Made by a program: the position numbers and the translations under genes. From assembly GCA_018433925.1 (NCBI GenBank), contig JAHDQI010000273.1:1-38712 (forward strand): a DNA stretch of 38,712 bases, given 5' to 3'. Positions 1-38,712 of the stretch are shown piece by piece (positions within the stretch are counted from its first letter, which is position 1; each line of letters begins with the position of its first letter). Under the pieces are notes generated by a model. It was not told where the DNA came from, made no database searches, and worked only from the letters and a program-made list of their open reading frames with translations. This DNA comes from Phycisphaerae bacterium (GTDB lineage Bacteria > Planctomycetota > Phycisphaerae > Sedimentisphaerales > Anaerohalosphaeraceae).

Positions 1-2
1 AT

Positions 3-329
3 TTTGAGGTATTGACGGAATGCAAAAAAGCCCTGCCGTCCGTTCCGTCCTATTATCTTAAATCGACGAAAAAAGACAAAGAGACCGGTCAGTATCCCCC
101 GTACGATGTTGAGATTATTGAACAGGTTGTTCAGGCCGGACTGACGGGCGTGGATCTGTATTACAAGGGATTGACAAAGGGTTTTGTAGAGCAAGCCCAT
201 CAAGCCGGTCTGGAGGTTCATGTCTGGACAGTTAACGATACCGAAGATGCCCAACGAATGGTTGAATACGGCGTAAACGGCATTACCACCGATAAGCCCG
301 GTATTTTGAGAAAGGAACTGAAACTTTAA
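3..329 (+). CDS. Glycerophosphodiester phosphodiesterase, C-terminal part (partial)
   Basis: The frame is already open at the window edge, so only the last ~108 residues are seen and the true start lies outside. The family hydrolyses glycerophosphodiesters to glycerol-3-phosphate and an alcohol, using a TIM barrel and a metal ion. The visible part contains the last barrel strands. The family's C-terminal signature is clear: 'VHVWTVND' followed by 'GVNGITTDKPG' near the stop. The catalytic HR and ExD motifs would lie upstream of the window, so activity cannot be judged. A hairpin with a T-run follows 18 nt after the stop, closing the unit. The family call is strong; substrate and localisation cannot be judged from this fragment. 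Confidence 0.88.
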   Translation, partial: FEVLTECKKALPSVPSYYLKSTKKDKETGQYPPYDVEIIEQVVQAGLTGVDLYYKGLTKGFVEQAHQAGLEVHVWTVNDTEDAQRMVEYGVNGITTDKPGILRKELKL

Positions 330-347
330 ATCGTTCTGATTTCAAGG

Positions 348-374
348 GACAGGCCCATTGGCGATGTCTTTTTT
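348..374 (+). terminator. Rho-independent terminator after the phosphodiesterase gene
   Basis: GACA (348-351) and GCC (353-355) pair with GGC (360-362) and TGTC (365-368), followed at once by TTTTTT (369-374). The stem has a small internal loop. Position and T-run fit an intrinsic terminator. Confidence 0.55.
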
Positions 375-452
375 CTGTGCGGCTGGCAATTTTTTGTCAA
401 GCGGTTCCGGTTGAATAAAAAAAGTGGTGAATCCGGTATAAACAACAGAATC

Positions 453-696
453 TTCATGTTGTCCATGAAATGAAGCGGAATACACGATTATCCATAGTGT
501 TTTAGTATGACACTATAAAATATATATCCGGTCTACTTATATACCCTTCGTGCTTTTTCTATAATACCTATATAACTCTAAAAAAAGAAAGGGGTTCCAA
601 TATGGAATCTTCGTGATTTTTTGGTAAAAAAGAGTGCGTAAGTGGTATAATCTCATACAGGAGAATCCTGTTTTAGTGGGGGGCATGGGGTACCCC
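453..696 (+). promoter_or_regulatory. Regulatory region upstream of the HExxH/LamG protein: three dyads and a possible promoter
   Basis: No gene is seen between 375 and 733. The stretch is AT-rich and holds TTCATG-N5-CATGAA (453-469), ATAGTGT-N9-ACACTAT (494-516) and the perfect palindrome GGGGTACCCC (687-696). Exact TATAAT hexamers lie at 560-565 and 646-651. The second has TTGGTA at 621-626 with a long 19-nt spacer, so it is a candidate only. The long leader and multiple dyads suggest regulated expression, but no regulator is encoded nearby. Confidence 0.35.
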
Positions 697-733
697 GATT
701 TAATCGAAAAAAAGATATAGAATAGGGTTAAAA

Positions 734-3232
734 ATGAATGTCAGATTCTGTTTTTTTACTGCCTTGTGTATTTTCGCATTTTCCTGTGGAACTCTTTTTT
801 CTGATATTACCTATACGCTGCATCTTAGCGGGGTTGATGAGGGTATTCGAACACAAATCGAGACTTCAATGGCGGAGGCGGTTGGGCTGTATAATCAGTA
901 TGGCTCGTTCAACAAGAATTTAAATGTGTATTATAGTTCTGGTGTGCCGACAGCTCAGGCAAACTACGACGGCGTTATTACTTTCGGCGGTTCAAGGAAT
1001 AGCCGGGTTGCCATGCATGAAATCCTGCATACGCTGGGTGTTGGGACCTACTGGGCCTGGGGCAATAATCTGTCAGGTGGCGTGTGGACAGGGCAATATG
1101 CCAATGCCTTGATCCAGGAATTTGACGGGGCCGGCGCTGAAGTTCATGGTGACAAAGACCATTTCTGGCCATACGGGCTGAATTATGACAGCGAAGACGG
1201 CAAACTTGTCCGGGTGCGCACGATTCGAATGGCAGCGGCCCTGGTCAGCGACATGGGCTTATATTCATTTACACAAGAGCCCGCTTATCAAAATGTTGCG
1301 CCGGGAGGGACGGCCGTGTTCAGCGCTTATGCCCCGCTGGCGTATGGGTATGCGTGGTATAAACAGGGCCATCCGTCTCCGCTGAGCAATGGGGGCGATA
1401 TATCAGGAGCTAACACATCGACATTGCAGATTGCCAACGTGGATCTCAGCGATGAGGGCCGCTACTATTGTGTGGCTTCTTCCTCCAGCGGAACCCTTGC
1501 CTGTCGGCCGGCTTCTTTAAACGTTGTGCAGACCGCTGCCCGTCTTGCGGGGCACTGGAGTTTTGACGGCCATGCCCTTGACGGCGCCGGGCCGAACCAT
1601 GGAACGGTTATCGGGTCGGCGGTTTATACGGCCGGGCAGGTTGACGAGTCGATCCATTTTGACGGCAACAGCGATTATGTTATCCTGCCTTCGGGGATCC
1701 TGAATATCGACGACTTTACGATTGCCGCCTGGGTTTCCTGGAACGGCGGCAGCGCCTGGCAGCGAATTTTTGACTTCGGCAATGACACCTCGCGGTACAT
1801 GTACCTGACGCCCAGTTCGGGCGGCGGACGGCTGCGTTTTTCCATATCCATCACCGGCAACAGCAATCATCAATTACTGGAAACAACATCCCCCCTGGCC
1901 ACCGGCCAGTGGGTGCATCTGGCGGTTACTTTAAACGGGAACACCGGGACGCTGTATGTAAACGGCGCGCCGGTTGCGACGAATTCTTCCATGACGCTTA
2001 ATCCGAGCGATTTTAATCCCTTGTATAATTATATTGGAAACAGCCAGTGGATGGATCCGTATTTTAACGGGAGTATCGACGACTTTCGCATTTATAACTA
2101 TGCCTTGTCAGGGCCCCAGGTTGCGGCGATTGCGCAGGGCAATACGGCGCCGTACTTTGCCGTCGATCCGATTGTCAATCTCGACGGCATTGAGCTTCGT
2201 GAGTATGAAGGATATTCTCTTGCGGATTACGCGGAGGATGTGGACGGTGTTGAATCGCTGACTTTCAGCAAGACGGCCGGGCCGGGCTGGCTGGAGGTCG
2301 CTTCGGACGGGGCGCTGTCGGGAATCCCCGGCGATGCCGATACGGGCCTCAATGTCTTTACCGTGCGGGTGACGGATACCGGCGGACTTTTTGGAACTGC
2401 CGAGATGACGCTGGAGGTTGCCGATGTCTATTCCGGCGTTCGCGGCCTCGAGGACCTGGCCGGTCTGGCCGGCCGCTGGCTGGATGCTGACTGCCCCGAT
2501 ACCCCGGCCTGCGGCGGCGCCGACCTGAGCGGTGATGCGATTGTGGACCTGCTGGACCTGCAAGTCGCCTCCCGCAACTGGCTGGCGGATGAGGGGCTCA
2601 AGCTCCATTTCAAATTTGACGAGACGGCCGGCGGCATCGCCGGCGACAGCTCCGTCTTCAACCGCACGGGCCTGCTGGCCGGGGACCCGGCCTGGTCGGC
2701 CGGCATCGCAGGCGGCGCCCTGACCTTCGACGGGGCTGAAGATGCTGTAGAAGTTCTCGATTACAAAGGCATCAGCGGCAGCGCAAGCCGTACGTGCGCT
2801 GCGTGGATTCGTACCTCTGCCTTGAACGAGGCCATTCTGACCTATGGAGACTTCATTCCGGGAGGCCGCTGGCTGTTTCTTTTGGATGCAAACGGCAGAC
2901 TCCAGCTTGGCATCAGCGGGGGCAATATCATCAGCACCCAGATGGTTGCCGACGGCACGTGGCATCACGTAGCGGCGGTTCTGGATGCCCCGGAGGGGGA
3001 CCAGGCAACCGTGGGAAATTTAAAACTCTATATTGACGGCCAGCCGGCGCCGGGGACCTATACCAACTCGTCCCAGGGGATCGATACGGCATCGAATTTC
3101 CCGGTACGAGTGGGGGTAATGCAGCATTCCGGAGATGTGCTGCAGCTTTTCTTCAATGGGCGGCTTGATGAGGTGCGGCTCTATGACCGGGCCCTGACGG
3201 ATCAGGAAATCCTCGAACTGGCGGGCCTATAA
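734..3232 (+). CDS. Secreted multidomain protein: HExxH domain, Ig-like, LamG, He_PIG-like, dockerin-like, LamG
   Basis: 832 residues with an N-terminal signal peptide (about 1-23), so it is exported. Residues about 25-180 contain HEILHTLG (95-102), a zinc-peptidase-like motif. The third metzincin histidine is absent: Thr occupies the HExxHxxGxxH position. Later histidines around VHGDKDH could supply a ligand. Residues ~182-265 form an Ig-like domain ending in the DEGRYYC pattern. Residues ~268-470 are a LamG/concanavalin-like domain (HWSFDG, FDGNSDYV, FTIAAWV). Residues ~470-563 resemble a putative Ig (He_PIG) domain. Residues ~565-618 are a dockerin-like EF-hand pair with halves ending RWL and NWL. 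Residues ~624-832 are a second LamG domain. Binding of plant or algal polysaccharide at the surface is inferred; proteolysis is unproven. The Shine-Dalgarno is weak. Confidence 0.75.
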   Translation: MNVRFCFFTALCIFAFSCGTLFSDITYTLHLSGVDEGIRTQIETSMAEAVGLYNQYGSFNKNLNVYYSSGVPTAQANYDGVITFGGSRNSRVAMHEILHTLGVGTYWAWGNNLSGGVWTGQYANALIQEFDGAGAEVHGDKDHFWPYGLNYDSEDGKLVRVRTIRMAAALVSDMGLYSFTQEPAYQNVAPGGTAVFSAYAPLAYGYAWYKQGHPSPLSNGGDISGANTSTLQIANVDLSDEGRYYCVASSSSGTLACRPASLNVVQTAARLAGHWSFDGHALDGAGPNHGTVIGSAVYTAGQVDESIHFDGNSDYVILPSGILNIDDFTIAAWVSWNGGSAWQRIFDFGNDTSRYMYLTPSSGGGRLRFSISITGNSNHQLLETTSPLATGQWVHLAVTLNGNTGTLYVNGAPVATNSSMTLNPSDFNPLYNYIGNSQWMDPYFNGSIDDFRIYNYALSGPQVAAIAQGNTAPYFAVDPIVNLDGIELREYEGYSLADYAEDVDGVESLTFSKTAGPGWLEVASDGALSGIPGDADTGLNVFTVRVTDTGGLFGTAEMTLEVADVYSGVRGLEDLAGLAGRWLDADCPDTPACGGADLSGDAIVDLLDLQVASRNWLADEGLKLHFKFDETAGGIAGDSSVFNRTGLLAGDPAWSAGIAGGALTFDGAEDAVEVLDYKGISGSASRTCAAWIRTSALNEAILTYGDFIPGGRWLFLLDANGRLQLGISGGNIISTQMVADGTWHHVAAVLDAPEGDQATVGNLKLYIDGQPAPGTYTNSSQGIDTASNFPVRVGVMQHSGDVLQLFFNGRLDEVRLYDRALTDQEILELAGL

Positions 3233-3317
3233 GGCAAGCGTCTTCATTCTGTCAAGGCGTTGTCCATTCCGGACATTATCGGACAAATTCAAAAGAATTG
3301 TTGTTCGGGTGTTGAAT

Positions 3318-3353
3318 TTGCGCAAAATCGCCTTTTTTTAGGCGCAATTTTGC
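3318..3353 (+). terminator. Composite hairpin downstream of the LamG protein, possible terminator or attenuator
   Basis: GCAAAAT+CGCC (3322-3332) can pair with GGCG and ATTTTGC (3341-3344, 3347-3353) around a T-rich loop. Alternatively TTGCGC (3318-3323) can pair with GCGCAA (3342-3347). The two folds exclude each other. TTTGCGCAAA (3317-3326) is itself a palindrome. There is no clean T-run after the stem, so terminator function is tentative. Confidence 0.35.
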
Positions 3354-3458
3354 CTTGTTTCATTGATTCAAATCAGCCAAAATATATCGAAAAGGGCCTG
3401 TATTCAGGGTGAATTTCAACTGAGGATGGGTGGTAAACGTGTCGATATGGGGTTGTCT

Positions 3459-3472
3459 GTTTTCATGAAAAC
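3459..3472 (+). promoter_or_regulatory. 14-bp perfect palindrome, candidate operator of the pectate lyase operon
   Basis: GTTTTCATGAAAAC is a perfect 14-bp palindrome ending 30 nt before the pectate lyase ATG. Its core TTCATGAA shares the TTCATG half-site with the dyad at 453-469 upstream of the other secreted protein. The position fits a repressor site overlapping the transcript start or leader. No convincing -10/-35 pair was found next to it. Confidence 0.4.
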
Positions 3473-3502
3473 CATGGCTGCCCAGTGAGGAAAGGGATCG
3501 AG

Positions 3503-5371
3503 ATGAAATATTTTGTGTGGTTGCCGGTTACGCTGCTTCTTTGTGTTTCTTCCGTTTACGGTGCCGATGGTTTTGGACAGTATACCACCGGCGGAGCCGG
3601 CGGGGCCACGGTGACGGTGACGAATGGGGCGGATTTTTTGACGTATGTTGAAACGGTGGACACGCCCTATATCATCCAGGTTTCGGGTACTATTGAACTG
3701 GCGGATGCGGACAATGGGAGAGTGCGAATTCAGTCCAACAAAACCATCCGGGGGATCGGCGAAAATCCGACGATCATCGGCAGTCTGGGTTTTAAAAATG
3801 ACTGTTCGAATGTAATCATTGAACGATTGACGATTACCTGTCCTGAGGACTACACCAGCGAAGAAGACGGCATCAGTGTCAAAGACCGGATTACCAACGT
3901 TTTCATCACGAAATGCACTCTTTATGACTGCTGGGACGGCTGTCTGGACATTGCGCGGCAGTCGGACTGGGTTACGGTTTCCTGGTGCAAGTTCTATTTT
4001 ACCACGCCCAATGACAATAACGACCGCGTCAGTCTGGTCGGCAATACGGACAGCAGCGGCGATGAGGGAACCCTGCATGTTACCTTTCACCATAACTGGT
4101 TCGGACAACACTGTATGCAGCGGATGCCGTCGTTACGTTACGGACGGGGACATATCTACAACAACTATTATCATTGTCCGGGCAATATTTACTGTATCTG
4201 GTCGCGTATTCAGGCCGAAGCGCTGATTGAGAATAATTATTTTAAAGAGGTTAATGAACCGTATGTGAATAATCGGGACGGAGCGCCGGTTGAAGAGTGG
4301 GGAAAGATTGCCGCCTCCGGAAACATCCTTGATCAATGCACCGGCGCGGTGCATCCGGGAACGGATACCGTCTTTACGCCTCCTTATGTTTATACCCTGA
4401 CGGATACAGCCCTGGTTCCCATGCTCGTTCAATGGGGGGCGGGGGCTGACGGACAGGATGGATTCCCCCCGCACTGGATGTTCGGAATGTACGGCGATTT
4501 TGACCTCAGCGGGTTCGTGGACCTAAGCGACTTCTCGACTTTGGCCGGTTACTGGCTGGCCACAGAAAATATTGAGGATGCGGACTACTATCCGAACGGT
4601 TCCGTCGATGCGGAGGAACTGGCTTTGTTTGTCACTCACTGGCTGTATATTCCCCCGGATACCACGCCGCCGGCAGCTCCGGCGAACCTGTGGGCGCTGG
4701 GAAAAGACGGGCAGGCCGTCCTCCAATGGGATGACAACGAGGAAGAAGACCTGGACGGTTACAATGTGTACCGTTCGACAACGTTCGAGGGCGGGTATAC
4801 ACAACTGAATGCCTCTCTGCTTCCTGCGCCTGGATACGCGGATGAAAGCGCCGTCAACGGCACCCTGTATTACTATCTCGTCACGGCCGTGGATACGAGC
4901 GGCAACGAATCGGGCAATTCCGTCGAAGCGTGTGCCGTGCCTGAATTGACCGCCAATGTCATTCTTCAGGAAAATGCTGCCGGCTTCTGCGACGTAGAGG
5001 GCATTGTGGATTTGGGCAAGCACGACGGTTTTACCGGGGCGGGCTTTTTAGATACGACCAATGCCAACGGGGCCGGCATTGACTGGAAGATTAACATTGC
5101 TTCTGCCGGCACCTATACATTCGCCTGGCGCTATGCCAACGGATCAGGCGACCGTTCCTCGCGGCTGCTGATTAATGGGATCGAGGAGGCAGCGGGCATC
5201 AATTTCGCGGCTACCGGGGCCTGGAATAACTGGGATACGCTGTCGGTACAGGTCTCGCTGACCGCGGGAGTCAAAAGCGTTCGACTGGAAGCGACAAACA
5301 GCGATGGGGGCGCCAATATCGACTCCCTGCAGGTAAGCGGCCCGGCTCCGGAGATCGCCATTTGCGAGTAA
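3503..5371 (+). CDS. Pectate lyase, polysaccharide lyase family 1, with dockerin-like, FN3 and CBM35-like domains
   Basis: 622 residues. It cleaves polygalacturonate by beta-elimination and should act outside the cytoplasm. The ATG at 3503 is preferred over a GTG at 3485 because GAGGAAAG (3487-3494) sits at the right distance and the product then starts with a clean signal peptide (~1-20). The PL1 parallel beta-helix covers ~25-330. It contains the catalytic-region motif RMPSLRYG (R207, R212), the NNYY turns and an Asp-rich calcium region (EEDGISV, DCWDGCLDI). A dockerin-like EF-hand pair follows (~331-384, halves ending YWL and HWL). Next are a fibronectin type III domain (~385-480) and a CBM35/CBM6-like module (~485-618). 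It probably forms an operon with the next lyase, 26 nt downstream. Family confidence is high; substrate methylation preference is unknown. Confidence 0.92.
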   Translation: MKYFVWLPVTLLLCVSSVYGADGFGQYTTGGAGGATVTVTNGADFLTYVETVDTPYIIQVSGTIELADADNGRVRIQSNKTIRGIGENPTIIGSLGFKNDCSNVIIERLTITCPEDYTSEEDGISVKDRITNVFITKCTLYDCWDGCLDIARQSDWVTVSWCKFYFTTPNDNNDRVSLVGNTDSSGDEGTLHVTFHHNWFGQHCMQRMPSLRYGRGHIYNNYYHCPGNIYCIWSRIQAEALIENNYFKEVNEPYVNNRDGAPVEEWGKIAASGNILDQCTGAVHPGTDTVFTPPYVYTLTDTALVPMLVQWGAGADGQDGFPPHWMFGMYGDFDLSGFVDLSDFSTLAGYWLATENIEDADYYPNGSVDAEELALFVTHWLYIPPDTTPPAAPANLWALGKDGQAVLQWDDNEEEDLDGYNVYRSTTFEGGYTQLNASLLPAPGYADESAVNGTLYYYLVTAVDTSGNESGNSVEACAVPELTANVILQENAAGFCDVEGIVDLGKHDGFTGAGFLDTTNANGAGIDWKINIASAGTYTFAWRYANGSGDRSSRLLINGIEEAAGINFAATGAWNNWDTLSVQVSLTAGVKSVRLEATNSDGGANIDSLQVSGPAPEIAICE

Positions 5372-5397
5372 TTTTTTTGTATAAAGGACACCCCCTG

Positions 5398-6549
5398 ATG
5401 AAAAAGATGTTTTATCCTGGACTTTTGTTGTTTGTCTGCGTCCTCTCTGCGAATGCCGCAACGGACGGCTGGGCCGATATGAACGGGGGCACCACAGGCG
5501 GCGCAGGCGGAACGGTGGTGACGGTAGACAATACGGCGGACCTTGAGTATTATGCCGAAGCGGGAACAACGCCCTATATCATTCAAATATCCGGAACGAT
5601 TGATATCGGCATCGGGGTCGTCGAAATCAGCGCGAACAAAACGCTCATCGGGATCGGCGAAAATCCGACACTTGTAGGCACCGTCGGTTTCAAAAATCGG
5701 GATGGGAATATCATCCTTGAGAACCTGAACATCACGAATCCCTGTACGTCAAGCAGTTGTGACGGCATCAGTTTAAAACAGGACATATATAATGTCCTTA
5801 TCACCAAATGCAGTTTCTATGACTGCGGCGACGGAAGTCTGGATATCTCCAACAATTCCGACTTTATTACCGTCTCCTGGTGTAAATTCTACTATACATA
5901 CGATAATGGTCATAACTTTGTAAGTCTCGTCGGAAGCAGTGACAGCCAGGGAGACGACGCGGCAAATCTTCGAGTCACATATCATCACAACTGGTGGACC
6001 ACCCTGTGCAAGGAACGAATGCCCCGCGTGCGTTATGGGCAGGTGCACGTCTATAACAATTACTACAGCAACCTGATGGCCGGCGGGTACTGCATCGGCG
6101 TTGGCTGCGGGGCGCGCATTCGGGTTGAGAATAATTACTTTAACGCGGTGCCGAATCCCTGGAAAGACTACTACAGCAGTACAAGTTATCCGGCGGGGCA
6201 TATTGGCTGGAATGCCGGTAATGTTTTCTACAGCTGCTCTCAGCCGACCTGGGCGGCCAATGAATACGCGACAATTTTCACGCCGCCGTATTCCTATCTT
6301 CTTCATGAGGCGGCGGACCTGCCGGTCATGGTGCAGGCGTATGCGGGCGCCGGAACCCCTTACCCGCCGCACTGGTTATTCGGCCTTTACGGCGACTTTG
6401 ACAAAAACGGGCAGGTTACGATCGATGATCTCGGGACATTCGTTGGGTACTGGCTGGCCGAGGATGACATTGACGATGCAGATTATGACGGCAGCGGAAT
6501 CGTTGATTCCATTGAATTCGCTCTCTTTGCGCAAAATTGGCTTCAGTAA
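5398..6549 (+). CDS. Second pectate lyase, PL1, with C-terminal dockerin-like pair
   Basis: 383 residues, a paralogue of the preceding lyase. The ATG at 5398 has AAAGGA at 5383-5388. An in-frame upstream start at 5362 would overlap the previous gene and spoil the signal peptide, so it was rejected. A signal peptide (~1-20) is followed by the PL1 beta-helix (~24-330). RMPRVRYG starts at Arg207, the same residue number as in the neighbour, which supports tandem duplication. The C-terminus (~332-383) is a dockerin-like pair with halves ending YWL and NWL. Unlike its partner it has no FN3 or CBM, so it may handle soluble or released pectin fragments (inference). An intrinsic terminator follows. 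Confidence 0.92.
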   Translation: MKKMFYPGLLLFVCVLSANAATDGWADMNGGTTGGAGGTVVTVDNTADLEYYAEAGTTPYIIQISGTIDIGIGVVEISANKTLIGIGENPTLVGTVGFKNRDGNIILENLNITNPCTSSSCDGISLKQDIYNVLITKCSFYDCGDGSLDISNNSDFITVSWCKFYYTYDNGHNFVSLVGSSDSQGDDAANLRVTYHHNWWTTLCKERMPRVRYGQVHVYNNYYSNLMAGGYCIGVGCGARIRVENNYFNAVPNPWKDYYSSTSYPAGHIGWNAGNVFYSCSQPTWAANEYATIFTPPYSYLLHEAADLPVMVQAYAGAGTPYPPHWLFGLYGDFDKNGQVTIDDLGTFVGYWLAEDDIDDADYDGSGIVDSIEFALFAQNWLQ

Positions 6550-6557
6550 AGAAGGGC

Positions 6558-6582
6558 ACCCGTCCATTCCGGGTCGTTTTTT
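6558..6582 (+). terminator. Rho-independent terminator of the pectate lyase operon
   Basis: ACCCG (6558-6562), loop TCCATTC and CGGGT (6570-6574) are followed by TTTTTT (6577-6582). It sits 8 nt after the second lyase stop codon. Confidence 0.7.
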
Positions 6583-6665
6583 CATATTCTGAAGGTCCCT
6601 TTTTCTCAGAATTTTATAAAGAATTTTCGAATCTATATTCCTTTTTAAACCATTTATGGAACAAA

Positions 6666-6722
6666 TTCCCCCAAATCAGGGGAAATACAGGGATATAATT
6701 TATGACAAGACATAGTATGTCT
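6666..6722 (+). promoter_or_regulatory. Candidate promoter of the TonB-dependent receptor, flanked by two dyads
   Basis: TATAAT lies at 6694-6699 without a good -35. The dyad TTCCCC-N7-GGGGAA (6666-6684) covers the -35 position. The 15-bp palindrome AGACATA-G-TATGTCT (6708-6722) covers the expected start site. This layout suits an activator site plus an operator. The leader would be about 140 nt. Nothing else is seen in the 294-base gap. Confidence 0.4.
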
Positions 6723-6843
6723 ACATTCCAATAGACCCAACTGGTATTCTTCATTAACATCCTCTTTTGTTTTGCCGATCCTCTTCTGTTCGCTCATTTT
6801 GAATAAGTTCATCCTATCCGATTTTCGCATTAGGAGGTCAAAA

Positions 6844-9159
6844 ATGAAGAATATCGGTCAATCGGAGGGCAAAAAAAGGTTTTTGGCAGGGTTTTTGTTT
6901 GTGGTGTTTTTAACGGCCTATTCCCCATCACCGGCCTCGAAGGTACCTGGGGCAGACGATTTGTACAGCATGTCGCTGGCCCAGCTTATGGAGGTTGAAA
7001 TTTATGTGCCTGCCTCGATTACGGAAAAAAATCCCTTCAAAACCCCAGCCAGTGTGACGGTCATTACGGCCGAAGACATTGCCCGAACACCGGCGCGAAA
7101 TCTGCTGGACCTGATCGAGATTTACGTACCGGGCGCCCTGTATCTCAATCACAGTATCGGGCCGGTACCGGGAATTCGAGGGGTTGTTGCCGACCGTCCC
7201 TATAAATTCCTGATTAATGTCAACGGCATCAATGTCAATATAAAATCCCACTACGGCGCCCGTCTGGAGCTGCTGAACTGGGATATGAATGATATTGAGC
7301 GAATCGAAGTTGTGCGCGGCCCCGGTTCGGTTACCTACGGCCCGGGCGCTATCGGCGGAGTGATTAATATTACAACCAAAAAAGCCAAAAATCACCCCGG
7401 TGTTGAGTTGGGCGGCAGTTTCTGGGATCAATACGACAGCATCGGCAATTACGTCAGCTATGGTCATGAGTCTGAGGCATTTTCACTGTACAGCTATGTA
7501 AGCGTGGTCCACACATCCGGTCATACGCCGGATTTGTACGGGGCAGAAAATGAAGCGGAGTACGGCTATGTCGGTGATCCGGCCGGCCCGTACAATCCAA
7601 GGCCTCCGTTTACTTACCTGATGGATTATCAAGATGAGCCGCAGGTCAAGGCCATGATCGATTTTCATTTTAAGGAGAACTGGCGTTTCTGGGCCCGTTA
7701 TGTCACTTCTTCTACCGCGCTGACCCAGGCCTCGGCCGTAAAGTATGAAATCGACGGGAAATACCGGGACTTCCGGCAGAGCCGATTTCGATATTTCCAA
7801 CTGGCCCTTGAAAACCAGTCGCCGATTACGGATGAATTAAGCTTAAAATCCCTCTTTGGATTCAGTTCAATTGATGTTCACGATATTCAGAAGTACAGCA
7901 GTTCCATCGTCAATGACAAGGATAACCTCCAGAATATAGGATGGATCTGGTCTGAATGGGAATATTTTACCCAGTTTATGCTGAATTATAAGCCGGAGGA
8001 TGAACGGATGAAGGCCGCCGTCGGCGTGGAATTCAGTTACGACATGATTCGGCCTGCCTGGGGCAAAGACAAAGATGACGGAATCCGCATGTCCGATGGG
8101 ATTATCAGCGGACCTTCATCCGGGGGCTATGGAGAGGAGTACAGGCAGGTCAGTCCTACGCATGATGCCGAAAAATATTTTCCGGTCGGCAGCGGCTGGG
8201 ATACCCGTTCGTATGCTTTCCTCGGCGAGCTGAATTTTCAGCATACGCCCAAAATGCAGACGATCTGGTCGGCCCGACTGGACAAGCATACCTACACCGA
8301 TTATATGTTTTCTCCCCGCTTTGCGTGGATTTATGAGCTGGAAAAGGAGGCCTATCTCAAGTTTATCGCGCAGCGCTCAGTGCGTATGAACACGCAGGAA
8401 GAACTGTACATGAGCCATGAAATGGGGATTTCAAACAAGCCCGAAAAACTGGATACCTATGAAGTGATTTACTCCGGCCGGGCGGGAGAGAATCTGACGT
8501 ATCAGGCATCCGCGTTCTTGAATAAGAATAAAGTGATCGCGTGGGAAGGATCGCTCCGCCGCAGCGCCCTGATTGGAGAACTGCAAACATTCGGCCTCGA
8601 ATTTGAAACCCAGTACAAAAAAGATCATTTCAATATCGGGGCCAGCCATTCGTTTGTCAAGCAGCTCGACTGGGAACTGGATGACGAGGTGGCTGCCTCC
8701 GGCATCAGTTATTCGGACTATTATTACGATACCGGCAGCGGCATCATCGCCTCCAAAGGCAATGACCTGGCCAACTGGTCCAATCATGCGACCAAGCTTT
8801 TTATGAATGTGGATTTTCTGGACGGCAAACTGACCCTGCACGGCGACATGAGGACGCTGTGGGGTTTTGAGGGCTATAAGGACGGCCTGGATGCCCTTGA
8901 GGAGGCCGGCGGTACGCCTGAGATCATTGCCGCCATGCACGATCACGACGTGTTTGATCTTGAAGTTACGGCCAATGTCTCCCTTACCTATCATATCAGC
9001 AAGTCCGCGGATTTGACTGTGTTTGTGCACAACATTCCCGTGATCGGGGAGAATAAACGATACTCTTATTCATCGGGATACCGAAAAATCTTTCCGGACA
9101 AGACCAGTTGGATTGAAGAACCGACGGTGGTCGGTGTTCAATATCGTTTTCGTTTTTGA
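6844..9159 (+). CDS. TonB-dependent outer-membrane receptor
   Basis: 771 residues. The ATG at 6844 has a near-consensus AGGAGG (6832-6837); an in-frame ATG 24 codons earlier lacks one. An N-terminal hydrophobic signal (after KKRFLAG) is followed by DDLYSMSLAQLMEVE, a segment typical before the plug in this receptor type. The plug domain covers ~60-165, with TPASVTVIT, IRGV, IERIEVVRGPGSVTYGPGA and GGVINI. The rest is a beta-barrel ending in an aromatic strand (VVGVQYRFRF), as needed for BAM recognition. It imports a ligand using TonB/ExbBD energy; none of those genes are here. It is smaller than SusC and has no SusD neighbour. Uptake of pectin oligosaccharides is suggested only by location; a metal chelate or vitamin is equally possible. 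Confidence 0.9.
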   Translation: MKNIGQSEGKKRFLAGFLFVVFLTAYSPSPASKVPGADDLYSMSLAQLMEVEIYVPASITEKNPFKTPASVTVITAEDIARTPARNLLDLIEIYVPGALYLNHSIGPVPGIRGVVADRPYKFLINVNGINVNIKSHYGARLELLNWDMNDIERIEVVRGPGSVTYGPGAIGGVINITTKKAKNHPGVELGGSFWDQYDSIGNYVSYGHESEAFSLYSYVSVVHTSGHTPDLYGAENEAEYGYVGDPAGPYNPRPPFTYLMDYQDEPQVKAMIDFHFKENWRFWARYVTSSTALTQASAVKYEIDGKYRDFRQSRFRYFQLALENQSPITDELSLKSLFGFSSIDVHDIQKYSSSIVNDKDNLQNIGWIWSEWEYFTQFMLNYKPEDERMKAAVGVEFSYDMIRPAWGKDKDDGIRMSDGIISGPSSGGYGEEYRQVSPTHDAEKYFPVGSGWDTRSYAFLGELNFQHTPKMQTIWSARLDKHTYTDYMFSPRFAWIYELEKEAYLKFIAQRSVRMNTQEELYMSHEMGISNKPEKLDTYEVIYSGRAGENLTYQASAFLNKNKVIAWEGSLRRSALIGELQTFGLEFETQYKKDHFNIGASHSFVKQLDWELDDEVAASGISYSDYYYDTGSGIIASKGNDLANWSNHATKLFMNVDFLDGKLTLHGDMRTLWGFEGYKDGLDALEEAGGTPEIIAAMHDHDVFDLEVTANVSLTYHISKSADLTVFVHNIPVIGENKRYSYSSGYRKIFPDKTSWIEEPTVVGVQYRFRF

Positions 9160-9183
9160 CAGAAACTGCCGAACATGAGACAC

Positions 9184-9217
9184 AAAAAAAGGCCGCTGCA
9201 TAAACAGCGGCCTTTTT
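9184..9217. terminator. Bidirectional terminator between the receptor gene and secDF
   Basis: GGCCGCTG (9191-9198), loop CATAAA and CAGCGGCC (9205-9212) form a perfect 8-bp stem. It is flanked by seven A (9184-9190) and five T (9213-9217), so it can end transcription from both converging genes. Confidence 0.9.
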
Positions 9218-9239
9218 AATGGTACAAAGACGGCACAAA

Positions 9240-12200
9240 CTACTTCTGGTTTTTGGGCCGGCCCAGCAGAAGGAGCGGGGAGGCAATCGCGATCGAGGAA
9301 TAGGTGCCGATGATAATCCCGATCAGCATGGCAAACGTAAAACCACGCAGGCCCGTTCCGCCCCAGATGTACATGAGCAGCACGACAAGAAATGTCGTAA
9401 ACGAGGTCAGCAGGGTTCGGGACAGGGTCTGGTTGATGCTGTCATTGATCAGCTTGGGAGTCAGGGCGTTTAATTTGCCTCGATTTTCACGGATTCGGTC
9501 AAAGACCACAATCGTATCATTCAGTGAATACCCGATGATTGTCAGAAAAGCGGCAATCATTTCGAGGTTAATTTTGAAATCCATGATTCCGAGGGCATTT
9601 CCAAGCGGGGTTCCGGCAATATAGGTACAAACGGTCACAATGCCCAGCGTAATGCAGACATCGTGTACAAGAGCGGCAATGGCCGCAAAGCCGTAGCGGG
9701 CCGTGCCGAATCGGAAACCGATGTAGAGCACAATCGCAATCAGCGACAGGATGATTGCCAGCAGCGCCCGGATTTTGGCCTGGGCTCCGATGGACGGGTC
9801 AATCTGTGTGACCCGAGCCAGTGAGCTTTCAATGGCCAGGGCGCTGAGAATCTTGGTTTTTTCATTGTCTGTGTACTGTTTCCATTCGTCTTCGGAAAGC
9901 GTGCGAAAACCGGCTTCCGGATGAGCGCTGACATAGACAAACTCACGGGCCGTTTCATCCTCAGAGAACTCCGTCAGGTCCGTATTCAAAAGCTGATACG
10001 GATACCAGTGCAGATCCTGCATGTCCCGTTTAAACTTGATGTCCTGAATCCGGGCCTTGAGCTCCTTGCCGCTGACGGGGGAAGACAGTGTGACGTCAAT
10101 TCGAAGTCCCCCGACGAAATCAGCCAGTTCCGGGACGGCCGCGGTGATCTCGCCGGCGGCGGTAATTTCCGGTTCGAGGTCTTCCCGTACATCCAGCAGA
10201 TCCTTGAACGCGGTGCGGATGGCATCGCTGACAACTTCATGTACCGTTACATCCGAAATCTCGGCGCTGTCTCCAAAGGCCTGCTGGAGCACTTCTTCCA
10301 CAAGCGATACATTGACCCGGTTTGTGGACACCTGAAAATGCCGCTCATTGACGGCTTTGACCTCAAGACCGGAAAGTGTCTGGCCCAGTTCCCGTGAAGC
10401 CGACTGAATTGCTTCCGTAACGGCAGCGGCGATTTGACCCGGCTGGGCGAAATGAATTTCAGCCGTGGTTCGATTGGTTTCCGTGGTCGTGATCTCATAT
10501 TGCAGGCCGCTTTCGCCGATGCTGTATACACGGGCGGCGGCCAGGGCCCGGTTGCCGATGGATTCGGCGTATTCGCGGAAGCGGTCTTCCACGATTTTAC
10601 GGGTATAGGCGGCGGCCGGACGCAGGTTGATCTGAGCGCTGGTGCCGCCGGTAAATTCGATATCATATTTGCTGTTTGCCGCTTCATCACGAGTGAAAAA
10701 GACCGCAAGTCCGCCGATGATAAGGATGACGGAAATCACCAGGAACAGCGGCCGCAGAGCCATCCAGTTGAGATTGACATTCTGCAGCATGCCGAACATG
10801 GTCAGCGGGTTGCTCAGGATCCGGCGGCTGATTAAGAAATCAAAGACCACACGGGTGACGAACAGGGCGGTGAACATGCTCGATATGATACCCAGCATCA
10901 GCACGATCGCGAATCCCTTGATTTCCTCAGAGGCCACCATCAGGAGAATAAACGCGACGCCGAAGGTGGTCAGGTTGGCGTCAAAGATTGTCCGAAATGC
11001 TCGGCCGTAGCCGTTGGCGATGGAAGCCCGCAGGGATGAACCGCGTTTTTGCTCTTCACGGATACGCTCGAAGATCAGCACGTTGGCGTCAACGCTCATG
11101 CCAATGGTCAGGATCAGACCGGCAATGCCCGGCAGGGTAAACGTGGCGTTAAAGGCGGCCATCATCGCCAACACAAAAATGATATTGAGCATCAGGGCCA
11201 TATCGGCAATGGCTCCGGCGACCCAGTAATAGCCGAACATGAAGATCGCCACCAGAATCAGTCCCCAAATGCCGGCTCGAATTCCCTTTTTCAGGTTGTC
11301 GGCACCGAGCAGGGGGCCAATGGTTTTTTCCGAAATGGGCACCTCGGAGAGTTTGGCGCGGAAGGAACCGGCATTCAGTTTGTTGACCAGGTCGGTCTGT
11401 TCCGTGGGCGAAAAACTGCCTTCGATGATGCCGGCCGAACTGATTGCGCTGCGGATGGTCGGTGCCGACAAGCCCCGGTCATCCAGGATGATGCACAACG
11501 GACGCTTCAGGTTATTCTTGGTCAGGGTGAAAAACATGTTGGACGCAACCTGGTTAAAGGAAAACCCGATGGCACGCAGTCCCTTGTCGTCCCGCGTGGG
11601 ATAAGCCCGCCGGAGTTTCCATTTTTTGTCTATTGTATGCAGCATGGTTTCGCCGGCCTGATTGCTGGCCAGCACAAAGGTCTTATCGCCGAACTGCCCG
11701 GTGATGCCGAGTCCCTGAGGCCAACCGGCGGGATCTTCGATCTCGATCCAGACGTAGCGGTTATCCGAGGCCTGTTTGGGCCCTTTGGTTCGCAGGGCTT
11801 CCTCGTACGCGCCCATTTCGTCCATGTTGGTTACGCCGTCGCCGGAAGTCGGGAGGATCCGAAATTCAAGAACGCCGGCGCCCTTGAGCATCCGTTTGAG
11901 ATCTTCCGGGTCATCCAGGGTACCGGCAACCTTGCGATATTCCTCAAAGACCTTTTCGGCTTGAGCAATCTTGTCCGCCCGATCCTGAAACTGTTCTTTG
12001 AGGGCATCGAGCGATTCTTTTCGCTTCAGCGAATCGGCGGGCAGCTCGAAAATATCCTGGAGCTGGTCAATGCTCAGGTTTAACTCGTTGAGCCCGGCAA
12101 CGGCCCGGTTCCACTGGATGTTGGCTCCGCTTTCCGGATCGGTCAGGGCGTTGACCGCCTGGGCCCACCGGTCAAACAGGGTGACGTATTCCTGCAGGGC

Positions 12201-12923
12201 CTTCAGCAACTGCTTTTGCTGTTCCGTAAGAGAGCCGTCGGTCTGCGGTGTTTCTCCCGGTTCAAGCGTCTGCTTAACAAAATCCGTCAGATCGGTTAGC
12301 CGCTTCGCGTTTGTCCGGCTCAGCCAGTCCGGCGCTCTCATGCGGATCTGATCGGGATCTACGGTGTCTTTGAACGGCTCAAGAAGGGCTTCCATTTGAG
12401 CGGCCGTTTCGTCCCGAAGACGTTGTTTTTCGGCGCGCAGATCGAAGGCCTCGGCCAGCGCCTGAAGAATCCTCAAACGATCGGCATCGTCTCCGGCAAA
12501 TCGTTCCAGCTCGGTTTTGCGAACCTCCGGATCGAGAGACAGAGTTTTCTTGATTTGAAGCAGGTTGGTGTTTTCTCTTTCGAGAGCCGCCAGCGCTTCT
12601 TCATAGGCCTGGCGTTTCTTTCGGGTTTCAGGGCTGGAAACCGGAAGCTGGATCTCGATGCGCGTATCTTCCTGCGGACGCATCACGATGTTGGCCATGT
12701 GCGTCGGATCAATTCGCTTGAGGAGGATGGGGATCATGCTCTCGGCAAGCCCTTTGCGCTCCTCAGGGGAAAGGCCCGTGGTGTCAATTTCATACACCAA
12801 ACTCGTTCCGCCGGCCAGGTCCAGTCCCAGCTTCAGCTTCTCCTGCGGCGGATAGACCACCCACAACGCCAAAAGAGCCAGTGCGATAACAAATAGCAGC
12901 TTCCAGATCAGATTTTTATTCAT
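9240..12923 (-). CDS. secDF: Protein translocase SecDF, fused and unusually long
   Basis: 1227 residues. SecD and SecF are fused into one inner-membrane protein that uses the proton gradient to pull exported proteins through SecYEG. SecD half: TM1 (~8-24), the LGLDLAGGTSLVYEID motif (~32-47), and GMSVDANVLIFERIREE (~607-623) in the TM4 region. SecF half: TM ~715-735, YDIEFTGGTSAQ (~749) and YSLNDTIVVFDRIREN (~1133-1148). It exceeds the E. coli SecD plus SecF total (about 940) by nearly 300 residues. Much of the excess is a charged, coiled-coil-like stretch at ~85-335, plus an enlarged SecF periplasmic domain (~750-1030). It lies 40 nt after yajC in the classic tgt-yajC-secD-secF order. GGAACC precedes the ATG. 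Confidence 0.96.
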   Translation of the reverse strand: MNKNLIWKLLFVIALALLALWVVYPPQEKLKLGLDLAGGTSLVYEIDTTGLSPEERKGLAESMIPILLKRIDPTHMANIVMRPQEDTRIEIQLPVSSPETRKKRQAYEEALAALERENTNLLQIKKTLSLDPEVRKTELERFAGDDADRLRILQALAEAFDLRAEKQRLRDETAAQMEALLEPFKDTVDPDQIRMRAPDWLSRTNAKRLTDLTDFVKQTLEPGETPQTDGSLTEQQKQLLKALQEYVTLFDRWAQAVNALTDPESGANIQWNRAVAGLNELNLSIDQLQDIFELPADSLKRKESLDALKEQFQDRADKIAQAEKVFEEYRKVAGTLDDPEDLKRMLKGAGVLEFRILPTSGDGVTNMDEMGAYEEALRTKGPKQASDNRYVWIEIEDPAGWPQGLGITGQFGDKTFVLASNQAGETMLHTIDKKWKLRRAYPTRDDKGLRAIGFSFNQVASNMFFTLTKNNLKRPLCIILDDRGLSAPTIRSAISSAGIIEGSFSPTEQTDLVNKLNAGSFRAKLSEVPISEKTIGPLLGADNLKKGIRAGIWGLILVAIFMFGYYWVAGAIADMALMLNIIFVLAMMAAFNATFTLPGIAGLILTIGMSVDANVLIFERIREEQKRGSSLRASIANGYGRAFRTIFDANLTTFGVAFILLMVASEEIKGFAIVLMLGIISSMFTALFVTRVVFDFLISRRILSNPLTMFGMLQNVNLNWMALRPLFLVISVILIIGGLAVFFTRDEAANSKYDIEFTGGTSAQINLRPAAAYTRKIVEDRFREYAESIGNRALAAARVYSIGESGLQYEITTTETNRTTAEIHFAQPGQIAAAVTEAIQSASRELGQTLSGLEVKAVNERHFQVSTNRVNVSLVEEVLQQAFGDSAEISDVTVHEVVSDAIRTAFKDLLDVREDLEPEITAAGEITAAVPELADFVGGLRIDVTLSSPVSGKELKARIQDIKFKRDMQDLHWYPYQLLNTDLTEFSEDETAREFVYVSAHPEAGFRTLSEDEWKQYTDNEKTKILSALAIESSLARVTQIDPSIGAQAKIRALLAIILSLIAIVLYIGFRFGTARYGFAAIAALVHDVCITLGIVTVCTYIAGTPLGNALGIMDFKINLEMIAAFLTIIGYSLNDTIVVFDRIRENRGKLNALTPKLINDSINQTLSRTLLTSFTTFLVVLLMYIWGGTGLRGFTFAMLIGIIIGTYSSIAIASPLLLLGRPKNQK

Positions 12924-12963
12924 GGTCGGTTCCTATTCCAAGATCAATGCCTGCCGGCAGATG

Positions 12964-13392
12964 TTATTTCTTTTCTTCCGATAAAACCGCGCCGATCGCG
13001 GACGGGATAATATGAATTTTTGTGTTGTTGGATTCGTCAATTTTCAGAACGATGTCGTCCTGCCGGACATCGACCACCGTTCCGTAGATGCCTCCGATGG
13101 TTCGAACCCGGTCATTTTTCGTCAGGGAGGAGACCATCTTCTTGTGTTCCTGCTGTTTCTTGCGGGGACCTCGGAACAGGAGCAGATACATCACGACAAT
13201 AATCAGCAAAAAAGGCAGCAGTTGAACCAGCGGATTGGCCGGGGGTCTTTCGGCAACCTCCGTCTGCTCCGGGGTTCCATTGGCGCCTTCCTGTACGGTT
13301 GTGTTTTGCTGCGACTCGGCCGGTTCCATTGTAATGACTTCGGTTGTGTCCGAGGCCGGGTCAGCTCCGGCAAGTATCCAGATCGATTTCAT
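12964..13392 (-). CDS. yajC: Preprotein translocase accessory subunit YajC
   Basis: 142 residues from the ATG at 13392, chosen because AGGAAGG precedes it and it leaves a 19-nt gap after tgt. Longer in-frame starts would overlap tgt. An acidic, Gln/Thr-rich N-terminal segment (~10-50) precedes the single membrane helix (LLPFLLIIVVMYLLLF, ~58-73). A basic RGPRKKQQEHKKM stretch and the YajC beta domain follow (NDRVRTIGGIYGTVVDV, DESNNTKIHI). YajC associates with SecDF at the translocon. The N-terminal extension before the helix is longer than in E. coli YajC and its role is unknown. Confidence 0.93.
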   Translation of the reverse strand: MKSIWILAGADPASDTTEVITMEPAESQQNTTVQEGANGTPEQTEVAERPPANPLVQLLPFLLIIVVMYLLLFRGPRKKQQEHKKMVSSLTKNDRVRTIGGIYGTVVDVRQDDIVLKIDESNNTKIHIIPSAIGAVLSEEKK

Positions 13393-13411
13393 GTTTTTTG
13401 TTCCTTCCTGC

Positions 13412-14542
13412 TTAGGATTCATTCTCTTCGATTCCGTTCGGTTTCCGAGTTCGAATAAACTCTTCTGACCATACGCCAAATGACCCGTCGGCGATACGGT
13501 CCCGAATTCGGGTCATAAGTCGTTGATAATACGTTAAATTATGGATTGTCGCAAGGATCGGTCCGAGCATTTCGCCGACATTAAAAAAATGGCGGATGGC
13601 CGACCGCGAAAAATTTCGGCAGGTCGGACAGGGACAATCCCGCTCTATCGGGTCCGGATCGCTGCCGTGAATGCTGTTTCGCAGGCGAATGGCCCCGTTT
13701 TCCGTAAATGCAAAGCCGTTTCGACCGTTCCGGGACGGCAGTACGCAATCAAACATATCCACACCCGCCCGTACGGCGGCCACGATATCAACCGGCATTC
13801 CGACTCCCATCAGGTAGCGGGGTTTCGACTCCGGCAGGCCGGCGGCGGTATGGGCGACTGTTCGAATCATCGCTTCATGTCCTTCCCCGACGCTCAGGCC
13901 CCCCACGGCGTACCCATCAAAGTCCATCGGGATCAGGGCATCCAGGCAGCGGTCCCGAAGCGAGAGATCCACCCCTCCCTGGATGATCCCAAACAGCATT
14001 TGGCGGGGATTGTCGTGGCTTTCTTTACATTGTCGGGCCCAGCGAACCGTCCGCTCGACGGCTTTTTCGATCCGCTCCGTTTCACAGGGGTAGGGAGTGC
14101 ATTCATCAAAGCACATAATGATATCCGCTCCCAGCCGATTTTGAATCCGGGTTGCGATTTCGGCATTCAGAAAAATCGGTCGGCCGTCAATATGACTGGC
14201 GAATTCCACGCCGTCCTCACCCACACGATTCAATGAGCTGAGCGAAAAAACCTGGTAGCCGCCGCTGTCCGTCAAAATCGGTCCGTCCCAGGCCGTAAAA
14301 CGATGCAGTCCTCCGAGGGACTCGACGATATCCACGCCGGGCCGAAGCAGCAGATGGTACGTATTGGACAGCATGATCTGCGCCCCGGTTTCACGAAGCG
14401 TCTGCGGCAGGATTCCTTTGACGCAGCCGCGGGTTCCGACCGGCATGAAGGCCGGGGTCAGGGCGGTTCCGTGTGCTGTATGCAGCTTGCCCAGACGTGC
14501 CCGGCGGCCGGGCTCTGTTTGTGCGATTGTAAATGCGTTCAT
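13412..14542 (-). CDS. tgt: Queuine tRNA-guanine transglycosylase
   Basis: 376 residues, full length. It exchanges guanine-34 for the queuosine precursor preQ1 in tRNAs with GUN anticodons. The TIM-barrel family signature is complete: SNTYHLLLRPG, TDSGGYQVFSL with the general acid/base Asp92, GIIQGG, AVGGLSVGE, YLMGVG, and the nucleophile Asp265 in MFDCVLPSRNGRNG. The zinc site is Cys303, Cys305, Cys308 and His334. Its ATG overlaps the stop of the upstream SpoIID gene in an ATGA, indicating translational coupling. Linkage to yajC-secDF is common across bacteria. Confidence 0.97.
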   Translation of the reverse strand: MNAFTIAQTEPGRRARLGKLHTAHGTALTPAFMPVGTRGCVKGILPQTLRETGAQIMLSNTYHLLLRPGVDIVESLGGLHRFTAWDGPILTDSGGYQVFSLSSLNRVGEDGVEFASHIDGRPIFLNAEIATRIQNRLGADIIMCFDECTPYPCETERIEKAVERTVRWARQCKESHDNPRQMLFGIIQGGVDLSLRDRCLDALIPMDFDGYAVGGLSVGEGHEAMIRTVAHTAAGLPESKPRYLMGVGMPVDIVAAVRAGVDMFDCVLPSRNGRNGFAFTENGAIRLRNSIHGSDPDPIERDCPCPTCRNFSRSAIRHFFNVGEMLGPILATIHNLTYYQRLMTRIRDRIADGSFGVWSEEFIRTRKPNGIEENES

Positions 14543-15846
14543 CCCTGTTCTTTCAGGCGGACCAACTGGCTGCCCGGATAATAGTACTGCAGTATTTCAG
14601 AAAACGACGATCCCGAGCGAGCCAGGGCCTGCGCTCCGCTCTGGCAAAGCCCTGTGCCGTGCCCGAATCCCCGTCCTTCAACAAATTCAAAACCGCGGTC
14701 CGTCCGGTGAATGGTGAAAATCGCGCTTTTCAGTTTTCGTCCGCTCGGATCAAGAGCCAGTCGAAAATCCTCCCCTCGCAAAAAGGCGGTTCTCCCGTTT
14801 GTTCCGGTTAAACGAACCGAGACGATACGCCCGATCTCGGACTGCTGAGCCGCTTCAATTTGCTCAATGGATTCGAGACGGGCCAGGGACGGATACCGAC
14901 CCAGCAGCCGCCGGGTAATCTCCTCTCGTGAAAACAACGGTCCTGTCCAGTAAAAATAGTCCGACCGGGTCGTTTTTCTGCAATAGGGACACTCCACTCC
15001 CCGGAGAACCGAAAACGAATCTCCGAAAATAAACCGGCTGTTTTCCGTATGGCCTCCGCAGGCGGAGCTGTAGTACGCCGGAAAGATTGTGCGTTTTCCG
15101 CTTTTGTCCGGGCAGACCAAAACAATCCCCGCCGTCTGAAAAACGGCCTCATTGGTAGGGGCCGTCTCGGCCGCCATTCCTCTGTAGACCTGGTGGGCCT
15201 GACTGCGTCTTACGTCCCAGTCGCGTCCGCGTCCAAACCGATGTTTAATAAACAGGCAGTACGTTCGGGAAGCGACCGCCTGGGCCTTCAGCGCCTCCGG
15301 TTCCCAATAACTTTGCATCTCTGCCGCGATCACGCCGCAAAGATACGATTCCACAGGCACATGGTTAATCGCCGAAAAGGTCATCCCGTCATCGTTTCGC
15401 GAAAGACGAAGATGACCGCGAAAAGGCAGTTCATTGACGGTAAAGACAAACGGCGTTTCCGTTTGGATCATCATGTCCCCATCAAACAGGTGCTCCCCGA
15501 TCCGCAGTTTCCCTGCATCCATTCGCACGGTCAGCGCCTGATTCGGCCGGTTAAAACGGGCCGTTACGCCCATCTCCCTGTCTTCGATGACCAGGTTGCC
15601 GTACCCGCTGATGACACATTCATTCAGGTTGCCAAAGAGCAGCACGCGAATCCAGCAGGCCTCCGGCTGCTGCATTCCACGTGTTTCCGTTGCATGCGGA
15701 CGTCTGGAACAGCCCGCGCACAACCCGACGCATACCATACAGGCCCACAGCCATTGTCTTTTGGCTACTGCGGGCCTGCGCTGATAGATGAATCGGTACA
15801 ACGTCCTGAAATACGTCCTGAAATACGCTTGTGCTGTTTCACTCAA
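14539..15846 (-). CDS. SpoIID/LytB-domain lipoprotein, probable peptidoglycan lytic enzyme or amidase enhancer
   Basis: 435 residues from a TTG at 15846, 7 nt after the upstream gene, with GAGG about 6 nt before. No better start gives a usable signal sequence. The N-terminus is basic, then WACMVCVGLCAGC looks like a lipobox-type signal with Cys46 as the lipidated residue, although the -3 residue is Cys. The SpoIID domain follows: GVIAAEMQSYWEPEALKAQA with the expected catalytic Glu176, ASRTYC, YYSSACGGHTENS, and near the C-terminus GRGFGHGTGLCQSGAQALA and YYPGS. SpoIID proteins are lytic transglycosylases or enhance amidases acting on cell-wall glycan. No sporulation genes are nearby, so a vegetative cell-wall role is inferred. 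A short tandem repeat encodes YFRTYFRT at the N-terminus. Confidence 0.85.
   Translation of the reverse strand: MSETAQAYFRTYFRTLYRFIYQRRPAVAKRQWLWACMVCVGLCAGCSRRPHATETRGMQQPEACWIRVLLFGNLNECVISGYGNLVIEDREMGVTARFNRPNQALTVRMDAGKLRIGEHLFDGDMMIQTETPFVFTVNELPFRGHLRLSRNDDGMTFSAINHVPVESYLCGVIAAEMQSYWEPEALKAQAVASRTYCLFIKHRFGRGRDWDVRRSQAHQVYRGMAAETAPTNEAVFQTAGIVLVCPDKSGKRTIFPAYYSSACGGHTENSRFIFGDSFSVLRGVECPYCRKTTRSDYFYWTGPLFSREEITRRLLGRYPSLARLESIEQIEAAQQSEIGRIVSVRLTGTNGRTAFLRGEDFRLALDPSGRKLKSAIFTIHRTDRGFEFVEGRGFGHGTGLCQSGAQALARSGSSFSEILQYYYPGSQLVRLKEQG
15801..15827. repeat. 12-bp tandem repeat in the 5' end of the SpoIID gene
   Basis: ACGTCCTGAAAT occurs twice back to back, followed by ACG (2.25 units). 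The unit is four codons, so copy changes would keep frame and only alter the YFRT repeat at the protein's N-terminus. Confidence 0.85.
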
Positions 15847-15853
15847 GCCGGCC

Positions 15854-17143
15854 TCATTCGAGTGTTCGCAGACTCAGACCAAACTGGCTGAGCTTGTCCT
15901 TGATCTCGTTGAGACTGGTTACGCCGAAGTTTTTGCAGCCGAGAAGCTCGGCTTCTGTCTTGTTAATGATATCCAAAACGGACTTGACGCCCAGGCGGGA
16001 CAGCGCGCGTCTGGCCCGGACGGACATTTCCAGATCATCGACTGTTTTCGAGAGAATTTCCTGGCTGGCTCCCTGGGCGGCCGTTGTTTCTGCCGCGGCA
16101 ATATTCTTGTCTTCGAGAGCCATCCCGAGACGAAGTCCCTTGGAATCGAGAATCTTTTTGATTTCGAGCAGGGAGGTTTCTCCGAAATTCTTATAGGAAA
16201 GCAGATCGGCTTCTGTGGTTCTCAGCAGATCGCCGATGGTATCGATGTTCATCTTTTTGAGGCAGTTTCGGCTGCGCACGGACAATTCAAAATCAGAGAT
16301 GGGGATTTCCAGTATCTTATTCTGCCGATCCCGCCGTTTCTCCCGCTCCTCATCATAAATCATGACCTTAGAGCTTTCGATGTCTTTGCGGAACAAAATG
16401 GCCTTGGCATGATTGGGATGCGAACGCAGGACTCTGTCCACGCAGCGGGTGGCTTTCTCATATTCTCCCCGGTCTTCGTAGAGTACCGCCAGGTTCAGCA
16501 GCGCATTTACATGGGCCGGCTGCTCTTTGACAATCAGACGGTATTGTTCGACGGCGACCTCTTCATCGCCCCGCAGATCGCAGGCATAGGCCAGCGCGAA
16601 CCGGGCTTCGGTGTGAGCCGGATCCAGATCGACGGCTGTTTGGTAGTTCTGCATGGCTTTTTCATACTGGCCCTGTGCATCCTGAAGCCGCCCGAGCTGA
16701 AAATGATACTCCGCGCTGACATTCTCAAAGTTGCCGTAGGCGGCCAGTTCTTTTTCCGCGGCGGTCAGATCACCGGCCATGCAGAGCGTGGCGGCTTTTT
16801 CCATGGCCGCGGTCATGCCGTCTGATTCCTTCTTGGCCGCCTTGTCAAATTCGCTGACGGCTTTTTCATAGTGCTTTTTCCGGCGATAGGCATATCCCAG
16901 GCCCATGTGCTTCTGTCCGCAGTCGGATGCTTGTTCGAGTTTTTCGATGGCCTGATTCACCTGTCCGCAAAACAGATACGCCAGACCAGCGGCCAGAGGA
17001 TCCTTGTGTCGAGAGGCCTTGTCCAGAACATCCAAACGCATGCGTTCGCTTGCATTGAGCTGCGGCCAAAGCTTCTTCAGTGCGTCTGCCGACGGGACTT
17101 CCTTTTCGAACAACTCTTTGCCTGCACCCGTTACGCTTGCCAT
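15854..17143 (-). CDS. TPR protein with two RNA polymerase alpha-subunit C-terminal-like domains
   Basis: 429 residues; TAGGAG precedes the ATG by 7 nt. Residues ~50-260 are tetratricopeptide repeats (e.g. AEYHFQLGRLQDAQGQYEKA, AHVNALLNLAVLYEDRGEYE). A charged stretch (~262-278) leads to alpha-CTD-like domain 1 (~282-342). A ~25-residue Ala/Thr/Glu linker leads to domain 2 (~367-429). Compared with E. coli alpha, domain 1 keeps R265 (Arg290), N268 (Asn293), C269 (Cys294), G296 (Gly321), S299 (Ser324) and E302 (Glu327), but K298 is Thr323. Domain 2 keeps Arg265 (Arg376), Gly407, Ser410 and Glu413, but has Arg379 and Ala380 at the 268/269 positions. There is no alpha N-terminal or catalytic polymerase part. 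DNA or polymerase-factor binding is inferred; the function is unknown. It is first gene of the SpoIID-tgt-yajC-secDF operon. Confidence 0.85.
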   Translation of the reverse strand: MASVTGAGKELFEKEVPSADALKKLWPQLNASERMRLDVLDKASRHKDPLAAGLAYLFCGQVNQAIEKLEQASDCGQKHMGLGYAYRRKKHYEKAVSEFDKAAKKESDGMTAAMEKAATLCMAGDLTAAEKELAAYGNFENVSAEYHFQLGRLQDAQGQYEKAMQNYQTAVDLDPAHTEARFALAYACDLRGDEEVAVEQYRLIVKEQPAHVNALLNLAVLYEDRGEYEKATRCVDRVLRSHPNHAKAILFRKDIESSKVMIYDEEREKRRDRQNKILEIPISDFELSVRSRNCLKKMNIDTIGDLLRTTEADLLSYKNFGETSLLEIKKILDSKGLRLGMALEDKNIAAAETTAAQGASQEILSKTVDDLEMSVRARRALSRLGVKSVLDIINKTEAELLGCKNFGVTSLNEIKDKLSQFGLSLRTLE

Positions 17144-17265
17144 ATAGACACTCCTAAACTTGAATCGGTTTATCTTATGCAGACCGCCTGAAGGGGAAGT
17201 CTGCCATTTGCTTTCCTGACTCGGCAGTATCCAAATTCCGCCGGAAGGAATCGAATAAACCGGAC

Positions 17266-17293
17266 ATTATACGGATGCGGTAAAAAAAAGCAA
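17266..17293 (-). promoter_or_regulatory. Candidate promoter of the TPR/alpha-CTD operon
   Basis: Read leftward, TTGCTT (17288-17293), a 16-nt spacer and exact TATAAT (17266-17271) lie about 120 nt before the start codon. The -35 match is only partial. An AT-rich dyad AAAAAGC-N4-GCTTTTT overlaps its upstream edge. Confidence 0.4.
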
Positions 17294-17377
17294 TAGCTTT
17301 TTTCGGGAGATAAAAGATACACATAGGCATATTAAAACGACATGAGAGATAGTTGTGGGTTTTTGACGTCTTTTTTC

Positions 17378-17406
17378 TTGAAAGTTGGGCATTAGAAATG
17401 GATAAT
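17378..17406 (+). promoter_or_regulatory. Candidate sigma70 promoter of the ResB/CcsA pair
   Basis: TTGAAA (17378-17383), a 17-nt spacer and GATAAT (17401-17406) give a good -35/-10 pair. The start site would fall about 30 nt before the ResB-like ATG. Confidence 0.5.
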
Positions 17407-17441
17407 GACCCCCGAATAGAGTTATTTGAGGTCATAAACGC

Positions 17442-18482
17442 ATGAAAATGTCGCGTTTGATAGGTATAATCGGGCTGTTTTTGCTGGGCGGATTGGCTGT
17501 TTTGTCCGTTTATGGGGCTTTTTTGGGGGCTGAAAACGCAGGCCGTTTTTTCAGGTCGCCGCCGCTGGCTATGATGTGGATTATTCTTGTCCTGATCTTG
17601 GCCGGCGGAATCGTCTTTTTCCGCCGACTGCGGACTCGTCCCTTTCTTTTTCTAACTCATGCCGGATGTCTGCTGGTGCTTTTGGGAGGATTGTGGGGTT
17701 CCGAGAAAGGAATTCATTTTCGAAATCATTTCTTTGGCTCTAAGGGCTTCACAAAGGGATTGATCCCGTTGTATGAGGGGCAGAGTTCCCCTATTCTTCA
17801 TGATTATGAAGGGCATGTGCAAGGGCAACTGCCTTTTGAAATCCATCTGCATGCCTTTGAGGTGCAGTATTATGATGGGCCTCAGTTCATCATTCACGAC
17901 AAAGCGGACCCGCGGCATCTATATACCATCCCTGTCGAAGCCGGGCGGACATTTTTTTTGGGCCCATCGGAACAGGCCGTGGAATTTGGCATTGTTCGCT
18001 CCTTTAAAAACCTTCAGATTCGCATCGTCGAAGGCGGGGTTGCCGCGGTGGAAGGTCCGGAGGATTTACCCAATCCGGGCCATGAGGTGCAGTTTGTTCT
18101 GCCTGACGGCGGCCGGGAGATTCAATATGTATTCGAGCGGCACGAGCTACACAGTCTCCCGAAGTACCGTTTTGAGGTCCGGTATTGTCCGCCGCAGATG
18201 CCGAAGGAGTATGCCAGCCAGTTGAGCATTATAGAGAACGGACAGGAACAGGTTCGCAAACGCATCCGGGTCAACGATCCGCTCTTTTATAAAGGATACC
18301 TGTTTCATCAAAATTCGTGGGGACAGGATCACCGGGGGCTTTACAGTGTGATTGGGGTGGTCAGCAACAGCGGGCTGGCGGCGGTTTTTGCGGGGTACGG
18401 GATGCTTGCGATTGGGCTTTTCGGCGGGTTGTGGATCTTGCCGGCGGCCGACTGGTTTCGAAAGAAGGGGGAGACGACGTAG
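17442..18482 (+). CDS. ResB/Ccs1-like cytochrome c biogenesis protein
   Basis: 346 residues. It is the partner of CcsA in System II cytochrome c maturation, holding apocytochrome and haem on the outer face of the inner membrane. There are three N-terminal membrane helices (~6-28, ~43-62, ~67-86, the last THAGCLLVLLGGLWGS being ResB-like) and a large external domain. That domain ends with RVNDPLFYKGYLFHQNSWG, matching the ResB 'plsykGy.fyq' motif. A final helix lies near 310-335. It is shorter than typical ResB (often above 450), but the four-helix topology is kept. TTGAGG precedes the ATG. The stop codon abuts the ATG of ccsA. Confidence 0.82.
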   Translation: MKMSRLIGIIGLFLLGGLAVLSVYGAFLGAENAGRFFRSPPLAMMWIILVLILAGGIVFFRRLRTRPFLFLTHAGCLLVLLGGLWGSEKGIHFRNHFFGSKGFTKGLIPLYEGQSSPILHDYEGHVQGQLPFEIHLHAFEVQYYDGPQFIIHDKADPRHLYTIPVEAGRTFFLGPSEQAVEFGIVRSFKNLQIRIVEGGVAAVEGPEDLPNPGHEVQFVLPDGGREIQYVFERHELHSLPKYRFEVRYCPPQMPKEYASQLSIIENGQEQVRKRIRVNDPLFYKGYLFHQNSWGQDHRGLYSVIGVVSNSGLAAVFAGYGMLAIGLFGGLWILPAADWFRKKGETT

Positions 18483-19268
18483 ATGGAAATCAAGCATTCG
18501 CTGCTGGGGTCGATAATTTATCTGGCTATGGCACTGTATTTTTTGTCGGTTGGGACACGGCTTGCCGGTTTCAAAAAGCTCCGGCATCTCTTTTTCGCGG
18601 CCGGGTTTGCCGCGGCGGCAGGGGCCTGGACGCTCCGATGGGCCCAGACAGGTCATATCCCCATGCAGACCATGGTTGAGGTATTTTTGACGCTTGGGAT
18701 GGTTGTCGGACCGGTTTCACTGTTTTGTCAGCGGTTTTTGAAGATCAGGGATACCCTGGCCCTGGCCGGGGATGGTTTGCTGGGAGTGGTGATTTTGTTT
18801 CCGGCCGGATTTATCTTTGCCGAGCGGCCGGTACCGCTGCCGCCGGCTCTGCAAAGCCCGCTGTTCGGACCGCATGTGGCCGTGTATATGCTTGCGTATA
18901 TCGTAATGGCCAAGGCGGCCTTCCAGGCGACGGCGGGGTTGTTTGGAAGAAGGGCCGGCCGACGTGAAAGGGAGGCCTATAATCTGGTCCGGCTGGGTTT
19001 TCCACTATTGACGGCCGGACTGCTGCTGGGCAGTGTCTGGGGCAAGCTGGCCTGGGGCGACTGGTGGGGTTGGGACCCAAAGGAACTCTGGTCACTGGCC
19101 TGCTGGCTGGTGTATGCGTTTTATTTTCACTGGCGTGCTTTCTTTGGCAGACGTTTTTTGAAAATCAATCTTTCTCTGGCCGTTGTGGGTTTGGGGTGCA
19201 TCCTGTGCACACTTCTCTGGGTAAACCTTTCGCGGCTGTTTATAGGCCTGCATAATTATGCGTCCTGA
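18483..19268 (+). CDS. ccsA: Cytochrome c assembly protein CcsA/CcsB family
   Basis: 261 residues, polytopic. The family brings haem to the periplasmic side and ligates it to CxxCH apocytochromes together with ResB/Ccs1. The WWD haem-handling motif is plain: WGDWWGWDPKELWSL at ~190-204. A conserved histidine follows in YFHWRAF, and others include HIPMQTMVEV and the C-terminal LHNY. It begins directly after the ResB stop (TAGATG), so the two are certainly co-transcribed and probably coupled. It is slightly short for the family. Its presence implies c-type cytochromes in an organism that otherwise looks anaerobic. Confidence 0.9.
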   Translation: MEIKHSLLGSIIYLAMALYFLSVGTRLAGFKKLRHLFFAAGFAAAAGAWTLRWAQTGHIPMQTMVEVFLTLGMVVGPVSLFCQRFLKIRDTLALAGDGLLGVVILFPAGFIFAERPVPLPPALQSPLFGPHVAVYMLAYIVMAKAAFQATAGLFGRRAGRREREAYNLVRLGFPLLTAGLLLGSVWGKLAWGDWWGWDPKELWSLACWLVYAFYFHWRAFFGRRFLKINLSLAVVGLGCILCTLLWVNLSRLFIGLHNYAS

Positions 19269-19329
19269 TTGTATTTAAGCAGGCATGACATCTGTTTTGG
19301 CGTCATACAGGCCCGCAGGCAGCCGGTTT

Positions 19330-20454
19330 CTACCGCCCGCTCTGCGGCGTATACCCTTCAGCAATCCGCTCGGCATACGGAGCCAGTTTCGGCAGGGGTT
19401 TGCTGGGGATCGATTCATACCAGAAAGAGGCCACACTGACATCTTCCTGTTTATTGTAGTATCCGCCGCCGCCTTCATCACCGGCGCCGATTTGCTGGAG
19501 CGTGATGCGTATATCCTTCTTCCAGTACAGCGGATCTTTCAGATGCCAGCGATACAGCGTCCAGAGCCAGTCTCTGCGCAAACTGACGCCTCCGTAGAGG
19601 AAGGCGTTTTCATGAAATCCCCATGCCTGCCCGATGTAATCTTCGGTGCCCGTCCCGCAAATTGTCGGAAATTCGTCATCGCCGTCGAGATAGGCCTTAA
19701 ACTCGCCTTCGCCCCACCATTTTTTGTCTACGTTATTAATGCCGATTACGCAGCCGATAAACCGTCCCATCCCGGTGCGTTTGGGCAGGATTGTAAAATC
19801 CTCCCCCAGGGTCGTCGGATTTTCGCGGCGATAGAGCACGTGCAGACGGCCGACATCCTCGGGCAGCGTCTCATTGATCGTCAGGTCGATCTGGTAATAG
19901 AACGGAACATATTTTTCGGTTCCTTCATTGGTGACAGTGATTTTAGCGTGCTTTGTAAACGGCATGGGCAGAAAGATGGACATCCCGGCCGTATCGGTCA
20001 TCGAGTGAACGGCGGACTGGTAGGCCTTGGCAATGCCGTGGGCGGCCCCGAAGAAATCCCCGATCGGCGCCTCAATCGACGGTGATTTCTGATGGTCCCA
20101 ATAGGCGCGAATCACAAAGCCCAACAGGTTCTCTTTTTTGGCCGGCAGGGTAACCCACATCCGCCGGATGACGGCCGGTCCTTCAAAATCGCATAAGGTG
20201 ACCGTCTGGCCGGGATTCAGATTCTTGAGGGCAGCGCCTTTGCGGCCGACGCCGATCTTGCTGGCGGCCATACCCCCTTTGCCTTTCTGGCCGGTCGGGT
20301 TTTCAAAGCTAATCGAACGCGTCTCCTGCGGCACATTCACCAGATACGGCAGATCGGCCGGGTCGCCCGCGACCGACGATTGACAGACCTGACATCCTGA
20401 AAGCATGATTCCAATCCCCAAAAGAATGGTTGCGGCAGTTGTGTGTCCAAACAT
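19330..20454 (-). CDS. DUF2961 / glycoside hydrolase family 172 lipoprotein
   Basis: 374 residues; GGGAGAG precedes the ATG. The signal ends in the lipobox LSGC (Cys21), so the mature protein is lipid-anchored. The DUF2961 core runs from ~45 to 350, with the family segment WWGEGEFKAYLDGDDEFP followed by GTGTEDYIGQAW. These carry the acidic residues expected around the active site. Characterised GH172 members act on alpha-fructofuranosides, difructose dianhydrides or arabinofuranosides; the substrate here is not predictable. It converges on ccsA and stands just downstream of the exopolysaccharide operon. It appears to have its own LacI-type promoter, suggesting sugar-controlled expression. Confidence 0.85.
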   Translation of the reverse strand: MFGHTTAATILLGIGIMLSGCQVCQSSVAGDPADLPYLVNVPQETRSISFENPTGQKGKGGMAASKIGVGRKGAALKNLNPGQTVTLCDFEGPAVIRRMWVTLPAKKENLLGFVIRAYWDHQKSPSIEAPIGDFFGAAHGIAKAYQSAVHSMTDTAGMSIFLPMPFTKHAKITVTNEGTEKYVPFYYQIDLTINETLPEDVGRLHVLYRRENPTTLGEDFTILPKRTGMGRFIGCVIGINNVDKKWWGEGEFKAYLDGDDEFPTICGTGTEDYIGQAWGFHENAFLYGGVSLRRDWLWTLYRWHLKDPLYWKKDIRITLQQIGAGDEGGGGYYNKQEDVSVASFWYESIPSKPLPKLAPYAERIAEGYTPQSGR

Positions 20455-20498
20455 TTTGTCTCTCCCATAGATTCAGTTTGAAAAATAACACCTTCAGA

Positions 20499-20526
20499 AG
20501 TGTAATGTTAACAAACGTTTGTGCAA
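20499..20526 (-). promoter_or_regulatory. Promoter with LacI-family operator upstream of the GH172 gene
   Basis: Read leftward, TTGCAC (20521-20526), a 16-nt spacer and TACACT (20499-20504) form a plausible promoter. The spacer contains most of the perfect palindrome ACAAACGTTTGT (20511-20522), which has the central CG and AAACGTTT core typical of LacI/PurR/CcpA-type operators. The start codon lies about 45 nt downstream of the -10. Apart from this, 20455-20645 holds nothing I recognise. Confidence 0.5.
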
Positions 20527-20645
20527 GATTAAAATGCGGATTTTTTGTTTGCGTGACGAAGAATGCAGGTTTCCGGGTTAAATTGCGATGTTGTTTTCCA
20601 CCGGCATACCGGGCAGAATCGGGGCAAAACGGGCATACAGCGGAT

Positions 20646-20667
20646 ACGGACGGCCGTTTCGTCCCGT
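20646..20667 (-). terminator. Stem-loop at the end of the exopolysaccharide operon (weak terminator candidate)
   Basis: ACGGACG (20646-20652) pairs with CGTCCCGT (20660-20667) with one bulged base, touching the epimerase stop codon. No T-run follows on the minus strand. It may act in 3'-end protection or rho-dependent termination rather than as an intrinsic terminator. Confidence 0.25.
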
Positions 20668-21606
20668 TTACATCAGGTTTTCGCTGTACCAGCCAATTGC
20701 ACTGGTAAGACCATCGGCAAAGGAGACAACCGGCCGATAGCCGATCAGGGCCTCGGCCTTACTGATGTCGGCCAGGGAATGCTTGACATCCCCGGGGCGG
20801 GGGTCGGTGTAGATCGGCTTGACGTTTTTGCCGAGGTGTTCGTTAATCAGCCGAATAACCTCATTGAGAGTGACACGGCTGCCGCAGGCAATGTTGATCG
20901 CCTCGCCGGAGGTCCTGGGGGCGCGGGCGGCCAGCAGATTGGCATGGACCACATTGTCGATATAGGTAAAGTCGCGGCTTTGCTCGCCGTCGCCGTAGAT
21001 TGTCGGCGGTTGTTCCCGGAGAATACCTGTGACAAAGGCCGGAATGGCCGCCGCGTACTGGCTCTTGGGGTTCTGATAGGGTCCAAAGACATTAAAATAA
21101 CGCAGGCAGATGGTCTCCAGTCCGAAAACGCCTGAAAAAACGCTGCAATAATATTCGCCAAACAGCTTGGCGGCCGCATAAGGCGAGCGGGGATTGGGGG
21201 CCATCGATTCGATCTTCGGCAGGGTGGGGCTGTCGCCATAGGCCGATGAACTGGCGGCGTAGACAAATCGCTTGATCTTCGCGTTACGAGCGGCCATCAA
21301 AAGCGTAAATGTGGCATCCACACAGTGCTGATGGGTTGCGGCCGGGTTTTCCACGCTGAGCGGCACCGACGGCAGGGCTCCCTGATGCAGAACCACATCG
21401 ATATCCTGCATACACTGACGGGCCACGTCCGGGTCTCCCATATCCGCTTCGATAAACTCGATGGAATCGATCACATCGGCCAGGTTGCTTTTCTTGCCGG
21501 TCAGCAGGTTGTCCACCACCCGCACCGAGGCGCCTTCATGAACAAGACGCCGGCAGAGATTCGAGCCGATGAATCCGGCCCCGCCCGTAATAAGAAATCG
21601 TTCCAT
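20668..21606 (-). CDS. NAD-dependent UDP-sugar 4-epimerase (WbpP-like)
   Basis: 312 residues, full-length extended short-chain dehydrogenase. The Rossmann signature is GGAGFIGSN (8-16), SSSAYG supplies the catalytic Ser/Thr region, and Y143-xxx-K147 is the catalytic pair. Several stretches resemble the UDP-GlcNAc 4-epimerase WbpP of Pseudomonas: HQGALPSVPLSVENP, FVYAASSSAYGD, LRYFNVFGP and GDGEQSRDFTYIDNVV. The likely reaction is UDP-GlcNAc to UDP-GalNAc or UDP-Glc to UDP-Gal, in the cytoplasm, feeding the adjacent polymer pathway. It is the last gene of the operon, 21 nt after the kinase gene. Substrate choice within the family is inferred. Confidence 0.88.
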   Translation of the reverse strand: MERFLITGGAGFIGSNLCRRLVHEGASVRVVDNLLTGKKSNLADVIDSIEFIEADMGDPDVARQCMQDIDVVLHQGALPSVPLSVENPAATHQHCVDATFTLLMAARNAKIKRFVYAASSSAYGDSPTLPKIESMAPNPRSPYAAAKLFGEYYCSVFSGVFGLETICLRYFNVFGPYQNPKSQYAAAIPAFVTGILREQPPTIYGDGEQSRDFTYIDNVVHANLLAARAPRTSGEAINIACGSRVTLNEVIRLINEHLGKNVKPIYTDPRPGDVKHSLADISKAEALIGYRPVVSFADGLTSAIGWYSENLM

Positions 21607-21627
21607 GCCGAGGGGGTTCCTTTCTGA

Positions 21628-23916
21628 TTAGACGTTGGGGTTGACGTGAACCTGCTGATATTCCAGGTAGGATCGATAGAATTCCTGGAAATAGCCGCCT
21701 TTGTGACTCTTGACGCCCATCAGCACGGCCCCGACGGTATTGGCCTGGATGGACTGCAATTCCCTCAGGATACGCATGGCCTCGCCGCGGTGCGTGGAGG
21801 TGGCGTTAAAGACCACAACGGTTCCGTCGCAGTGTGCCGCCAGTGTTTTGGCGTCGCTGACCAGAAGAGGCGGGCCGTCGATAATCACATGGTCATATTT
21901 GTTCTTGCAGTGCTCCAGCAGTTTATCCATCCGCGGGCTGTCAAGCAGTTCGGCCGGGCTTGACGGCAGGGGACCGCTGTCGATGATGTCCAGGCCGGGC
22001 AGTCCGCTTGGCCGGATGATCTGCTCGGCCTCCGAGCACTGACCCATCAGGTAATTGCTCAGGCCGAAGTCGGCATGTTCGATGCGGGCGCCGGTTTCTC
22101 CCGTCCGGGGAAACAGATGCCCCGTGGCGGGCCTGCGGAAGTTGGCGTCAATGAGAACCACTTTCTTGTTTTCGGCCAGCATGGTGCTGGTCAGATTCGT
22201 CGCGACCGTGGTTTTGCCGTCCCCGGCATCCGGGCTGGTCACAAGCAGTGTTTTGTGCTCCGCCGCCCCGGCCGAAAGCTTCATATTGGTCCGCAACTGC
22301 CGATAACATTCGCTCATGATCGAGTAGGGGGCCTGTCGCACCACATGGCTCAGATCGACGCCCTCGATATCGTCATCGTCATCGACATGGCAGATACTGC
22401 CGAGCAGGGGGGCCTTCAGGTGACGCATGACGTCGCTGGGCGTACGCACCAGGTCGTTGAGCAGCTCAATGGCAAAGGCCAGCCCTACGCCGGCCAGCAG
22501 GCCCAGCAAAAACCCGGCCGGCAGGAAAATCTGCCACCGCGGCGAACTCATCCGCAGCGGGACGGGGGCCATTCCTAAACTGCGGAGTTTGCTGATATCC
22601 GGGCTGTCATTCAAGGCACGCAGACTTTCGATATGTGCGTTAATTTTCTCAAGTTGCCCCTGTTTTTCCTCCCGCTGAATTTCCCATTTGGCATATTCCG
22701 ACCGGTCGTCGTCAACCTTTTTGTATTCATCCCGGGCCCGCTGAAGCTGCTGTGTAATGGATTCAAGCTGCTGATTCAACGCGGCCATTTCATCCTGCAC
22801 AAGCTGCCACTGCGATTTTCGCTGGATTTCAGCAATTTCGATTTTCCTTGCGTCCAGATCGCTGAGATACTGGTTGCGGGCCTGCCGGGTTTCGTGAACC
22901 CGGCGGTGGTTTTCGCCGAAACGGGCCAGTTGCTGAGCCAGCAGCGCCTCGATGCCGTTGATGGAGTTCTGGAGTTGACGGACGATTGCGTCCTGTTCCA
23001 CAGTCTGCTGAACTACCTGGTCATAATCGGCTTCCGTCGCCCGTTTCTCCACGGTGGCCAGAATCACCTGAAGCCGGTTCCTCTGGGCCTCAAGATTGCT
23101 GAACTCATCGTACAGATTGCCTAATTTTTGATCCATGTAATCCCGGAAATTCGCGCCTTCGATGTTGAGCCGCGCAAAGTCGCTTCCGGCCCGAAGGGAA
23201 TCAAGGCGATCCTGGATCGTGCGCAGGCTGGTCTGCACCTGCTGTCGCTGTCTTTCTTCCGATGCAAGCTGCTCGGAAATGGTGGACCGGGCCTTTTCCC
23301 GTTGATCGGCCAGGTAGATTCGAACCATTTCATTGACAATCGCCGCTGCTTCCCGTGCATCGCCGCAGGTCATGGAAACGCGGATGAAATCCTGATCCCG
23401 CGGTGCCGAGGCGCCCAGGTTTTTCTCAAGATCTCGAATGGCATCACTGATACTCGTTTCCACCAGTTCACCAAGCTTATTTCGCTTTTCGTATTTGCTG
23501 AACCATTTGGTTTGGCGAATGGAATCCAGGTCCAGAAGCGATTGCAGCATGTCCTGCTGTTTCATCAGCGTTGCCTTGGTCAGGCGGAACTGGTAAAACA
23601 GGTCTTTCTGGGGCTGAACCGTGGAGAATTCCCGCGGATCGCTGGTGACCGGGGCAAGCACGTTAATGCCTGTGGTCGCCGTGTATTTCGGGGCATATCG
23701 ACGAAGCAGGTAATACGTCGCCCCGCCGCCAACCAGGCCGACAAACGTGAAAATCAGTATCATCCAGATATGCCTGCGCACGATTCCCAGAATTTCCTTG
23801 GGAGTTAACGTCACCCCGGCCGCCGCCGCAGTCGGCGCCGGCATTCGCATCAGGGCCGCATTGGGCGCAATCGGTCCCGTCATTCCGTGTATGACCCGTT
23901 TTATCTGATCTGCCAT
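21628..23916 (-). CDS. Polysaccharide chain-length regulator fused to BY-type tyrosine kinase (Wzc-like)
   Basis: 762 residues. It controls polymer length and export by cycles of autophosphorylation at the inner membrane. The N-terminal Wzz domain begins with a membrane helix (WMILIFTFVGLVGGGATYYLL split by position, ~50-70). A long periplasmic coiled-coil region follows (~190-440). A second helix lies at ~462-487 (FLPAGFLLGLLAGVGLAFAI). The cytoplasmic kinase has Walker A SPDAGDGKTT (~555-565), Walker A' VVLIDANFRRP and Walker B HVIIDGPPLL. In Walker A' the second Asp of the usual DxD is Asn. The tail has the expected tyrosine cluster (YFQEFYRSYLEYQQ). It is 40 nt after the giant TPR gene. 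Confidence 0.92.
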   Translation of the reverse strand: MADQIKRVIHGMTGPIAPNAALMRMPAPTAAAAGVTLTPKEILGIVRRHIWMILIFTFVGLVGGGATYYLLRRYAPKYTATTGINVLAPVTSDPREFSTVQPQKDLFYQFRLTKATLMKQQDMLQSLLDLDSIRQTKWFSKYEKRNKLGELVETSISDAIRDLEKNLGASAPRDQDFIRVSMTCGDAREAAAIVNEMVRIYLADQREKARSTISEQLASEERQRQQVQTSLRTIQDRLDSLRAGSDFARLNIEGANFRDYMDQKLGNLYDEFSNLEAQRNRLQVILATVEKRATEADYDQVVQQTVEQDAIVRQLQNSINGIEALLAQQLARFGENHRRVHETRQARNQYLSDLDARKIEIAEIQRKSQWQLVQDEMAALNQQLESITQQLQRARDEYKKVDDDRSEYAKWEIQREEKQGQLEKINAHIESLRALNDSPDISKLRSLGMAPVPLRMSSPRWQIFLPAGFLLGLLAGVGLAFAIELLNDLVRTPSDVMRHLKAPLLGSICHVDDDDDIEGVDLSHVVRQAPYSIMSECYRQLRTNMKLSAGAAEHKTLLVTSPDAGDGKTTVATNLTSTMLAENKKVVLIDANFRRPATGHLFPRTGETGARIEHADFGLSNYLMGQCSEAEQIIRPSGLPGLDIIDSGPLPSSPAELLDSPRMDKLLEHCKNKYDHVIIDGPPLLVSDAKTLAAHCDGTVVVFNATSTHRGEAMRILRELQSIQANTVGAVLMGVKSHKGGYFQEFYRSYLEYQQVHVNPNV

Positions 23917-23956
23917 TCGATAAACTCCTGATCGGTAAACAATAAGGTTGTATGGG

Positions 23957-26900
23957 TTATAACTGGATCAGCGTCAGTATTTTCTTTTCCAGTTCTTGTT
24001 TTTCTTTGGCCGGAATGCCTGCGGTTCCGATCGAACGCTCATAGGCCTGCACCGCCTCCTGGGTTTTGCCCATGCCTTCCTGGGCCATGCCGAGATGCTT
24101 GTATACCTCCCAGGGAACCGGTTCATTGCGGGCTTCATGGAGCTGAATCGCCCGCAGCAGCGAGGTATAGGCGTCTTTATATTCACCGAGCAGACACTGG
24201 ATAAACGCATAGGTGTCAAGGAATACCGGGTTGCCCAGGTTATTCTGGCAGGCCTTGCGCGCGTAGCTCAGCGCTTTGTCCAGTTGCTGATTGTTATTGG
24301 CCAGCAGGTAGGCCAGGTTGTTCATTGCCGTATAGTTGTACGGCATAATCTCGATGATCTGTTCCATCAGCGCAATGGATTGATTCAGGTATTCCTCATC
24401 GGCCGTCTGCGCATAAGCCATCGTGTACATGTTGGCTTTTTTCAGCGACAGCATGAGCCACTGGTTCTGCTTCGGATCCAGCAGTTCCAAACAGGTATCG
24501 ATATACTGGAGGGCCTGGTTGTACTGGCCGAGTTTCTCATGAAGGGAAATGGCGACCAGAAGCCCTTCAATGGATTCTGGATTACGGCGGAGTTTGTCCT
24601 GGCACCACTGGACAATGGTATCCGGTCCCGTTTTCTCGACAATCACGGATATGATTCCGCCCATCAGGTCCAGATTCGTCCCGGTTTTGTCCAGCGCGGT
24701 AAAGAAATTCTGCGCCGCCTTTTCCTTTTGTCCCAGTTCCAGGTGCGTTTGGGCGATGTAGGTATAAAGGATCGGAGCAAAAGGCGTGTCGATGTGTTCG
24801 GCGGCAAAGGCCAGAAGATTGTTATAGGACTTGCTCAACAGAAGCGTTTCAAGATAATAATCGAGAGTCCGGGGATCTCCCAAACCCTGTTCGCGGCTCA
24901 GCTCCCACGCTTTGGACAGGGCCGCTTCCGCCCGCGTATAGTCTTTCTGGTCGTGCAGAAATTTCCCCAGCCGAAACTGCCAATAAACGCTGGTCGGATA
25001 TTTTTCAAGGGTCTCGCGGTAAAACGTCCTCAGGTCGGAAACCCGGTTTCGCTGTTCGTAGATATTTTCAAGCATGGAGCGAAGCTGCATGGGGGCCTGG
25101 GCATCTTCCAGCCCGCTCCGCAGTTCCCCAATGGCCGCTTCCGCCTGTCCGTTCTCCAGATAGATGTTGGCCAGTTCGATACGGGTCGAGGGGGCCGGGT
25201 CCAGGGTCTTGCTCCGCAGCACGTCATTAATAGCTTTTGGATAATCTCCCAGCAGCCGGTAAATGCGCCCGCGCAGACGCCAGGCCCCGGCATGTTCGGT
25301 GTTGGAGGCCAAAAACTGATTCAGTTCTGACAGGGCCTCATCCAGGCGTCCCCGGCTCATGTGATACCATGCTTCCAGCAGAAGCACATGGATATTATCC
25401 GGGTGCCGCTCTCGAAAACTGGCAATCTGATCTTCGATGGATTCGGTAAATTCAAACTCAAGGTATTGCTGCAGGGCCCACAACTCCTCATCGGCCGTGG
25501 TCGCCATCGGCAGCAGGATGTCGAGATACCCGCGCAGCGCCTGTCGGTCCCCCTTGCCCTGGGCTGCCTGGATCAGTCCGCGCAGCAGTTGCTGGTCATC
25601 GGGCTGCTTACTGCGAAGCGAGAGCAGGATGGCCTCGGCTTTGTCATATTGGCCGTCCCGCAGGTAGAATCGCCACAGCACATCGGGCTGACTGTCCAGC
25701 AGGGCCTCGGCCTGCTCAGACCGTCCCGTCAGCCGCATGTATTCCGAATACGCGTTGACCACGTCTTTGTTGTCGGGAGCAATGGCAAGGGCCTGCTGAT
25801 AGGCCTCTCCGGCCACCTCAAAAAAGCCGTCTCTGCGGTCAGGATGTGTTTCCTCCCGCGCTCGTCGCATGGCCATATTACCCAGAAATATCGCGTTCGA
25901 CAAACTCGCCTCATTCCGCAGCAGTTGCTGACGCATCGCCATCGCCTTGTCGGGATCACGCTGATACATGATCTCGGCGTAGAAGCTCTGCAGGTTGCGA
26001 TTGCCGGGATTCAGCACCAGCGCCGAAAGCATAAACCGCTCGGCCTCGCGGGCCTGCTCATCGGTGACTCGATTGCCCAGGCGAACATTGCGTGTGTGCA
26101 GCAAAGAGGCGTAATGCAGCACGATCTCCGGATTCAGCGGATTCATCCGGTTGGCCGTAGCGGCCGCTTCAAGAGCGCTCTGCAGATCATCCTGGGAATT
26201 GAAAATACGGCTTTTCAGAAGCCACGCCTGCGGGAACATCGGCCGATAGGTCAGGCATTCATCCAGTCGGCGCAGCGCCAGGTCATAATTATCGCGGGCC
26301 ATTTCAAGCCGGGCCGCGTAAAAACTGCCTTCGCAGCCGTCCAGGTTCTTGTCCCGTGCCTGGCGGGCAATCTGTTCAGCGCGGTCTGTTTGCTTCTGGT
26401 TCAGCAGCAGTTCATAATAGGTTCCGACAATTTCCGCATCCTCCGCATTCTCCTCAGCAAGTCCGCTGTAGATTTCAAGAGCATCGGAAGGGCGGCCCTG
26501 GGACTGATAATACCGGGCCAGGGAAATGCCTCGTCGCCGGGGGTCTTCAATCGCCTTGATTGCGTCCTCGGTAATCTGATTGACCTTCTCATCCGAGATG
26601 GATTTCGGATCGGGCTCGGCAAGCTGCCGGGAGAGAATTACAAGTCCCGTTTCCTCCGGAAAAGCGGTCAGCCCCGCCGAGGCCAGTGTGCGGGCCGATT
26701 CGATCCGGCCTTCCTGAAGCCATTGCTGACAAGTCACCGCCAGAAGCCCGCGATCGGCGAGGGTTTTGTCCGAGGCCAGCAGGTTCAGAAAGAGCGAAAG
26801 TTTTTGATCCTGCATCCGGTCCAGCTCCGCCCGAATCTGTTCTTGCGAATCCTGGGGCTCGGCCGATTCATCCACGTTACTGAGCCGGATCTGGGTGTTT

Positions 26901-28687
26901 AGAATTTTCTTGTTAATCAGCAAAAGCTGGAGCTTTTGCGTTTCCGGCAGGTCCGGATCGAGAGCGGAAATAATCGTCTCGGCCTCCTCGGTAAAGCCCG
27001 CTTCAATATAGGATCGCAGGCGGATCTCCCGGGTTTCCGGCGAACTGCCGAACGCGTTTTCATAAGCGCTGACGACCATGACCGCCTCGCGGAAATTCCG
27101 CGAAATCAGCAGCAGTTTGGCGTAGTCAATCCAGGCCTTCGGTTTCCAGTTGGAGATGCTGTTTCGGTTAAAGAGGGCTTTTTCAAGAAATTCCTTCTGC
27201 ATGCCGAATACGTTTCGATCGGCCATTTCCTCCGCCAGCACATAACAGAGCAGCGGATCGATCTGCGACCGCTCCTCCGGCTGGTCCAGCGCCTTGAATT
27301 GTTCGTACGCCCGGTACAACTGGCGAATCCCCCGGACCTTGTCGCCTTCGGCCAGGGTAATCAATCCCTGCCATTTTTGAATTGTCGGATTTTCAGCGCT
27401 TCCAATGATTTGGGTTATCTTATCGACGGCCGATCGGATCGCCTGCATGCGGCTGTCCAAATCCTCGATTTGGCCCCCGTCCCGGCGGGTATCCAGAATC
27501 GTTTCAACGTGAATCTGGGCGACCAGCGACAGAAGGGCATACTGATTTCCACGAGCGTAAAACTGACGCGGGCCGGGTTTTTCCACCGCATCTGGCAGTT
27601 TCAGACCCTTTTCAGCAAGCGAGAGAGCTTCGGCGAGCAGGGCCGAGTCTCTGTAAATCGACCCCTTGTGATGCAGCAGCGTAGCCAGACGAAGCAGGTG
27701 CCGAACATTTTCGGGCTCGATCTCTACGGCCTGACGCATCGCACGAATCGCGCGGGACAATTCCTCTTCGCGTCCCAGCGGTCCGGAGCGCTCATAGGAA
27801 GTAGCCAGCACCTCATACAGCGATCCGCTGGCCGGAAGGGTTTTTGTCAAGTCCTCAAGTTCCTGACGAATCGGCTGGATTTGATTCGGATCCGTCATCG
27901 TTCGCAATTGAAACTGAAACCGGTTCGCCCACGCCGCCGCTTTGTCATCCGTAATCTTGATGGCCTCTTCCAGGTACCGGTCCGCCTCGCGACGCGAGGC
28001 ATCCATCGCCTGAAGGTTGCCTTGGCTGACCTCGATGGTGCCCTTTACAAGAGCACAGTCCGCCAGATACAAATAGCCGTTTTCGTCGTCGGGCTTGATT
28101 TCCAGGTACCGCTGAAAGTCCGCCACCGCCTGATCGAGCAGTTCCTGCCGGTTGGTGGTGCCTCCCGCCCGGGCAATTTCCAAATGAGAGCGGCCGCGGG
28201 CCAGCAGCACCTTCGGATCGACCGGCAGGTTGTTTTCCTCCTGAATCTCCAGCAGGGATTCGGAGTATTCCTGGACCTGTTTCCAGAAACCGGTTTGCCC
28301 GAGATCGGCAATTTCATAGAAATAATCAAACAGTTTTCGAAGGGCCTCCCCGTTCTTCGGATCAATCTTCAAAACGGTGTTCCAGCAGCCCAGCGCCTTG
28401 GTCCAATCCGGCACATGATGTTCATTATCGAGCAGTTGAAATTCTGCGAATCGAAAATAATTGGCGATTTTTTCCTGATTGCTTCGAGCCACTCCGCAGG
28501 CACGCCCGAAATACCGCTCGGCCGTCTTGTAATCATTGTTCTCCAGAGCGTGCTGGGCCTTTTGCAGACAATACTCCGGGTTGCGTTCCCGCAGATAATA
28601 AAAGCCAAGTCCCGCGGCCGCCAGGGCGCCGAGGCCGGCAAGTACCAGAAGAATGATCACGATCTTCGTGTTCAGTTTTTTCGCCAT
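23957..28687 (-). CDS. Giant membrane-anchored TPR protein of the exopolysaccharide/exosortase operon
   Basis: 1576 residues. One N-terminal membrane helix (~9-30, IVIILLVLAGLGALAAAGLGF) is followed almost entirely by tetratricopeptide-like helical repeats. Examples are ALENNDYKTAERYFGRACG, AWRLRGRIYRLLGDYPKAI and EVYKHLGMAQEGMGKTQEA near the C-terminus. The bulk should lie in the periplasm. Some repeats are degenerate and acidic. TPR proteins in exopolysaccharide loci (e.g. AlgK, PelB, BcsC, and PrsT/EpsD-type TPR proteins of PEP-CTERM loci) scaffold export complexes across the periplasm. A similar scaffold role between the Wza-like and Wzc-like proteins is inferred. No beta-barrel or enzyme domain is visible. 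It lies 21 nt after the EpsI-like gene. Confidence 0.88.
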   Translation of the reverse strand: MAKKLNTKIVIILLVLAGLGALAAAGLGFYYLRERNPEYCLQKAQHALENNDYKTAERYFGRACGVARSNQEKIANYFRFAEFQLLDNEHHVPDWTKALGCWNTVLKIDPKNGEALRKLFDYFYEIADLGQTGFWKQVQEYSESLLEIQEENNLPVDPKVLLARGRSHLEIARAGGTTNRQELLDQAVADFQRYLEIKPDDENGYLYLADCALVKGTIEVSQGNLQAMDASRREADRYLEEAIKITDDKAAAWANRFQFQLRTMTDPNQIQPIRQELEDLTKTLPASGSLYEVLATSYERSGPLGREEELSRAIRAMRQAVEIEPENVRHLLRLATLLHHKGSIYRDSALLAEALSLAEKGLKLPDAVEKPGPRQFYARGNQYALLSLVAQIHVETILDTRRDGGQIEDLDSRMQAIRSAVDKITQIIGSAENPTIQKWQGLITLAEGDKVRGIRQLYRAYEQFKALDQPEERSQIDPLLCYVLAEEMADRNVFGMQKEFLEKALFNRNSISNWKPKAWIDYAKLLLISRNFREAVMVVSAYENAFGSSPETREIRLRSYIEAGFTEEAETIISALDPDLPETQKLQLLLINKKILNTQIRLSNVDESAEPQDSQEQIRAELDRMQDQKLSLFLNLLASDKTLADRGLLAVTCQQWLQEGRIESARTLASAGLTAFPEETGLVILSRQLAEPDPKSISDEKVNQITEDAIKAIEDPRRRGISLARYYQSQGRPSDALEIYSGLAEENAEDAEIVGTYYELLLNQKQTDRAEQIARQARDKNLDGCEGSFYAARLEMARDNYDLALRRLDECLTYRPMFPQAWLLKSRIFNSQDDLQSALEAAATANRMNPLNPEIVLHYASLLHTRNVRLGNRVTDEQAREAERFMLSALVLNPGNRNLQSFYAEIMYQRDPDKAMAMRQQLLRNEASLSNAIFLGNMAMRRAREETHPDRRDGFFEVAGEAYQQALAIAPDNKDVVNAYSEYMRLTGRSEQAEALLDSQPDVLWRFYLRDGQYDKAEAILLSLRSKQPDDQQLLRGLIQAAQGKGDRQALRGYLDILLPMATTADEELWALQQYLEFEFTESIEDQIASFRERHPDNIHVLLLEAWYHMSRGRLDEALSELNQFLASNTEHAGAWRLRGRIYRLLGDYPKAINDVLRSKTLDPAPSTRIELANIYLENGQAEAAIGELRSGLEDAQAPMQLRSMLENIYEQRNRVSDLRTFYRETLEKYPTSVYWQFRLGKFLHDQKDYTRAEAALSKAWELSREQGLGDPRTLDYYLETLLLSKSYNNLLAFAAEHIDTPFAPILYTYIAQTHLELGQKEKAAQNFFTALDKTGTNLDLMGGIISVIVEKTGPDTIVQWCQDKLRRNPESIEGLLVAISLHEKLGQYNQALQYIDTCLELLDPKQNQWLMLSLKKANMYTMAYAQTADEEYLNQSIALMEQIIEIMPYNYTAMNNLAYLLANNNQQLDKALSYARKACQNNLGNPVFLDTYAFIQCLLGEYKDAYTSLLRAIQLHEARNEPVPWEVYKHLGMAQEGMGKTQEAVQAYERSIGTAGIPAKEKQELEKKILTLIQL

Positions 28688-28708
28688 ATCAATACCTGTT
28701 TAATGATT

Positions 28709-29521
28709 TCATGTTTGCGTTTCAGATTCCTCATCGTTTGGCTGATTGGCCGCTTCCCAGTCCGGCCAGTACTCGTTTTCCAGAATCGGCAGCAGGATCG
28801 AAAGCAGTTTTTCACTGGCCTCGATAATCTGTGGCGGATCGGGATAGACAATGCCCGCGAAATCCGCTCCGTAAAATTTCCACTCCACCTTGCAGAAATA
28901 GGAATATTTGCTGAAAAAATTGCGCCCCAGCAGACTCCGGGTTTCGGTTCGTCCCGCGGCGTATTTGCCGTTGGCTTTGAAGAAATACTGCACATAATAG
29001 CGGTGTTCGACCGGAACCGGCCCTTGCCCGGTCTGGCTGAAGAGAACCGACTGGGCCCCGATGCTCTCCGGCAGATCCGCATCCATTTCGGCTGAAACCG
29101 ACAGCGGAATTCGGATGACCTGTCCGCTCATTCGCTTGTTGCCCCCGCCCACATAGCACTCATCCGGCACGTGCGGCACCATGTCCGGGTTGCCTGTATA
29201 ATAGGTGATGAATAGAGAACACCGTCGAACCGGGCTGTCGGCCGACGCATCCGGATCCTCCAGTTCCCACTGCAGATAATCCTCTGTGCCCAGCGTTTCC
29301 AGTACGTCCCGGTTGGTAATCCGCGCCTTATTGAGCACCCGGTACGGAGACAGCTTGGTCTCATCCAGTTCCTCAAACGATTTTTGCAGAGGCAGCGGGA
29401 ACTTGATAAAGTGAATTCCCAGTTTCTGAATCGTGTATTCCTTGGTCGAGGCGGCCACGGCCAGAATCACAACGCAAAGCACGAACGACGGCTGAAAAAA
29501 CGGCTGCATTCCTTTTTTCAT
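28709..29521 (-). CDS. EpsI-like exosortase-associated protein
   Basis: 270 residues from the ATG at 29521, which has GGAGGGG just upstream and overlaps the exosortase stop in an ATGA. An in-frame longer start would lie inside the exosortase gene. There is one N-terminal membrane helix or signal anchor (~8-25), then a ~230-residue extracytoplasmic domain. HVPDECYVGGG (His117, Cys122) resembles the H-x-P-E-x-C-Y-P segment of EpsI/DUF3485 proteins. EpsI proteins are obligate companions of many exosortases, with undefined biochemical function. The assignment rests on that motif plus location next to the exosortase; overall similarity is modest. Confidence 0.65.
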   Translation of the reverse strand: MKKGMQPFFQPSFVLCVVILAVAASTKEYTIQKLGIHFIKFPLPLQKSFEELDETKLSPYRVLNKARITNRDVLETLGTEDYLQWELEDPDASADSPVRRCSLFITYYTGNPDMVPHVPDECYVGGGNKRMSGQVIRIPLSVSAEMDADLPESIGAQSVLFSQTGQGPVPVEHRYYVQYFFKANGKYAAGRTETRSLLGRNFFSKYSYFCKVEWKFYGADFAGIVYPDPPQIIEASEKLLSILLPILENEYWPDWEAANQPNDEESETQT

Positions 29522-30513
29522 TGCGGCCCCTCCCCCGGCGACGGCCGGTTGTTTTTCCGAACAATAATCTCTTCCGCAACGGCCGCCTCTTCTTCCACGT
29601 ACAGGTTGCCCATGATCCATCCGAGCAGACCGTACAGGGCAAAGGCCAGCGGCAGCATCGCCAGGCCCAGCATATCATGGTACACCCCCTGGGCATAACG
29701 CGGATCCCAGAGGATGTAGATAAATCCCGTCACCGTCACCCGAACGATATTGCAGAAAATGGCGATCGGCACGGTACTGAGCAGGAGCACCAGCCGATGC
29801 CACAGCGGACGCTCATGCAGATAGGCCATCGCCACGCCCAGCGCGACAAAGGCCATCAAAAGACGCATCCCGCTGCACGCCTCGGCCACATCCAGGCCCG
29901 GTTCCATGGGCTGTCCCCTGTAAATCACATCAATCACAACACCCTGGCAGTTGGCTTCCAGTTCCGGAACCAGGTTCAGGATGATCGCGGCTACCTCCGC
30001 GGCCCATCGGCGCATGGGAATGGTAAGCTGTGAGTACAGGCGGGAGGGAAGGGGAATCGCAAAAAACAAATAGCCGATCGGAAGCCAGGTGTATTTGATC
30101 AGCGACCAGCCGCCGAGAAAAAGCACAACCGCGCCCAGCGAGGCCAGCATAATCAGCGGTCGGCCGTAGCCGAATTTGAACTGGACGATATTCAGAACAT
30201 ACAACCCCAGAAAAAACAGCAGTCCCGCCAGTCCGGCCACGTAACTGGGCCGGGCAGTCAGCGACAGGATCGGCTCTTTCCGCTGGTGAAGAAAGTACAA
30301 ACTGAACAGGGGAATTAAAAAACCATGCGACCAGCTCGGATCCAGCCACTGGCGGACAATGCTGTTGATTTCCTGGTAATAAAAGCCGTAAAACAGCAAT
30401 CCAACGATTGCGATTTTAATGTATAAAGACGCAGGCAGGTCAGACCAGCCGAGTGGACTCTTCTCGTCTGAAAGGGCGGATCGTTCTGTTGCGGCTGTCG
30501 TATTTGTCATCAT
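29518..30513 (-). CDS. xrt: Exosortase (membrane transpeptidase-like sorting enzyme)
   Basis: 331 residues from the ATG at 30513. A second ATG follows directly, and upstream in-frame codons would run into the wza-like gene. About eight membrane helices are visible. The exosortase catalytic triad is intact: Cys213 in EACSGMRLL, Arg258 in FCNIVRVTVTG and His279 in GVYHDMLGL. SWSHGFLIPLFSLYFL near the N-terminus is also typical. Exosortases cleave C-terminal PEP-CTERM-type signals and attach the protein to surface material, usually in organisms with linked exopolysaccharide genes, as here. No protein in this window ends in a recognisable PEP-CTERM signal, so targets lie elsewhere. No strong Shine-Dalgarno is seen; the gene starts 10 nt after the wza-like stop. 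Confidence 0.92.
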   Translation of the reverse strand: MMTNTTAATERSALSDEKSPLGWSDLPASLYIKIAIVGLLFYGFYYQEINSIVRQWLDPSWSHGFLIPLFSLYFLHQRKEPILSLTARPSYVAGLAGLLFFLGLYVLNIVQFKFGYGRPLIMLASLGAVVLFLGGWSLIKYTWLPIGYLFFAIPLPSRLYSQLTIPMRRWAAEVAAIILNLVPELEANCQGVVIDVIYRGQPMEPGLDVAEACSGMRLLMAFVALGVAMAYLHERPLWHRLVLLLSTVPIAIFCNIVRVTVTGFIYILWDPRYAQGVYHDMLGLAMLPLAFALYGLLGWIMGNLYVEEEAAVAEEIIVRKNNRPSPGEGPQ

Positions 30514-30523
30514 GGTTGTGCGT

Positions 30524-32065
30524 TTACCAGGTCCACACGTCCTCAAAATCCTCAAGGGCGAAGTTGCGATCATACACAAGCCCAAAGCCGTACGTAGCCC
30601 GGAAGGCATTGCGAAGAACCGCCAGCCACCGGCTGGTCCCATGAGTCCCTACGTTGACCAGGTCATAAGGTTTGATAAAGAAATCGGGCTGAATACCCTG
30701 GGCGATTTTTTTCAGGTCCACCATGACGATTTGCTCCTGCTCGAGACCCGATGAATTTTTGCCCAAGCGACGAATCACCTCTACTTTCTGAGGGTAAGCC
30801 AGGGCATTCAGTCCGCCCGCCGTGGCGATGGCCTGTTTGAGCGTAATCGGTCGGCCCGTCAAAGGAAAAGCGCCCTGGGCGTTGACATTGCCCATAATCC
30901 AGAATTCGCCGATGATATCCAGCGGAACGGTAATTCGGTCTCCCGGACGGATCACAACATTGTACCGCGGGTCCCCGGCCAGCAGACGGTCCACCGGGAT
31001 CCGGATGACGCGTGTGGTGGTTTTTGTTTTCCCAATATCTGCCAGCCCGAATCCTGAGGGCAGCGGTTCTTCAGGAACCGCCTGAGGCATTGGTTCCGGT
31101 TCGAACGGGGCCTGTGCTTCCGTTCGGGTCTTTGGAATCCACTTGCCGTTTTCAAAGACCCATTCAATCTCCGGTGCCGGTGCGGCCGCCGGCCCAGAGG
31201 GCTGGGCGGTCGGGGCGATCTCAGCCGGGTCAATCCCTTCCGGTACCGCCAGCGCTTCCAGTTCCTCTCGCGTTATCATCTCCGCGGAGGCGATTACGAT
31301 GCCGCCGTGTTTAGCAACGCCTGCTGACGGCGTGATAATCTCAAATAAGTCGTCATCCGGACTCTGGGGTTCGGTCAACTCCATCTCAGGGATGCCGGCG
31401 GGACGAATCTCCTCAAATTCAAATCGCTCGCTGCTTTCCGACTGGACAACCGGAACATCCCTTGAAACGTAGATATAACTCAGGTTAAACTCGGCGATAC
31501 TGCCGGTCAGGGAAATTGCGTCCGTCAGCCGAAAGGTATACCGCGGCAGGGAAAAACGACCGGAACTGCCCAGCCCCTGGCCGACAATTGAAAAATACCG
31601 TTTCTGCGAACTGAGCAGCGAAACCGTCACGGAAGGATTTTTCAGAATATTGGGTGAGAGAATGTCCCGAATTTCCTGCTCAAGCTGCGGCTCAGTCAAC
31701 CCCTCGGCCTGCACAAGCCCCACGTCCGGAATCGAAAGACGGCCGGATTCGGTTACCACGTAATTGTTGACGTAGATTTGTCCTTCCTGGTAAAGCTCAA
31801 AGATGCTGATTTGCACCACGTCGCCGGGGCTGAATGTGTAGTCGGTCTGATAATCAATCAGATCTTCCGGCCGCGGGTCTTCAGCGCCTTCATAGGTGGG
31901 ACTGGGTTCATCGGCAACCCCCAGCGAGTCAAGGATCACATTAACCTTGGGCGTTGGCTCAAAGCGTCCCAGTTGGGTCGGATCAAGAATGTCATTATAA
32001 CAACCGCTCAAAAAGGGGATCAGGCACAGCGCCGCCAATCCTGTAAGGGATAGTTGTTTTGCCAT
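30524..32065 (-). CDS. Wza-like polysaccharide export outer-membrane lipoprotein
   Basis: 513 residues from the ATG at 32065; another in-frame ATG at 32080 would add five residues and cannot be excluded. The signal ends in lipobox LSGC (Cys22). The poly_export domain (~70-170, YTFSPGDVVQISIFE, GRLSIPDVGLVQAEGLT) and SLBB-type segments follow (~175-210, and ~385 onward, RITVPLDIIGEFWIMGNVNAQGAFPLTG). Between them, ~225-345 is a Pro/Ala/Glu-rich, probably disordered insert containing WVFENGKWIPK, not part of ordinary Wza. It should form or assist the outer-membrane exit channel for the polymer, partnered by the Wzc-like kinase. It is first gene of the operon. The Shine-Dalgarno is poor, so it may rely on the leader. 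Confidence 0.88.
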   Translation of the reverse strand: MAKQLSLTGLAALCLIPFLSGCYNDILDPTQLGRFEPTPKVNVILDSLGVADEPSPTYEGAEDPRPEDLIDYQTDYTFSPGDVVQISIFELYQEGQIYVNNYVVTESGRLSIPDVGLVQAEGLTEPQLEQEIRDILSPNILKNPSVTVSLLSSQKRYFSIVGQGLGSSGRFSLPRYTFRLTDAISLTGSIAEFNLSYIYVSRDVPVVQSESSERFEFEEIRPAGIPEMELTEPQSPDDDLFEIITPSAGVAKHGGIVIASAEMITREELEALAVPEGIDPAEIAPTAQPSGPAAAPAPEIEWVFENGKWIPKTRTEAQAPFEPEPMPQAVPEEPLPSGFGLADIGKTKTTTRVIRIPVDRLLAGDPRYNVVIRPGDRITVPLDIIGEFWIMGNVNAQGAFPLTGRPITLKQAIATAGGLNALAYPQKVEVIRRLGKNSSGLEQEQIVMVDLKKIAQGIQPDFFIKPYDLVNVGTHGTSRWLAVLRNAFRATYGFGLVYDRNFALEDFEDVWTW

Positions 32066-32114
32066 AATTTTCACAATCATTTCGGTTTTGGTTTTCGTGA
32101 TCTATCGAATAAAC

Positions 32115-32208
32115 AGTATAACCGCCTCTGCCGCGGTATAAAAACCGATCCTTAAAACACCGATCAATATATCGGTTTATCCGAGTTTATCCTTAATGGA
32201 TATATCGG
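32115..32208 (-). promoter_or_regulatory. Repeat-rich control region upstream of the exopolysaccharide operon
   Basis: The gap 32066-32483 has no gene. Direct repeats are ACCGATC (32144-32150, 32159-32165), GTTTATCC (32175-32182, 32185-32192; 10-bp step) and ATATATCGG (32167-32175, 32200-32208; 33-bp step). An inverted repeat ACCGAT-N6-ATCGGT spans 32159-32176. TATACT on the minus strand (32115-32120) is a possible -10 about 50 nt before the start, with no good -35. The rest of the gap (32209-32483) shows only weak A/T dyads. Confidence 0.4.
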
Positions 32209-32483
32209 CGATAAAACCTGATTATTTATACAATTTACGTCTTTTCTCATCAGGTCAAAAGACAGCCAGCAGGACATTGCGACAGATCGCCGAGTGCGAT
32301 TGAATGTTGTGATAATACTGCCTCCTGAAAAAGAATTCAAGCTATAGAATCGACAATCAGGAAAACCTCCGTAATGGTTTTTATACTGACAAAAGACGTC
32401 CGGAGTTCATTTTTTTACGGAAGAATAAAACCGGTTCAAAAGATATCCGAAGAAATTGTTTTTTAGGGTCATAAACTTGTAAA

Positions 32484-33179
32484 TTATGGGACTTTTTTGT
32501 ATTCTGTCTGAAGAATCAATCTTTTGGAAGCAACCCCATCGGTAATGTCGTAAATGTCGATTTTCCTGGGAATCCATAATTTCTTGGGACTGTAATAGCT
32601 CCAATTATAGCAGACCCCCAGCCAGGATTGTCCCTGTTTCTTGTCTTCAATAACAATTCGGTCAATCCGATTTGTATCCAGGTCCCGATAAAGTTGAGCA
32701 TGAATCGCGTTATCGGATACAGGCATGGCCAACTGCAAATAGCGCTGTCCATCGAGCGTGACGATGCCCCCATCGGCCAGTGAGTCGGTGGAAACAAACC
32801 CGCCCCCATAGAGAAAACCGGCATATACAGTCAGCATCCGGGGCAAATCCCAGCCGGCCGGGTTTGATTGGACCCCTGAGCTCATGCGGCTGAATTGCTG
32901 AGCAGTCAATTTCCATGTAAAGGAGCCCTGCGGTTCCTTCGAATGAATTTGCAGAGATTTGGCCTCCGGGCAGAACAAATGCTGCTGGGCGGTAATATAA
33001 GTACGTCCCCCCTCAAGAAAACAGGAAACAACCGCCTGGGCTGCGATGCAGTTAGCCGGGTCAATCTGTTCACTTGAAGTCGGCTGTTTCGTCGGGGTGT
33101 CCGTTGTCTGCGTGCCGCAGCCGGCCAGCGTTACGCAGGCGAGAAGGGCTACGATTGACAATACTTTTCGATGGATCAT
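32484..33179 (-). CDS. Lipoprotein of unknown function
   Basis: 231 residues; AAGGA precedes the ATG. The signal peptide ends in lipobox LAGC (Cys21), followed by a Thr/Gln/Ser-rich linker. The remainder (~45-231) is soluble, with alternating beta-prone segments: RYLQLAMPV, RIDRIVIED, LWIPRKIDIYDI. The overall pattern is reminiscent of LolA/LolB- or outer-membrane-carrier-like folds, but no family motif is recognised and I do not assign one. It is on the same strand as the exopolysaccharide operon but separated by a 418-nt gap, and 76 nt after the PFOR stop with a terminator between. It is probably a separate unit. Confidence 0.7.
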   Translation of the reverse strand: MIHRKVLSIVALLACVTLAGCGTQTTDTPTKQPTSSEQIDPANCIAAQAVVSCFLEGGRTYITAQQHLFCPEAKSLQIHSKEPQGSFTWKLTAQQFSRMSSGVQSNPAGWDLPRMLTVYAGFLYGGGFVSTDSLADGGIVTLDGQRYLQLAMPVSDNAIHAQLYRDLDTNRIDRIVIEDKKQGQSWLGVCYNWSYYSPKKLWIPRKIDIYDITDGVASKRLILQTEYKKVP

Positions 33180-33208
33180 GGCCGTTTTCCTTATCCGATT
33201 TTTAATCC

Positions 33209-33246
33209 AAAAAACCGGCTCTGTGCAAATCGCTCAGAGCCGGTTT
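33209..33246 (-). terminator. Rho-independent terminator of the PFOR gene
   Basis: A perfect 12-bp stem, AAACCGGCTCTG (33212-33223) with CAGAGCCGGTTT (33235-33246) and an 11-nt loop, lies 9 nt after the PFOR stop. Read leftward it ends in a run of T (A-run at 33209-33214). Confidence 0.9.
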
Positions 33247-33255
33247 CTAATTGCA

Positions 33256-36200
33256 TCAGCATTCCAACTGTGAGAGTTTCTCGTACAAACTGTATTTTCT
33301 GGCCACGTGCTTTTTGGCCTGTTCCATGAGTTGCTTGGCAATTTCCGGGTTGGACTTCTTCAGTACGCGATAGCGGTTTTCGCCGTAGGCGTACTCTTCA
33401 AAGTCCAGCGTCGGTGCCTTGGAGTCCAGTTGGAGCGGGTTTTTGCCTTGCTCGGCCAGCCGCGGGTCAAACCGATACAGCGGCCAGTGACCGCTGGCCA
33501 CGGCCTTCTTTTGGTTCTCATATCCGCGAGACATATCGATCCCGTGGGCGATGCAGTGCGTATAGGAAAGCACCAGCGAAGGCCCGTCATAGCTTTCGGC
33601 CTCAGCAAACGCCTTAACCGCCTGGTTCGGATTGGCCCCGATCGATACAGAGGCCACATAGATGCCGCCGTAGCTCATGGCCATCAGGCCCATATCTTTC
33701 TTCGGCATTCGTTTTCCGCCTGCGGCAAACTGCGCCACCGCGCCCAGCGGCGTCGATTTGGACATCTGCCCGCCGGTATTCGAATACACTTCGGTATCCA
33801 GCACAAGCATGTTGACGTTTTCACCGCTGGCCAGAACGTGATCAAGTCCGCCGTAGCCGATGTCATACGCCCAGCCATCGCCGCCGACAACCCAGACGCT
33901 CTTGCGAACCAGGTAATCGGCCACCGTCAGCAGTTTCTTGCAGTCATCACAGTCGCTCTTGGCACAGGCGGTTTTAAGCTGTTCAACTCGACTGCGCTGC
34001 TCTTCAATGCCTGCCTGCGAGTCCTGCGTTGTCATGCCTTTCGTCAGCGACTCGGCCAGGCCTTTGTCGATGCATCCGGCCTGCGCGGCCTTCTCCGTCA
34101 GCTCCAGGGCATATCCCATCATCTTGTTGATGGCCAGCCGCATCCCCATGCCGAATTCCGCGTTGTCCTCGAACAAGCTGTTACTCCAGGTCGGCCCGCG
34201 TCCGTCAAACCGCTTGGCATACGGCGTCGTCGGCAGATTCCCGCCGTAAATCGAAGAGCACCCCGTGGCATTGGCAATATAAAGACGATCGCCGAACAAC
34301 TGGCTGATCAGTTTCACGTTGGCCGTCTCCCCGCAGCCGGCACAGGCCCCCGAAAACTCAAACAGCGGCGGCACAAGCTGGCTGCCCTTGATTGAGGCCA
34401 CTTTGAACTTGCTCGGATCGGTATCCGGGATGGAAAGGAAATACTCAAAGTTCTCCCGCTCCGGTTCACGCAGCGGCTCCTGAAGTGCCATGTTGATTGC
34501 CTTTTTGCCGGTGGGCTGCTTATTTTCATCGCGTTCTATGCCTGGGCAGTTAATGACGCATGCCTGGCAGCCCGTGCAGTCTTCCGGTGCCACCTGCACG
34601 GTAAATTTCATCCCGGCAAAATCCTTGCCTTTGGCGTCGGCGTTCTTGAAGGTTTCCGGGGCCTTCTCCAGGTGCTTCGGATCGTAGGCTTTGATCCGGA
34701 TCGCCGCGTGCGGACAAACCAGGGAACACTGCCCGCATTGAATACACAGATCCGGTTCCCACACCGGGATATGCACGGCGATATTCCGCTTTTCATACTT
34801 CGTGGTAGCCGTCGGGAACTTGCCGTCGCAGGGCATTTTGCTGACCGGAATCCGGTCGCCGCGGCCGGCCATGATCTCGGCCGTTACCGTCTTGACAAAC
34901 TCCGGCGCATCATCCGGTACCAGCTTGGCCATGTGGGTTGTGCTGGTGGCCTGGGCCGGAACCTTCACCTTATAGATTTTGTCAAGCGCTTCATCCACGG
35001 CGCTGTTGTTCATCTGAACGACCTTGTCGCCTTTTTTGCCGTAGGTCTTCTTGATGGCGTTTTTAATGGCCTCTACTGCCTGCTGAATATCAATCACACC
35101 GCTGATTTTGAAGAAGGCCGTTTGCATGATCACGTTGATGCGGGCCCCCAGCCCCAAATCCTCGGCAATCTGAATCGCGTCGATGACATAAAACTTCAGC
35201 TTCTTGTCAATGATCTGCTGCTGAACCTCCGCCGGCAGGGTGTCCCAGATTTCATCCGGCCCGTGGCTGCTGGTCAACAGAAACGTTCCGCCCGGCTTGA
35301 TATTGGCCAACATGTCGTACTTCTCCAGAAAGCTGGGGTTATGACAGGCCACAAAATTCGCCCGGTTGATCAGGTACGGGCTGCGGATTTTGTCCGGCCC
35401 GAAACGAAGGTGGGATACCGTGATGGCCCCGGCTTTTTTCGAGTCGTATACGAAATAACCCTGTGCGTAGTTGTCGGTTTCTTCGCCGATGATTTTGATG
35501 CTGTTCTTGTTGGCCCCCACGGTCCCGTCCGAGCCCAGCCCGTAAAACATGCCCGTAAAGACCTTTCCGGCGATATCAAACGATTCATCCACCTCCAGAC
35601 TCGTCTGGCACACGTCATCCACGATGCCGACCGTGAAATGATTCTTCGGTTTCTCCGCGTCCAGGTTGTCAAAGACCGCCTTGACCATCGCCGGCGTAAA
35701 GTCCTTCGATCCCAGACCGTATCGGCCGCCTACGGTAATCGGGTAGTCCTTGAATGGGGCCCATCCTTCGGACATGCTTTCGCCAATGGCTGTGCGCACA
35801 TCCAGGTACATCGGTTCGCCGATGGAACCCGGCTCTTTCGTGCGGTCCAGCACCGCGATCTTTTTGACGCTCTTCGGCAGGGCCTCGATAAAGTGCCTGC
35901 AACTGAACGGCCGGTACAGCCGCACCTTAATCAGCCCCACCTGTTCCCCGTTTTGATTCATAGAATCCACGGTTTCGTGGGCCGTATCCGCACCGGAACA
36001 CATGATCACGATAACCTTTTCGGCATTGGGATCGCCGATATAATCAAACAAATGATACGACCGGCCGACGACCTGGGCAAATGTATCCATCGTCTTTTGC
36101 ACAATATCGGGGCACGCCAGGTAGAACGGATTAACCGTCTCACGCCCCTGAAAGTACACATCCGGATTCTGTGCCGTACCGCTGATCATCGGGCGGTCCG

Positions 36201-36828
36201 GACTCAGCGCACGGGCCTTATGCGCCGAGACCAGCGCATCCTCAATCACAGCCCGCATATCGTCATAGCTCAGCTCCTCCACCTTCTGCACCTCGTGACT
36301 CGTACGAAAGCCGTCAAAGAAATGCACAAACGGAACCCGGCTGGCGAGGGTCGCCTGCTGAGCGATCAGGGCCATATCCATCACCTCCTGCACATTCGAC
36401 GAAGCCAACAGCGCAAAGCCCGTCTGCCGCACGGCCATCACATCCGAGTGATCCCCGAAGATACTCAGCGCCTGGCAGGCCAGCGACCGAGCCGACACAT
36501 GAAAGACCGTCGGCGTCAGCTCCCCCGCAATCTTATACATATTCGGAATCATCAGCAGCAGTCCCTGCGAGGCCGTAAACGTTGTTGTCAGGGCCCCGGC
36601 AGCCAGCGAACCGTGTACCGCGCCCGAAGCTCCGCCTTCCGACTGCATTTCCGTCACGGACGGAATCGTCCCCCAAATGTTCGGCTGACCGGCTGCGGTC
36701 TTCGCGTCTGATATTTCCCCCATCGGAGAACTCGGGGTAATGGGATAAATCGCGATCACTTCATTCGTTGCGTGGGCCACATGGGCCGCGGCCGTGTTGC
36801 CGTCAATCGTTACCGTTTTTCGACTCAT
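33256..36828 (-). CDS. nifJ: Pyruvate:ferredoxin (flavodoxin) oxidoreductase, single-chain
   Basis: 1190 residues from the ATG at 36828, with GGAGAG just upstream; a TTG four codons earlier is less likely. It oxidises pyruvate to acetyl-CoA and CO2 in the cytoplasm, reducing ferredoxin, and is a hallmark of anaerobic metabolism. It has the full homodimeric domain set: N-terminal pyruvate-binding domain (YPITPSSPMGE), central CoA-binding domains, and a 2x[4Fe-4S] ferredoxin domain (CIQCGQCSLVCP and CTGCQACVINCP). The TPP domain has GACAGCGETA and THCIAHG supplying proximal-cluster cysteines, and GGDGWAYDIG to YSNTGGQ for TPP/Mg binding. Length matches the family. It is transcribed alone and divergent from the oxidoreductase gene. 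Confidence 0.97.
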   Translation of the reverse strand: MSRKTVTIDGNTAAAHVAHATNEVIAIYPITPSSPMGEISDAKTAAGQPNIWGTIPSVTEMQSEGGASGAVHGSLAAGALTTTFTASQGLLLMIPNMYKIAGELTPTVFHVSARSLACQALSIFGDHSDVMAVRQTGFALLASSNVQEVMDMALIAQQATLASRVPFVHFFDGFRTSHEVQKVEELSYDDMRAVIEDALVSAHKARALSPDRPMISGTAQNPDVYFQGRETVNPFYLACPDIVQKTMDTFAQVVGRSYHLFDYIGDPNAEKVIVIMCSGADTAHETVDSMNQNGEQVGLIKVRLYRPFSCRHFIEALPKSVKKIAVLDRTKEPGSIGEPMYLDVRTAIGESMSEGWAPFKDYPITVGGRYGLGSKDFTPAMVKAVFDNLDAEKPKNHFTVGIVDDVCQTSLEVDESFDIAGKVFTGMFYGLGSDGTVGANKNSIKIIGEETDNYAQGYFVYDSKKAGAITVSHLRFGPDKIRSPYLINRANFVACHNPSFLEKYDMLANIKPGGTFLLTSSHGPDEIWDTLPAEVQQQIIDKKLKFYVIDAIQIAEDLGLGARINVIMQTAFFKISGVIDIQQAVEAIKNAIKKTYGKKGDKVVQMNNSAVDEALDKIYKVKVPAQATSTTHMAKLVPDDAPEFVKTVTAEIMAGRGDRIPVSKMPCDGKFPTATTKYEKRNIAVHIPVWEPDLCIQCGQCSLVCPHAAIRIKAYDPKHLEKAPETFKNADAKGKDFAGMKFTVQVAPEDCTGCQACVINCPGIERDENKQPTGKKAINMALQEPLREPERENFEYFLSIPDTDPSKFKVASIKGSQLVPPLFEFSGACAGCGETANVKLISQLFGDRLYIANATGCSSIYGGNLPTTPYAKRFDGRGPTWSNSLFEDNAEFGMGMRLAINKMMGYALELTEKAAQAGCIDKGLAESLTKGMTTQDSQAGIEEQRSRVEQLKTACAKSDCDDCKKLLTVADYLVRKSVWVVGGDGWAYDIGYGGLDHVLASGENVNMLVLDTEVYSNTGGQMSKSTPLGAVAQFAAGGKRMPKKDMGLMAMSYGGIYVASVSIGANPNQAVKAFAEAESYDGPSLVLSYTHCIAHGIDMSRGYENQKKAVASGHWPLYRFDPRLAEQGKNPLQLDSKAPTLDFEEYAYGENRYRVLKKSNPEIAKQLMEQAKKHVARKYSLYEKLSQLEC

Positions 36829-36859
36829 AAATCTCTCCAATTCATCTATTTAGGTGAGC

Positions 36860-37066
36860 AATACGTATTCTATTTGTGCTCTTGATGCACCATCCCTGCA
36901 CAAAGAACTGGCTTTTATACCATGTTTGACCCGCGCAGGCAAAGTTTTTTCCGTCATTTGAACCCAAAACTCCCCGAAAAACCTTGGATAGAAATCCTGT
37001 TGACCCAAATGCTTTTTCGCATTATACCCGAAGGATGGACATTTCCTGAAGAACACAGAAAATGTC
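36860..37066. promoter_or_regulatory. Divergent control region between PFOR and the Gfo/Idh oxidoreductase
   Basis: Positions 36829-37104 have no gene. AATACGTATT (36860-36869) is a 10-bp palindrome 32 nt before the PFOR start. GACATTT-N15-AAATGTC (37038-37066) is a dyad about 40 nt before the rightward gene. AT-rich TAGATAAAAT near 37076 could be its -10. No confident -35 was found for either gene. Confidence 0.25.
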
Positions 37067-37104
37067 TGGAAATATAGATAAAATACAAGGGAAGGAAAGT
37101 TAAG

Positions 37105-38091
37105 ATGCCATCGAAGATCCGATGGGGAACCCTCGGCTGCGGCTCCATTGCCCGCAAATTCATCGAGGATCTGGCCTATTCCAAATATGGCGTCATCCAT
37201 GCGGTCGGCTCCCGATCCGCCGCCCGATCCAAAACCTTTGCCCAGGAACTGAACGTTCCCAAATCCCACGGCAGCTATGAAGACCTTGTCGCCAACCCGG
37301 AAGTGGACATTGTCTATGTCGCGACTCCGCATCCCTTCCACATGGAACATACCCTCCTGGCCCTCAAGGCGGGCAAGCCCGTTCTCTGCGAAAAACCCGT
37401 CTCTATGAACGCACGCCAGCTCAAGCGAATGATCAACGCCGCCAAAGACCGCCGCCTCTTTTTTATGGAAGGCATGTGGACCCGTTTCTTCCCCGCCCTT
37501 CAGCAGGTGCGAAAATGGCTGCTCGACAAGGCCGTCGGCAATCTCTTAAACATCGAGGCCGATTTCGGCATTGCGTTCAAAGCCGGCCCCTCCCACCGCA
37601 TCCACAATCCCCAACTCGGCGGCGGGGCCTTGCTTGATCTGGGCATCTATGTCGTTTCCCTGGCCTGGCTGGTGTATATGGCCGAGCCCAAAAAAATCAC
37701 CTCCGTCGTCCACTTCGGCCCCACAGGCGTTGATGACCAGTCCACGCTGATTTTCGAATACCTCCACGGCGCCACCGCCGTCCTCCAGAGCAGCAGCCGC
37801 CTGGCCATTCGCCCGGAAGCCCGAATCTACGGCACAAAAGGAAAAATCATTCTGCACGAAAATTTTTCCTGTCCCAACCGCGCCACACTCGAAGCGGACG
37901 GGAAAAATCCGCAAACCCTGACCTTTCCCCATCCCGGCCGCGGATTTCAGTATGAAGCCGATCACGTTGCCGAGTGCCTTCACAAAGGCCGCCCCGAAAG
38001 CGATCAAATGCCCCTCAAGGAATCTCTCGCGATCATGCAGACAATGGACAAAATCCGCCGCCAGTGGAAACTTAAATACCCCGGCGAATAA
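37105..38091 (+). CDS. Gfo/Idh/MocA-family NAD(P)-dependent oxidoreductase
   Basis: 328 residues; AAGGAAAG lies about 8 nt before the ATG. The N-terminal Rossmann domain has GCGSIARKF (11-19), and the family signature CEKPVSMN (~98-105) supplies the catalytic-region Lys. The C-terminal alpha/beta domain contains GGGALLDLGIY and binds substrate. Family members oxidise or reduce sugars, inositols or dihydrodiols in the cytoplasm. The sequence around FFMEGMWTRFFP resembles the dimeric dihydrodiol dehydrogenase/glucose-fructose-type subgroup. The substrate cannot be assigned. It is a single gene, not clearly in an operon; the product fits general carbohydrate metabolism. Confidence 0.9.
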   Translation: MPSKIRWGTLGCGSIARKFIEDLAYSKYGVIHAVGSRSAARSKTFAQELNVPKSHGSYEDLVANPEVDIVYVATPHPFHMEHTLLALKAGKPVLCEKPVSMNARQLKRMINAAKDRRLFFMEGMWTRFFPALQQVRKWLLDKAVGNLLNIEADFGIAFKAGPSHRIHNPQLGGGALLDLGIYVVSLAWLVYMAEPKKITSVVHFGPTGVDDQSTLIFEYLHGATAVLQSSSRLAIRPEARIYGTKGKIILHENFSCPNRATLEADGKNPQTLTFPHPGRGFQYEADHVAECLHKGRPESDQMPLKESLAIMQTMDKIRRQWKLKYPGE

Positions 38092-38196
38092 TCCACAGCC
38101 CCTCAATCCGATTCTCTCTTTCGGCCGGAATAGGTCGCAAAACGGATCATTTCGGAGAATGACGATTTATTATCATAAGAATTCGGGAATGATAAA

Positions 38197-38206
38197 GCGG
38201 ACAAAA
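38197..38206 (-). repeat. GCGGACAAAA, inverted copy of the downstream TTTTGTCCGC motif
   Basis: This 10-mer is the exact reverse complement of TTTTGTCCGC, found twice in the array starting at 38565. It lies on the other side of the miniprotein gene, so the copies face each other around it. Confidence 0.5.
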
Positions 38207-38288
38207 TGGAACGAATGATGCCGAAAAAATAAGAAAATTTTTCAAAAAGATTTTTAATTTTTATTCCTCTTTTTTTACGAAGTAAGGA

Positions 38289-38294
38289 TATAAT
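38289..38294 (+). promoter_or_regulatory. Candidate -10 box of the miniprotein gene
   Basis: An exact TATAAT lies 53 nt before the ATG at 38348, downstream of a T-rich stretch. No good -35 hexamer is present at 16-18 nt. The remainder of 38092-38347 is AT-rich and holds no other gene. Confidence 0.35.
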
Positions 38295-38347
38295 ATCAGG
38301 CAGGTGGGGAGCGGCAAAATCAGATCGAACAGAACGGGAGATCATTT

Positions 38348-38476
38348 ATGAGTATACCGATTGGTGTAATTCTCGCTGTGTTTCTGATTGTTTTATGTAT
38401 GGTGCCCGTCCAGCCCCAGCCCAATGAGTCAGCGGACCTCGAAATGACAGGCCCGAACACAAGCCCGGAAGAATAG
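38348..38476 (+). CDS. Small single-pass membrane protein, 42 residues, unknown function
   Basis: The ATG at 38348 follows GGGAG by about 8 nt, and a TATAAT lies 53 nt upstream, so it has the signals of a real gene despite its size. Residues 5-19 (IGVILAVFLIVLCMV) form one hydrophobic helix. The tail (~20-42) is hydrophilic, Pro- and Glu-rich (VQPQPNESADLEMTGPNTSPEE). The helix lacks a typical cleavage site, so an anchored miniprotein is more likely than a secreted peptide. It is not recognised as any known family. It is flanked by oppositely oriented GCGGACAAAA motifs. It could resemble small accessory subunits or toxin-like peptides, but nothing supports either specifically. Confidence 0.5.
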   Translation: MSIPIGVILAVFLIVLCMVPVQPQPNESADLEMTGPNTSPEE

Positions 38477-38499
38477 CATTTCTTTAAAAAAGAGCGTTA

Positions 38500-38712
38500 T
38501 CAGGTTTTCGGGGCTAAAAACGCGGTTTTTGGGCGGTTTTGTAGGTATTTTTCCTGACGCCAAGTTTGTCCGTTCCTTTTCCTTTTTTGTCCGCTCTTTG
38601 TTCTGTTTTGTCCGCTTTTTGTCCGAAAATTGCCGCTTTTTCTCCTGTTTTTTCCGAGTTTTGCCAGCGTTTTAACGTTGCCGAGAGAAAATAAACAAGG
38701 AAACCGCCTTCG
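38500..38712 (-). other. Open basic reading frame running off the window edge (doubtful)
   Basis: On the minus strand a frame is open from the window edge to a TGA at 38500-38502, 70 codons with no start seen. The product is extremely basic and repetitive (RTKSGQNRTKSGQKRKRNGQ). This may be the C-terminal tail of a gene starting outside the window. It may equally be a by-product of the A-rich repeat array on this strand. I consider the repeat explanation more likely. Confidence 0.2.
38565..38625 (+). repeat. Helically phased TTTGTCCG repeat array
   Basis: TTTGTCCG occurs at 38565-38572, 38586-38593, 38607-38614 and 38618-38625, with steps of 21, 21 and 11 bp, i.e. whole helical turns. Degenerate members TTGCCG and TTTCCG continue at 38630-38635 and 38651-38656 (steps of 10 and 21 for the final G). 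The surrounding sequence is T-rich. Nothing else is recognised in 38477-38712. Confidence 0.6.

Follow-up and report, generated by a model that had tools for sequence, protein, structure and literature searches.

The C-terminal domain of the alpha subunit (αCTD) is the main dock of bacterial RNA polymerase for promoter DNA and activators, and it is normally tethered to the enzyme by the N-terminal domain of the same subunit (αNTD). The locus described here raises the question of what a pair of such domains might do on a protein that has no such tether. It lies in a 38,712-nucleotide stretch of a contig from a Phycisphaerae bacterium (JAHDQI010000273.1; the whole stretch is hereafter the window), where an ORF codes for a 429-residue protein, P0001, which joins tetratricopeptide repeats (TPRs) to two αCTDs.

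A TPR scaffold joined to two αCTDs

The gene occupies positions 15854-17143, exactly as the preliminary description had it, and is read from the minus strand, with its ATG at 17143, its last codon at 15857 and a TGA at 15854-15856. An AGGAG seven bases before the ATG (17151-17155, minus strand) is a probable ribosome-binding site. A possible promoter with A/T-rich DNA upstream, TTGCTT-16-TATAAT, can be read at 17266-17293 on the same strand; its -35 element is weak and it is absent from the promoter-scan listing. Divergently from this gene, ResB- and CcsA-like cytochrome c biogenesis genes are encoded on the plus strand (17442-19268), a pair that recurs in close relatives.

Pfam recovers TPR families and two RNA_pol_A_CTD stretches in P0001 (PF03118; E=3.8e-42, 142.3 bits against a cut-off of 23.8), with each of the two αCTDs above the PF03118 cut-off when scored separately. 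Several Pfam TPR models also score above their cut-offs, and the helix pairs in the predicted structure correspond to the 34-residue TPR pattern. Both families are likewise matched by every one of the aligned homologues (69/69). When the single domains were compared with PDB chains using phmmer, the first (αCTD1) gave 3e-17 and the second (αCTD2) 7e-13; the remaining matches are RNA polymerase alpha chains, except for one designed protein in the αCTD2 list (5.9e-6). The rpoA models, on the other hand, are covered only in their C-terminal part, from about model position 210 onward, and far below their cut-off; hence, the αNTD is absent, and P0001 cannot enter polymerase as a subunit. Thus, the Pfam, phmmer and rpoA-model results together bear out the initial reading of a stand-alone protein with TPRs, tandem αCTDs and no αNTD. 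The same genome codes for one separate, full and ordinary RpoA, and for no further αCTD.

The AlphaFold2 model of the whole protein (mean pLDDT 89.1, pTM 0.64) lays out helix pairs as far as about residue 260, then a helix (265-278), αCTD1, a linker that is disordered at 347-356, and αCTD2; at this pTM the placement of the domains relative to each other is uncertain. On this basis, five segments can be distinguished, all on the minus strand. The TPR scaffold, of about six repeats, spans residues ~46-260 (16364-17008), with block pLDDT values mostly above 93. It is followed by a linker helix (residues 261-276; 16316-16363), in which the columns of M261, D264 and E265 are kept in 114, 113 and 111 of 118 homologues, respectively. 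Next come αCTD1 (residues 277-343; 16115-16315) and a flexible linker (residues 344-361; 16061-16114), which varies more than anything else in the C-terminal half and has pLDDT below 50 at 347-356. The protein closes with αCTD2 (residues 362-427; 15863-16060).

Structure searches with the full-length model returned mostly TPR proteins, and the likeness of the TPR part to many TPR superhelices is too general to be informative; the last 175 residues were therefore folded separately (pLDDT 75.5), and these match αCTDs. The modeled αCTD2 superposes on the E. coli αCTD with Z 13.6 and an rmsd of 1.2 Å over 67 residues, so that the αCTD likeness first read from the sequence is matched by the predicted fold. 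It also aligns with αCTDs taken from DNA complexes (1lb2, Z 12.7; 3n97, Z 12.5), and the αCTD-DNA complexes among the fold matches of the C-terminal model include 1lb2, 3n97 and 9zum. Foldseek further aligned the Caulobacter crescentus αCTD bound to AT-rich DNA (rmsd 0.8) and the Vibrio cholerae αCTD (rmsd 1.3), both at 53-55% identity; these rows probably belong to αCTD1, because that identity fits αCTD1.

With repeat starts set at residues 76, 110, 144, 178 and 212, the helix-A positions on the concave side of the last three repeats show an entropy of 1.35 bits against 2.31 bits at the other non-structural positions (Mann-Whitney p=3e-4), whereas the first two repeats show no conservation difference between concave and other positions. 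This selective conservation of the concave face, which is lined by F182, D189, N217, E223 and D224, implies a fixed protein partner; the natural reading is that the TPR groove holds a specific, conserved protein ligand, and its acidic residues suggest that the bound segment is basic.

Conservation and ancestry of the αCTD pair

In αCTD1, the UP-element-contacting residues equivalent to E. coli R265, N268, C269, N294, G296, S299 and E302 are R290, N293, C294, N319, G321, S324 and E327, and every one of them is present in 118 of the 118 distinct homologues aligned. The sigma-facing residues D259 and E261 correspond to D284 and E286, which are kept in 115 and in all 118 homologues, respectively. 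R265 and N268 make minor-groove and backbone contacts (PMC11434276), and D259/E261 stimulate transcription through R603 of sigma70 (PMC5511352); the Thermus αCTD, which is without some of the contact residues, gives no response to an UP element (PMC5511352). The sigma arginine (in an HPxR motif) is found in 24/24 of the Planctomycetota housekeeping sigma tails read, including that of the window's own genome.

In αCTD2, the R265 equivalent is R376, and positions 268 and 269 are taken by R379 and A380. Across the 118 homologues, this arginine is kept in 117, the N294, G296 and S299 equivalents in 114 each and the E302 equivalent in 117, while a basic residue, Lys or Arg, fills position 268 in 106, and Ala (59) and Cys (57) are the main residues at 269. 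The local Arg/Ala pair is, by this alignment, one version of a basic-residue rule and no local change. The residues that the preliminary description listed for both domains are thus confirmed, and the loss of Arg290 or Arg376 that was looked for in homologues turned up in none of the 118 and in one, respectively. Its suggestion that the two domains have different partners fares less evenly: the residue difference stands, but αCTD2, though basic at 268, has not been emptied of residues for DNA binding, so that it may differ in how it contacts DNA and not in what it binds.

By column conservation, αCTD1 is the most conserved part of the family: 35 of its 67 columns are more than 95% conserved among the 118 homologues, against 11/66 in αCTD2 and 15/205 in the TPR region. 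In phylum-wide samples of 23 sequences of the TPR-αCTD-αCTD family and 31 of RpoA, αCTD1 has the lowest mean column entropy (0.77), followed by the RpoA αCTD (1.19), αCTD2 (1.47) and the TPRs (2.11); αCTD1 is thus held under tighter conservation than the αCTD of polymerase itself in the same phylum. It also differs from the latter by fixed or nearly fixed residues, namely Arg 267, Lys 272, Met 273 and a Glu in place of Lys at 297 (R292, K297, M298 and E322 in P0001), which adjoin the 265 surface and are absent or rare in RpoA of the phylum. These differences mark it as a distinct, specialized αCTD, the surface of which may have been adapted to bind a protein, or DNA other than promoters.

The family is found in 287 of 292 Planctomycetota genomes in a phylum-wide draw (E<=1e-30), with one match each, the single exception being one gene split across two contigs; the occurrence in planctomycetes mentioned in the preliminary description is thereby supported. 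Of the five genomes with no match, three contain short fragments of the αCTD region, and RpoA is all that turns up in the other two. All 40 of the nearest genomes give a match, which is a long, full-family one in 39. The best 80 loci from 84,980 species genomes, scanned in a pattern-limited way, are all labeled as Planctomycetota lineages, bar two that carry only the label "uncultured bacterium". In a tree of αCTDs, the αCTD1 copies form one supported clade and the RpoA copies another, with αCTD2 outside both; with 68 columns, this tree is usable for its main splits only, and one mis-extracted RpoA sequence falls outside as a long branch. The separation of αCTD1 from the RpoA αCTDs argues that the fusion is old, and the simplest reading of these data is a single ancient fusion that has been vertically inherited.

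We considered a spread by phages or plasmids and rejected it: no relative was found in the viral contigs searched, and among the matches listed from plasmid and phage records those with an annotation are rpoA, many others being without one. A loss of the RpoA αCTD in some lineages, with the P0001 family replacing it, was suspected from truncated rpoA matches and was likewise dropped; of five apparent truncations, three are long linkers with an intact αCTD and two are cut by contig ends. In RpoA of the planctomycete families to which L168, L169 and L170 belong (genomes G140, G125 and G077), a long, low-complexity linker rich in Gly, Pro, Ala and Met runs from the αNTD to the αCTD; because of such linkers, the rpoA models seem to stop before an intact αCTD.

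A predicted role at promoters and its alternatives

The reading that we favor, with a probability of about one half, is that P0001 is a phylum-wide, single-copy and vertically inherited accessory transcription factor of the Planctomycetota, in which a detached αCTD pair is mounted on a peptide-binding TPR scaffold. Its αCTD1 would use the R265-type surface to dock in the minor groove at AT-rich (UP-like) stretches of promoter DNA and, like polymerase's own αCTD, the D259/E261-type surface to touch sigma region 4. With its flexible linker of ~18 residues and its Lys or Arg at 268, αCTD2 would bind a neighboring groove through contacts that are less sequence-specific and directed more at the phosphates. 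A conserved partner, be it a polymerase subunit, a sigma factor or an adaptor, would sit in the groove of the last three TPRs; P0001 might deliver this partner to promoters or stabilize it there, or else might add αCTD contacts to those of RpoA. The protein would thus offer tandem minor-groove domains on a flexible linker, as two alpha subunits do, on a scaffold with a ligand of its own. We infer DNA binding, contact with sigma or polymerase, a positive effect and the identity of the TPR ligand from the sequence, which cannot tell activation from insulation or competition.

Several points count against this reading, among them the possible retuning of the αCTD1 surface and the uncertain domain placement described above. 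RpoA keeps its own αCTD, and the need for an extra one is therefore not obvious. Conserved gene order ties the P0001 gene to ruvCAB, tgt and secDF and not to transcription genes. In the window, it is followed on the same strand by spoIID-tgt-yajC-secDF. A gene for a SpoIID-domain protein (14539-15846, minus strand; Pfam SpoIID 5.9e-24), the ORF of which starts a few bases after the P0001 stop, is probably co-transcribed with it. It is succeeded, all on the minus strand, by tgt, coding for queuine tRNA-ribosyltransferase (13412-14542; Pfam TGT 3.1e-153), yajC (12964-13479; Pfam YajC 8.5e-25) and a secDF fusion (9240-12923; Pfam SecD_SecF_C 1e-71). Close to where the spoIID reading frame begins, TATTTCAGGACGT is present twice as a short direct repeat (15790-15830); the true start codon may lie downstream of the TTG at 15846.

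The order ruv-que-tgt-yajC-sec is common in bacteria. In one deep lineage (L216), a P0001 homologue heads ruvC-ruvA-ruvB-queH-spoIID-tgt-yajC-secDF, and in three others (L206, L209 and L213) it heads the same cluster without ruvC, while in further lineages often only ruvA, spoIID or tgt still adjoins the family gene. Across 140 loci, which include a few near-duplicates and some contigs that end early, the family gene is followed by spoIID in 76 cases, by ruvA in 29, by tgt in 8, by ruvC in 2 and by queH in 1. The local neighbors are, as judged from these comparisons, the remnant of an ancestral cluster headed by the P0001 gene and running from ruvC through secDF, which reflects the joining of this gene to an old cluster that later broke up differently among lineages. 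Hence, the gene order says little about function. The initial notion of a protein-export and wall-turnover operon with this gene at its head is weakened by the inclusion of ruvC-ruvA-ruvB-queH in the cluster headed elsewhere, and we discarded the operon as an argument about function.

The rest of the window carries genes of other kinds. On the minus strand, an exopolysaccharide/exosortase locus (20668-32080) codes for an NAD-dependent epimerase, an AAA_31/Wzz chain-length protein, the exosortase EpsH, a Poly_export/SLBB protein and a 1576-residue TPR protein that is possibly PrsT-like; beyond it, the same strand codes for a single-chain pyruvate:ferredoxin oxidoreductase of 1194 residues (33256-36840). 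On the plus strand, two consecutive pectate lyase genes lie at 3485-6549, the first with a CBM6/35 module; the gene after them (6772-9159) encodes a TonB-dependent receptor plug domain.

We weighed three further explanations, which in order of possibility are DNA anchoring with no role in transcription, a decoy and a pure protein adaptor. It is conceivable, if unlikely, that P0001 is a DNA-bound scaffold outside transcription initiation, with its αCTDs anchoring the TPR adaptor on the chromosome for nucleoid organization or for recombination and repair with RuvABC. Such a role would suit the placement of the family directly before ruvA in 29 of 60 phylum-wide loci and before ruvC in 2 more, the intact ruvC-ruvA-ruvB cluster headed by its homologue in deep lineages, and an αCTD2 that is more basic than a normal αCTD. 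However, elsewhere it is spoIID or tgt, and not ruvA, that is retained, as an eroding ancestral cluster predicts; moreover, the D259/E261 equivalents of αCTD1 are as conserved as its DNA positions, a constraint that anchoring alone does not need. Less likely still is that P0001 acts as a decoy or anti-activator, mimicking the RpoA αCTD so that UP elements, activators or Spx-like αCTD-binding proteins are titrated away and activated transcription is damped. The retention of both the 265 and the 261 faces by an αCTD1 with no αNTD for polymerase entry is what one would look for in such a mimic; but a pure decoy need not exceed its model in conservation, and this explanation accounts neither for the conserved TPR groove nor for the near-universal single copy. 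An adaptor that binds no DNA, with αCTD1 docking a conserved protein via its 265-type surface, perhaps to assist polymerase assembly or the handling of sigma, would make use of the αCTD1-specific residues beside that surface. It is improbable, since no position of the full DNA-contact set varies, not even the G296 and S299 equivalents, which is what a DNA ligand would lead one to expect.

The accessory transcription factor that we favor also has a bolder form, which we regard as possible rather than probable: P0001 might be a phylum-defining general transcription factor with a second, polymerase-independent αCTD pair, such that promoter recognition in the Planctomycetota would draw on at least four αCTDs of two different origins, linked to a conserved partner by the TPR scaffold.

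Relation to known systems

Transcription in the Planctomycetota has, to our knowledge, been little studied. The TPR-αCTD-αCTD architecture presumably stands already among planctomycete database entries; its component domains and their annotation are known, and our literature search found no paper on the architecture as such. The main text of the essential-gene study of Planctopirus limnophila (PMC10632474) does not name the P0001 orthologue. The interest of the family rests on its near-universality in the phylum, its single copy, its strong constraint and the directness with which it can be tested. A near-universal, single-copy αCTD pair off polymerase, one member of which is more constrained than RpoA's own, suggests an extra part of promoter activation that is phylum-wide. 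As P. limnophila is a planctomycete species with working genetics, this prediction is directly testable.

The closest likeness is to the RpoA αCTD (PF03118), with which P0001 shares the fold, the five-helix layout and the 265 and 261 determinants; identity to solved αCTDs is ~53-55% for αCTD1 and ~43-45% for αCTD2. Unlike RpoA, it has no αNTD, carries its αCTDs in tandem on one chain, is fused to TPRs and displays the fixed residues specific to αCTD1. The hypothetical stand-alone αCTD-like family NF005841/PRK07758 of NCBIfam likewise shows αCTD-like sequence that is not part of a full RpoA model, but P0001 matches it weakly (40 bits against a cut-off of 115), and it is a 95-residue model with neither TPRs nor a tandem. 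For the scaffold, the Bacillus subtilis protein YrrB (PDB 2q7f; Foldseek E 5.6e-6) offers a comparable soluble bacterial TPR fold with a peptide-binding groove, but it has no αCTD. In distribution, the parallel is with RbpA and CarD of the Actinobacteria, phylum-specific general transcription factors that are near-universal and single-copy with a presumed role at housekeeping promoters. Their folds are unrelated to that of P0001; the likeness lies in the distribution and in the presumed promoter role, which for P0001 is a prediction.
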